NCBI GenBank assembly: GCA_028622995.1
Contig: JAJQJQ010000022.1
Location: forward strand, 1,860,001-1,924,000
From: Panagrolaimus kolymaensis
Lineage: Eukaryota; Nematoda; Chromadorea; Rhabditida; Panagrolaimidae
Length of the DNA: 64,000 nt
Direction: 5' to 3'
In this document: in pieces, positions 1 through 64,000 of the stretch
Layout: each line of letters begins with the position of its first letter
Position numbering within the stretch: position 1 is the first letter of the stretch
Notes under the pieces: generated by a model
Database searches by the model: none
Told to the model about the DNA's origin: nothing
What the model saw: only the letters and a program-made list of their open reading frames with translations
Position numbers and translations under genes: made by a program

Positions 1-9
1 TGTAGAATA

Positions 10-983
10 AGCAAATGTCGACAAAATTCTTCAATTGTTTGTTACTTTTCTTCTAAAAATGCAATTCAGCAACGATTTTCATTACCCAAAGATGTGATAG
101 AATATATTATCAAAAATCAAAAACTGACTTCTGACCTTTATTTTAAACTATATTCTTTGAGCAAATATTTTTATCTCAAACTTAAAATTATTCCTTGTTC
201 ATTTTTATCCGTTTTTAAGTCCGACGTTCAATGTTGTTACCAAAATAAATCCATCAAAAGTTCCAAGATTAAATTCCTTTCATCCGGTTTCAAACTTCTA
301 GTAGATGGCGAACTGCATCTTTATACCAATTCATTCATCACCTTCTTACAAAAATCAGAAGTACATGTAAAAACTAACCAACTTAGTTTGCGTTGGATGC
401 ACATGGATTTAAAAGAACTGGCAGAGTTGACACAAAGTGTTGAAATTTTGGAATTATATTTGTGCAAAATAGAAAATCCCATTGGAGAGCCCATTCCACT
501 TGAAGAAATAATCAAATATGTACCAAATGTAAATGGATTTATTTTGTAAGGATTATTAAAGAAAGTTGATGTGTTCTTATATCTTATTTTAGCAAACCTC
601 AATCAACCCTTTATTACACACCTCAAACAACTAAAAACCTTGCAAAAATGGAGAGAATCAAAAAGTTGAAATACATTCGATTTGATAAGGTACCACAAAA
701 TTTTAATGCAGAAGACTTTATAACTTTTGTAAAAGTAAGTGCTTTCTATAGCTTTTTTTCTTCACGAAAATGAAAATTGTCTATAAACGGTCATTAATTC
801 AAAACTCTTAAAAGTTTTATAAATAAATAGACCAAATATTCAACTTTTCAGAAAAACACTAATGAAGATGAAAAAAAAATCATTTATATTTCTTTTCACA
901 TAGTCGATGATCCTGAAACCGAAGACAATTTTCTCAACTTCCTCAAAAAAAGCATCAAAAATAAAAATTTAGTTGTTTGTTGA
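10..983 (+). CDS. F-box-like protein, 5' end missing
   Basis: This is the 3' part of a gene of the divergent F-box-like family that is expanded in free-living nematodes. Such proteins are thought to be substrate adaptors of SCF ubiquitin ligases; that role is inferred. Exons are up to 545, 593-734 and 852-983, with GTAAGG/GTAAGT donors and TTTTAG/TTTCAG acceptors, and the frame is kept across both introns. The frame opens after a TAA at 7-9, but an acceptor-like TTCAG at 65-69 suggests the true exon may begin at 70. No in-frame ATG is visible, so the start lies in an earlier exon. The N-terminal F-box-like stretch reads QRFSLPKDVIEYII. The C-terminus (IIYISFHIVDDPETEDNF) matches the last exon of the broken relative at 43.5-44.4 kb, which supports the model. 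The family assignment is by resemblance only. Confidence 0.6.
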
Positions 984-1468
984 TGCTGCTGATATCAGCC
1001 TTTTGAGGAACTAATGTTAAAAAAAGGCTTTTTAAAATAAACCCAGGATTTAGAAAAAAAAACAATTTAAATTGATAGTCAACTTTTAGGAAACTTTTTA
1101 CATTTAGTTTTTAAATTTCTTTTAATTCATTATAAAAAATAGCTTGTATTTTAGCCAGAAATTAGAAAAAAATTCTTTTAGCGCAACACATTATGGATTA
1201 AAAAAAAGTTGAATTTTTAATATTTTATTCCTTCAATAAATGACTACTTGAATCCACCACCAAATATAAGCAACAAAAGTATTTTTTTCAAAAATTTCTT
1301 TTAGTTTTTTTTGGCATTAGACGCCAAGACTTGTACAGTATATCAGACTCGTTCGAAACTTTTCTGCGATTTCACCGTTTACTTTTTCTTCCTCTTTTCA
1401 TTAACTTCACAATTTTTTCCATTTTTGTTGCAAATCGTTCTTGGAATAGACTTGTCAATTTTGCAATT
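984..1468. other. Intergenic, upstream of the small FLYWCH-like gene
   Basis: AT-rich spacer between two plus-strand genes. The last 150 bases are pyrimidine-rich, as expected upstream of a nematode start. I see no gene or element in it. Confidence 0.5.
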
Positions 1469-1914
1469 ATGAGTACCTTTAATTTAAAGTAAGTTTAAAA
1501 AAAACACAAATTTTAGTAACACGGCTATCTGATTTTAGCTAGAAAAAAGCATAGTTGTGTATCTTTAAATCCATGTTTAACCCTTTCTTTTTTAGCTCGA
1601 CGATTATCCATAACATCAGCTTTGAACTTCAAGAAGACAACCGATTATTGGTTATATTTGATGCAAATCGTCCTGATTTATGCTACCAAATGAGAAGAAT
1701 CGATGGCCATTATTTATGCATCTGTTGTCGTAATCATCATCATTTGACCGTCAAAGCTGAGATACTTAGAAATGAAAATGGTGAAGAATATGTTAAACTC
1801 AACCAGCTCCATGCTTGTCAACCATTAACGTACATTCCATTCAACCTTTAGTAAGTGTTTTACTTTATTGGCTTTCTGTATTTTATAGATCTAATTTTTA
1901 TCTTCATTTTCAGA
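1469..1914 (+). CDS. Small FLYWCH-like zinc-binding protein
   Basis: A short protein of about 91 residues. Exons are 1469-1488, 1596-1850 and 1914 onward. The first exon encodes only MSTFNL plus two bases. Its GTAAGT donor joins in frame to the TTTTTTAG acceptor at 1594-1595. The second exon carries the domain: DLCYQMRRIDGHYLCICC, then VKAEI, then NGEEYVKLNQLHAC. This spacing of C-x-C-C, a KA motif and a terminal H-x-C is that of the nematode FLYWCH-like finger, which often occurs alone in small proteins. The stop codon is split by the last intron: TA at 1849-1850 and A at 1914, giving TAA. Unspliced read-through would give TAG at the same place. Possible roles are DNA or protein binding in transcription. 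The function is not known. Confidence 0.6.
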
Positions 1915-2548
1915 ATCTAACATGCTCTTTCGTCGATAGATCTCTGTTCATTATTTAAACTTAAATTTTGTTTTTTATTGTTTTAACTTTATTGCGAATA
2001 ACACGTGGGCACGGGGTGTATTTTTTTTATAAGCAAAACCTCAGCGATACCTCTCCCGAGAAATAAACGATGCAAACGGAACCCCCTGTAGTTTTTTGAG
2101 ATTTTCTGAAAACAACGATACCGCCTACCCTTGACTGTGTCAAAACAAACCCTAACACACCCTGTGCTCAAGTGTGTTGCCTATTCTGTAGTACATTTTT
2201 GTTTATTTTGGTTATCATATTTCATTTTTAATTGTGAACTAATAAATAGTTAAATTTTGAAACACGTGTCTTGATTTCTGCTTACATATTCTCGTAGCTA
2301 TACGATGCCATTAAGAAGATTTGTTGTGTAATCATATGAGTTTATCGGTAGTACGTACATCGATGAGAGATATACAGGGATTGTAGGGTCTATATTTTTA
2401 TTATCATTAAGATATATTTATATGTGGCTTGCAGGAATAAGAGAGAAAATCAGATGTCCGATGTCAGCAACAGCCGGAGCTGGGTGACTGTGAGAAAGCT
2501 GAAACACAAATTTATTGTAAGAATGAGTTGCAAATAATGCATGCTCAA

Positions 2549-2951
2549 CAGGGCTGGACGAAATTTCGTTTCGTCTTTCGCGAAATTTCGCGTGTTTTTT
2601 CAATTTCGTTTCGTTTCGCGTTTCGCGAAATTTTTCTGAAAATTTCGTGAAACCCATTTATGGTTAAAAAATTTGAAAAAATTTTTAAAAATTTCTCATT
2701 TTGGGTGATTTTTATATTTGAGAAAAGGTGAAGATCACAAAAAAAGTTAAAAGGTGTTTGATTTAAAATGTAACTTTAAAGTACTTAATTTCATGCAATT
2801 ATTAATACTTATTTTTTGGCTTTTTATTGTAAATGAATGTTAAAAAAATTTTACTTTCGTTTCGTTTCGTTTTCGCGAAATTTCGCGAAATTGGACTTTA
2901 AAAATTTCGTCTTTCGCGAAAGCGAAATCTTTTCACTTTCGTCCAGCCCTG
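2549..2951. mobile_element. hAT-type MITE with 8-bp target duplication
   Basis: A 403-bp non-autonomous element. The left end begins CAGGGCTGGACGAAA and the right end is its reverse complement, TTTCGTCCAGCCCTG (with slight imperfections further in). The element is flanked on both sides by ATGCTCAA (2541-2548 and 2952-2959), an exact 8-bp direct repeat. CAGGG-type termini plus an 8-bp duplication are the hallmarks of hAT transposons. Inside are many TTTCG/CGAAA units that can fold on each other, and a non-repetitive AT-rich centre. There is no transposase frame, so mobility would need an enzyme supplied elsewhere. Confidence 0.85.
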
Positions 2952-3412
2952 ATGCTCAACGGTGTTATGGCTCTGATGGATGTGTAATGTCGAAGAAGTT
3001 GTGAAGTATATTTAAAATGAAATGTTTTAGTATTATGTCATTTCTTTTTTGGAGGCGCAAACGACACGGAAAATATTTTTTTAAAACCCATAAGTTGGGA
3101 GATTCAGGCACATACAATAAAAGTTTGGCAGTTAAAATAGCAAATTGCTAATTTAATATTTAATAAAACAATTGAGTACCATGGATGAAAAAAAGCAATA
3201 AAACTAATAGATATTTATAAGCATGCATGCATACACATGTATCCATCTCAACTTACGATAATTATAATAATGGCATATGAGCAGTGATAAAATAATAAAA
3301 CAAATAGGGCAAGAAATAAAAATTTAACAAATTATGTACAATAATAGTAATAATAACAATAATATATTTTTTTGATTAACATATAAAAAAATCTTTGAGC
3401 TTTTGATTTTAA

Positions 3413-3537
3413 TTTTTGTCAGCGAATTAATGCATGAGCTTCAACGTTGGAGAGCTGCTTGTAAAATAAAAGATACAACAATTTTTTTGGATTCTATGAC
3501 AGTGGTTTTCACGCATTAATAATTTCGCTGATAAAAA
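3413..3537. repeat. Small imperfect inverted repeat
   Basis: TTTTTGTCAGCGAATTAATGC near 3413 pairs with the reverse complement of CGCATTAATAATTTCGCTGA near 3512-3531, allowing a gap of about three bases. Weaker AT-rich complementarity extends outward. It may be an old fold-back element. No clear target duplication is seen. Confidence 0.4.
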
Positions 3538-3658
3538 CTTAAACTTTTAAAATTAAAATAATAAATCTTTAATAATTTTGTATATACATATTTAAATAAT
3601 AATAATAGTATTTTTTGTTAATATAATTGCAGACCGACGGATGAGAGGCGAATAAAAG

Positions 3659-5955
3659 CTACCTGATAAGTGAAGATCCCCTTGAAAGAGAGCCATTGAG
3701 CAATTTAGAATCATGAGATGTTGATGATGTTGAAGTTGAAGATAAATGACCATTAGATTTTTTATATGAATTAATTATAAATCTTATATCTTCTTCAAGT
3801 TCTTCCTTGATGGGAGAAAGGTCGAAAATGATTGGTGGAGGTTGGCAAGCAATTTGCTTCCAAAATTTATGAACATCCATATCTGTGGATGGAAAATGAA
3901 AGAAACGAAAGTATGCTTCTTTTTTCTTTGTGGTTTCACAAGTTTTTTCTATGGTCGTTGTTCGATTCATAAGTTCAAGTTTTTCATTAACGATTGAATG
4001 TAAAAATGAGCGAAGCTTCATGGTTTCATAACCTAAAAAATGTTTGGGTTGTTTTTACAATTGAAATTTCTATAAAATTCTATTTTTTTGTTTAAATAAA
4101 AAACTTTTGTAACGTCTCTTTACAAAAAAAATGCTACTAAAAATCCCTCGACTTACTTTCCAAAACATTTATATATCTGTAAACAATTGTGGGTGGAATC
4201 TTATTTTCAAATGGATCAGGTAAATGCTCGATAATAAAATTATAATAAAACATTTCCATAGGTTTTGCATCCTTTGTTGCTTCTGGATTTCTTTCTAATC
4301 GAACAATAAAAATTTCTTCTCTTTCTTTTTGAGGCAATTCAGTCGCTAAAGATAATCCAAGTAGATTAGCTTCTCCAACAATTTTATACTTTTTTGAACA
4401 TGGCTCAAATTTACAACAATCATCGGGAAGTAAAACAGTGAAGGCAAATAAAAATTGTTTTCTCGCCACTAAAGCATCGGATCGACAAATTAATTGACGC
4501 CCAATACAAATATGCCATAAAAGAGTTTTAAAAACGGATGGTTTAAATTTTTGTTGAATAATTGTTAAAGGAACAAGACTATTTGATGCCTTTTCGAAAA
4601 TTTCGATACTGGGGCTGGGAGGAAGAGTTGGGGCGGCGCGTGTTTGAATTACCGTGTCACCTTCTGTCTTACACAGTAATTCAAACACGCGCCGCCCCAA
4701 CTCTTCCTCCCAGCCCCAGTATCGAAATTTTCGAAAAGGCATCAAATAGTCTTGTTCCTTTAAATCTCTTGCGGCTTCAAGAGCAAAAGTTTTTGAAAAT
4801 TCAGAACTTTGCTGAATGCTCATAAAATTTTGTGGTATTGAATGATGAAGAATATCATGATTTAACATTCGTTGTAAAATTCCGACGAAATCTCGAGATA
4901 ATAAAGAATAACATTTTGGATCATTTAAAATTATTTCTAAACTTCGCGTTGTATCTATTTCAATTTTAGATTTAAAAAATTCTTGTGGCAACCATTTAGC
5001 TGTTCGAATCACAGCATTTTTATCTAGTTTTTGTTCTTCGAGATACACCGAAGTTGCAGCAACCTAAAAAATTGAATTAAATGAAATAAATCTTTTAAAA
5101 TAGCTTACTTGAAGTAATCGAGCAGTTGTAGAAAATTCATTTAAAATCATTTTATAATTCCATATTATCATATCTCGATTTTCTGATAACGCCATTAAAA
5201 GATAACGACGTTGAAAGCCTCGTGATTTGGCGTCTTTGAGAATGAAGGTTCTCACCACAGCAGTATAATGATCATCATCACTACCAAAAAGTAATACTCC
5301 CTCATCATTTGGATCACTTGATGTAAGGGAAAATAGTTTAGACAATCTTTGAGATCTTGAATTATTTAGCGAAGGTTTAAAAAATGATATATCTTTAGGT
5401 GTATCAGGTAATGGATTTAATTTTTCTGATACCATGGCTCGAAATGTTGCTTTTTTAACTGCCATATAACATTCATCATTTAATGAAGTTTGAGTGCTAA
5501 CAAAGCTTCGCTTCATTCGATAATCATTTGCAACATGAGCTGAATTATCACCCAATGATGTACATGCAGGGCATCGGTTTTCTTCATCAACTATTTCTAC
5601 GCTACGATCCCATTCCCCAAAAACCAATTCATCATTCTTATCTTCGATGAGATCATCTTAAAAAAAGAGAAAAATATTTAAAAAGTGAAAACAAAGACTA
5701 ATAAATTATATATATATATTTTTAATACTTACTTAAAGGTTTATGACATTCCATAATGGATAAAACATTGATGTTATAAGGAGCATCAGCTTGAATTTCA
5801 GCTATTTTATCCCATGGTATATTTGTTCGACGGTTCGATAATGAAGGGGATTCGGTTAATCTGGGTACTGCTTGGGTGGTCATAACAACTCGAGGTCCAT
5901 CATTTTCACAAAAATACGCCAAAACGACGACCGCATCAGGAAAGTTAACATTCAT
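3659..5955 (-). CDS. flcn-1: Folliculin
   Basis: Folliculin is a longin/DENN-fold protein that works with FNIP partners as a GTPase-activating protein for Rag GTPases at the lysosome, linking amino-acid state to TORC1 and AMPK. Exons on the minus strand are 5955-5733, 5656-5109, 5063-4157 and 4032-3659. Phases agree, giving 683 residues against about 580 in vertebrates. The N-terminus (VLAYFCENDGPRVVMTTQAV) matches the folliculin longin start, CPACTSL matches the conserved cysteine motif, and FILKDAKSRGFQRRYLL matches the family's IKDSLARGFQRWYS. The C-terminal DENN part includes FKTLLWHICIGRQLI and a final VHKFWKQ segment. Residues of roughly 358-424 are encoded by a long DNA hairpin (see separate entry) and look inserted, which partly explains the extra length. 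The gene is head-to-head with TFIP11 across about 530 bases. Confidence 0.9.
4565..4763. repeat. 93-bp-arm inverted repeat inside the folliculin exon
   Basis: The left arm is 4565-4657, a 13-base loop follows at 4658-4670, and the right arm is 4671-4763. The arms are reverse complements at 92 of 93 positions; the exception is the C at 4653. Both arms carry a GC-rich core (GGGGCTGGGAGGAAGAG in the left arm), unlike the AT-rich exon around them. On the folliculin strand the whole hairpin is open: one arm is read as EQDYLMPFRKFRYWGWEEE, the other as RAAPTLPPSPSIEIFEKAS. Confidence 0.9.
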
Positions 5956-6485
5956 CGACTATTGTAAAAATATGTGGTAAACAATGCCTATAAAAATATA
6001 TAAAATAATTCTATGAATTTCATTACCACAAATCTTTTCACAAATATTAGCTTGATCTCAAAAACAAAAAAGTTGATTAATCATAAATAAAACTTACTAG
6101 GAAAAATATAAAAACATTTAAAGAATATAATATCTTCCATTCAGAGCTTCGTTTACCTTATGACATTATCACTATCTTAAAAATAAAATTTCATTCACTA
6201 TATATTTAGTTTAAAAGAAAAAATTATCACTACGAGAAGGAAGAAAAAAAATTGTCTCACGCGATATTATTTTTTGTTTTGAAGGAATGCGCGCCTTTCA
6301 ATAATACAAGTCTGGCGGCTGCAGTCATCACGTGCGATAAGAGGATGGAGAAGGAAAACCTTGTATTAACAAATTGTTACCACAAATATAAAATATATCT
6401 TTATATTTCATAATTCTGTCTATTCCCTCTTTCTTTCTGCGTATTTATTGGTATTCTATAAAATATTTATTAATTTATTATCAAA
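5956..6485. promoter_or_regulatory. Divergent flcn / TFIP11 promoter region
   Basis: About 530 bases separate the two start codons. A GC-rich core around 6260-6345 (with GCGCGCC and CACGTG-like sequence near 6330) sits in otherwise AT-rich DNA and is the best candidate for a shared core promoter. The assignment is inference from position and composition. Confidence 0.5.
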
Positions 6486-9020
6486 ATGGATGAAGACGGG
6501 TTTGAGGCATTTAATCTCAATGATAGAGATCTCGAATATGCATTAGACCCAACTAAACGAGCAAGAAAGAATCAAACGAAAGATCAGCAACTTTATGGTA
6601 AGTTCTTTAAATCCTTCATTTTTGCAAATTTATATTCCTCATTTTCAGGTATTTGGGCGGATGAAGATGAAGAAGATAATCGATTTGGTTTTGGTGCAGC
6701 AGCATCATCGAAAGTTGAACTTACCAAAGGTGTTAGCTTTGTAAGCGCTGGAAAAACGACTGATACAAACCCCCAAGAATCAGAACCTAAACCACCCGAA
6801 AAACGTCCTCGTTTAAATTTTCAACCATCTTCCTCGACCCATGGTGGAGCAGGAGCTCAAGTTTTTGCTGGAATGAGAACTTCAACCATGAATATTAAAG
6901 GCTCAGAATGGACCCAAACATCAGGAAAAAGCAGCGTTATTATGAATATGATGAAGAAAATGGGTTATCAAGAAGGCAAAGGATTAGGTGCAAGTAAACA
7001 AGGTATTGTAGAACCTATTGTTGCATCCGTAAGAGAAGGTAGAGGCGCAGTTGGTGCTTATGGTAAAGAAAGCTCTGCAGTTGGACAAAAATTTGGTGAA
7101 ACCGCAGCTGCAGCTCAAGCACGAGAACTTGGAAATGATGAATTAGCAGAGAGTATTACTCGAAAAGGGAATTGGAAAAAGGATAAACGTCAAAAAGCTA
7201 AAACCCAATATAAAACTATCGATGATATAATTGCTGAAGGTGGGATTGAAGCGGCTGCTGGATTTGGTGGACTATCTTCAAATATGAAAGTAAGTTGTTT
7301 AAATAAAGAATTAATTAATAACTTTCATTCTTTATCTTTCCAGATTATTGATATGACGGGACCTCAACAAAAAGTTTATAATGATTTTCATTCATTTTCA
7401 AGAAAAGCTAAAGCTCCAGAGTTTGATACTCAAAGAAATAAATTTGATATTCCCGAACTTATCCATAATTTGGATACATTATTGGATGTAACAGAAGATG
7501 AAATTCGAAGGAATGATAGACAGGCAAAACTTCTAAAAGATCAAAATAGGTCCAATGAAGCTGATACACAAGAAATTCGAAAAGCTATCGTCGACGAAGA
7601 AAAAGAAGTTGCAAGAATGAAAGAAGTTTTTGGAGTTGTTGAAGAATTTGCACAAAGTGAAAATCAAACATTGGAAGCATGCAAGAAGTTGCTTCTTAAA
7701 TTAAAGCGAGATTATGCACTTGAATATAAAATTTATGGATTGGATTCAATTGCATTATCAAATTTTATGCCCATGCTTCGATCATATTTCACAAAATGGG
7801 ATCCATTAGAAAATCCTGAATATGGTATGGATATAGTTGAAGAATGGAAAGAAATTTTACAAGGTGAAGGAAAAGAAAAGAAGCATATGTTTGATCGAAT
7901 GAAAAGTGAAATAGATGCATTGCCTGCTTTTGATCGATGCATGTGGGAATCATGGATGCCTGCAATTCGTCAAACAGCTTTACGATGGAATGTTAAAATA
8001 CAATCTCAACAAATGATTCATGCAATTTTAACTTGGATTCCAATATTGCCTGATTGGATTACCGATAATCTTCTTGAACAAATTATTGTTCCAAGGATTA
8101 AAGAAGAAGTTGAAAAATGGAATCCAACAACGGACGAAATTCCAATAGATTCTTGGCTTCTTCCATGGCATCCCATTCTTGGTCATCGATTAATGCCAGT
8201 ATATTCACCCATCAGACAGAAACTTGCTAAAGCATTGAAAAATTGGGTTGCAACTGATGAAAGTGCCATAGCTGTTGTGAAACCTTGGAAGGAAGTTTTT
8301 ACAAAACCAACTATGAGTTCATTTTTAGCAATGAATATTGTACCAAAATTGGAACAGGCTTTATCGCATATGAATATGAATCCATTAGAAAATATTGTAA
8401 GTCAAAATTTTGATTTATTTCAATTCTTACAATCAAAATTTCAGGAATATGCTGAATTTCATGCAGTTTTAAATTGGGCCGAATTAATCGGAATAGATAT
8501 AACTTGCCATATATTAATGAAAAGTTTCTTCCCTCAGTGGCTTGATACTTTAGTTATGTGGCTACGATCCAATGGAATGATTTTGTCCGAAGTTGCTCGA
8601 TATTATAAAGAATGGAGTGAACGATTTCCAAAATATTTAAAAGAAATTCCAGCAATTAAAAGTGAAATACAACGTGGATTAAATCTTATTTCCCAAGCAA
8701 GACAAAATGTTCCTATTCAGCTCGCTCCAGCTGTTGCAAGACAACCACCACCACCATCAAATCAACCACATTTCTTTAATCCTCCTCAACCAATTGCAAC
8801 TCCAATGACATCTCTTCGAGAACTAGTGGAACATCGAGCCCAATTAGCTGATATTGAATTTAGACCTCTTCGAAAGCAAGAACATGGAAAACCTGTGTAC
8901 AAACTTGGTGGATTGGAAATTTTCTTTGATAGAGATTTAATCGTGGCTTACATTCGTGAAAGAAATCGTTGGGAACCTTTAGGAGTTGAACATGCTTTTG
9001 AACTCGCTGTTTCTATTTAA
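6486..9020 (+). CDS. stip-1: TFIP11 / STIP-1, G-patch spliceosome disassembly factor
   Basis: TFIP11 (yeast Ntr1/Spp382) recruits and activates the DEAH helicase DHX15 to release the lariat intron from the spent spliceosome in the nucleus. Exons are 6486-6597, 6649-7289, 7344-8396 and 8445-9020, giving 793 residues. All three introns (51, 54 and 48 bases) can also be read through, so an unspliced frame would look like 844 residues. The third was accepted because joining NPLENI to EYAEFHAVLNW restores the family spacing. Domains: N-terminal TIP_N segment with YGIWADEDEE, G-patch near residues 130-175 (MMKKMGYQEGKGLG, then GRGAVGAYG), the conserved IDMTG motif at about 253, and a GCFC domain with WLLPWHPILGHRLMPVY near 520. 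An AATAAA polyadenylation signal lies at 9081-9086. Confidence 0.95.
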   Translation: MDEDGFEAFNLNDRDLEYALDPTKRARKNQTKDQQLYGKFFKSFIFANLYSSFSGIWADEDEEDNRFGFGAAASSKVELTKGVSFVSAGKTTDTNPQESEPKPPEKRPRLNFQPSSSTHGGAGAQVFAGMRTSTMNIKGSEWTQTSGKSSVIMNMMKKMGYQEGKGLGASKQGIVEPIVASVREGRGAVGAYGKESSAVGQKFGETAAAAQARELGNDELAESITRKGNWKKDKRQKAKTQYKTIDDIIAEGGIEAAAGFGGLSSNMKVSCLNKELINNFHSLSFQIIDMTGPQQKVYNDFHSFSRKAKAPEFDTQRNKFDIPELIHNLDTLLDVTEDEIRRNDRQAKLLKDQNRSNEADTQEIRKAIVDEEKEVARMKEVFGVVEEFAQSENQTLEACKKLLLKLKRDYALEYKIYGLDSIALSNFMPMLRSYFTKWDPLENPEYGMDIVEEWKEILQGEGKEKKHMFDRMKSEIDALPAFDRCMWESWMPAIRQTALRWNVKIQSQQMIHAILTWIPILPDWITDNLLEQIIVPRIKEEVEKWNPTTDEIPIDSWLLPWHPILGHRLMPVYSPIRQKLAKALKNWVATDESAIAVVKPWKEVFTKPTMSSFLAMNIVPKLEQALSHMNMNPLENIVSQNFDLFQFLQSKFQEYAEFHAVLNWAELIGIDITCHILMKSFFPQWLDTLVMWLRSNGMILSEVARYYKEWSERFPKYLKEIPAIKSEIQRGLNLISQARQNVPIQLAPAVARQPPPPSNQPHFFNPPQPIATPMTSLRELVEHRAQLADIEFRPLRKQEHGKPVYKLGGLEIFFDRDLIVAYIRERNRWEPLGVEHAFELAVSI

Positions 9021-12000
9021 TTTCGTATTGTAAATTTTGTTTGTATTTATTTACATGGGTGTATGTGAACTTTATGAAAAAATAAAGAATTAAAATGGAT
9101 AAAATATAAAATATAACAAATGTTCAACAATTAAACCTAAAAAGACTAAAAGTGATCATGTTTTTTAGTAAATTTTATACTCACATCAGTGATACAAAAT
9201 TTTTATTACATACCTCAGTCATTTTTATAAACTGCTTCATTTCATGAAGATGTCAATAGTAAATATTAAAAATTAAAAAATTCATTGGATAATTCTTCTC
9301 ATTCAATATTATTACCGTGATCCTTCGATAAGTAATTAATTTTAATAATTTTATAAATGTTTGAATTATGAAACCTTTTTTGATTAACGACTTTTCCACT
9401 TATGCAAAAATTTTCTTTATTGTGAATTGTTTTAAAACTTGGATACTATAGCATAGTTTTTTTAGAATGCATTTAATTTCTGTTCTGTTTAAATATCTTA
9501 CTTTTTTTCTTTTTTTCCGCTGTTTACTACTTCTTAATTGGATTGAATCGAAGCGAAGGCAAGGAAGAAGAAAAAAGTCATTTAGCAAACAATTTAAAAA
9601 CCGATTAAATCAGATAAATGGTAACGATGATCTTGTCCGAACGAAGAGATACCTCTAAATGTGGAAGGAAAGAAGAAAATGCGTTATATTTGTTTTTATT
9701 ACACCATAATGGCATTTTCGAAAGCCTCAATGAAAAATAAGAGGTAATCTGAGGTCAAATGATGCCAAGAAAAAAACTGTAATGAGAATAAATGCAAATA
9801 GGAAAAAGCTTCAAAAGTTTCACTTGCTTCGTGTCAAACATTTTTAAAGGTAATTTACTCTACTCACATTATGATTGAGAATGGAGAAGGAATCTCATCT
9901 TATATTACACATTAGTCAGAATGGACATTGAAGCTTTGCTTAAAGCATGCTAAAGTTTCTGCTGATAAAACCTTTTACATAATTTTTATTTTAATAATAC
10001 CGTAAATTTTTGGCTTGCTTTGTGTCTATTCTCTTCATTATTTTTTCCGAAATATAATTGATTTCCCCTTTCTTTTAACAAACTTCAAAATTGATTCCTC
10101 TTTTTTCAAGAATCATTTTCAATAACTTTCTTTTCTTACAGAACATTGACTCCATGAATCATCCATTTTCTATCGCTTTTTCTTCTTCTCATTTTTCACG
10201 AATAAACTTCTTTTAACAAAATATTTTTTTATTCTTGCACTCACTCACACACACTCCTTTTCACTATTTTAAACAATAACAATAATATTCACTTTTTTAG
10301 GCAACAAAAAAACATGGAAAATTTTTTTTGTGTATCAAAAACTTTTCCCACGCGCCATCATCAAAAACTATTTTTTTATTTTCTCCGTTTTTTTGCTCGC
10401 GTATAACCTCGTTTTATGAGGCTAATCCTATTGTCATAAAAAAAAGCAGTGTGGGAAATATGCCATTATCAAAGGCAAAAAATAAATAAATAGGAATATG
10501 TTTTTCTTCAATGTTATTTTTTATGAAGTGTTATCAAAGGAAAAAAATGTGCCATACGCGCAAGAGTGAAAAGAAAGAGGTAGAAAGAGTCTCTCTCATT
10601 TTTTATGAAATGAAAAAAGCAATAAAAAAATCAACAGGAAAGACTCGATAGACTCTGGGAATGGGTCCTTTAAGGAATCCTTGGGTCAATGTTGTTCAAA
10701 TTTTATGTTTCATAAAAAATTGAATAACAGTGTCAAACATGAGCTTCAACATGGATGTTTAAAGTGGCAAGGGAATGACTTCAAGGTGAATCCCACGGTT
10801 AAAAATTTGAAAGATATGAATTTCAAAAAACATAGTAGGATTTATATTTTGAATATTCAATACAGTAGTTTTTTTTTCTTTTTTTGAAATAAACAAGTTT
10901 GAAAATGTTATTCTCACTTATTTCCATATCTCTGTCTCTTTACCGTAATCCAACCGATTTCTTTAATTCATTAAAATTTATTGCTTTTAAATTTCTTTTT
11001 TCAAATAAAAACTCGACCTAAAACTTTTTTTGTGTCGGCAAACTTGAAACAATTGCAACAAACTTTCCCATTGCGATTTAGTTAATAATAACTAAAGAAA
11101 GACAACCAAAAAAAAGTGAATAAAAAAATAACTCAAAAAAAAATTATTAATCCGCCATCGTTGGTCGTCGGTCGACAGGTACATAAATTGAATGCCTACC
11201 TTCTTTTTTTTATATTGCTTTTTAAGTGTATATTATTTGCGGTAGCTGCAGCAATGGCGGAGGAGGTAAAAAAATGAGAGGATGCGTTAATCGGCGTTTA
11301 ATCGACCTTAATAGTAATCATCAAAAGAAGATGAGGAAGGATGAAAAAGTTTTTTTTCTTGCCTTTTTTATTTTATAAGTGCAAAAAATTCAAAGTCACG
11401 AAAAGTCAAGTTGTTTACAATAGAGACTATTTGACGCTTTTTATTTTTTTACTCAAATTCATACTTTTAAAAGCTTAAAATCAAAATCAAAGACAAATAA
11501 GTGGGAAGAAGAATGAATACTGTAGCAGCAGCATGATGATATGAAACAAAATTATCTTAAATGTTAAACCAATTTTTAGTTTTAATTTTATTTAAATTTT
11601 GGGTTTCAGCTTTCATTTTATAATCACAATAATCCACAGTACCCTTCTCTTATATTTCCATGTTTTGCGGTTATTTTTCTCTTTCTTCATTGTTTCTGTT
11701 TTTGGAATATAAAAAACCAAAAATCAAAAATAAAGTAACAATAAGTCTATGAGACTATAGCTAAAAAAAGAAGAACCAAAAAAGACAAGAAACATAACTA
11801 AGCGATCGAGTTTTTTATTTTATTTTTACAATCAGATAAAATAGAGTTAATTCTTTCTTTTCGCAAGCCAAACAAGCAAGTCAGTGAGCATTTGGATGTT
11901 GCACACTTTTATTTTTCCAATCTTCTTTTTTCTTCGAAATAATAAGTCGAAACTAAATGCGATCATCATCAAATAACAAAACGAGACGCCGATTTTTTAA

Positions 12001-12843
12001 TCCAATTTTTTTTATTCTTTCTTTGATTATTGTCTTCAAAGAAATGGAAAATACGGTAAAACTTATGCTTGGAAAAAATGATCCATAAAATGTCTCTCAA
12101 ATAATGGGATCATCGCTTTCATGCTCCTCTTTATTGTCGGATAATTTTTATGTGCAAAAAAAGATATCAAAGCCTTTCCACCACCAAAAAAGCGTTGCTT
12201 GGGGTTTGACGCGTGGCACATAAACACACATTCCCATCGATAACAGATTATAAAACTATCTCTTTCCTCTTTTGCTTTCGGTTTACAATAAGCTCTATTT
12301 CTTTATTGATGATAACGGCATTCTTTCCCACGAAAGTTTTCATGAGAATCGCAAATATGTGTATAAAAAATAAAAAAGCTATGTTGTTTTTGATTCAATA
12401 AAAAACAAATGCTTGGTTTATTACACACAGAAAAAAAAAACACAAAAACTGAAGAAAACAAAATCAGAGACAAAAACGTATGTAACTAAAGAAAACAAAA
12501 AACAGAACTAATCGAAGACAAAAATCTTAAGGGAAATGAAATAAAATTATTAGAATATTCAATAATGATAATATTAAAGCATAAAATTTTGTTGAGATGA
12601 TATTGCAATACATTTTTTTGAGAGAGATAAACAAAGTATAAAAGAAGAACAAAGCGTTGAGCAAAGTAAAAATTTTCTTTACATAAATACAACTAAAAAG
12701 CTCACCAAGAAACAATAGCAAAGGAAATAATAATAAGTAATTATTAAATATTAAAAAATAAAAGAGAGGCTACCCGAGAACATGAGAAGAAAAAAGTATT
12801 ATTAAGTTATTACAAAATGAAAAATAAAGTAAGAGAAAAATGA
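9021..12843. other. 3.8-kb gene-free DNA between TFIP11 and the HES gene
   Basis: AT-rich DNA between the convergent 3' ends of TFIP11 and the bHLH gene. It has many homopolymer runs and a few GC-richer islands, for example near 10349 (CACGCG) and 11150-11280. The short open frames have no recognisable similarity or splice context. It may contain regulatory DNA of the bHLH gene. No repeat element is evident. Confidence 0.5.
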
Positions 12844-15597
12844 TTATTTGAGAATTCCATCAATTGAAAAATTTGCTTTCTTTGGATGAGGTGAACCTTC
12901 AGATATTCCGGAATCTTCATTAGTGCTGCTGAGAAATGATGAACTTCGACTTCGTTTTGTTCCACGTCGTTGTTGGGGAGATGGTTCAGGTGAAAAAGTT
13001 TCATCATGCTCATCAACTTTTTCAATATCTATTTCGTCTTCATCTTCAGTGGATAAAGTTTCAGTACGAGAATATGGTCGTGATTCCACCTTTGATGGTG
13101 ATGTTGTTTCAGGTTTGTTAACGATGATTGAAACACCCGCAGATGAAGTTGGAATCATGATAGGAGCGCTAGAAGCTTTTGGAGTTGAAGGCGTCGGTTG
13201 GGCTGGCTGCTTTCCATTAAATAAACAAAATTGAGGATTTATTTGAGGAAAAAGCAATGGATTCATTGTTGGAGGAAAAAATGTCAAATTTGGATGAAGC
13301 ATTTGTTTCGACATCGGTTGATTAAAGTTAAATGGTGGCGTTGGAATTGATGGCAGCTGAGGAGGTGGTGGTGGTTGAGGTCGATGGGGAAATAGAGACA
13401 TCACAACATTTTCCACAGCTTTGAAAGTTTCAGGTTGAGCTTTTGCTCGCTGTAATCCATTAAATATTGCAGTAATTGTATTGGCTGTTGTTTGTTGTTG
13501 AATGTGAGGAATTTGAGCAAGTTGATTTTCAAAAAGTTGCATAAAACCCAACGTTCTCTCCAAAATATCGGCTTTTTCCAATTTTGATGTATGATTTGGA
13601 TCATGACGAATGATAATAACTTTAAGATCTTCCAAAGCTTTATTCATTCGATCTCGTCGTTGTTTCTCCATCGCTGGTTTCTTTTTCTGTAAAATGATTT
13701 GACTATATATTTTTTATTGCTTTAAACTTTATTTTTATCACTTTTTTGTTGTACTGTAAAAGTTAACCTTCTCTTTTCTCGAAAGCCTGGCAAACAGATA
13801 TGTAATGGCATTAAAATAATTAATCTCTTATTGGATATATTAGAATAGGTTGCTTTCGGAGGAAAAGAGGAAGCAACGAGAGTAAAGGTTTTTGCGCAAT
13901 TTTCAAGGTCGCAACGGTGAAGGAAGACAGTATATCGGACAATTGAAACGCCTTTCTTCTCCATTACATTCAACAAAAATGAGGCTGTTGATGACAACCG
14001 CGTCTTTCTTTCTTTTTTCCAATAATCAAAAAGACGAGCGCCATTTTAGCGCAATTTAAAGATTTTCTTTGCGGAAAAGTTTTTTTCAAAAACCGGCACT
14101 CTTTTTTGCGGTAAAGAAATTTTGATTTGATGGCCTTGTGAAAATGAGCATGGCATTTGAAGATTTTAAAAAGAAACTCAAAAACATTAGTATGACCCTT
14201 TTTGATGATTTGCCGAAAGATTTTATTTTACGATGCCAAATCAAACCTAAAAATCATCTTTTCAAAATTGCATAATTTTACAAGCTTTCTTGACCTTGTG
14301 GAAGTTTCTTTCTTGAAAGATTTTCTATACTAATCTCGATTAAATATATTTACTAAAAATAATGATATTCTATAATCTCAATATCATGAAAGAAAAATTT
14401 ATCTCCCATCAGCTTTTAAAACTACAGTAATTAGTGTTCCTATTTATTTTATTAAACCCACGCATATCATTTTTTCTTCTTCTTAACATCATTTGTCTCA
14501 TTCATAAACCAAAATGATGTTTTCAAAAGAAAGTAATCCTTAAAACTTCCGGACAAAACAAATTTTCACCTTTATAGAAAAAGCTAAATCCCCTAAAGCT
14601 AAGAGAGGGAAAACCACAATATTTTTTTGTCACTATTAAAGAGAGAGAGAAAAAAAAGTAATCAATTGGAACGAAATTAAGATGAAAGCCACACGCGCCA
14701 TTTTGTTCCTTGAAATGGATTATCCCTTGTTTATGAAGGTGGTGGAGTTTTTAAGCTGATTACAAATAAAAAAGTACCTCAATGAAGAACGTTATGAAAG
14801 AATACGAATGGCGTCAACTGATAAACTTCACATCATTCTCCTTTGCTAAAGGATATTTTGATAGTTTTTAGAAACAAATATGTAAAAATCCAAAAACAGG
14901 TGCAGAAATAACTCAAAAAGCATTTTTAAGGATACAAAAAATATGGATGACAACATTTTTTTGACAAATGTCCTCAAAAAAAATTGTCATAAACATGGCT
15001 TTAAATCAAAAATTTTCTTTCTTACTTCTTCTTAGGTTAAAATCGTAGGGTGACAAAGTTAGAGCCATGTTCTGACTGATTTACAGTCTATGTTTTCAAA
15101 AAATAAATTGCCAGAAGGGACTGAAATTCGCGCGCAAAAAAAAAGAAGACAAGAATATGGGAGACATAAAAGTAAGTCGTTGTTGCTGCTGCAACGACAA
15201 CAGAAGCGTCAGAAAAAAAGAAAGAATGAAAAATGGAAGTTACTCTTTCCAATTTTTTATTTTTCAAAATGAGTAGATAACCATCAAAATTTTGAAACCC
15301 TTTCACTATTTTATGGGGGTAATAATAATTTGGTAGAGAGACAACCAAAAAAATGTTGCAATTCGATGATACTAAGCTATCGCAAGCTTTTCTGAGAAAA
15401 AGCTACTCAAAGTTTTGTATAAATCAAATAGAAAAAAATAAAAGTAATAACCTTTCGATCCATATTTTCTGTTGATGGTTGTGGAAAAATATAATTTGTC
15501 ATTTTTCTTGAAAAAGAGGGACCAGGAGCCGATGTTGATGTGGACGACGATGATGAAGCTGATGGAATCGTGTTTGAGCCCGATTGTGAGCAAAGAG
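12844..15597 (-). CDS. HES/Hairy-type bHLH transcription repressor
   Basis: Minus-strand exons 15597-15452 and 13686-12844 join in phase 0 across a 1,765-base intron (GTTATT donor, TTTTACAG acceptor). The junction rebuilds the basic region ENMDRK/KKKPAMEKQRRDRMN, with the proline characteristic of Hairy/E(spl) proteins, followed by the helix-loop-helix (LEDLKVIII ... LEKADILERTLGFMQL). Such proteins dimerise and repress transcription in neural and epidermal patterning; C. elegans lin-22 is the obvious relative. A Pro-rich middle (PQPPPPPQLPS) and a Ser/acidic C-terminus follow. The last residues are FSIDGILK, so the Groucho-binding WRPW is absent. The upstream exon is open from an acceptor at 15598-15599 and Ser-rich (SASSSSSTSTSAPG), so an earlier exon probably exists. 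The first in-frame ATG I can see is at 15502, giving 297 residues. Confidence 0.8.
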
Positions 15598-16443
15598 CTA
15601 ATCATAAAAAGTTAACATTATTGCAAAGCCAAAAAAGGATGGTAAATTAAAATGAAACTGATGTCAAGGCAATTCACGAGAAAAAAAAACAGTTTACACG
15701 CAATGGAAAAAGTCTTCAAAAAATATGCAATCATTATTTCTTTCATTTTGGTTAGTTAATTTTTACACCTCCGCAAATGATGTTTTAACCCTTTAAAATT
15801 CAATGAGCTTTTTATCAAAGCTTTTTTAAATAAAAAAAACTAAAGCCCGAAAGTAAAACTGTATAAATTCGAAAATGAAAAATAAAAATAAAGCAGACGA
15901 CGATAAGGGAGACACACGACAAAAGTCCGACTTCGACACGCTTCAAAATTACAAGCGTGCCTTTGGTCTGTAAAAAAAGCAAAAGGAAAAAAGGGATGAG
16001 AAGAAATAAGAAGAAAACGAAGAAGAAGAAGGTGGTGCATAAAATAATCTTTAAAGGCGGAGCATCTCCTTGCTATTGGCCGGGACATTGACGAGAGCGA
16101 GCAAATTTTTAAACGATTATCGGCTATTTTAGAAAGAAAGGGAATTTTAAAATGAAAGTGGGTAAAAAGATTATACGTATGTAATATATACTAATTTAAT
16201 TAAACAAATAATAAATAAAGGTAAATCAAAAGAAAAAAAACAGAAAAGAATTCAGATGAAAAAAAGTACATATATCGAAAATGTTTCTATCGAAAGCGCT
16301 TTAAATTTTACCAATAAAAAATTACAGTTGCATCTTGATATAGTATTAATTGTTCCAGATTTATTTTTATTTCATGAAATCAAAAAATTATTGAAATAAT
16401 TTTATCCTTTTTTCATTTTTTTACTTTGAAACGCGAATCAGCC

Positions 16444-17921
16444 ACACATTTCAAAGTCATAAATGTTAAAAAGAAAATTTTTCTTAGAATGGTTATGTTT
16501 TTTGCATTTGAAACATTAGTTCTCATAATTATTTTACCACGGTTAGAAGCTTTTAAGGATGTCTCCCATGAAATCCCGCAGTTTGATGTTTTTTCTCATT
16601 CCCTAAAATGAGCAATCATAAAGTCAAGGGCCATACCTCCTCGTGCATACCGGAAATATGTTAACAAATTTAAACAAAAAAAGAGGAGGTTCATTGCTTG
16701 CAGGGAAAAAATTCCGCCATGCAAAGGATGAGAAAACCTTTTAACTTTTACCGCTATTCTTTAAAATCAAAGATATTTTCAAAAATTTGTTATGCGAATC
16801 AAAGTCAAAAAAGATTTAATTTTTGGAAAATGGATTTTAAAAAAATGTCTGCAAAACTTTCAAGTTTGTTTTTCTTCATGCTATTAGCTTTTTGGAGAAT
16901 TACAAAAGCAATTGAAAAAAAGAAATGTATGCTAAAATAGGACATTTTTGAACACTTTAAAAAAAGTATGAAATTTGAGATACCATTGTTGCACGCGAGA
17001 AGCACACACTTTTTTTTGTAAGCAACAAAAAAAACAAGCTTTTTCAAGAAAGAAAAAAAATGAATTGCTTTTTGATGAGTTTTGAATTTTCTTCTGTCTG
17101 CTGTCAGTAGTCGTCTTCTTGTCTCTAACAACATTGGATTTTTTCTTGTAAAATACAAATTTCAGGCAGATGAAAATGGAAATGAAAGGATAACCAAGAT
17201 ATACATATACTTTGGGGTAACTACTTCTTAAAAAGGCCGATGAAAAAACTAAAGAAGAAGAAAAAGAAGGAGACGACAATATTGCGTCTTTTTTTTTTTG
17301 ATGTGGTGACGGTGATTGGCAGAAAGGAGCGATTTGTCGGAGTCGTTAAAAAAAGTAAAGATCGGATCGAGGACGACTAAAAAGGAATTGCAACGACAAA
17401 AGTTTTTTAAATTATGTTTCCGTTTATTTTCACTTGGATAAACGCGAAAATTGGTAGGTTTAAAAAAACATTTTAAAAGGGTGAAAGAAAAAACAAACTT
17501 TGTTTTGTAGATAGATAAGCGTAACTGTGTGAGAGAAATGGCACATCTCCTTCTTTTGATTCGTGTAACAATTTTTATTTGAAACATTTGTCCCTTCAAA
17601 AAGAAACGGTAAAAGTAAAAAGATTTTCTCATACTTTTCATGCGAGAATTTTTTACCTTCTAGCTATAAACCTCCCTTCTTTTTTTTGTTTAAAATAGTT
17701 AACATTTCCGGTGTAAAGACCCTTGACTTTATGATTGCTCTTTTAGGGAATGAGAAAAACATCAAATTTATAGGGCCAAAAGCTGCGGGATTTCATGGGA
17801 TACATCCTTAAAAGCTTCTAACCGTGGTAAAATAATTATGAGAATCTCCATGTTTCAAACCCCAAAAACCTAACCGTTCAAAGAAAAAAATTGTTTTTAA
17901 CATTGTAACTTATAAATGTGT
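16444..17921. repeat. Degenerate element with ~370-bp inverted arms
   Basis: The left arm (about 16444-16806) and the right arm (about 17553-17921) are diverged reverse complements. Matching blocks include TTCTCATAATTATTTTACCA, GGTTAGAAGCTTTTAAGGAT, GAGCAATCATAAAGTCAAGG and CTTTTAACTTTTACCG in the left arm, each with a near-identical inverse copy on the right. The 750-base centre is A/T-tract DNA with no transposase frame. Many substitutions and small indels between the arms point to an old insertion. No target duplication could be recognised, so the superfamily is open. Confidence 0.7.
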
Positions 17922-18997
17922 TGAATAAAATTGAAAATTTGAAAAAGTCACAAGTCTTGATTCTTAAGTTGAGACATCAGCATCATAAAATCATTACTTG
18001 CCTTGCTTTAATGTTGGATATTATTTTAGTTTTAGACTCCAAAAAGTCCTTCTTTTTTTCTTGCCTGATATTTGTTTCTTTTACTCATTTTTATAAGATT
18101 TACGGTAAATCTATCAAATGTGAATGGTTGTTGTATGTATGTGTTTATTGGATGTCATTGCATCCATCAAAGATGATGCTCCCTCATTTAAAGCTCAGTT
18201 GGTGGTCAAATTTGTTGAAGCAATGATTAAAACAAAAAATTCTTTCTTAAAGGGAACGAGAATTTACCCTTATCGATGTTGAAGGGATTAACTAAAATCT
18301 CACAAAAAAATATTGGAAAAATGAATCTATCAATTAAAAATATAGCTTTGCTGTGTTTTTTTTTGGTGAATGCGCGGCAAATTTGCGCGGGTTTCCGATC
18401 TTCTTTTTCGTTATTCTCAACTTTGATCTTTGCATTTTTATTTTTGAATGAATATGGCAGAAAAAATTATTAATACACTTAACCCATTCACACAAGATTA
18501 TATTTGATTTTTTTTTCTTCTTTCTAATCGCATTCAACGAATAGAACATGAAAGGAAGGCAAGTAACAACAAGGCAGAGGCGGTTACGGTAGCCATAAAT
18601 TTTGAAGAAGAAAAAAAGGGCAAAGCTGAAAAAAACTTTTTTTTCTTTATAAAAAATGATAGCTTTTTGAATATATTGAAATGAAAGAAGCAAGGAAGAT
18701 GGAACAAAACAAAATAAAACAAAAATACGGGAGAACAAAAAATGAAAAAAAATCTATAACAAAAGCTGATGTTTTGGGACTACGCGCGACAACACCGAAG
18801 ACAACGAAGACAACTATGCATCTTGAACGCCGTTGTTGGTCGCCGTCGTTGTCCAGGAGAATGGAGAAGGAATAGTTGCTCATCGATGGGAATATCAATG
18901 ATATTTCCGTTAAAACAAAACAAGAGCTTCGATGGAAGAAAAAGCATTAAATAATTTTCTTAAAGATGAATTGAAGATAAAAATCAAATCGTGATTA

Positions 18998-19432
18998 GTG
19001 TTAAATTCCCGATCCGACCGACAAAAAAGTCGGGAAATTCAAAAAAAGTCGGGATAGAAATTGCTTTCGGTCGGAAAAGTCGGGAAAAAGTCGGGATAAA
19101 TATTTTTGTCGGTCGGGAATTCGGGGGATCGAAAAGTAGGGTATGGTGTTGGAATTTTTTAAATTAAATTAATTATAAGAATTTAAATATATAAAAATGA
19201 GCTATTTAATGTAAATAAAACGTAAATAAAGGGTTTTTGGTTAAAATAAAGGCGAAAAAGCATGATTTTTAAAATTAATATTATTTTTTTTTATTTGTCG
19301 GGATAAAAAATGAGTCGGTCGGAAAAGTCGGGAAAATGTCGGGATAAAAATTATCGTCGGTCGGGAAGTCGGTCGGGAAAAAGTCGGTCGGGAAGTCGGG
19401 AATTCCCGACTTTTCGGTCGGGAATTTAACAC
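18998..19432. mobile_element. TA-flanked MITE with GTCGG-rich interior
   Basis: A 435-bp element with termini GTGTTAAATTCCCGA and TCGGGAATTTAACAC, flanked by TA at 18996-18997 and 19433-19434. A TA duplication suggests the Tc1/mariner group. Both subterminal parts carry irregular tandem units of GTCGG and GTCGGGA, for example between 19015-19130 and 19295-19430, which are inverse complements and can fold. The AT-rich centre has no coding capacity. Confidence 0.75.
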
Positions 19433-22400
19433 TAGTGGAAAGTACCGTAATTGAAGCATTTATGATCAATAAAAGTTATGAAATTGATTTTGAATACACC
19501 AAGAAAATAAGAATGAAAACTTTTTTAGATATAATATCCAATTAAAAAGTCGAAATTTAGTCCTAAATATATTTTAATTTAGATAATAAAATTTTATTTG
19601 TTTTATGACCAACTTCAAAATAAAACCCAGGCTTTTGATAATAGCCAATCTACAACCACCAATTTCGATATAATTCCTAAAACCCTTTTTTAACTCAGAA
19701 AATTTTAAGAAATAAAATTAAAGTGAAATTTGAAGCCATTAACTAAAGCTTGAAGCACTTGAGAACAAAGTTAGAGAATGTTGTTCTCATTCTTTCAATC
19801 ATCAAAAAATATGAGATAGATCATTATTCATTTTTTTTACCTCGCCACATTAAGAAAAGCACTCATAAACAACTTTTCAGAATATCTAACATTTATAAAA
19901 AATTTATTTCTTTAAAATGACCAAGAAGCTTCATCCCATTATCTCTCCATAATAATGTTGAGAAAAAAAAAATCATTGTCTAAATCACTCCACAAAAAAT
20001 GGGCTTACTTTTTTTTTGCTGCAAAAGTCTAAAAAGCTTTTCTTTATTCAAAAACTAAAGAAAGCTTTTTTGAAGAAAACCAATAAAAGCCGCAAAGTTT
20101 TTGTTTTTGAAGCGCTTAAAACCGCTGCAATTAATCAACTATTTTTTTGTTACGTAAAAAAGGTTAAATAGATAGAGAACTTTAAGTGACAATAAAAAAA
20201 TAACTCATTTAAAAAATAAAAGATCCCATTGAAAAAAATGATTTCAAAAGAAAAAGTGAGACTTTTTTGCTGCTAATGGACCTCCCAAAAAATTATTTCT
20301 TTTTTGCTGATGTTTTTTTGATATTCTAATGGCTGATGAACGAAAAAAGAGGAAAAAAACTTGCGTATGTTTTTTCTGGAAAAGTAAAAAACCATGATGA
20401 TTTTTGATTGCGCGTTTAAAAAAAGTGTGGATGTGAAAATGCGTGGGGAAGAAAAACTCAAAAAAAATATATCATGAACATGAGTTTTTTGGCATTTTAA
20501 GATTCCTTGTTTCATTGAATTCTAAGATGTTGTTTTCATCATTCCAAGAAAAAAAAAGAACAACAATAAACAATGGAAAAAAGAGAGCAAACGATGACAA
20601 TGCCATGGTAAAAAAAATAAGAAGCAAGTGTAGAAGAAGAATAAAAAAACGATGATAACAATAGGTTTTCTCGCATCTTTTTTTCTTCTATTTTTTTTTT
20701 CGAATCTTGAAAATATTTGCATATTTTTGCTTTCTCTTGTCATCATCATCTTTGTTCCATTATTATTATAAGAAAATGCCATGTAAGCAATTTTTTCTCA
20801 AAGAGCCAGCCAACCACCACCCGGGTGGCGAACACCTGTCCTTTCTTTTCCTTTTTTTAAAATGGTCAATTTTATGAATGTGAAAATTTTTATGAAACTG
20901 ATTTCCTCTGGCATCATTGACTTTTCTTCTTTATATCGAAAAAAGATGAGAGAGAAAGAAATACACAATTTTCCCAAACTTTTTTTTCAACAAAAAAACC
21001 AATTTTCACACAAATAACGGAAGGCGCCTCATAAAAAAATTTTTGCGCTTTTGATTTGATTTGAGTTTTTATAAGTCGCTTATTAAAAAATAAGAAGAGG
21101 CAACAGAAAAGACGTTGAATAGACCTCCGTTTTCTCTTCATCGTCGACGGGCCACGCGCATCCTTCAATCGTTTTTTCTTCTTCTCTTTTTTTGATATGA
21201 GCGTGCCGAAAAAAAAAGTTCTTCGTCGCTCACCTCTCCTATTCCTTCATCGTTCATGACGCATTGGAGAAAAAGATGAGTCGAAAAGATGAGGGCGAAA
21301 GCGAGCAAGCATGCATGCACTTATGTTTTTGCTTTTTCCTTCTTCATCTTTAGTTTTTCATACGGTCAAATCATAGACATAAGAAAAAATAAGAAAGAAA
21401 AAAAGACCGTGGGAAAGTTTTGAATTAAGATCAAAAAAAATAGATGAGGAGGAGAAAAAGGAACTCAAGCATACATACCAAAAAGAAACTAAACGCGAAT
21501 TGAATCTTTTTTTTTACTGACACCCATCTGCCACACAAGAAAAAAAAAATAAAATAAAGAAAGGCACAGATAAAAGAAAAAAAGAAAAGAAAATTGTTTT
21601 GATTATTTTCTTTTTTTATTGTTCAACAAAAATTTATTATAATTTTTCTCTCAAGATGAAGAAAAATAAAAAACAACATAAAAATATATACCTTTAAAAA
21701 GATGACCGCAAATTGCCGAAAGAGAGTTTTTTTATTTTATATTTTCGACAATCAACCCGGCGCTTTGGTCGACGACGACTATGATGGTGATGGACTATAA
21801 AAATAACTCACATTCTTTTTTGAACTTTTATTATTTGAGGTTACTGCCTTTAATAAAAATCAACACAATAAAAAATAGAAAAACATAAAACACCGCAGAA
21901 GTTTTTTTGGGTTTGGTTCTCGAGGACTTTGGAAAAAAGAAGAAGACAAAGCAAAGTTATACTTCAAAGAAAGAAAAAAATGAATGACTGTAACTCGAAA
22001 AATCATAGGCGCCAATAACAAGCTTTGGGAATTGTACGTTTACTAGCTTTTGTAAAAAAAAAAAAGAGAAATTATTAAGAAAAAAATGTTTTTTGTCCAA
22101 CTTAATTCAAAAATTATGGTATCAGAGAAATTCACATTCAAGTTTTGTTTGGACTTCTCATTTAATTCCACTTTTGAACTCCCGTCGCTTTATTTAGAAG
22201 AACGCAGTTCAAATCTGTCTGTCATCAAATTGAATATCAAATGTATCAGTTTAAAGTAATAAAACAAAAAATTGTTGCAAATTTTCAAGGACAAAAACGT
22301 TTTTTTAGACGGCTTGGGTTCCTTTGATTTACCTTTTCGCTTATTTTTACATTTATTTTATTTTTTACATCAAAGTTAATGAGTTGATGATTCTTCCTTC

Positions 22401-24215
22401 CAACCCGTGATTGGCAGGCATTTTATTTTAACTGTCAAAGTGATATATGAACGATTCTTTTATTTTCGTATATAAAAAACGTTCGTTTAAAACTAATTAC
22501 AAAAGCAAAAAAAGAAAAAGAATGAAACATTTAATGTTAGAAAAAAAACGGTAATAAATTTAAAAATCTAACGAAAGTGAATCCGACAAAAAAATGTTAT
22601 CAGCAGAAGAGCAATGTTCGAGTTTCATGCATGCACATGCATGTGAGTAGCGTGATTTATTTCGGTAATAAAAAATTTAATGAAAGTGTTGCTTTGAAAA
22701 AAACGAAACAATAAAAATAAACTTTGCAAGTTTGGTTGGACGAAGTTTACTTTTTGTAAACTTCACTAATAATCCAAATCACGAAAGTTTATTTTAGTCA
22801 AGTTTTTACAAGTTAATTTTGTTATTGTCCCTTCATGATGCTCTCGAGCTACAGTATTCTTTCTTTACAATCTTATTGAAAATTTTTGAAGCGCTAAAGA
22901 AAAAAAATCAAGCGGTCAAGAAACATATTACAATTTTCTTTATGCTGCTTCTTTTTCATCTGTTCCTTTCTGACCACTCTCAATTGGTGGTGGGGCAAAT
23001 CAAATTGCCAACCAAAATAATAAACCAAAACGATTTTGATGTAAAAATGTAACAACAACTGTTGTTGCTTCTTTTTCATTTCAAAAAACATTGATGCCGA
23101 AACATTAAAAAAATTTCGAGTAGCAAGAAGCAAGCATTTCGATGTTACATTCATTCATTGAATTTTTTGCAAATAATAAATCTTGTAAGAATTAAATTTT
23201 TTGCCGAAAGAAAACTTTTTTTGCGCATTAAAATAAATTTTGCACAAAAAGGATTGCCGCATTCTTTTTCTTTATTTCGTTTTTTATGTTTCATTGTAGA
23301 AACGTCAAAAAAACTGGACATTTTTAAATAAAAGTAATTTAAAGATGTTGTTTAATTTTAATGGCAACAACACAAAAAAGAAGATGGAAGAAAACAAGAT
23401 TGTTTCAATCAAAAATAATGAAAAAAAGAAAAAATGCAACATTTTTTAAATTAGTTTTTTGAACGAATAAACGAAAGAAGCGTTCAGCGATGTCCGTGAA
23501 AAAAAAAATGATGAAGGTGCATTTTAATTACTTTTAAAAATTTTAGACTAACGACTTCAATCAGGAACGTTTTTCGAATTTATTTTTATTTATTTTAAGC
23601 CGCCGCTCTGATCAGTTTTTGTTTGATGTTGTTCCATTTCATGCTGTTTTTATGATTGCGCATTTATCCTTGAAACAACGAATTCATTTTTCCATTAATC
23701 ATTAGAAAATTTAAAAACAATTTGTTTGTTGTTGCTATTTTTATTCAAAGATTCTTCTTTTTTTGTTATTCGATATGTTTGAGTTTCAAAGTAAAAGAAA
23801 ATCAAAGCCAAAAATGCGCTACAAATTGATTTCCAAGTATTTCTGCTCTGGTTGATGATAATAACATCAACAGAATCTGGCTTTAGTTAATTGATTTAAA
23901 TAATCGATAAAATAAAAAGTCCACACACTAAAAAAGATAAATGAACAAGTTAAGATTTTTCTTCTTCCATAAAATGTTATGCGAACAAAAAGGTAACAAA
24001 AAAACTGATTCAAAGGGTTTTTTTTAATATGAAACCATCTTCGTTCAATCAAAGTCGAGTAAATTGAAATTGGAAAAAGATCACATAACTAACATTTATT
24101 AATACATGTTTCTTTTTTAAAATTTTATTACAACAAAAAAACTTAATATAATCAAAAATTCATACATGAAACAAAAAACAATTGCAAAATTATCGATGAC
24201 TTATTCAAATGAAGG

Positions 24216-25468
24216 TTAGTCATCATTATCATATGATGGAGAGCCGCGTCGATTATGTTGTGACCAGGAGCTGCGAGGACGAAGAGGAGAATTTCTGGAG
24301 TCTTTTACATGTCGATCATATGATGAAGAGCAGCGTCGATTATGATGGTATGAGGAGCTCCGACGATGAAGAGGAGATTTCCTGGAATCTTTAACATATC
24401 GATCAGGAGAGCGGCGTCGATGATACGAGGAGCTGTTAAGATGAATAGGAGATTTTTTGGAATCTTTAACATATCGATCAGATGCAGGAGAGCGGCGTCG
24501 ATTATTATGATAGGAGGAGCTGCGAAAATCAAGAGGAGAATTTTTGAAGCTTTTAACATATTGATCAGGAGAGCGGCGTCGATTATGATGATACGAGGTG
24601 CTGTGAAGATGAAAAGGAGATTTTTTGAAGTCTTTAACATATGGATCATATGGTGCAGAGCGTAGTCGATTATGCTGAGACCAGGAGCTGAGAACACGGA
24701 GAGGAGATTTTTGTGAATCTTTAACATATCGATCATCATATTCACAAGATTTCTTCTGATCAGGAGACGGGCTTCGTTGCTTTTTGAAGACATCAAAAAC
24801 TGAGGTTTCATTAGTATGTGAAGTATTATTTTCATTTCCTAAAAATTAACCATCATGTAACTACACATAAACATATTAATAAACATGAATAGTAACAACA
24901 ACAAAATTGAATAGCTTACTAGGTGATAGTCCTTTGTTAATTGAAAGGTTGACATCAGAATGATTGTAAGGCACAAGAGATAGTTGAGAACATTCAGTTT
25001 TTTCAGGTTGAGTGTTGATGTTTTCACCATTTGTATTATCTTCATCTGTTTGAGGAATTTCATTAACTGGAGATCCATCATTTATTGGAGTTTTATTCTC
25101 ATCATAAACATATGTAATTATGACTTTGCCTGGTGGTCCAAGGTTAATCAAATAGTCGACGTCAGGATGACCATAAAGTTCTGGAGGACGTTGCCATTTC
25201 GAACTTTTGGTTTTTGAATTATGATAGAACATTTTATCATCTCCAGTCCAAACAAGATGCCATGAAGTACCTGAAAGAATTTAATTACTAAAAATCTAAA
25301 ATTAAACACAAAATACATACAAGCAAGGTGACGACTAGCAACAGGACGCTTTATATCCGCGATTTGATGAATATTTTTTTGCGGATTAGCCAGCGTAGAC
25401 GAACTTGCATCCAAGCAAGCATAAGGATTTGAGGCAGCTACTTCATCGTCATTCTCATAGTTAAACAT
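24216..25468 (-). CDS. TCERG1-like WW-domain protein with RS-like tandem repeats
   Basis: Minus-strand exons are 25468-25321, 25270-24920 and 24838-24216, giving 373 residues in consistent phase. A TTTTAG acceptor 18 bases before the ATG (25487-25488) is a likely trans-splice site. Residues 50-78 form a WW domain (W53, W57, FYHN, W75, P78). The context KRPVASRHLACTSWHLVWTG resembles the WTGDE-type WW of TCERG1/CA150, a factor linking elongation and splicing, as does the following GHPDVDYLIN. The FF domains of TCERG1 are absent. Instead the last exon has six repeats of about 26 residues (DRYVKDSKKSPL ... SSSYHHNRRRSP), an arginine/serine-rich tail suited to binding splicing factors. A longer open frame overlaps this exon in another register, but only the frame given here fits the splice phases and shows the repeats. 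The role in nuclear RNA processing is inferred. Confidence 0.8.
24219..24738 (-). repeat. Six-copy coding tandem repeat, about 78 bp per unit
   Basis: Imperfect units within the last exon of the WW gene, each holding GATCGATATGTTAAAGAT-like and AATCGACGCCGCTCTCCT-like cores. Unit length varies between 25 and 29 codons, always in multiples of three, so the reading frame is under constraint. Confidence 0.8.
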
Positions 25469-26240
25469 GATGATGTTGATTTGATTCTAAAACGAAGAAA
25501 ATGATTTTGATGGATAAGAGATTGAAAATGAAACAAAAAATAGTAACGGAAAAGCTAACACGATTTTTGTTAAAAGAATCAAGCAAATTTTCTTTCCTAA
25601 ATTTGAATCAAGCAATGAATGAATGAATGATTCAGCGAGTAAAGGTCGTCTATGTAACATTTAGCCAAATTAGTTTGAATTGCTTCAAAGATTTTTGATA
25701 ACCTTTCAAACATTTATTCCTTATTGAAGCTTCGTTGATCAACAAAACAACCAACTTTTCAGGTGGAAGTAAAATTTGTGATTACACCCATCGAAAATAT
25801 TTTTTAAATAATGATGCTCCTTAACCTTTCACAATTAAAGAAAAGCATGACTTATAACTTTTAATAATTTTGCAAAACTCTTTGATCAAAAAATAAAAAA
25901 ATGGAGGAAAGTAACCTTATCTTCTACGAATGGGATCAAATGGCTTTCCTCTCTAGTAAAACAGGTTGTGATTCCGTGTCAATTTACTTTTTCATTCACA
26001 AAAAAATGAAAGGAAAGATTTGCATAAAATTTTCTTTCATGCGCAATCAAAAAAAGGAAAAGAAAAAATTTACATAAAATAGTTTGAGCATCAGCTTAGT
26101 TACAAAAATTGTTATCATTAAAGGTAGCTGTAACATTTACTTGGCGCGCCGAAGGTGCGCCTTTTTGTCTAGTAATCATTTAATGTTTGTTTTTTTCCCT
26201 AAAATTTGTGTTGGTAATATATGATTTTTATACAACTTTA
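25469..26240. other. Spacer between the WW gene and the Sre-type receptor gene
   Basis: This holds the 5' flank of the WW gene and the 3' flank of the receptor gene. A GC-rich hairpin (26143-26161) followed by five T stands out, as listed separately. I see nothing else. Confidence 0.5.
26143..26166 (+). other. GC-rich hairpin followed by a T run
   Basis: GGCGCGCC, a GAA loop, then GGTGCGCC and TTTTT. The stem pairs over eight bases with one G-T pair. It looks like an intrinsic terminator, but in a nematode genome it could equally be a Pol III stop or chance. Confidence 0.35.
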
Positions 26241-27875
26241 TTAATTCCAAGCATTATGAAGCATTTGAAAATGTTTATTTTTAATGTCGATGGTCGTGGT
26301 AGTGTATTGATTCCTGATTCTATGAATATTGTTATTTTCTTTTGGTCGAAAGCAACACCACCAAAATCGTTTTTGTAAAAGGGAAGGAGTAAAAATTCTT
26401 TTAAAAATTATTACAGTAATAAGGATGTAAAGCGTTGAAAATATTGCGTTTATCTAAAACTATTTACTCATATTTTAAACCAAGTACAAATCTTACGGCA
26501 TGAAACAATAAACTATGATATTGAGCAATAGCAAAATTAATATTCATACATAGCATAAATGTGGCGGATAAAATGCTGAGTAAATGTACGGTAAATACAA
26601 GAGGAAATTGAACTTTTAAAAGTCGAAGATTTTCAGCGAGCTAAAAAAAAGAAAATAAATTTTTCTTAAAACACGAATTGGATGGATTAAAAAGGTACGA
26701 TTAATTTTAGATTTATATCACCAATTTTTCATGGAACAGAGCTAGTTGTTAGTAAATATAAAAACTCTTCGATTTCGCTTTTTTTTAAACAAATTACTGT
26801 AGTTATTATGGAAAGCCTTTGTTCGTTTGTTATTACTCATTTTATTTTAAAAAAGGGCATCACTTTTTTTTCACAAGTCTGGGTGGGTGTCTTTTTTTTC
26901 ATCTGGTGTAAACAGAATTTATTCCAGATGTTATATCTCGAAGTGTAAAAAGGTCAAAAAATACCACTATGCGTGAATCGGTAATGACTTTTTAAAATGG
27001 AAAATTTACTTCCCAAATTTAAATATGCAAAAAAAAAAAGATTTGAAAACTGCGATAGCTAAAAACTCGAAAAGCTTACTTGATATCTTTGAGTTAAAGA
27101 TAAATTTAAATTTTGTCGTTTCTTATTTAATTGTTGATTCCATAATCGAATGGAAATTGAAGTCTAAAAATTTTGTTATCTGTTTGTAAAGAAAGGAATT
27201 TTTTGTTTTACCAAAATAGCGGTAATATCAATCGTTAAAACAATAGTTATGTAAGCAAGAGAAATATGTTTGGTTAAAAAATAAACATAATCAAGTGTGA
27301 TGGTTCCAAGAAGCTGAAAAGGAAGGAAATTAAAATGATGGAGTGACTAACGAAATTGAATATTGCGGTTATAAAATTTATGGGACTATCAAATAATAAG
27401 TTATTCCATTTCTCGAACTTTCGTTTTAACCTTTTTTGAGAAATATGCGACGACTACCATAACCCAATCAAAATCTTACCCAAATCGAAACTAATACCAC
27501 TGAAAATCCTGTAGCTTGTCGCTTCTCATATGAATCCAATTGGATTGTGGCTACAGTACGTTCCACACCAATCAAAAATAAAATAATTCGATTAGAAAAT
27601 ACTCCAAAAAAAGTTAAAATTCTTCCAATTGTATCAATATTGATAGTATTAACCAAAACAATTTTTTCTGTTTTCCAAACGGTTATCATAAAAATTAATT
27701 GTCCAATATGTTGAAGAAGGATTCCAAAAAATAAAAGCAACATTAAACATTTAATATTAAAATGAGGAAATATTCTTTTATTACAAAAATAAAACGATGC
27801 AATACTTAAAAAAATATTAATAATATCAAAAATTCCTGTGAAATAAATCAATGAAGATTCAATCGAGTCCAGCAT
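26241..27875 (-). CDS. Sre-type serpentine chemoreceptor, frameshifted
   Basis: A seven-transmembrane receptor of the nematode Sra/Sre superfamily, expected in chemosensory neurons. Minus-strand exons are 27875-27431, 27313-27212, 27163-27080, 26640-26497 and 26453-26241. Diagnostic motifs are GVERTVATIQLDSYEKR after TM3 and LSLTQRYQ/LAENLRLL, created across an intron before TM6. The total is about 328 residues, normal for the family. Within the first exon the frame breaks after VSIWVRF, where a run of four A at 27470-27473 (TTTT on the coding strand) puts a TGA in frame. Dropping one base restores RFDWVMVVVAYFSKK, the rest of TM4, and leads in phase to the next exon. Either the gene is a very young pseudogene or the assembly has a one-base homopolymer error. 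A GTAAGA donor at 27479 is an alternative reading, but it would cut TM4. Confidence 0.75.
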
Positions 27876-28478
27876 TTTTCGTTAGATTACAAATGAGTTT
27901 AGTTTTTTGAGTTTGTTTTTTTCATTTATAAAACTCCCATAATAAAAAGCTTCGTCTTCTATTTTGGTGTTTGAAAAACTGCGCAGGTGAATAACAACGA
28001 TTTTAAAGAAAATGAATACGTAAAATCTAATAAGCAACATGGGAATATTATTATTATAAAATTTGTTTCTTATGTGTACTTTTTGTAAGCACCTTGAACG
28101 TTTTCTAATCTTTTTTGCACCACAACTCAATAACCTATGTAATAAAAAGCAATAAAACGATAGTCAGATATTTTATTCTAAAAAATGTGCAATAAATTAC
28201 TAAACCATAAATTAATGTTTTCTTTGAAAAGGGTAATAAATTACAAATGACTACTTTGGTTTTATAGGTTACGCAGTAAGCTGTAAATAAATTAAACACA
28301 TAAGCTCAATGCTCAAAATTATATTAAAGTGGATATGGTATTGAGACACGATAAAAGCCAATATTATTTTATATTTATACAAGTCACAAAAAAATAAACA
28401 AATGATAACAATAGAAAAGTGATGAAACAACCCGTTAAAGGGAAAACAAAAATAAAAAAAGAGAACATTAATAGGATA
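27876..28478. other. Spacer upstream of the receptor gene
   Basis: About 600 AT-rich bases between the FLYWCH/C2H2 gene and the receptor, both on the minus strand. It should contain the receptor promoter. I see no gene or repeat. Confidence 0.5.
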
Positions 28479-29794
28479 TTATTCTTCAACGACGACTTGT
28501 TCTTCTTCAATTGAAATAGAAGTTTCTTGAAGAGGAGCATATTTCGCAAGAACGGCTTCTAAATCAGCAGTAAATTGTGAATGAATATGGCCATCTGCTG
28601 GAAGGTAATAGGCGAGATTCTGAAACGAATTCAAGAGCTCATTGACATGTTGTTGAAATGCTGCTGTTTGATCTTCAGTTGTTGGATTATCATATTCATT
28701 ATTTTCAAAATCATGTTCAGCATCTGGATGTTGTTGTTGCTGCCACCGAACAGCAAAAGGTAGTTTAGGTACATCATCATTTAGTATGGAAGATGAAGAT
28801 AATTCATCTTGAGATTCGAGAGTTTTCCTAAAAGCAGCTATTATTAGAAGCGAAAGAGATAGGAAGACTAAAACTTACTTAAAAACATAAAGATCTTCTT
28901 CAGTATCAATAAAAAATAATTCAGGATGAACTTTCGTTCGATGTCTCGTTCTGCTTGCAACTGATTTGAAAACCTTTTCACAATCATCTCCTCCACAAGC
29001 CAATAATTCCACAGGTTTATCAAGCTTTTGAGATAAAACACCATCTTTATTTTCGGTATCATCTGTTCTTTCAACATCAACCATATCATCATCTTGAAAT
29101 AGCTCAGGCTTAACCATGGCTGTTGAAGGAATTGATTCAGGATTTTGTATTTCTTCTGACATTTCACTTGTTTGCAAATCTTTAGCTAACTTCTTTCTTC
29201 CAAGTTGATAATTTAGCATTAATCCACGCTTCCTTGCATTAAATCCGTTTCCAACTTGATTCAAAATGGTTTGAGCTCTTCGCCTTGTTTCAGCATCCAA
29301 ATGACCTGAAATTTATGCCGATGAAATCAGGTGATAAAGCCTTAAAACATACCATATTTCCCATTGTCTTCTTCAAAAAATGTTAACATTTTTACATACT
29401 TTGCCATTGGACGCTCCGGATTAGTTCTCATATCCATATTAGCTTCTAAAATAGCACGTTTTGCATAAACGCTACTAGTTTCACATTCAGGATTCGTTTC
29501 AAATGAGCAAATATGTTCACCATAAGGAAAATCGGGATCATTCATAAAATGTTCATTTTGTATGTAAATTCTTGCAGGAACACCAATACTTCCAGCACCA
29601 GAACGTTTAGATTTTTCGTTCACGGATTTACATCGAACACATCGATAAACTTGACAACCAGAAACACGATTTTCTTTATGAAAGAACCATTCAGATGATC
29701 GACCAGGAAATCTTTTGGAATCATAGATTACAACAGAATGTTTGTGTTGAAGTGATGGTAAAGAAACTTCAACAGGAGCAAAGACTTCCATCAT
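28479..29794 (-). CDS. FLYWCH-like and C2H2 zinc-finger protein
   Basis: Minus-strand exons are 29794-29353, 29305-28879 and 28827-28479, giving 405 residues. All phases agree, including a lysine codon split at the second junction. A TTTTTTTAG acceptor lies just before the ATG and is a probable trans-splice site. Residues of about 20-110 form a FLYWCH-like domain: SVVIYD, WFFHKENR, YRCVRCKSV, VPARIYI, then GEHICSF, with C-x2-C and H-x-C ligands. A single classical C2H2 finger follows (C251, C256, H269, H274; C-x4-C-x12-H-x4-H). The C-terminal 115 residues are acidic and Gln-rich. This combination suggests a nuclear DNA-binding protein, as FLYWCH factors in C. elegans are. The partner and targets are unknown. 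Confidence 0.75.
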
Positions 29795-30555
29795 TCTCTC
29801 TAAAAAAAAACACACAAATTAAATACACAAAAATACGAAATCGTTTAAATCTGTTAAAAAATCAATCAATAATGACCAAAGACCATGCACGGGAAAGTTA
29901 CAATGGATTTAGAATGGTTTATTAGTTTTAAAAGATGGGTTAGAGGCTAAATAAAAGATGGATAAGGTTTAAGTAATATTTTTTGGATAAAAACGTGTAT
30001 AAAAATTGTAATATGAAACAGATGAAAACAAAGTACAGTTGGCAATCAGCCAAATTGTTGTCTCTCTGCTATGTCACCTAATGCCAAAAAATGCATCCAA
30101 ACCTTTGAAATAAAATTACACCAAAGCTTTTCAATCATCACCAAATATTTGAAAGTTAGTGCAAGTTTGAAATTCTGCAAAACTGTTTTTGACATTAAAA
30201 ACTTGTTAGAAACTTGCAAAAGTAAAATATCATGTTTAGTATCATATTGTATGCTTTCAGTAAGCAAAAAAGTTATTCATTAACTTTTACTTTCATCACG
30301 TTTCCATCAATGTGGCAAACATCAGGTCGCTTGCTTAGTTATGTTCGATATCAAAGTAAAAACCGTTTATTTCAAATAATCAACCCAATGAAAAAACATT
30401 TAAAAGAAATTGCAAATAACAAAATAAACAAGAACAGTGTAAAAGAAAAAACAGTAAGTGAGCAAAATAGAGAATAAGAGAAAAATTTCAGAGATACTGA
30501 GAGATAAGATCAAGACTTTTGATACACGAACACAAACAAACAAGAATTCAAGAAA
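29795..30555. other. Spacer between rnr-1 and the FLYWCH/C2H2 gene
   Basis: About 760 AT-rich bases. It includes the 3' flank of the reductase gene and the 5' flank of the zinc-finger gene. Two plus-strand open frames (30071-30283 and 30232-30477) have no recognisable similarity, start context or splice sites. I see nothing further. Confidence 0.5.
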
Positions 30556-33295
30556 TTAACCGCTGCACATGAGACATCCTTCATCATCTTCATTGTTGAT
30601 GTAACGGCTGCTGGTATTGAGAGCTTTCGGAGGATTTTCTTTTTCAACCAAAGTAGCAGAAGCTGGACGATTTTCACATGTTGATGTAGGTTTTAAAGCA
30701 TTTTTATCAACAGTAAATTGAACGGCATCAACGGCTGGACGAGATCTCAAATAATACATACCAGTTTTAAGACCCTAAAAATTATAAGAGTAATAATAGG
30801 AAACAAAAACAAAGCTGAAAGATTACCTTTTCCCAAGCATAAAAGTGCATTGAAGTACATTTTGAATAAGCAGGTGAAGCCATATGAAGATTGAGTGATT
30901 GAGATTGATCAATATAAGCAGCACGATCAGCAGCCATATCAATGATGTCACGCTGAGAGATTTCCCAAACAGTTTTATAGAGTTCTTTCAGATCATCAGG
31001 TATTCCAGGAATGCGTTGAACTGAGCCACCTTCAGAGATCAACCAATTTTTAGTGTCTTCATTCCAAAGGTCGCGATCAACAAGATCTTTCATTAAATGA
31101 GGATTAACTATTTGAAAGTCACCAGAGAGAACACGACGACTGTAAACATTGGAAGTATAAGGTTCAACGCTTTCATTGTTACCAAGCATTTGAGCGGTGG
31201 AAGCTGTAGGCATTGGAGCAACAAGAAGAGAATTTCGAACACCATGTTTAGTAATCTTTTGACGTAGTGCATCCCAATCCCAGAGATTTGATGGAGTTAC
31301 ATTCCACATATCTTGTTGGAGAATGCCTTTGGAAACTGGAGAACCTTCATATGTTTCATAAGGACCATATTTTTCAGCTAATTCACAACTTGCTTCAAGA
31401 CCAGCATGATAGATTGTTTCGAAAATGCGCTTATTGACTTCTTTTGCTTGATCGGAAGCAAAAGGTAAACGCATAAGTTGGAAAGCATCAGCAAGACCTT
31501 GAACTCCCATACCAATAGGACGATGACGTTTATTTGATCTTTCAGCTTGAGGAACAGGATAATAAGTGACATCAATGATCTTGTTGAGATTAACAGTAAC
31601 AACCTTGGTAATTTCGTGAAGTTTTGAATAATCAAATTCTCGTTCGGCGGTGACATAACGAGGAAGAGCAAGTGAAGCAAGATTGCAAACAGCGACTTCA
31701 TCGGGTGAAGAATATTCAACGATTTCAGTGCAAAGATTACTGCATTTGATTGTTCCAAGATTCTGTTGATTACTTTTACGATTGCAAGCATCCTTATAAA
31801 GCATATAAGGCGTGCCAGTTTCTATTTGTGATACCAAGATTGCTGAAAAATTAGATGTTTAGTTGTTATGTTCTTAAAAAAGACAATAAAAAAACTCACC
31901 TTTCCACAATTCACGAGCATTGATTTGTTTACGGTAGCGCTTTTCAGCTTCATATTTAGTGTAAAGAGTTTCGAATTCTTCACCCCAACAATCGTCAAGA
32001 CCAGGACATTCATGAGGGCACATAAGAGACCATTTTCCATCGACTTTGACTCGCTTCATGAAAAGATCAGGAATCCAAAGAGCAAAGAAAAGATCACGAG
32101 CTCTTTCTTCTTCACATCCTGTATTCTTTTTGAGTTCAATAAATTCCATAACATCAGCATGCCATGGTTCAAGATATATGGCGAAAGCACCAGGACGCTA
32201 AAAAAATAAACTGTATTAATGATAATATTATGATAAACAAACCTTGTTACCACCTTGGTCAACATAACGAGCAGCATTATTGTAAACACGAAGCATGGGT
32301 ATTAAACCATTTGAAGTTCCATTGGTACCAGCAATATCAGAACCAAAAGCACGAATCTTATGAACATTAAGACCAATTCCGCCAGCGGATTTTGAGATGC
32401 GAGCACAAGTTTTAAGGGTTTCGAATATGCCTTCAATTGAATCTTCTTCTATTGTCAAAAGGAAGCAGGATGAAAGTTGAGGGAAGTTTGTACCAGCATT
32501 GAAAAGTGTAGGTGAAGCATGAGTAAACCATTTGTCGGACATGAGGTTGTAAGTCTAAAAGCAACCAATAAGAAAATGAAGATAAAATAAAACAAAACTT
32601 ACATGGATAGCAGAGTCAATGTCATCTTTGTGAATCCCAACAGCAACACGCATTAACATATGTTGTGGACGTTCAACAACTCGCTGGTTCATCTTCAAAA
32701 GATAAGAGCGTTCAAGAGTTTTAAAGCCAAAATAAGTGTAAGCAAAATCCCGATCATAAATTATGGCGCTATTGAGGCGTTCAGCATTGGTAATCACGAT
32801 GTCGAGGATTTCTTTGCTGATCATTGGCTTGTGTTTTCCAGTTGCAGAATGACGACAATCATACAAATCTTGCATAACTTCGCTGAAAACCTTTTTGGTT
32901 TGTTTATGAAGATTGGAGACGGCGATACGAGCAGCAAGAAGAGCATAATCAGGATGCTTGGTGGTCATGGAAGCAGCAACTTCTGCAGCAAGATTATCAA
33001 GTTCGACAGTTGTAACACCTTTATAAACACCACCAACAACTTTGAGCATGACTTGAATCTGAAAATGAAAAACAATAAAAATGAATGATTTAAATGAGAG
33101 GAACTTACAGGATCCACATGATCTTGATTGAGACCATAACATAGCTTGCTAATTCTTGAGGTGATTTTATCCAGCAGTAAAGTTTCTTTGCGGCCATCTA
33201 AAATGTAACAAGATTAGAGGATGAGATAAATGATGAGAGATAACATTACCTCTTTTGATGATATAAGTGCTCATTTGCTTTGTGAAAGAAGCCAT
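30556..33295 (-). CDS. rnr-1: Ribonucleoside-diphosphate reductase large subunit
   Basis: Class Ia ribonucleotide reductase alpha subunit; with the small subunit it reduces NDPs to dNDPs in the cytosol for DNA synthesis. Minus-strand exons are 33295-33250, 33197-33109, 33058-32603, 32554-32243, 32197-31900, 31842-30827 and 30774-30556, giving 811 residues. The ATP cone starts with [20 protein letters not shown]. Catalytic residues are all present: C227 (QLSSCFLL), N436, C438 and E440 (NLCTEIVEY), and C453 ([12 protein letters not shown]); these correspond to human C218, N427, C429, E431 and C444. The C-terminal redox pair is in the final CLMCSG. An acceptor-like TTTTTTAG at 33337-33338 may receive a spliced leader. 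Either M1 or the ATG of MSTYIIKRG could be used to start. E2F-like and CRE-like sites lie 200-340 bases upstream. Confidence 0.97.
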
Positions 33296-34138
33296 GATGA
33301 GGTATTGCTTGTTTGTTTGTTCGTGAAACAAAAAGTCTAAAAAACAACAACCAGTTAGTGAAATAAAAAAAAAGCACGAATGAGGGTTATTGAAATAAAA
33401 TCTTTGCAAAAAAAGCTTTCAACTTTGTTTTGGACGCAAGCAAGAAAAAAACTGATGAAATTTTTTTTTTCATTTAACATTGGCCGCGGCGTTTTGGCGC
33501 CAAAAATGGGAAACACCTCCTTTTCCGCGAAATTTGAACGGCGAATGACCGATTAACGAACAAATTCAAAGATCTTCTTCGAAAACTATAATAAAGAAAA
33601 CCATAGCAAATTTATTTCCCGCCTGTTTGTGACGTCAAAGCTTCCATTTTTTTTATTGTTGAAGTTAGTTTGTGTGTACAAAAATGGAACAGCTGAGGGC
33701 GGGTAAAAAGAGGGTTTATGAGTTTATGAATGACGAAACTACATCCATTTGAATTTTTCTTTGCCATTGACCTTCGAATGATCTTTCGAAATATTTACGA
33801 CGTCATCAAAATGGCTTTCACTTGACCAACAAAAATAAGAATGGAAGCAAGCAAAAAATTCAAATAAATTAAAACCTTGGAATGGTTTGATGCAAACAAA
33901 AAATCTTGAAAGTGCTACTTCATACATATTATTTATTTTTAGCAATTTTGGCCTTTAAAATGAGAATCTTTTTTCTTTATATTTTATAATAAACTATTCA
34001 AATCTAAGAAAAAAATTACTGTAATTAAAGGCAAACCCCTACAACGAACAAATTATTTCTCCAATGTAAATGGAAAAAATGCAACTCATAAACTTGAAAA
34101 TCCAATAAATCTTTTTATTACTTTTTTCTTTTTTCCAG
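33296..34138. other. rnr-1 promoter region and nuclear-receptor 3' flank
   Basis: Between the start of rnr-1 and the stop of the nuclear receptor gene. The rnr-1-proximal 350 bases hold the cell-cycle sites listed separately; the remainder is AT-rich with no other feature. Confidence 0.5.
33492..33637. promoter_or_regulatory. E2F-like and CRE-like sites upstream of rnr-1
   Basis: TTTTGGCGCCAAAA (33492-33505) is a perfect palindrome containing E2F consensus cores on both strands. TTTCCGCGAAAT follows near 33532. TTTCCCGCC (33615-33623) is a canonical E2F site, and TGACGTCA (33630-33637) is a full cAMP-response element. They stand out in AT-rich DNA and lie 197-343 bases before the rnr-1 start. 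E2F control of ribonucleotide reductase at G1/S is established in animals; use of these copies is inferred. Confidence 0.65.
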
Positions 34139-35481
34139 TTACATATGTTTATTTAAAAATTTTCCACGAGGTGAATAAATTTCTAATAGGCTAGTATTTT
34201 GTTCAGCACCAAAAACACCAAAAAGGATTAAACCTTCACGAATTTGATGACAAAGTTCCTAGAAATTTGATTCTTAAGAATTGATGGAAGTTATGATAAT
34301 GGACTTACAGCGCTATCATTTAAAAGTAAAAATAAATCCGTGTAACGTTGAACGCCTTTTTCCATTCCATAAATGGATGTCACATAATTATGATATTCAG
34401 AAATGAGATTGGTTTTAAAGCTTTTAGCTTCTTCGTTCATTGGATCCATTTGAATTACTAAAATATATGTAGTCACAAATTAGAGGAAAGAAAGTCTTTT
34501 TGATGGATGGAATTAATTAGTTTAAGGACTCCTTTGTTAATTACTGAAGGTATGTACCTTGACTTAATAAAATCATAACCACAGCTACACCAATATCCAA
34601 TTCTTTGAGGTCGTGATTAACATATTTTCGAACCACATCCCTTATTTTTTTAATTGCATCCCCAAAATATCCATACATTCCATGATCCTTATTACTAAAA
34701 AATGCTTCAGGATTATTTATATCCACATGATATCCAAATCCTCCAGCAGCTTTGGTATCATCATGCGGAAAAACTTGAAGGGTTATAATCATTTTAGTTA
34801 AACACATTAACCGAAAATTTATCACTTCTAATACATCTGTTTTAAATTGTTCTGATGAATCTCCAAAAAATGGAAAATGCGAATTTAAATTTAATTCCAT
34901 AATGGAAAGAGAAATTTTTTCCATTCTTCTATAAGTTTCTTGATCAATTGCTATTGACTAAAAATATTAATAATTAATTTTCTAAAACCAGGTTTGGAAA
35001 CTACAAACTTCATTGGATGAAAAACAAGTAGCAGGATTTTCAGAAGCTTGAATTGATTTTAATGAATTATAATAAATTTTAATAAAATCCTTAATTTTCC
35101 ATAAACTTGGTTGAAGTTTAATATTTAAATTTTCTGAAGAAATATTTATATGTGGATCCGAAACTGATGGAGATGATGTTACTGCCATTTCAGATGATTT
35201 TGGTGGACATTTCATTCCACAACTAACACATTTTTTGAGTCGACATGCTCGGCAACAATTTCGAGATTCTAAAAACTTATTATTGTAAATTAAAAGATTT
35301 CTGACGAGTGATGATGATACAAACCTCGATTAATTTCACATTGATTGTTTTGTCGACAATCATATGATTTATTTTCAGCTATAGTTCGACGAAAAAACGA
35401 AGCGCATGGCCTACAAACATACGAACCAAAGTGCCATCCTTCTCCAAGTTGACCACAAACGACACAAGGCTTATGTGGCAT
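34139..35481 (-). CDS. Nuclear hormone receptor (nematode supplementary class)
   Basis: Minus-strand exons are 35481-35325, 35268-35009, 34957-34558, 34457-34309 and 34258-34139, giving 361 residues in consistent phase. The DNA-binding domain starts at residue 6: C-x2-C (CVVCG), C-x2-C (CRPCASFFRR, the P-box helix), then CRQNNQCEINRG/ESRNCCRACRLKKC completed across the first intron. This is the HNF4-derived class expanded in nematodes. The remaining 260 residues are a divergent ligand-binding domain ending in LILFGVFGAEQNT and KFLNKHM. It should act as a nuclear transcription factor; ligand and targets are unknown. A TTTTTTAG acceptor at 35528-35529 is a possible trans-splice site. A candidate upstream first exon at 36829-36861 is listed separately. 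Confidence 0.85.
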
Positions 35482-38400
35482 AATTTTGGAGCTTCTTAAC
35501 TTTGCTCATAAAAAAAAATTAAAAGAGCTAAAAAACAAAAAATTGAAACAAATTTTTTTAAAGCCAAATCGAAGACAATTGCAAAAATTTTAAGCTAATA
35601 TCAACGAATGGTTTTAAAATAAGGAAAATGAATAGTTTTAAATTTTATAAAATCAATAAAATTAGAAGAAAATAAAATAAAGAAGAAATTCTTTATTCAT
35701 AGAAAAGTTGTTGTGATTTATTGATCAATTTTTTCTTTTTACAATTGAAGGTTGTGTTACAAACTACAAAACAAACTCCACAGCATACATATAAATGTAG
35801 CTATGTAGTCTGAAGTTGTCGTCTACTTGAAAGATATGTAATAAACAGAAAGGTGTTTTCTGATCAAGTTCTTTCCTTGTTATTATTTGTGTATCGTAAT
35901 CGATGGTTTAAAAAAATGCAAATAAGGTCAAGGATGCACAATTCTATGATTTTTTGTTTTTAAAATTTGTTTCGCACTAACTTTAATTTTGTAATTTACT
36001 CAATTATTGCAACACAATTTTTTTATTAACATGCATGCCAATACTACAGTAATTTTCATAATTAGCAAAATAATTAAATGGAGACCGGCATCACAAAGCT
36101 GACGTGTACGCAGGGTAACACGACAGCGCTCCAGAGTGCGATGGCGGCAAAAACTTCATACAAGCAAACAACAATAATTTTTCCAATTCAAACAAAAAAA
36201 ATATTCAAAAAACACAATTAGTTGGGGAAAGATGGAATGGAGGGTGAAACATGGTGATGGACAGCGGAAGGGCAAGGAGTAGTAGTTCGGTAATAGTAGT
36301 AATATTACATCAATGCGCGAATACACCTTATTTTACAACAAAAATAAAAACAAAATTACAATAATAAAATTTAAATAAAAAAATCTGTTTTCTATGTACA
36401 TGAAAGACTTGTGGCAGTAATTTGGCCACGTATCCACCGGGTTAAAGGCGAAAACGTAGCCTTTTGAAAGTGGCAGTGATAAGTGGTAGAAAATTACAAA
36501 AAAAAAATGTTACTAAAAAATACAATTTAAAATAAAAAAGAATTACTCGAGTTAAAATTAACAACAAACATTTCAAAATATGAGAATATTTGAAGCTATG
36601 TTTTGCGAAAAAGTGGTATAAAATAAAATTTAAAAAATTAGAATGGTTTTTTAGAAAATAATGTATCATCGAAATGAAACATTTGGCAGTGGTTCAGCGA
36701 AAGTGGCAGTGCTGGATTCGCGGCAGTGTTGATTGAAGATAGAGAGAGTAAAAAAATCCGGGGACGAGACATTCATCAAATTGGGGGTTGGTGGTGAGAG
36801 AGGGAGTGAGGGCAAACTGTACACTCACCGGGAGAGCATTCACTTCCGGCGCTGTTTCCATTACAAAAAAAATTAACTAAAAAAAATCTAGCGGGACTAA
36901 AGGAATTTTATTTAACAAATAGAAACAAGAAGGAATTGTGTTTGAATTTTTCTTTATGAAGGAACAATGATCGATGGTGGAAAGGATAATTAATTGAAGT
37001 TGTTTTTTGAAGTTTTTTGTTTATTTCATTAAAAGGAAGCGGTGTATACGAGCCTGAAAGTAGAAGTTTATTAATTATGGAAAGCAATCGTGCTTTTGAA
37101 GAGAAAATTTAAGATTTAAAAAAATGCAGTTAAAAACTCTAAGCTTTCTTTTCGCTTCCCATATTTATTTGTTCAAAATAATTTACCTTTAAATGGTGAT
37201 AAGCTCGCCATCATATCATTTTCAGTAACGCAAAAATAAAGAATTAAAACGTGTACCGAACCGAACATACACGTCCCGCTTTCTCGCTAGCGTTGCCGGT
37301 CATGTTATAAGGCAACCATTAAAAATACTGTAGCATAAGCATTAAAAAAATATTTCCCTAATAAAAATATACAGATAATATATTTTTATTTTTTTGAACC
37401 AAAGTATGAGAATTGTAAACAGATTTGAAAGACTTGATGGTAATATGTTAAATCAGGCAGCAACAAGGTGATGGATGATGTGGGATGGTAATGAAAGACT
37501 TTGCTGGGTAGTTAAATGAAGATGGTGATGATAGGTATCCCATTGAATTAATAACTTTAACTTAATTTTGAATTTCTCCCATTTCTGGGAGAAATCAATG
37601 AAAAGAAAAAGCTAAAAAAGGGATACTTGTAGTCTACGCTCTGCTACATTATTGAACTGAAATTTTAAAAAAAATATAGTAAAATTTAAATTTAATGAAA
37701 TTCTTTTTTTTCGCGAAAAAAAAGGAGAAGAATGAATGTGAATATAATTAACTTTAGTGCGCGAAAAAAATTATTTTTAAAGCAAAGTGAAAAAATCGAA
37801 TCGCGAATCCACGCACAGTTGGCTCTCATTTGAATAATAAATTTGAAACTTTTTTTTGTTACACCGAAAAAAAGACAAAATTTTTAGAAAGAAAAAAGAA
37901 TTTTTCCCCTAAACAATGATCATAAATTCAGATAGTCAGCCATTAGTTGGAACCCATAAAAACACGTTAAAGAAAAAAAGAAACAAAGGCTTTTTTGGTT
38001 TTCATAAATCCCGAAAGCCATAGGACATGTGTGCTTTTTTTTCTTTGACCATTTTTTTTTGCGTCAAAGATGCTTGTCTTAGAAAAAATGATACTGTTGT
38101 TGTTTCCACAATGTACGAATAAACACATATGTGTCGCGGCATACGTTTTTGGAATGGCTACTCTCTACCCTTGGACTATGTGACAAGCCACAAACAAAAA
38201 AAATTGCGGCACGTTTAAGAACGCACTGGCACGTGTTTTTGCGTTGTCCTTTTCTCTCCTTTTTTTTTTACTATCTACTATCTCCCCCGTGGCACCAGTT
38301 GATATAAGAGTGAGTTGCATTTTTTCTATTGACGGACTTTAGAAGAAAAAAAAAGTGACCAAAAGAGGACATTTTGTGTTTGCGTGTACCAACCAAGCAT

Positions 38401-41145
38401 TCTATCTATTCAGCAGCCGCTAGAATAAAAAACTAAAAAGGAGTTTTTTTATTGCAAAGATTATAAAGTCATGGAAAAAAAGTAAGCAAAAAAATAAATA
38501 AAAAGCAGAAAGTGTACTTTTTAGAGAGAAAGTGGCTTCAAAGTTAGTAAAAATGGCAAAAATATTGTATGGATAAAAAAGTTTGGGAATTTGAATGCAT
38601 AAAATTAAAAACAGAATGGATAAAAGATTGTTTATAATTTATATTATTTGTTACAAATAATATTGGAATCAAATTGCAGAAAACGCAAAAACGTTTTGGA
38701 ACATTGTTTTGGGTCAATCCAGAATAGCGGACACAAATTTTTACAAAATTAGAAAATTCAAGATTTTAAAATTTTATAAATTTTAAAAATTCTAGAACCT
38801 TTATGAGTTTCTCAATCTTTAATGTTCTAACTTAAAAGAAATTCGTAGAGTTTAATTCCTGTTTCAATTTCAAATCTTGCAAAAAAATAGTACTAGTCTC
38901 AAAACTTCCACATTTTTTTACTCCAAAAAAACCATTAACAATCCAGTCTTTTCCCAAAAAAAAGAAAAAGAAAAAAGAATGAAAAATATTTTTCTTTTGC
39001 TTGATACATTTTTACTTTTTTTTCAACTGCAAATGCAATAGCAGAAGAAAAGGCTTCTAATATTATTGCAAAAAAAAAAAAAGCATGTCTAGTAAGCAAG
39101 CATCCTTCTCTTCTTATTTTTTCCTTCAAAACTAAAAAATGACCAATGCAAAAAAATAATATATAGGCCTCCTCCATCTTTGTATTTTTTCATCAAAAAA
39201 AGAAAAAGAACAAAAATGTGTGCAAGCATTTTGTTGACGCCACCACCATCACTAACAGCCAGCAGGCATGTGTTGTCTGTGACGACAGACAAAACAAAAA
39301 AAAAGCTTAACTTGTTCTTCGTTTTCTTGGACATCGTTGTCGTCGTAGTCTCAATTTTTTGCTTCTTCCAAAATGGTGAATTTTACTGAGAAAAAAAAAA
39401 TTGCACGCGAATATGTATGTCCGAAGATAAAAAAAGTGTCTGTTATGTCCACTATACTCCTCCTGATGCGTGTTTTTACGGCGGAGAGCTTCAAAAAGAA
39501 ATGAGAAAAAAATGGTTCTAAAAATAGAAAAGCAAAAAAAGAAAAGCTGAAATCTGAAGAAAAAAAAATAAGGAGAAGACGAAGAGAAAAAACGGGGATA
39601 AAGAAGGAATGGTTGCTTTTGTATACGAACATAAAAAAATATTTAAAATTGGTTAAAAAGGAGAAGTGTTGGATGGAAAAATCGTGGTATCGTATCAAAT
39701 TTTACAAAGGTGTAAGAAAGAAATATGAAACGTTTTAGATTTTATTTTTGATCCTTTTGAACTTAAAAATATTTGCTAAAGTTTCAACAAGTATCTTCAA
39801 ACTCAATTTAAGAACAAAAAATTTAGAGAAATTTGTCATTTGTGTTTTTAGTTAACTATTTTTTGTTAGTGATTCAACTTCCAATGAATCAACTTTATTT
39901 ACTTTTCCCACTGAAATCAATTTGGACTGAAATATAACAAAATAACAAAAGCTTCAATAATTATTGAAAAAGTTTAAAAAGATCACTTCACAACACTGCT
40001 TTCTATGACTTTGTTGAATAAAAACATTATCCCAAAAAAAATTTCAACTAATGGATATGATTTTCACAAGAATAAAAGAATAAAAAAGGAGAGAAATATC
40101 CGAATATGAATGGCCGATTGACCGAATTTTTCGAAAAAAAAATCCATAATATTTCACGCGCAACACGCGTTATTTTCATTTTTCGATAAGACTTATTAAA
40201 AATATATCCGTCATTTTATTGGAAATTTTAAAACAAATCTTTCTTCCACTTTTTTTCTTCAAAGAGACAAGAAACCAGAGGAGAAGAAACAGGTCGGTCA
40301 AATTATTGGTAATAGTGGTTCCGAAAAAAAGAAACCATCATCGTCTACATAATTTGTTCTTCTTCTTCGTTCGTTCATTCCATTAGACTTTGCTGCAGAA
40401 AAAAAAAATTTCCTTCATTTTTGCAATGGTCAGTTTTTAGTTGAATTTTTTTTTTTCAATGGTGGTAAAAAGAATGAAAGAAAGAGACGATGGAGGATGG
40501 CGTAATCGCAAACTAACACACCCAAATAGCAACAACAACAGCAGTGAGCCGCCAGTCGGGTGGTGGTTGCGTCTACTGCAATGCAAATGAGCGGCGTTGG
40601 GTGGGTGAGTGACCATTTGGAAGCAACAGCAATGGCGGTGGAGTAACAACGACATATTCCTCCAGACAGACGACAACGATGACTATAAAGTCAATGCATT
40701 GCTTCAACAAAAATTTTTTTTGGAGTATATTAGTTTTTAAAACTAAAAATATTCTCTTCTTTTTTTCTCGCTGACTATTTAAAAAAAAGAGAAAAAATAA
40801 AATATTGATTGATTGCGTAATTTTAAATGTCTGGAATTAAATAAATGTCGTCGAATGGGGGAAAAATAGGGCTTTAGAAAAAGATTTATTGGGGAGAAGA
40901 AAAAAACTTTGTAAAAAATATAATAAATTGTATTTTAAGCTTTTTAGGCGAACGATTAATATTAGCAAAGAAGGCATTATAAAAGCATGATGCTAAAAAT
41001 TGAAAAATGCAGTAAAATTCAAAAAAAGCCCAAGCATTTTTGCTTCAAAAACCTGAAAATTAAGAAATGTCAAAAAGAAATAAATTGCACACATTTATTG
41101 AACATACAATCATAGAATATTTTCATGGAATCAAATAAAAATCAA
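35482..41145. other. 5.7-kb gene-poor region
   Basis: Between the nuclear receptor start and the protease stop. It is mostly AT-rich with long A and T runs. GC-richer islands occur near 36065-36150, 36700-36860, 37255-37310 and 40490-40660; the last contains the POU octamer ATGCAAAT around 40580. Apart from the candidate exon at 36829-36861, I find no frame with convincing splice signals and no clear transposon. Islands could be nuclear-receptor enhancers. Confidence 0.45.
36829..36861 (-). CDS. Candidate alternative first exon
   Basis: On the minus strand a TTTTTTTAG acceptor is followed after a short leader by ATG and eleven codons (METAPEVNALP), then a consensus donor GTGAGT at 36828. The GC content is higher than in the flanks. 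It could be an alternative start for the nuclear receptor, joining in phase 0 to LRSSKIMPHKP with a weak CAAAG acceptor at about 35500. It could also be chance; read-through stays open for only 55 codons. Confidence 0.3.
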
Positions 41146-42446
41146 TCACATATTTTTTAATGTTCGTCCATCAACTTTTGAAGTATCTTCCCATGTTCGA
41201 CAAATTCCAGTTTGATAACAAATCCATTCAATAAAATATATTACATTTGTACAAGTATTAAACCTTTCTTCATTCGAATTTTCCTTTGTATGATTTTTAC
41301 CACACATACTTCCAAACGAATGAATTCCATGTAAATATGATCGAGGAGGATCATGTCCAATATCCATTTGAACTGGACCACCACTATCACCCTAAAAAGT
41401 CACGATGAAACGAAAGAGGGAAAGTGGAATAAAACAAACCTTGCATACTCCAGGTTGAGATATATTTTGACCATTAGAAGTAAGATGTCTTGGAAGAGTT
41501 CTCATATTTCCTGGAGTCAAATTTGCATTTGGTGTTAAAATGATTGATCGACTAAATCGAAGGTTTGGAACTCTACCGCGATCTAAAAAGTTGACAAATC
41601 TATTATTTTTAAGCTACTTTTTCTATCAAACTTACTTTCATCTTGTCCAAAACCCAAATTATAAACAGGTCCATTATCGTTCTCAGGATTTATATATCCA
41701 ACACAAATAGGTTTAGTCCTGTCATCAAATATTAAATCATCTTCTAATTCGATGATTGCAATATCACCACCACCATTGCATGATTTATCATTAAAATGTT
41801 CTGGTAGCATCATCTTTCTAACTTTTGCATCTTTCATATCTTTACCATTTGAACATATAGCATCATCCTTCCATAAACATATACCACCATATGAAATTGT
41901 AATTTCTGCATTTGAAACCATTGCACCTTTACATGGAAGTTTAGTTGAAGAATATTTTGATAAACAATGAGAAGCTGTAATTATGTGCCGTGAAGATATT
42001 ATTGTTCCAGTACATATCGCAGTAGTATCTTTAACCAAAGCTATAACCCATGGAAATTGTCCTGGCGATGCTCGAGTTCCCATTGATATTTTTAATCGCA
42101 CTAAAAAAATACAAAACTAATAAAAGCATTTGATTAAAATAAAAACTCACAATTTCCAAAATTAGTTGTTCCACAAATTTTTTGAAGTTCGTTATTTTCA
42201 GTTTTTGTTAATTTTGAAAGTCCAAGAAAATCACCTAAAATTTTTACCATTTCCAACAATTTTCGAACAATAAAAAAAAGCTTGCATACTTGTTTTGACG
42301 ATATATTGTAAATGACCCGGATCAAATTGAGTAAATGTAAGGTTGCCATCCATTAAAACTTTTGTTGATTCAATAAATTCTCCATTATTTCCTTTAACTA
42401 AAAAAACAACAATAAATAATTTGAGTGATGTAATCAAATCGGCCAT
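41146..42446 (-). CDS. Secreted chymotrypsin-fold serine protease
   Basis: An S1 family protease. Minus-strand exons are 42446-42290, 42234-42151, 42100-41636, 41582-41440 and 41391-41146, giving 364 residues. A signal peptide is evident (MADLITSLKLFIVVFLVKG). The catalytic triad is complete: H125 (TASHC), D193 (GGGDIAIIEL) and S286 (GDSGGP). The position equivalent to chymotrypsinogen 189 is G280 (PGVCKGDSGGP), so trypsin-like Arg/Lys specificity is not expected. The activation site is unusual: in place of R-IVGG it reads RLK-ISMG before TRASPGQFPW. It is presumably a digestive or immune extracellular enzyme. A broken copy lies at 44498-44815. Confidence 0.88.
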
Positions 42447-42618
42447 GGCAAGAATTCAAAGAAAAATAAATAATTTAGAGACTTAGTAAGAAAGTAAAAT
42501 TTGAATATAATTAAAATACAAAAAGAAGAATTCCTTGGCAAGCAGACATTATCGAGATAATGCTATTTAAATAGTAATTTTTCAAAATCAATGTTTATTG
42601 ATTTCCTTTCTTTTTGCT

Positions 42619-42924
42619 AGCCCTTCCATTTACCAGGGGATTATATCATAATATGAGTCCCGATTGCTTGAATGAAATGAGATGGTGGAAATCAAAAGTT
42701 GATTTTGTACAAAATGATATTTTAATTTATATAAAGAAATTACAAATGATCAAATTTCACCTGAAATGGAAGACGTTTTAAAAGACTTCAAAATGAAGGA
42801 AATATCATTGAATATTATTTGAAATCTTGGACAAGACCAAATGGCGAAGGAAAAGATGATCTCGATGAGGTTCCAAATTTAAAAGGAGTTCCAGAAAGTT
42901 ACCATTGGAGGTCAAAAGAACATC
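42619..42924 (+). pseudogene. Broken inverted copy of the unknown gene at 45.1-45.6 kb
   Basis: The plus strand here is about 85-90 percent identical by eye to the coding strand of the minus-strand gene at 45070-45627. It begins with AGCCCTTCCATTTACCAGGG and ends near GGTCAAAAGAACATCC. LPFTRGLYHNMSPDCLNEMR is still readable, then single-base losses near 42720 and further on throw the frame out. The first 75 codons of the parent and its start are missing. Confidence 0.8.
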
Positions 42925-43507
42925 CAACTTCAGCAAACATAACAACAATCACACATCGAATCGTCAAAATCACATACCTGTTTTTATAAAGTACTAAAAC
43001 TTAATTAAAAGATTTCTTTGTTTTGAAAAATCTTTTAAAATCAACATAAAAAAAACTCTCAAAAGATGAGGTCATAGAAATCGATAAACTTCTTTTGAAA
43101 TCCGTTTTTGTTTTTCAAAAATAAAAAGACTTTGGAAAGGTAAAGGTTAAAAAAAAGGTTATTGATTTGTAGTAAATTTCATTCTGGTGTTTTGATAAGG
43201 AGATATGGAATGCTATATTGTTTGGGCGCCAGCAACTAATCCATTGCTGCAATCGAAATAACAACAACAAAATTGGTTTTATGATCTTTTAATGAGAAAC
43301 CTAACAAAGCTTGCAAAATACTCTGAGGCAATGTACACCAAACAAAAGGTCAAAAAATTTTGCTTTCTTTTCTATAAAGATTGGTCGTCTACATATTAGA
43401 AATTTCGTAGTTAATTCTTGCTTAGTACTTTGTTAAAAAATTTCATCGTTATTAAATTTATTTTTCATAAGCAGATGCTTTAATTTTAGGTTTTTACTCA
43501 TCTAAAC
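42925..43507. other. Spacer before the broken F-box-like gene
   Basis: AT-rich, with no clear feature except a TTTTAG acceptor at 43486-43489, 18 bases before the ATG of the next gene, which is a likely trans-splice site. Confidence 0.4.
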
Positions 43508-44396
43508 ATGGCAAAGCTTTATAACGTTGCTAATCCTCGTCGCCAAAATTTTCCGTTTCGCAATTCTATGATTGACTATGTTTTAAAAAATATAAATTTG
43601 GACCATAAAGAAAAATTAGCCCAAACCTGTAAACTTTTTTGTTTTTATTATCCATATGATATGATTCTCGATGATTTACAATTGGGTTACAATAATACGG
43701 TTTTTGAAATTAATGAAAAATCTATTAAATGTATCACAACGGATGAATTAAAAAATTATGGAAAAAGGATATGGTTAAAAAATAAATTATATACAGGTCC
43801 AGAGAATATTGGTTTATTATCAATGGTTATCATTCGATGCACTGTAAAACATCTCCATCTTATTGCTAAAATATCATTAAAGGATTTTAATTTGTAAACC
43901 GAAGCAAAAACAGTTGAATATTTGTTGATGAATAAAAGTGTTGATATCGAAGGAAATTTTCTTTTTATTGAAGATATTCTTGCACAAGTTCCAAATGCAA
44001 ATTTAATTTGGTAAAATTTGAATTCATAAATAATATAAAAATAAGGAATAATTTATTTAGCATTATTGAAACTCATTACTTCAAAAACAATGGAACGTCT
44101 TCTTTCTTTGAATGATAGGAAACAAACAATTAACCTACTTGAGTTATGTGGCATAAAAGCGGAATTAAATGTTTCAAAATTCTACGAATTCTTACTTGTA
44201 AGCTTTTTTTTGTTTTTAATTTATAAAATCTTTAGCTTAATTTCAGATAAATGCGACACCAGGTGCTTCAATTTATATTCATTTCGAAGATGATGACACA
44301 GAAAAAAAATTTCAAGCTGATCTTATTAGAAAAATTGAAGATTCTAACCGTAAAGAAGAAAAACCTATATATGAAATATATCAATCTTTTCTTTGA
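43508..44396 (+). pseudogene. F-box-like gene with premature stop and frame break
   Basis: Related to the partial gene at the left edge of the window. Exons would be 43508-44010, 44061-44197 and 44247-44396. The N-terminal motif is RRQNFPFRNSMIDYVLKN and the last exon reads ASIYIHFEDDDTEKKFQADL, both like the paralogue. In exon 1 a TAA at 43895-43897 interrupts the frame, yet family-like sequence continues in the same frame (TEAKTVEYLLMNKSVDIEG). The first junction is also out of phase: exon 1 leaves two bases, whereas exon 2 needs one. Two independent lesions suggest a decayed gene. A truncated 129-residue product from the first ATG is possible. Confidence 0.65.
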
Positions 44397-44497
44397 TAAT
44401 GGGAAAAGTTTAAAATCAAAAAATTTTCATTAGAATTTTTATAATATAATCTAATCCTTCCTAGCAATTGTGATTGTGTGTGTTTAAATAAAACTAA

Positions 44498-44815
44498 CCT
44501 TGCATACTCCAGGTTGTGACTTATTTTCACCATCAGAAATAAGATGTCTTGGAAGAGTTCGCATATTTCCTGGAGTCAAATTTGCACTTGGTGTTAAAAT
44601 GATTGAACGACTAAATCGAAGGTTTGGAACTCTACCGCGATCTGAAAAACCATGAGGTGATCATTTATTAATTTAAAGTTACTTTTATATCAAACTTACT
44701 TTCATCTTGTCCAAAACCCAAATTATAAACATGTCCATTATCGTTCTCAGGATTTATATATCCAACACAAAAAGGTTTAGTATTTTCATCAAATATTAAA
44801 TCATCTTCTAATTCC
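44498..44815 (-). pseudogene. Fragment of a serine protease gene
   Basis: A near-identical copy of the fourth exon, the preceding intron and the end of the third exon of the protease at 41.1-42.4 kb. It lacks the Ser-containing last exon and the His and Asp regions. The homology ends abruptly at CTTCTAATTCC, where it is joined to sequence (CATTATCGAGATAATGCT) that otherwise lies about 100 bases upstream of the intact protease start. Confidence 0.85.
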
Positions 44816-45069
44816 ATACATTATCGAGATAATGCTTATTCATAAAACTTCTAACAAACAATATGTAATGGCAGTTTAGAACATTTTAAGAGAAAAATTT
44901 CCAATCGTTTTTGTTAGCTAAATGGATTCATATAATGAAATCTTCCCTGAAAATGAGAGAATTTCCAAGAAAATAAAAAATTTTTCTTTTTTTTACAAGA
45001 AATGACAAAATGTGATAATAACCGATCTACTTAAACAATTTTATTAAAAACTATAAAAAATCAACAAAT

Positions 45070-45627
45070 TCAGTTTTTATTTTTCCATAAATCTCTATGT
45101 TCTTTTGACCACCAATGATGACTTTCAGGAACACCATTTAAATTGGGAACATCATCGGGATCATCTTTTCCTTCGCCATTTGGCCCTGTCCAAGATTCCA
45201 AATAATCTTCAATAATATATTCTTCTTTTTGAAGGTCTTTTTTGTATTTTTCTATTTCATTTGAAATTTGATCTTTTGCAATTCCATTGTATAAATTTAA
45301 AATATCGTTTTGAACAAATTCAACTTTTGATTTCCACCATCTCATTTCATTCAAGCAATCCGGGCTCATATTATGATATAATCCCCTGGTAAATGGAAGG
45401 GCTTTTCCAAATGCAGTTGGAAAATGGTTTTTAAATTCTTCTTTTTCTTGATCAGAAAGTTGAGATTCTTCTGAATAAAGATAACTCAATCGAGCAAAGT
45501 CATATGAATTTTCATAAAATCGTGAAACATCATTAAAATCTGGTTTAGGAACTTTGGAAAGAAAATTTATAACTCCAAGAAAAGTTTTTTTAGCTGATGA
45601 CATTTCAGATTCATCCGATGATGACAT
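45070..45627 (-). CDS. Unknown 185-residue protein
   Basis: A single open exon preceded by TTTTTAG and AAA directly before the ATG, as in trans-spliced genes. I do not recognise the family. It is hydrophilic, with no signal peptide or membrane segment. It has a Ser-rich start (MSSSDESEMSS), an aromatic region (RFYENSYDFARLSYLY), a central LPFTRGLYHNMSPDCLNEMRWW, and a C-terminal ESWTGPNGEGKDDPDD then PNLNGVPESHHWWSKEHRD. The His- and Trp-rich end is the most conserved part in the broken copy at 42.6-42.9 kb. Cytosolic location is inferred. Confidence 0.65.
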   Translation of the reverse strand: MSSSDESEMSSAKKTFLGVINFLSKVPKPDFNDVSRFYENSYDFARLSYLYSEESQLSDQEKEEFKNHFPTAFGKALPFTRGLYHNMSPDCLNEMRWWKSKVEFVQNDILNLYNGIAKDQISNEIEKYKKDLQKEEYIIEDYLESWTGPNGEGKDDPDDVPNLNGVPESHHWWSKEHRDLWKNKN

Positions 45628-46777
45628 TTTCTAAAAATAAAGAATAATTAGATTAACGCAGTAGTAAAGTGGTTGTATTGAAAGAAAAAATAATGAGAGA
45701 AGAGGCACGATTAAAAGAATATCCTGACCAATAACAGAGGTGAGTGAAAACCTGGTGATCTAATATATCACACAGTTTGCAAATAGGTAAAATAAGAAGA
45801 AAAAAAATGGAATAGTTAAATTTTAAGTGAGTTGGATCGAAAGGAATTGAAAAATATTCATCTCTTATCCGGGTTGCAAGGAATTTCATATGCTTTTTAA
45901 TTTTCCGTGCACCAAGCCTTTAATAAATTTCTTTGTAAATGAAATTTATTCGTTTTTATTAAACTTTGTTTTATGCATAAAAAAATCCTTTTTATGCTTC
46001 AATCAATTTGAGGACAAAGGTCAAAAGTCATTTTTGTTGTTGAAAGGGTAAACAAAAATTTCACGATAAAAATCTAAAAAAAGGAAAAAGTTTACACACA
46101 AACAAAGAAAGCAAATGCTGTAAAAAAAGATCACATTAGCAATGATAAATGTTGTAGAAAAAAAGCGCGTTAAAATACTTATATGTGAAAAAAAGAAAAA
46201 AAAAAGCGAATGAACGATTCAAAGAGGCAATATTTGTAGTTTGTTCGCAAAATAAAAGACAGAAAAAGCTCTTTACAATGTGAAAGAAAAAATGCAAAAA
46301 GAGAAAATATGTTTCCAAACACATAACACTTTTTTAGATAGCATAAAATGCACGAATGAAAGTTTATTTTTGTTTGTAATAAATTGCTATTCCCCTGCCA
46401 AAAAAAATCAATTTATAAAACATAAAACAAGATGTTTGTATTTTTTATTTTGAATTAACAACAATGTGTAAATAAAAAATACTTATGACGTTTTCTTATA
46501 GTTTCAAGAAATAATTGAATCAAAGATACTGTAGGCCTAAATTATTACCCTTTCCCTTTAATACATTGAAAGTTGTAGTTTTTCCTCTCTTTTTAATTGG
46601 ACGCTTTAATTTTATCGATATAAAATTAAGCAAGCTCCACCCCATCTTTAACACAACTGCCACATACATATATGTTTAACAATTTAAAAAATTTCATTTA
46701 TTTGATTGTTTAAACGTGCGTTTTATTTAGTCTATGTTTAATAGAAAGAAAAAAATTCTTATTTACAATTTTTTTAG
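45628..46777. promoter_or_regulatory. Divergent promoter region of the unknown gene and the DUF4781-like gene
   Basis: 1.15 kb of AT-rich DNA between opposite starts. No repeat or gene is visible. The right edge is a TTTTTTTAG acceptor (46776-46777) abutting the ATG of the DUF4781-like gene. Confidence 0.45.
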
Positions 46778-49700
46778 ATGTCATCAAAAGAAGAATGGAA
46801 GCCAACTTTGGTTAAAGAATGTTCAAATCCTAATATAAAAAGCAATCGCTCTACTTTAGATTGGAATAGCAAAGAAGTTAAAGAATGGAAAGCGAATGCA
46901 ATCAAAATGCAAGAAGCACATGTAAAAGATAATAGTCGAACGATGTGGTATGCATATTTACCGGAGGAAAGAGACGCAATTGAGTTAAGAATTTTAATAG
47001 CTCTTTATGGTATAAGAATGCCAAAAGTAAGTTTTTAGCTATTATACCAAAAAAATATTATATGTTAAAAAATAAACTCTTTTTTTTACTCGAATCGCTG
47101 TATAAAAAATGATGTTGTCCAATTCGAATTGTCAAGGGATAAATTCCTGAAAGTAGCTTGAAAATTCAATTTTAGTGTTTACAAATTGTGACTTTTTTTA
47201 AAATTCTACCTCATTTTCTTGGTGCCTTTTTAAAAAATAGAATTGCAAGTAAAATTTTCTTAACTTTTTTTCTGATCTAAATTCTTTACTTTTTGTCTTT
47301 TCATCTCAATTTATTTTAAGAAAATTTGTGCATGGTAAAGAAAGATAAGCATAAAAAAAATCATTAAAAAAATGAGAGTCAAAAAAGCAAGCAAAAAAAA
47401 TAATTAGGGTTTTTTTGGAGAAGAAAAAATTGTTTTATTACTTTCTTTTTTGTCAAGTTCTTTGCTGCTTCTCTCTGATTGAAATATCACAGATAAGCTT
47501 TACTTCAATTTGGGCAACAAAAATTTTTTTGTTTCCTGTAATTTTTAATGAGGTTTTTTTGTCAAAAAAAATATAAGCTTATGATAAAATGAGTTATAAT
47601 TGTGAAAAACGGGCACAGTTTTTATACAAAACTTTTGTGTCTGCTGCATGGATACAAAATACTTCTTTTTGAAGGTAGTCAAATATTGAAAAAATACAAG
47701 TCTTTTGGTGTCTCAATTACAGTGACGGACAGTGTTGTCACCGCCGCCAGCTCGCCGCCAACATTTGACCTCATTTTTTGTTTTAAAGATATCGGTATTT
47801 TTTTATTTGGCTTATTGGAGCAAATAGATTGAACATTTTCGAGTATTATGCTTTTTAAATCTCACAATTTGGCCTCATAGTTCTTGAGATATTTAAACTC
47901 GAAGCAATGAAATTTTTTTTTTGGCGGCGCGCCGCCAAAATTTGCATTTGAACATTTAAAATTTTAATATCTCAAGAACTATGAGGCCAAATTGTGAGAT
48001 TTAAAAAGCATAATACTCGAAAATGTTCAATCTATTTGCTCCAATAAGCCAAATAAAAAAATACCGATATCTTTAAAACAAAAAATGAGGTCAAATGTTG
48101 GTGGCGAGCTGGCGGCGGTGACAACACTGGTGACGGAGACTTTGAAAGATTATTTTGTAAAAATTACTCAGCCAAAAAACTCAAACCGCTTCAGAGCTTA
48201 TAAAAATATTTATAGGATAAAACGAAAGCATCGCCATCATGCCCATTAAAAACTTATAATCATGAAGAGCGATTGCATGCAAAAAAGGTTAAGAAAGCAA
48301 TAATTAAACAATCAGGTACCCCAGAAAAAATATATTTTAATGTTATTTATGTTTCACATGCAACAATAGGTGAAGATGAGAAATTGCTTGCTACAGAAGA
48401 ACCGGGTATGAATTCTACGTTTTTTAGTACTATAAAAATTTATAAGTATCTTTAGTTTTTATTGTTAAAGGTTCGGAAAGACCTGTGGATCGAAATGGAA
48501 GACGGTTTTCTGATATTGAAGATTATAGAAATAACAATGATTTACCTGCTGGAGGAATGATTTTACCTGAAAATGGCTCATATAATCCTAATAATTCTGA
48601 TGATAAAACTCAGCTCATCGCTGACGAAACTCCAAACTCATCAGGTTTATGTAGAGTTAAAGCTGTCACCGATAACATTGCAATGGTTGGTGGTATTGTT
48701 TTAAGTGTAACTGGTTTGGTTTTATGCGCTCCAGCAGGTGTATTTTCTGCTGCTGTTGTATCTGCAATTAGTACTGGATCTTTTTATGGTGGAGCTATTC
48801 TTACAGCTTATAGTGTTATATCGTAATTTTATTAATGATACTCGCGAATAATTATAAAGTTTTTAAGATCTGGTGCAAGCATTTATAACAAGGTCAATAG
48901 AGGTGATGACGATGAAAGCATTAGAACAGAAATATTTACAATTTCCACGGCATTATTATCGCTTTATACTCAACGTCTCAGTAGTATAATGATAAAAGGA
49001 GCAAGACAAGGACAAACATTAGCTCAAACCATTGAAGGTAAATAAAAAAATAAATTTAAATCAGTTAAATAATAAATATTTCTTAAGGATTAACTAAAAT
49101 TGAAAGGAAAATATTTCCTTTACTGAATTACATTAAAGTTATTACTTTGTTTTCTGGTGTAACTGGATTATGTTCAGCATTTGTGGAACTTTGGCGAAAA
49201 AAGGAGAGGTCGTGGTTTGATTATTTTCAATTCAGCATGTTACTTTTTATGACCTCAAATACATTAGCAAAGCCATGGACTCTTAAGGGCCTTTTTGAAT
49301 CAGAACAAATAAAATGCTTGGATGAGATAAAAAAGAATCTTACAGTTAGTTTAAACAAAAAAAAAGATAAGAATCTTTAAATAAAAATTATAGAAAGATG
49401 AATCTAAAAATGAATTTGATAAAATGAAAGACTCCCATGAAACTTCTGATAAAAAAGCTTACATGATTCGAAATTTGAATCAAATAGATAATAAAAATGA
49501 ATTTTTTGAATTGATAAACAAAACCAATAGCGTTGTGGAATGTACAGCTGATGGATTAGTGGTGAACAATAAAATTGATATTCACCCAAAAGCTTATAAT
49601 GCAATTGGACGAGATGTAATGTTAATTAGACTTCAACAAGCTGAACAATATAAAGAAGCATCATTTCAAAAAAATATGGAAGATGGTTTTAAAGATTTGA

Positions 49701-51003
49701 TTATTTCAAATCCAGAAAAAGCAGGGGAAATTAAAAACCAGATAAATGAGATTTCTAAATTGCCACCAAATGAAAGGTATGATGCTATGAAAAAAGTATT
49801 TTACGAATTTGGTGGTAATGAAGGGCAATTTGATCAACAATGGAGCGCAGGAGATAAAAAATTCATTCAAGATATGAATAAACAAATTAATAAAACGGTA
49901 GATAATATGCAAAAAGGAATTACGAATCAACATCAGCTTGATGATTTTAAAGAATTACAAAAACTTAGCCAAAAACAAGCAATGGGAAATATTACTGCTG
50001 AAGAAAAAATTAAATTACAAGAAACTTTGGAAAAATGTGCTGAGCATCGTAAAGAACGCTTTTTTCAAACAACATCAGATTATAAAACAATGCCCGATAA
50101 AACTGTGGAACAATGGAATGATGATCTAAAGCAATTAGATGTTGATTTAAGCAATGGCAAAATTACAAATGAAAAATATATTTCACAAAAGCAAACCATT
50201 GAAGAAAGCAAGCAAGAAGCTCAAGAATATTTAGATGATATTAAAACATTTAATAATGGGCAAAGTGAACGCCTTTGTTATCGAATAGATGTTGAAAAAG
50301 TTAAATTTAATTTACAACAAATTTATGAACGCACAGATTATGAGAATATTGAAATAAATGGCAAAAAATTATTTCAAAATATGTCCATACCTGATTATGA
50401 TCGATTAAATCGAGTTATGAATGATTATGGAGATAATAAAACATCTTTAATGAAAGCAGCAACCCAAATAGCACAAGATCCACAATTTAGAGGCCTTGTT
50501 CAAAAACCAAGCGATATTGCAAGTATCACGGAAGCAATGATTGAAATGAAAGTTTGTAATTTATCTTTTGAATTTTATAAAAATTAAATTTTTTTTAGAA
50601 AATGGAAGGTATTAAAAATGCACCCGAATATTATCAATCTTTGGCAACAGGAAGTGGAGAAAATTACACAAAATTTAAAGCGGAATTACAATCAAGACTT
50701 GGTGCGGTTAATGCTTTACCAGCTGAAATTCAAGCTCAATGGCCTTCATCTCTTTCAATGGGATATCATCATTGGAAGCATCAAAACGATTTTGGAAATA
50801 ATCCTGTCACAGTAGAACAATATTTTAACGATCTTCCAAATTCACTTTTTGATTCAAAAAATGCAACACTTGGAACTTTTTCACAAACAGGAACTTTTCG
50901 ACAAACATATTCTCAAACTTTTGGAACTCGTTTTCATGTTGGATTTACAACGGGTGAATCCGGAAGGCTTGCTTCTCATTTTGCTAAAAAAGATACATTA
51001 TAG
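46778..51003 (+). CDS. DUF4781-like protein of about 926 residues
   Basis: Exons are 46778-47026, 48216-48405, 48471-48822, 48868-49037, 49088-49344, 49394-50551 and 50599-51003, all in consistent phase. A TTTTTTTAG acceptor directly precedes the ATG. The N-terminal part (AIELRILIALYGIRMPK, then PVDRNGRRFSDIEDYRNNND and AGGMILPENGSY) and the Gly/Ala-rich hydrophobic stretch that follows (residues about 215-265) resemble Pfam DUF4781, known only in eukaryotes and of unknown function; this is from memory. A second hydrophobic stretch (VITLFSGVTGLCSAF) suggests membrane association. Residues of about 450-830 are long charged helices. The C-terminus is Ser/Thr/Gly-rich. Alternatively, the 1.2-kb first intron may contain two more exons (about 47594-47673 and a short one ending at 48157), now split by a MITE. 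The SecA-like gene follows in the same orientation. Confidence 0.7.
47730..48129. mobile_element. Palindromic hAT-type MITE in the DUF4781-like gene
   Basis: A 400-bp element beginning CAGTGTTGTCACCGCCGCC and ending with its reverse complement. It is flanked by exact 8-bp duplications GTGACGGA (47722-47729 and 48130-48137). It is a nearly full-length palindrome, with the arms meeting at GGCGGCGCGCCGCC around 47931-47944 and only a few mismatches, so it folds into one long hairpin. CAGTG ends plus an 8-bp duplication fit the hAT superfamily. Near-identity of the arms implies a recent insertion. Confidence 0.88.
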
Positions 51004-51443
51004 TTTTTTCTAAAACTAAGATGCGCCATCATTATTGTTTAAAATTTGTTAAAAGTAAAATAGCTATATACAAAATTTTCAGCACCGTTAAGGTGTTTTT
51101 AGCAAAGTTAGGTATTGTAAATTTAAATCAACTACGATATTAAGTAATACAGCTATATTAAAATAGACTTTTTTATAAATTAAATTTTTAAAATATTTTG
51201 AATAACAATTTTAATGGAGTGGTGTATTGGTAATTAATTTTTTTAAATAATTTAATCAAATTTTTTAAAACATCGTTTATATCTTCTTATTTTAGATATT
51301 TGAATAAAGCTTGATTTTAATTTTTGTTATTTTTGTAAATTTATGGTTTTCTAATACCGTTTATTATTTTTTTTATTTAATCCTTTTTATTATCTTTTGT
51401 CTTATAATTTTTTAGACTGGTAAAGAAGCCGCTCATACATAAC
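51004..51443 (+). other. Intercistronic region with trans-splice acceptor
   Basis: 440 AT-rich bases between the DUF4781-like stop and the SecA-like start, ending in a pyrimidine-rich tract and TTTTTTAG (acceptor at 51414-51415), then a 28-base leader before the ATG. This layout suits spliced-leader addition, either in a loosely spaced operon or from a separate promoter. Confidence 0.5.
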
Positions 51444-54400
51444 ATGGCGCATCAATATACGGAAGAAGAGCTATTATTAGCCATCAGTGACGCAGTTAAG
51501 AATAATGAAAGATTAACTTGTGAAGAATTGAAAGACCAATTATTCGGCAAAAATGCATCTTCCATATCTTCACAATTAACTTTGCATATTCAAAAAGAAA
51601 TAACCAAAAAACATAAATTTATTTGCCGATTTCTTTTAAAAAATCATTTGTTAGGAAAATTAAAAGCTGGCTCAAGCGAATTTATTAAAAAATTTATTGA
51701 TTTGCGAAAAAAGCATCAAATAATTGAAGCTTTTAACGATGAGAAAAAGTTATATCGTCGATTGATGTTATTACAAAATCAAAAATCTCTTGGAAGTTTA
51801 TTGGTGGAATGCAACAGGGCATTTGATCGATTAAGAGAAAAATTTGCTTCATCCGAAAATGAAGCCAAAATGAGAAAATGGTTGGTGGATTGGTTTCGAA
51901 GTTCGTTTATGACATTGGATAGTTTTGAAAAATTTTGTGAATGGAATCGCAACAATCCGAATTTGAAAGTTTTCAAAAATTTATTAACATCGATGAATGA
52001 AAATAATGCAAAAAGTCTTTTGAAAATGGCTAATACAATTAAAACTGACAATTTTATGGAACCTCAAAAATTAAAAGGAATTTTGGATGTATTTTGTATA
52101 AATCCTACAGTGGAAATTGAAGATGAAATTCTCAAAGTTAAAGGACATTTAATTTATTTGAGTCAAATGAAGCTCAAAATCGAAAATTATGAAAAGAAAC
52201 GTGTGAAACATGTTTGCATTTTTGCTGAGGATGCTTGTATTATTGATTGTGATTTAAATACTAATTTTTGGAGTGGAATGAATTTCACAATAATTTCCAA
52301 TAAAATTTTTGTTAAAGGTGCACATAAAATTATGCTTTCTGGAAGCGGGCATAACCCTGGAAATAAAAAAGCAGCAAATTCTTATGATTCCCAATATAAT
52401 GGTACCATTGGAGATGATGGTTCTCCTGGTGAATCATCTGGAAATATTGCATTATTAACTAAAGATTTTATTAATCCTTCTAATCTTTCAATCGAATTAA
52501 ATGGTGGTCGTGGAAAAGATGGCGATGATGGAGGTGATGGATGCAATGGCCGAGATGGAGCTGGTGTCACTGAACAAGAAATAGAAAATTTTCATTTTTA
52601 TAGTAGTTTATATCGGGATTCTTGGTCAAGTTTTGATAATTATTCTCCACCAAATATTTGGACAAAAACTGAAGGAAATAGTTCATCAGGAAATTACATC
52701 CTTCGAAAATATAAAGATCAAAATGGAAGAAAGATGACTTATTCATTTGCTGGAGATAAAGGTTGGACATATACCACTTATGAAATTTATTTTATCATCG
52801 AAGGCTCTGATGGAACTTCGGGTAGTAGTGGAGGAAGTAATGGAATTGGAGGAGAAGGAGGTTATCGTGGGACCGCAACAATACAAAACCCCGAAACTGG
52901 TGAAAGCTTTAATGTTAATATCATTCAAAATGCTGGACAAAGTGGCGAAAATGGAAAAGTCGGTAAAAGTGGCAAATTTGGAATAAATGGGAATGATTTG
53001 GCTTTAATTGATCGAAGCGCAAATGAAACTTCCAAACATATTAAAGGCGATTCAAATCATAAATTATCTTGGAGTAATGTTTATGAAGCTGAATATTATA
53101 GTCGATTAAATGGTTATATTCGATATGAGCAAAATAGAAAAGCATGTTTCATTAAATTTGGTGTGGGCGAAAAAATTGATACAAGTGAGCGACGATCTCA
53201 AAAAGCAACTGAAAGAATTACAAGAACTCGAAATTCCAAAGCAACTGCAAAATCATCCATTTTTATTGATGAAATAATTAATGAAGCTGTAGAAATATTT
53301 GGGCAAGAAAATTCATTTTTAGCCGATGCTTGTGATGATGCAACTGAAAAGGCTAAAGATGAAGCAGAAGATGAGGAAGAAGAGGAAGCTCAAGAAAATG
53401 TTAGTGAAGAAGTTGTTATTTTAAGACAAAGGGAGGATACTCCAAAGCTCAGCAAATATACCCCAGATAATGAAAAAATGGTAAATTCTTTAATTAAATA
53501 ATTTCTTTCTCTGAAATTACTTTAACATTTTATATTTCAGAAGCGTCCAACTTATACTTCCCAAGAATTTATTAATTATGTTAAAAGTCTTGGTCGACGC
53601 ACAAGTTATGGAAAGAACGCTCAATACATGTTTGATTTATTTACCATTGAACTTAATCCAGATGAAATGAATTCAATTGTATTGTCATCATTATTTCATC
53701 AAAGTCATTTTCGTCAAGCCATACAAAGTCCATTTACCATTGCCCTTATTGGCGCGTTACAATCACGTTTAATTAATGGAAAAAGTTTTGAAGAAATTAA
53801 ATTATTTACGCAAGATTTTGAATGGAGGCGAATTAAAAAAATAGCTACAACAAATTTTCGGAAAGAATGTACTAACTTCATTTCAAATTTTAATGCTGCT
53901 AAAACCAAAGTGGAAATTTTTATTAAAGATGGAAATAAAACCCATTTTGGAATAAAACCTTGCAATTTGAGCGAAATTCTTGAAAAATATAATGATCCAA
54001 ATGAAATTGAAAAAATGACGGAAGACTTTTTTGGAAATTATGTGGATTGCAAAGTTAATGATGAATTAATGGCAGAAATGAATTTATTTTTGCTTCAAAT
54101 TGAAAAAAATGACGCATTTCTTGGATTTTTGAATCATTTTGTTAAAAAAGATCTTCAGTGGACGGATAGAAAAGAAGTGGAAGAATATATGACTCAATTA
54201 TCCGCCTGGCATATTGAAGAACAAAAACGAAAAAAAGACGACGACAAAGAAAAAAATGAAAAGATGCGTTCACAAAATGATAGGGAACAGAAATTTCAAC
54301 AATTTCTTGAGTGTATTGTTAAAGAACATGAAATTTGGAATGAATCATTAAAACCCATAGTAAAGGTAATTTCATCAAACAAAGAATACATTACTCGTTT

Positions 54401-57400
54401 TGGTGATCCAATTAAACTTGATGAAGAAGGGTATAAAGCTTCGGCGAAGGCTAAACTAACTATGCTAAAGAATTTGATAACTTCAAAACCTATTACTGAT
54501 AAAGATATTGATTTGGCAAATTATGTAATACGAATGTATTTTCTCTCTAAGGAAATTTTAACCTTTCAAAAAGATTTATACAATTACAATCTTGTAATGC
54601 ATAAAGAAAAAATTAGGCAGCATGCTCCATTCAAACTCGTCGAAAACTTTGGTGAATTAATTGTGGCTAAAAAACAAAATCCATTACCAACTGAAACAGC
54701 TGAATGTCAAGAATATATGCAAAAATACACACTTTCGTGTTCAACATTTCGTCATTTATTATCACAAACATTGAACATTAGAATTTGCACTTATAAACAA
54801 AAAGGTTTTCAAACTTTGGAATTAATGGAAGATTTGAATGCTCGCTCTGAACATGTTGAAATGATTTGGTTGCACGATGATAAAACTGTCAATGGAATTG
54901 CTGCAGATAACGGATTCCGTGACCTTATTGCTGCACAACAAAATTTATTACATAAACACAGAGTTTCATTAAATTCTGAATTAACTTCTTATAAAAATAA
55001 TGATTTTAAAAACCACGATGACATTCACCAATTCGCAGAATTTTATCCTGCACCTTTACAAAATTCAGTTATTGAATGGTTGAATAATTATTGGGCTTTA
55101 ACAAAAGATGTAAAACTATTAAAATTATTATTTAATCGATTTTATATTGATGGATGCCATATTACAGTTTTTGAATTACAATTTATTCTTTTATCCTCAT
55201 CACGTTTAATGAATATTTATCATTGCCAAATTGATTATTTATTGCTTCTTTTATCCTCCGTGTCACAAAAAGAGTTTATTGATGTTATTGGATATACTCG
55301 AATTCAATATCATCAAAGTTGTCGTTTCAAAACCACATCCAAAATCTTTTCTGGATTTCGATTAATTCCAAGCTCACGATATAAAGCTCTTTTCGTTGTT
55401 AAATTAGAATCGCATAATAGTGAAATTTGTGAAGACGATTTATACAAAGTTATTTTAATGCTTCAACATGCATCGAATGGTTCAGAACAATTATTTAAAA
55501 TTGATATGAATGAATGGATTGAAATCGCGAAAAAACAAAAATGGAATGAAATTAATTCCCTTTTAAAAGAATATGGCTCTATTGGATATTATCTTGGTGT
55601 TTTGGATAATTATGGGTTATATGAAGAAGAAAGAAGCATGCAAAAAATATTTAATGATGCTTTAATAATTCCTGAAAAATTTATTGCGTGGTTTACTAAT
55701 ATGATTGTTAATGAAGGAGATAAAGAATCTGAAGATTTTGAATTTCTTAAAAAGGTATTACAAAAGGGCAATGATTATCCCGGGTTAATTGATAAACAGG
55801 TAAAACATCAACTTATCACGGATGAAATAAATCAAGCGAAGCTAATGCATTGGATACTAAATAAAAAAATTACAAATGAACCATTCAGTATGGCTACGTT
55901 TTCTACACCTAATGATAGAAATGTTGAAGATTTGATTAAAAAAATTATTGGGTTAAAAGATGATTCACAACAAAAAGAAATTCGTAAAAAAGAGCTACAA
56001 AAAATTGGTGAATTATTAACATCCAATAACATCAAAAATAATAATATGAAATATTTAAATAAATTTGATGAAAAGTTATTTAAACTTCACAAAAAGCGGC
56101 TTCGAGATACTCAAAAAATGGCTATTCTTTGCACCGTTGAAAGTGGAAAAAACGTTTTGGAGCAAGTTAATACTGGTGAAGGAAAGTCATTTATTATCGC
56201 AGCGATAGCTTGCATTCGATGTAAAACTGGGCATAGATTCGTTGATGTAATTACAAGTTCATCGGTTCTGGCTCAACGTGATTCTAAAAGTATGAAATCG
56301 CTGTATAAAGCTATGGGTCTCACAGTTGCTGATAATTGTAGCGAAGATATTGAAGAAAGAAATAAAGCATATTCTGCTGATATCGTTTATGGCGATATTG
56401 CTAGATTCCAACGTGATTATTTACTTCATACATTTTATAAAAAACCCATCCTTGGTGATCGCGTTAGAGATGCTGTAATTGTTGATGAAGTGGATAATAT
56501 GATTTTGGATAACAGTAATAATATGCTTTATTTATCTCATAGCGTTCCTGGAATGAATTTATTTGATTCTTTATTGATTTTTATTCAACAGCAAGTTTTT
56601 TCTCCCATTTATTCTGGGGATAAAAATAATATTGATGAAATGCAAGCTAAATTTGATAATTCTGCAATTAAAAATAAAATTCTTAGTGATTTATTTGGTC
56701 ATTTTTCAATTGCTGATTTAAGTGCCATATGTCATGGTTTGCTTCACCAAAGAATTCAAGACATTTATGAAAAGTTGATAAATGGGCATATTGTTGATAA
56801 AGATGGTTATTTGATCATTTATCGTTATGACCAAATTAATGATATTTCAAAAGCTTTAAATGCAATCTCAAATGATATTGTAATAAAGGTTGGTTTTAAC
56901 GCAAATAATTATCGTGTAAAGTTCATAAAATTTTTAGATTCAAACATGTTTTCGAATTATTTTGTGTCGTGAACGCATTATTAAACTTCCAGCATATTTA
57001 AGACCCTTTGCAAAGCTTCACCTTGATACTTTGATTGAAAATTGCAAAAATGCTTATTTTTTGGAAGCTAATACTGGGTATGTAATTGATGTGGATCATA
57101 CCGGAAAAATTCAGTCTTCACTTGAGCAAGTTGTAACCATTATTGATCAAAATACTGGAGCGGATTTAGCAAGTTCACAATGGACTGGAGGCTTACATCA
57201 ATTTTTACAGCTTAAACATGGCTGCGGTTTATCCCCTATGAGTTTAAAAGCTGTATTTATGTCAAATATATCTTTTTTAAAAGGTAGAGACAATACTTTT
57301 AAAAAAAATTGTGTTTCATTCTAAAGTCACTTTTTTTAGATTATAAACGAATGAATGGTTTAAGTGGAACTTTAGGATCAGAAGAAGAAAGTCAAACATT

Positions 57401-60400
57401 GATTGATATTTATGGCGTGGATTTGATTAAAATTCCTACAAACAAACCCAAAATTTTCTATGAGCATGTGCCAGTTATTGCGACAGAAGAAAATGATTGG
57501 ACTAAAAATATATATGACGAAATTTGTGATCAAGTTATTGTGCAACGATCAGTTCTTGTTATTTGTGAAGATATTCGACAACTTAATCAGGTTTTAAGTG
57601 GAATTTCGACTATATATAATAAAGAAGAAAATCCGCATAAATTTGTAAAAAATTGTTTCCAAAACATGGTAGTTTATAAACGCGAACATGATGAATTTAA
57701 TTTTGAAGACGACAATAAAAAGTTTCAAACATCTCAATTAATTATTGCAACAAACTTAGCTGGACGTGGAACTGACATTAAGTTAAGCGATGAATTGGCA
57801 AATAATGGTGGATTGCATGTTATTACAGCATTTATGCCAAAAAATCGACGTATTGAAGAACAAGCATTTGGTCGAGCAGCGCGTAGTGGTCAACCTGGAT
57901 CCGCACAAATTATAGCATTATCAGAACCAACCGAAATTTCAATAAAGCCATCAATTTTTCAACTTAAAACTTATCGAGATAATGCTGAGGTTCATCGATT
58001 ACAATCTCTTAAAAGTTTTTATGATTTTCATACAGATATTGAAGAAAAATGCCTTGAAAAATTTAGAAAATATTGTGAAAAAGTTTTGGCAAGCGCTTAT
58101 TCATCATCCACGAGTTCTTCAAAAAATGGTGAAACTTTACCATCGATTAATCAAGTAATTTATTTCACATTATTAGATTTATGGGCTTTATGGTTGGATG
58201 AAAAATCTCCTGAAATTTCACAATGTTCAAAAGAAGGAGGAACAAAAGAAGTTAAAGAAAAGCGAAAAAATGAAATCATTGATTCAGTGGATAAATTTTT
58301 ACATGATCATCCATTCGATAGCTTTGACAGCGCTAAAAAATGGTTAAGAAATCCTCAAGCTTTAATTATAATTGGTATTATTCAAATGTGCCATAATAAT
58401 GGTTTCGCGGATGCTGAAGAAAGTTTTGATAAAGTTCTCGCAGAAGGTCATGAGTTTGCCGCTGAAGTTGAATATTATAAAGGTTGTATGCGAATGAATA
58501 AATTTGAATCAATGAGAAAATCATCAAATGATTTAAAAATATCAAACCCAACAAATTTCAAAGCTGATATTCCCTCAGCTTTAGAACATTTTATTAAATC
58601 CAGAGCACTATTTAAAAATCGAATTTTACAAAAGCAAAAAGAAGCTTCAGTAATTGTAAAATTAATTGAAAAATTCCCTGAAAATAATCCAAAGACTTCG
58701 GGCTTTGCAAATCAAATAAAAACAGCTACAAAAAATATTGAATTAATTTTATCCAATATTGATTATCTCTTGGGTGAACCATGCCATGAAAAAATGTTTG
58801 TTAATGAGAATATTAACGAAAGATATTCTAAATTAATTTATGATGTCATGTGCCGACAAGGAATTATTGGACCGGAATTATTATGCGAACATGAAAAAAT
58901 GGATGAATGGCAATTAGAACCATTTAGAAATAAATATAAATGGCAAAGAAAACAAATAAACGTAAGTAATATTGCATTTCTGTAAATTACAAAAAACTTG
59001 CTTTATGTTTATTTTATAGAGCCTTGTGGATTCAATAATTAGCAGCCCGCAATCTCAGTCATTCGATAATGATATCGTTTTTAATAAATGGCTAATATAT
59101 GAAAAGGCAGAACTTTCAAATCGAGCTAATTTTTGGCAAGAAATGGAACAACAAAAAGCTTTTTACAATACAGAAATGTTCATCGCAATTCATAATGATA
59201 AAAAGGTTTCAAAAGAAATCCATGATTTGTTAAACCAATTAAACCCCTTTGTTATTCCCAAAGAAGAGTTACGGTATAAAGTTCGATATTCGGGTGAAAA
59301 GGAACTTGGAATTCTTTATAAAACTAAAGCAGTAAATGCGTTAATTGGAGATAATGAAAATCTAAGCAAAAATTTACAACATGAAATTTCTGAAGGAAAT
59401 ATCAAACTAGAAAAACTTGCTGATATTTTAATTACAAATGAATCCATGGAATTTTTTAGTGAATTTGATGGAATTATTCTTGAAGATTTTATGAAATTTT
59501 TTAATCTTGATTTTATTGGAGCAAAATGGATTTTAAATTCACTTCGAGATAAAGGATGTTTAGAATTACAACAAATTCAAATGACTCGATGCACATTAAA
59601 TGAAACGAAATGGAATGAATTAGTTCGAATTCATTTACCTGAGAATGCACCAGAACCATCGAATAATGAAGAAATGGGTAAAAAATTACTTTTTAAACAT
59701 TCAGGAATTTTACAACAAATAAAAAATAATTCAAAATTGCTTAATATTAGCGTTGGTGTTATTGAGCATTTGTGTAATTTGAGTAAAGAGGATGCACAAA
59801 AATTTTATGATTATTTAATAAATCAAGAAATTCTCGAACCATATCTTTATGAAATTTGGAGAATTAACTCAAAACTTGATTGCTCACATTTACCTTCGTG
59901 TATTTCATCGAAGATTGATGAATTTTTAGCTGATCGTTTTGCGTATTCTTTTGCGTTGGAAGATCTTTGCAGTTCTATTGAAGCAACTCATGATCGACTC
60001 AATTGTGAACCACATCAAATATTTTTACCTGAAAATCCTTTCGCGGATCTTTTTGATGATTTCATTGATGCTGGTTTAGGAATTCCAAAGAGAATTACAT
60101 CAAAAAATGACGATTTGGATTATTTTGATTATGATGATTTTAAGCATTCTGATTTTATCAAAGAAGTTATATATTCAAATCGGCCAAAATTGCAAGACCA
60201 AACTTATTATCATTTTGAAATAACATCTTTTGCTTCGTATGTTTTAAAACAAAATATTCAAATTGATTCGGATATTCGAGCATTAATTGATAATGGCCTT
60301 AAAATAATTGTCGCTAAAAAAGAAGAAAAAGTTGGATCCTGGATTACAAATAAGATAATATCTATGGCTTCAACATGTTGGAATAAAATTAAATCTGCTG

Positions 60401-62419
60401 CAAATGCTTGTTGCAATTTTGGTTATTCTGTTGTTAAATTTTGTTGTCAGTTACCAGGTAAAACATTTTTTAAAGTATTAAAATACAGATTGCCCGATGC
60501 ATTTTTATGAATTCCAAAGGCGTATTCAATAAAATACTCTAAACCACTAAGATGATAAAAATTTAAAAATTTCGAACTTCAAATTCGTGGTAGCTTTCAG
60601 ATATTTAAAAAGTTGATAATGACAAAACGACTATTTTTTTTATCAAAGCTAATTATTTTTTTAGGGAAAATTTATGGTGCTGTTTCAAGTGTAGTTGGTC
60701 CATATGTAAAACAAGCGGGAGATTTTATTATTAAACTAGCTAAACCATTAATAAATTCATCAATTGGTAAAGTAGTGATAGGTGCCACTAAAGAAATACT
60801 TAGTGAAGTTAAAGAAACAATAATCGATATTGGATATTTGGCTTTGGATGCAGCAGAAGCAACAATAAAATATACAAAAAAAGCTGGTAAATATGTTTAT
60901 AACAAAGCTGCTGAATTAGGAAATGAAATTGCACAAAGTAAATTAGGTCAAGCAATTAAAAATGGTATTAGCGATGGAATAAATGCAATAAAAACAAGTG
61001 AAATTTGGAAAATGGCTGCTGAAACTGCAACATTTTTATATTCAAAAATGAGTGAATATTGTACAGCCATTTCGGAAAGTTATAAATATTATAATCAATG
61101 TCGAACTATGGCTCGACGATTAGTAAATGAAAACCGACTAATGGTTGATGAACATTCAATATTAATCACATTTCATGGAATAAATAAAGAAGAAACTAAA
61201 AAAGATAATAATAAAAATGAAATAATTAAGGTTAGCTTTTTTATGAAGAAATAAAAAACAAACAATCCCAACTTTTTTTTTAGAAGATTCAAAAACATAT
61301 TGAAGACCATCGACCCCACATTCAATCCGCAATTCAACCACTTATTGAAACAAAACTTAAATCTCACCCAAAAATTGAATCAGCTATGGTTGAAAAGCTA
61401 TTATCAAAAGGTCATTCAATTAAAACATTTAAAACTGAACTTGATAATCTTTTGAAATTTGGTGCATGGCAAAAGCAAACAGAATATTATAAAATTTTAA
61501 TAAATAGTGAAGGAGAAGAAGACGATGATGTTGATTTGGGAAATGTTACTTTTATGGAACATGTTTCAAGTAGATTTTACTTTTTGGAAGATTCAATTGA
61601 TGCAATATTTGAAGAAATTGAAAAATTACGTGAAGATGAAGGTTATGATTCGGATAATACTGAAATCGAGAAAACATCGAAAGGTAAACTTGGGGTTTTT
61701 AAGAGTCCAGCAAAAATAAAAGAATATTAATAAAATTTTTAGATATTTCCAACTTGAAAGATTTGCTCATGGATTTCACAAAGGTAGCAATCAATCAATC
61801 TTTCATTCAACCAACAACTTCCTTGATTTTATCCTTTTATGAAAGTTTGAAAGATAAACAATTGCCACCCAGTGCTTCCGATGCATATTTTAATCATGAA
61901 GATAAAAGTCTCAAACAAGCTTTAACCGATTACAATGAAACAAATAAATCAAAACAAAAAGCTGTATTTTTATTTAAAGAATTAATTCAAACCATTCATG
62001 CTTGCCTTGAAATTCAACCAATAAACACTAACCTTTTAAAAACGGCAATCAAATATGGTTATCCATTACCCATTAGTGTTGCGCCTAAAATTACTGAAAC
62101 AATCAATAATTGTTTAATGAAAATGAACATTTATAAATCTGGAGTTTTGCTAGAAATTTTGCATGGTGATAAAAAAATTATCTCTCGAAAATATGGTGAT
62201 GGTAAAGCTAAATTAATTTTACATCCTAAAAATGGTCGTTTATTTATTTGTCAATCAGATTATTTGTCATATGCTGGAATACATGATGCTGTAATGGATG
62301 ATGTTAATAGTGAAAAGGCTTATTTCCATGAAAGCTTGACATCGTATTTAAAAATTTTGAGACAACACTTCCCAAAGCAAGGTGAATCACTTAGAGAAAT
62401 TTTATTACAAAATTTATAA
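51444..62419 (+). CDS. Giant SecA-motor protein, about 3,477 residues
   Basis: Eight exons in consistent phase: 51444-53480, 53541-56888, 56938-57283, 57340-58961, 59020-60457, 60665-61230, 61284-61683 and 61743-62419. The first 290 residues are helical. Gly-rich tracts follow (RGKDGDDGGDGCNGRDG at about 353-373, GSDGTSGSSGGSNGIGGEGG at about 452-471, and another near 495-517), then an acidic tail of exon 1. Residues of about 1520-2100 form a SecA-type ATPase: Walker A TGEGKS (1557-1562), ITSSSVLAQRD, ADIVYGD, Walker B VDEVD (D1661), NGLSGTLG (about 1915), TNLAGRGTDI (2048-2057) and QAFGRAARSGQPG ending at 2097. The substrate cross-linking and two-helix-finger segments are not obvious. The C-terminal third has Cys-rich and amphipathic helices (about 2890-3060). 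Bacterial SecA drives protein export through SecYEG; the function in an animal is unknown. Spliceosomal introns and host-like composition exclude contamination. Confidence 0.85.
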
Positions 62420-63264
62420 TATAATTTTTTTTTCTATGTGCTATTTTTTCTTCTTCATGAATTAATTTATCATGTCTTTTTTTTTAAAATTATTTTGTAA
62501 TACCAATATCTTGAAACTATTATTCGCAACTAATTTTTATAATAATATAAATCTGTTTTTTCATAAATAAAAAGAAATTTACTTTTAGTATTGACTTATA
62601 GTTTTTTTTTTTGATAAGGCTAGGAAATTTCTTCAAGCGTTGTAAATTTATTTGCATGAATTTAAACAAAGCATGTACATACAGACGACAAACGCTTATT
62701 TACCTAATTATTAATATTATAAAATAATAAACTTTGAAGCCTTAGAAAAAATGAGAAAAATAAAATTATTGACTAATTTTCGCATTTTTTTTACAAAGAA
62801 GTTAATATCATTGTCGGTATTGAAGTTAACAATATACATTTTTAATACCAAGTTTGTATCACTTCAAACTTCCATAAATTATCACCGGTAAAATCCTTCA
62901 ATGTTTATTTTTTAAATTACAGTATTTTGACTTTTTTTTTTGTTTGGTCACGTTATTCTTTTGCGTAATTCTTTAATTTTTGGTTACGTTTCAATGCTGA
63001 ATCTAAAAAATGCAAAGTAATTTCTTTCTATTTTAAGCGTAATCATCTCTTATTGTCTGTATTAGTGTATCATTTTTGTTGTTGTTGGATGAATGTGAAA
63101 AAAAGATGAACATTTGAATCCCTCCTCGCATTTTAAAAATATTTCAAGCATTTTGGTCAATCTTTGATTTAAAAAAAAATAACGCTCATTTTTTTAGCGT
63201 GACACTTTCTTAATAAAATTAAACATATTTCACAAGTTTTCTGAAATAGTTTTATTCCACTTTT
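62420..63264. other. Spacer between the SecA-like gene and the Srsx-type receptor
   Basis: About 845 AT-rich bases holding the 3' flank of the SecA-like gene and the promoter of the receptor gene. I see no gene or repeat. Confidence 0.5.
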
Positions 63265-64000
63265 TTGAATAACAAAATAATGGCTTCAAATCCAATAATT
63301 TTATCACCAACAAATGTTCCATTTATTTTGGATAATTTATCTGTGCTTAATTATGTTAGATATTTTTTGGCTGTGATTGCAATTTCGGGAAATGGATGGT
63401 TTATTTTTATTGCAATTAAATTTAAAAATTTTCGAAAATCTCAATGTAATCAACTTATCGCTATGCAAGCTGTAGCGGATTTACTCATAGGTTTCTTTTT
63501 TTCTTTCTCTCAAGTTTCATGGTGATTTTTTTACAAAAAAATGGAAGTTTAAAATTTTTTTGAATTTCAGGGATTGGTTATTTTTCACGAGCAACTCAAG
63601 CTTCATTATCGCTATCAAATGGAATTGTAGTGTTCAACAAAACAACATGCTCCTATTTAGCTTTGATTCAAGGCTTTGGAACTTTTTCGGAGCAACTCAT
63701 TGTATTAGCATTAGCATTGGATAGACTTTGGGCAATATGGAATCCAACAAAATATTATAACATGACCTCGAAACTTTTATGCAATATTACTTTAATTGGC
63801 TGCATTATTATATGCCTGGGATATATTTTTGTAACTTTTTATGGTTTACATCCACTTGATGAAACTTATAATTGTTCAGCTGGATCTTCTGCAGGGCCTT
63901 TATTTCGAGCATATTTAATGATTTTTGGTGTTATTTGTGCTGCAGCTATTTATCGTAAATTTACTCTTTCTCGCCACATTTAAAAACCGTTTTTTAGTAT
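63265..64000 (+). CDS. Srsx-type G-protein-coupled receptor, 3' end missing
   Basis: A rhodopsin-like nematode chemoreceptor. Exons are 63265-63490, 63571-63954 and probably 63998 onward, running off the window. The first intron uses a GTTTCT donor; splicing there rebuilds VADLLIG/IGYFSRA, the family TM2 motif, whereas reading on gives a stop after SQVSW. TM1 contains AVIAISGNGWFIF followed by KFKNFRKSQCN. TM3 ends in LALALDRLWAIWNPTKYY, the Srsx version of the DRY region. C-x-C positions (TTCSYL and YNCSAG) allow the usual extracellular disulphide. The model reaches TM5 at the last visible exon. Expression in sensory neurons is expected from the family. Confidence 0.82.

What the first reader, a model, noticed from the sequence alone, without database searches (positions are those of the whole stretch)
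51444..62419. A 3,477-residue animal protein built around a complete SecA motor
All main nucleotide-binding motifs of SecA are visible in order (TGEGKS, VDEVD, NGLSGTLG, TNLAGRGTDI, QAFGRAARSGQPG), inside a protein about four times the size of bacterial SecA and in a spliced nuclear gene. Animals have no known SecYEG. The motor could move polypeptides into or out of an uncharacterised compartment, or act as a remodelling ATPase. I recall uncharacterised SecA-motor giants in a few other invertebrates, but no assigned function.
Basis: partly seen in the sequence, partly recalled or inferred. Interest (0 to 1): 0.88.

Follow-up and report, generated by a model that had tools for sequence, protein, structure and literature searches.

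The report
Giant SecA motor with membrane partner
A nematode chromosome carries an uninterrupted, intron-split gene for a 3,477-residue protein built around the bacterial protein-export motor SecA, beside a hydrophobic partner gene whose relatives sit near related motors elsewhere in the genome and, apparently, in a rotifer; the two are predicted to thread proteins at a membrane, which would be a protein-moving machine not yet tested in animals.

Summary
The ATPase is SecA-type: spliced motor SecA_DEAD 1.1e-27 against DEAD 1.4e-8; a confident model of a relative superposes on substrate-engaged SecA over 594 residues. The genome matches Panagrolaimus kolymaensis. The family is widespread (304 relatives, 120 listed); insect and Wolbachia members were described in 2013. 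New, as far as I searched: (1) a DUF4781 gene (46778-51003) ends 440 bp upstream. Twelve of 19 DUF4781 loci in this genome lie within 10 kb of a SecA locus (about 0.04 expected). Homologues carry consecutive locus tags in the bdelloid Adineta vaga and share gene models in Halicephalobus. (2) Rotifer motors nest inside nematode ones several times, which suggests exchange between phyla. (3) The pair is on one of three homeologous chromosomes; one lacks it cleanly, another keeps a 3' remnant. Best reading: a polypeptide-threading motor working with a membrane protein, in a dispensable, conflict-type module. Substrate, membrane, partnership and role are untested.

The parts
51444..53480 (+). Giant SecA gene, exon 1: N-terminal region with a Gly-rich domain (about residues 320-520)
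   Evidence: exon; Gly-rich stretch; GxxG pattern in 95 of 99 listed proteins of at least 2800 aa
53541..56888 (+). Giant SecA gene, exon 2: middle region, NBD1 with Walker A (TGEGKS) and VDEVD, start of the clamp region
56938..57283 (+). Giant SecA gene, exon 3: clamp (PPXD-like) region with W-x-x-G-L-H-Q
57340..58961 (+). Giant SecA gene, exon 4: GTLG, NBD2 (TNLAGRGTDI, QAFGRAARSGQPG), then helical scaffold (predicted from a relative)
59020..60457 (+). Giant SecA gene, exon 5
60665..61230 (+). Giant SecA gene, exon 6
61284..61683 (+). Giant SecA gene, exon 7
61743..62419 (+). Giant SecA gene, exon 8 and stop
46778..47026 (+). Partner gene (DUF4781), exon 1; 926 aa over 7 exons
48216..48405 (+). 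Partner gene, exon 2
48471..48822 (+). Partner gene, exon 3: first strongly hydrophobic segment (residues 216-234) of the DUF4781 domain
48868..49037 (+). Partner gene, exon 4
49088..49344 (+). Partner gene, exon 5: second, weaker hydrophobic segment (335-353)
49394..50551 (+). Partner gene, exon 6: no close copy in the genome, next best match 28%
50599..51003 (+). Partner gene, exon 7 and stop: C-terminal region, no Pfam match
42547..63616 (.). Stretch holding both genes that is absent from homeolog C4, where window 42546 is joined to 63617

Best explanation
Window 46778-62419 holds a two-gene nematode module in which a 3,477-residue protein with a SecA-type motor is predicted to thread unfolded polypeptides through its SecA-like clamp by ATP hydrolysis, and likely pulls or pushes them at a membrane together with the hydrophobic DUF4781 protein encoded 440 bp upstream. 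Shown: the open gene models, the intact ATPase motifs, the SecA identity of the motor, the linkage of the two families in this genome, purifying selection on paralogous pairs (not on the window copy, which has none to compare), and presence on one of three homeologs. Predicted: the clamp and helical scaffold (from a model of a relative) and the membrane helices of the partner. Inferred: that the two proteins act together, that the cargo is polypeptide, and that the module serves biological conflict with intracellular microbes rather than housekeeping secretion.
Confidence: 0.4

Rival explanations
1. The giant works alone as a soluble polypeptide remodeller or unfoldase, using the SecA clamp without any channel; the DUF4781 linkage is historical.
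For: No hydrophobic segment over the threshold in the window giant; 13 of 26 SecA loci have no DUF4781 hit within 10 kb; no partner-like frame in 16 bacterial and viral loci, several cut short.
Against: Linkage persists in about four groups and two orientations in one genome, and appears in Adineta vaga and in Halicephalobus models.
Confidence: 0.25
2. The giant is a post-translational motor docking on the animal SecY homologue, the Sec61 channel of the endoplasmic reticulum.
For: Superposition includes SecA from SecA-SecY complexes (6itc, 5eul, 3dl8, 3din). Sec61 as SecY homologue is recalled.
Against: Many loci in one genome and loss from two homeologs do not suit a core secretion role. No residue-level test of a Sec61 contact was possible.
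Confidence: 0.1
3. The pair is a selfish toxin-antidote element: one gene harms, the other protects, and linkage and presence/absence between haplotypes follow.
For: Two closely linked genes, absent from homeolog C4 and reduced to a remnant in C10; possible exchange between phyla.
Against: No toxin family matched over its cut-off in either gene; the genus members sequenced as triploid are parthenogenetic (PMC10374039, passages), which weakens drive; the C10 remnant shows loss in that chromosome.
Confidence: 0.12
4. The motor moves nucleic acid, an SF2 helicase with SecA ancestry, for example in antiviral sensing.
For: Shared helicase core; DEAD and Helicase_C matches over cut-off; RIG-I and eIF4A fold rows.
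Against: SecA matches exceed helicases in each comparison made, and the clamp-region W-x-x-[GA]-L-H-Q signature is found in 108 of 120.
Confidence: 0.1
5. Bacterial contamination or a recent symbiont insertion.
For: Wolbachia and Rickettsiales hold relatives.
Against: Seven introns, flanks shared with two homeologous contigs, and nearest kin nematode and rotifer.
Confidence: 0.01

Closest known systems
Eukaryotic-type giant secA genes of insects and Wolbachia (wBol1_1092, 11,829 nt; PMC3639933, 2013; SecA in the phage WO eukaryotic association module, PMC5062602)
   Same: Same family and size class: listed Wolbachia relatives of about 3,900 aa; one of them, P0060, matches the window over the Gly-rich domain and the motor. 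Exchange between eukaryotes and bacteria was already argued there (passages).
   Different: Nematode-rotifer branch; true introns; an adjacent DUF4781 gene, which the 2013 main text does not mention (no 'DUF' or 'rotifer' in it; its supplements were not read).
Bacterial SecA / SecA2
   Same: Ordered ATPase motifs, clamp region and scaffold fold in a relative.
   Different: About four times longer; far below the SecA equivalog cut-off (118 bits against 800 for P0001). SecYEG as SecA's partner is recalled; none was sought here.
Secondary SecA_DEAD proteins near type I secretion genes in Planctomycetes and others (PMC4452313, abstract and outline read)
   Same: Extra SecA-type motors in conserved gene neighbourhoods.
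   Different: Bacterial, with type I secretion neighbours; no DUF4781 in the abstract or outline.
DUF4781 proteins (Pfam PF16013)
   Same: Partner scores 93.5 bits against a cut-off of 27.9.
   Different: Reported with a Death domain or HopBF1 in the passages read, not with SecA.

Membership tests
SecA superfamily (motor) | Walker A, DEVD, GTLG and motifs V-VI of SecA in order | tested here: met
   all four scanned motifs in 100 of 120 relatives
SecA superfamily (motor) | Nearer to SecA than to DEAD-box helicases | tested here: met
   window motor; relatives:
SecA superfamily (motor) | Preprotein cross-linking (clamp) domain | tested here: inconclusive
   PF01043 in the window motor at 0.018, 16.0 bits under a cut-off of 23.5; found in 5 of 13 relatives at E 0.01; fold and profile alignments run through the region in a relative
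SecA superfamily (motor) | Helical scaffold with two-helix finger | tested here: inconclusive
   Superposition range of a relative reaches B. subtilis residue 778, but no residue-level map was given and the sequence alignment there is of low confidence
Canonical SecA translocase (equivalog) | Score above the NCBIfam equivalog cut-off | tested here: not met
   TIGR00963 118.0 bits, cut-off 800, for the orthologue P0001; window protein not scanned
Canonical SecA translocase (equivalog) | Acts on SecYEG | not testable with these tools
   needs biochemistry
Giant eukaryotic-type secA family | Protein of roughly 2,800-4,200 aa with N-terminal Gly-rich domain and central SecA motor | tested here: met
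DUF4781 (partner gene) | Pfam score over the gathering cut-off | tested here: met
   93.5 bits, cut-off 27.9
Toxin-antidote element | Linked pair, presence/absence between haplotypes | tested here: met
Toxin-antidote element | One product toxic, the other protective | not testable with these tools
   no toxin family matched over its cut-off

The most novel reading that the evidence does not exclude
Animals possess a second, Sec61-independent protein translocase: a giant SecA motor paired with a DUF4781 membrane channel, passed between phyla as a two-gene cassette and kept as a weapon or defence against intracellular microbes.
Probability: 0.18. Interest if true: 0.93.

Novelty: new variant of a known kind. 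Interest (0 to 1): 0.72.

Why it matters
SecA is held to be a motor of bacteria and plastids (recalled). A large animal family with the motor motifs kept, paralogous pairs under purifying selection and a candidate membrane partner makes an open question testable: what does a SecA motor do in an animal cell without SecYEG? The nested nematode-rotifer tree and the neighbouring genes in both would, if confirmed, also be a case of genes exchanged between animal phyla.

Tried and rejected
Contamination: rejected by introns, homeologous flanks and nearest kin. DEAD-box helicase: SecA wins in each comparison made.

Partner tree (7 rows): Adineta vaga is nearest by path after PS1159, but inner branches are weak, two long branches meet, and a clade of window, PS1159 and two Halicephalobus rows without it is not rejected (p 0.063). 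So co-transfer of both genes is not shown by the partner alone. Viral contigs: 64 stretches, no DUF4781 relative; 33 stretches, three SecA-type loci. The genome-contig scan gave 13 loci from 42 stretches.

Tree choices: 78 motor rows picked by hand from those extracted (236 entries covered over 80% of the profile). For one search, N_Globodera and N_Plectus_d were dropped from the nematodes and five arthropod or Wolbachia rows kept as outgroup. The AU group of window, PS1159 and Halicephalobus a-d was named after seeing the tree, so its p of 0.0016 is softer than printed; long rows are flagged.

Paper searches: 10 used. The titles and abstract starts listed showed no paper on SecA paired with DUF4781 or on SecA in rotifers or Panagrolaimus; several listings were capped (12 of 429; 15 of 50; 12 of 45) and the library is open-access only. 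One Daphnia paper names a SecA DEAD-like domain once (listing only).
Full report
WHAT IS THERE. The gene model holds. Eight exons joined over seven GT-AG introns from 51444 to 62419 give 3,477 residues with the five motifs in order. Single exon frames match Pfam SecA_DEAD (3.4e-24) and P-loop_SecA (1.7e-11), with weaker DEAD (2.8e-8) and Helicase_C (4.4e-5) matches (exon 3 not included); the spliced 877-residue motor gives SecA_DEAD 1.1e-27, P-loop_SecA 3.9e-11, DEAD 1.4e-8 and SecA_PP_bind 0.018, the last under its cut-off. A Panagrolaimus PS1159 protein (3,310 aa) aligns from its residue 1 at 51444 to 61655 in exon 7, at 47-87% per block; Adineta vaga and Halicephalobus proteins also cover exon 8.

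WHICH ORGANISM. G000 has 265.84 Mb in 807 contigs. The P. kolymaensis paper reports a triploid assembly of 856 contigs and 266 Mb, and 49 mitochondrial contigs (PMC10374039, passages read); 856 minus 49 is 807. So the window is very likely P. kolymaensis (inference).

THE FAMILY. 304 proteins at E 0.001 or better among 5,952 candidates, the best 120 listed: by name nematodes, bdelloid rotifers, flies, mosquitoes, bees, ants, moths, bugs, brine shrimp, and Wolbachia proteins of about 3,900 aa. A motor-length query found 1,129 among the 7,987 candidates scored, the best 120 listed, including fish, an acoel, a ciliate and a fungus by name. In the collection of 84,980 bacterial and archaeal species 13 loci were found, among them a Rickettsia, a Parachlamydiales and Arcanobacter; that scan uses two peptide patterns, so this is a lower bound. 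Insect and Wolbachia members are prior art: the wBol1-b paper described two long eukaryote-like secA genes and argued for transfer from eukaryotes (PMC3639933, passages), and SecA is listed in the phage WO eukaryotic association module (PMC5062602, passages).

IT IS A SecA MOTOR. NCBIfam ranks SecA models first for the PS1159 orthologue (1.7e-50), helicase DbpA at 0.025, while the score is far under the SecA equivalog cut-off, 118 of 800 bits. The 24 PDB sequences matched by the relative P0132 are all SecA. A profile of 54 family rows against E. coli SecA: probability 100, E 3.2e-46. The spliced window protein was not handed to the folding tool, whose rule asks for letters readable in the DNA, so I folded P0132, a partial Pristionchus protein 41% identical to the window motor, with a 58-row alignment: pLDDT 83.9, pTM 0.79. 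The first 27 rows of the structural second look are SecA; 6itc aligns 594 residues at 3.3 A and 5eul 565 at 2.9 A, beyond the helicase core (about 320-360) that the other rows cover (Foldseek likewise). PF01043 (clamp) was found in 5 of 13 relatives scanned, and the W-x-x-[GA]-L-H-Q signature, present in E. coli SecA at 349, in 108 of 120 and 81 of 120 proteins. Finger residues were not mapped.

THE PARTNER. Upstream, 46778-51003, lies a 926-aa, seven-exon gene of Pfam DUF4781 (1.4e-26, residues 151-435) with hydrophobic segments at 216-234 and 335-353; the second is not over the threshold in PS1159 or Halicephalobus a. Its stop is 440 bp before the giant's ATG. Both ATGs follow an acceptor-like TTTTTTAG, at 0 and about 27 bases, which would fit an operon with trans-splicing; this is inference. 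The homologue search, which scored 7,996 candidates, returned two proteins: PS1159 and Adineta vaga I4U23_015470; the giant's A. vaga relative is I4U23_015471, with the same longest contig of 20,354,754 bases, so the two are taken as neighbours. Halicephalobus P0004 matches the window from 46844 through 62377 in one gene model, P0006 likewise carries most of the partner, and P0009 part of it. These may be merged models or real fusions; either way the genes would be neighbours.

LINKAGE TEST. In the same genome SecA_DEAD gives 27 hits (26 loci by my grouping) and DUF4781 27 hits (19 loci). Twelve DUF4781 loci lie within 10 kb of a SecA hit: window C21; C2 three times (17,015-bp spacing); C204; C8:4.61 Mb; C30; C14; C34 (DUF4781 upstream on the same strand); and C22, C36, C29 (facing each other). 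Thirteen SecA loci have such a neighbour, since one C204 hit lies between two. Random placement predicts 0.04. Not linked: 7 DUF4781 loci and 13 SecA loci, some of them on short contigs. Several linked loci are homeologs or tandem copies, so the independent groups are about four, by score and position.

SELECTION. Homeologous copies C30-C8, C30-C2 and C14-C34 give dN/dS 0.12-0.46 in 14 of 15 frame comparisons; one with dS zero gave no ratio. One C30 frame of 368 aa lying between the two genes matched neither family. The window gene itself has no close copy to compare.

PRESENCE AND ABSENCE. DNA of part of exon 2 occurs once in the triploid assembly, the next best being 71%; the partner exon likewise, next best 28%. 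Homeolog C4 joins window 42546 directly to 63617; C10 joins 42562, 614 bp of other DNA, then 61152 onward at 96%, so it keeps only the last 1.3 kb of the giant gene. The remnant indicates that C10 lost the gene; for C4 loss or an original empty site cannot be told apart.

EXCHANGE BETWEEN PHYLA. Careful tree of 44 motor rows: window plus PS1159 is sister to Rotaria magnacalcarata and A. vaga (100/98), inside a set with four Halicephalobus proteins (97/91). The rotifer label needs 5 changes, at both the 5% and the 95% mark of 200 bootstrap trees. One rotifer clade is rejected (p 2e-35), as is a nematode clade (p 2e-6). Paralogy with losses, or a third donor, could also give this; direction is not shown, and the partner tree is undecided. 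Wolbachia rows nest among arthropods (quick tree).

MECHANISM. SecA moves polypeptide by coupling ATP hydrolysis to clamp and finger motion (recalled). Since motifs, clamp region and scaffold are kept, polypeptide threading is the most economical function. The membrane partner would take SecY's place or anchor the motor. Variable number, loss in homeologs, likely exchange, DUF4781 with a Death domain in a snail and with HopBF1 in a Burkholderia T3SS locus, a PF14441 domain (a deaminase family, recalled) in two Didymodactylos members and an OTU protease in a Cytophagales giant together point to conflict with microbes, but only by association. A DUF4781 gene of A. vaga is reported as expressed and lower in space-flown animals (PMC12220480, passage); whether it is this one was not tested.

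Noticed in passing
47730-48129 (intron 1 of the partner gene): Inverted repeat with 200-nt arms, 93% complementary, no gap between: looks like a small DNA transposon inserted in the 1,189-nt intron.
   Followed up: partly
G000 C2:8505001-8565000 (loci L015-L020): Three tandem units 17,015 bp apart, each with a DUF4781 frame and a giant SecA gene; C204 may hold the same array.
   Followed up: partly
41428-41753 and 44484-44817: Local duplicate about 90% identical beside the pair, near the left edge of the stretch missing from the homeologs.
   Followed up: no
P0067 (Artemia) and P0060 (Wolbachia): 77% identical, and Trichonephila P0112 pairs with a Rickettsiales protein: recent transfer or symbiont sequence in an animal assembly.
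   Followed up: no
L032:4022-16606: Cytophagales 4,195-aa frame with OTU protease and SecA motor; long frames with the motor also in Parachlamydiales L037 and two viral-collection contigs L044, L045.
   Followed up: partly
53526-56969 (motor): Weak Pfam DUF3638 match (6.4e-4; 3.4e-4 on the spliced motor), under its cut-off: possible distant link to other large proteins.
   Followed up: no
G000 C57, C111, C249: Three SecA_DEAD hits with one score and the same stop counts: they look like copies of one broken gene.
   Followed up: no
24228-24736: Tandem repeat array, period 87/168.
   Followed up: no
63564-63983: Frame matching rhodopsin-family and Srsx receptors, in the right flank shared with the homeologs.
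   Followed up: partly
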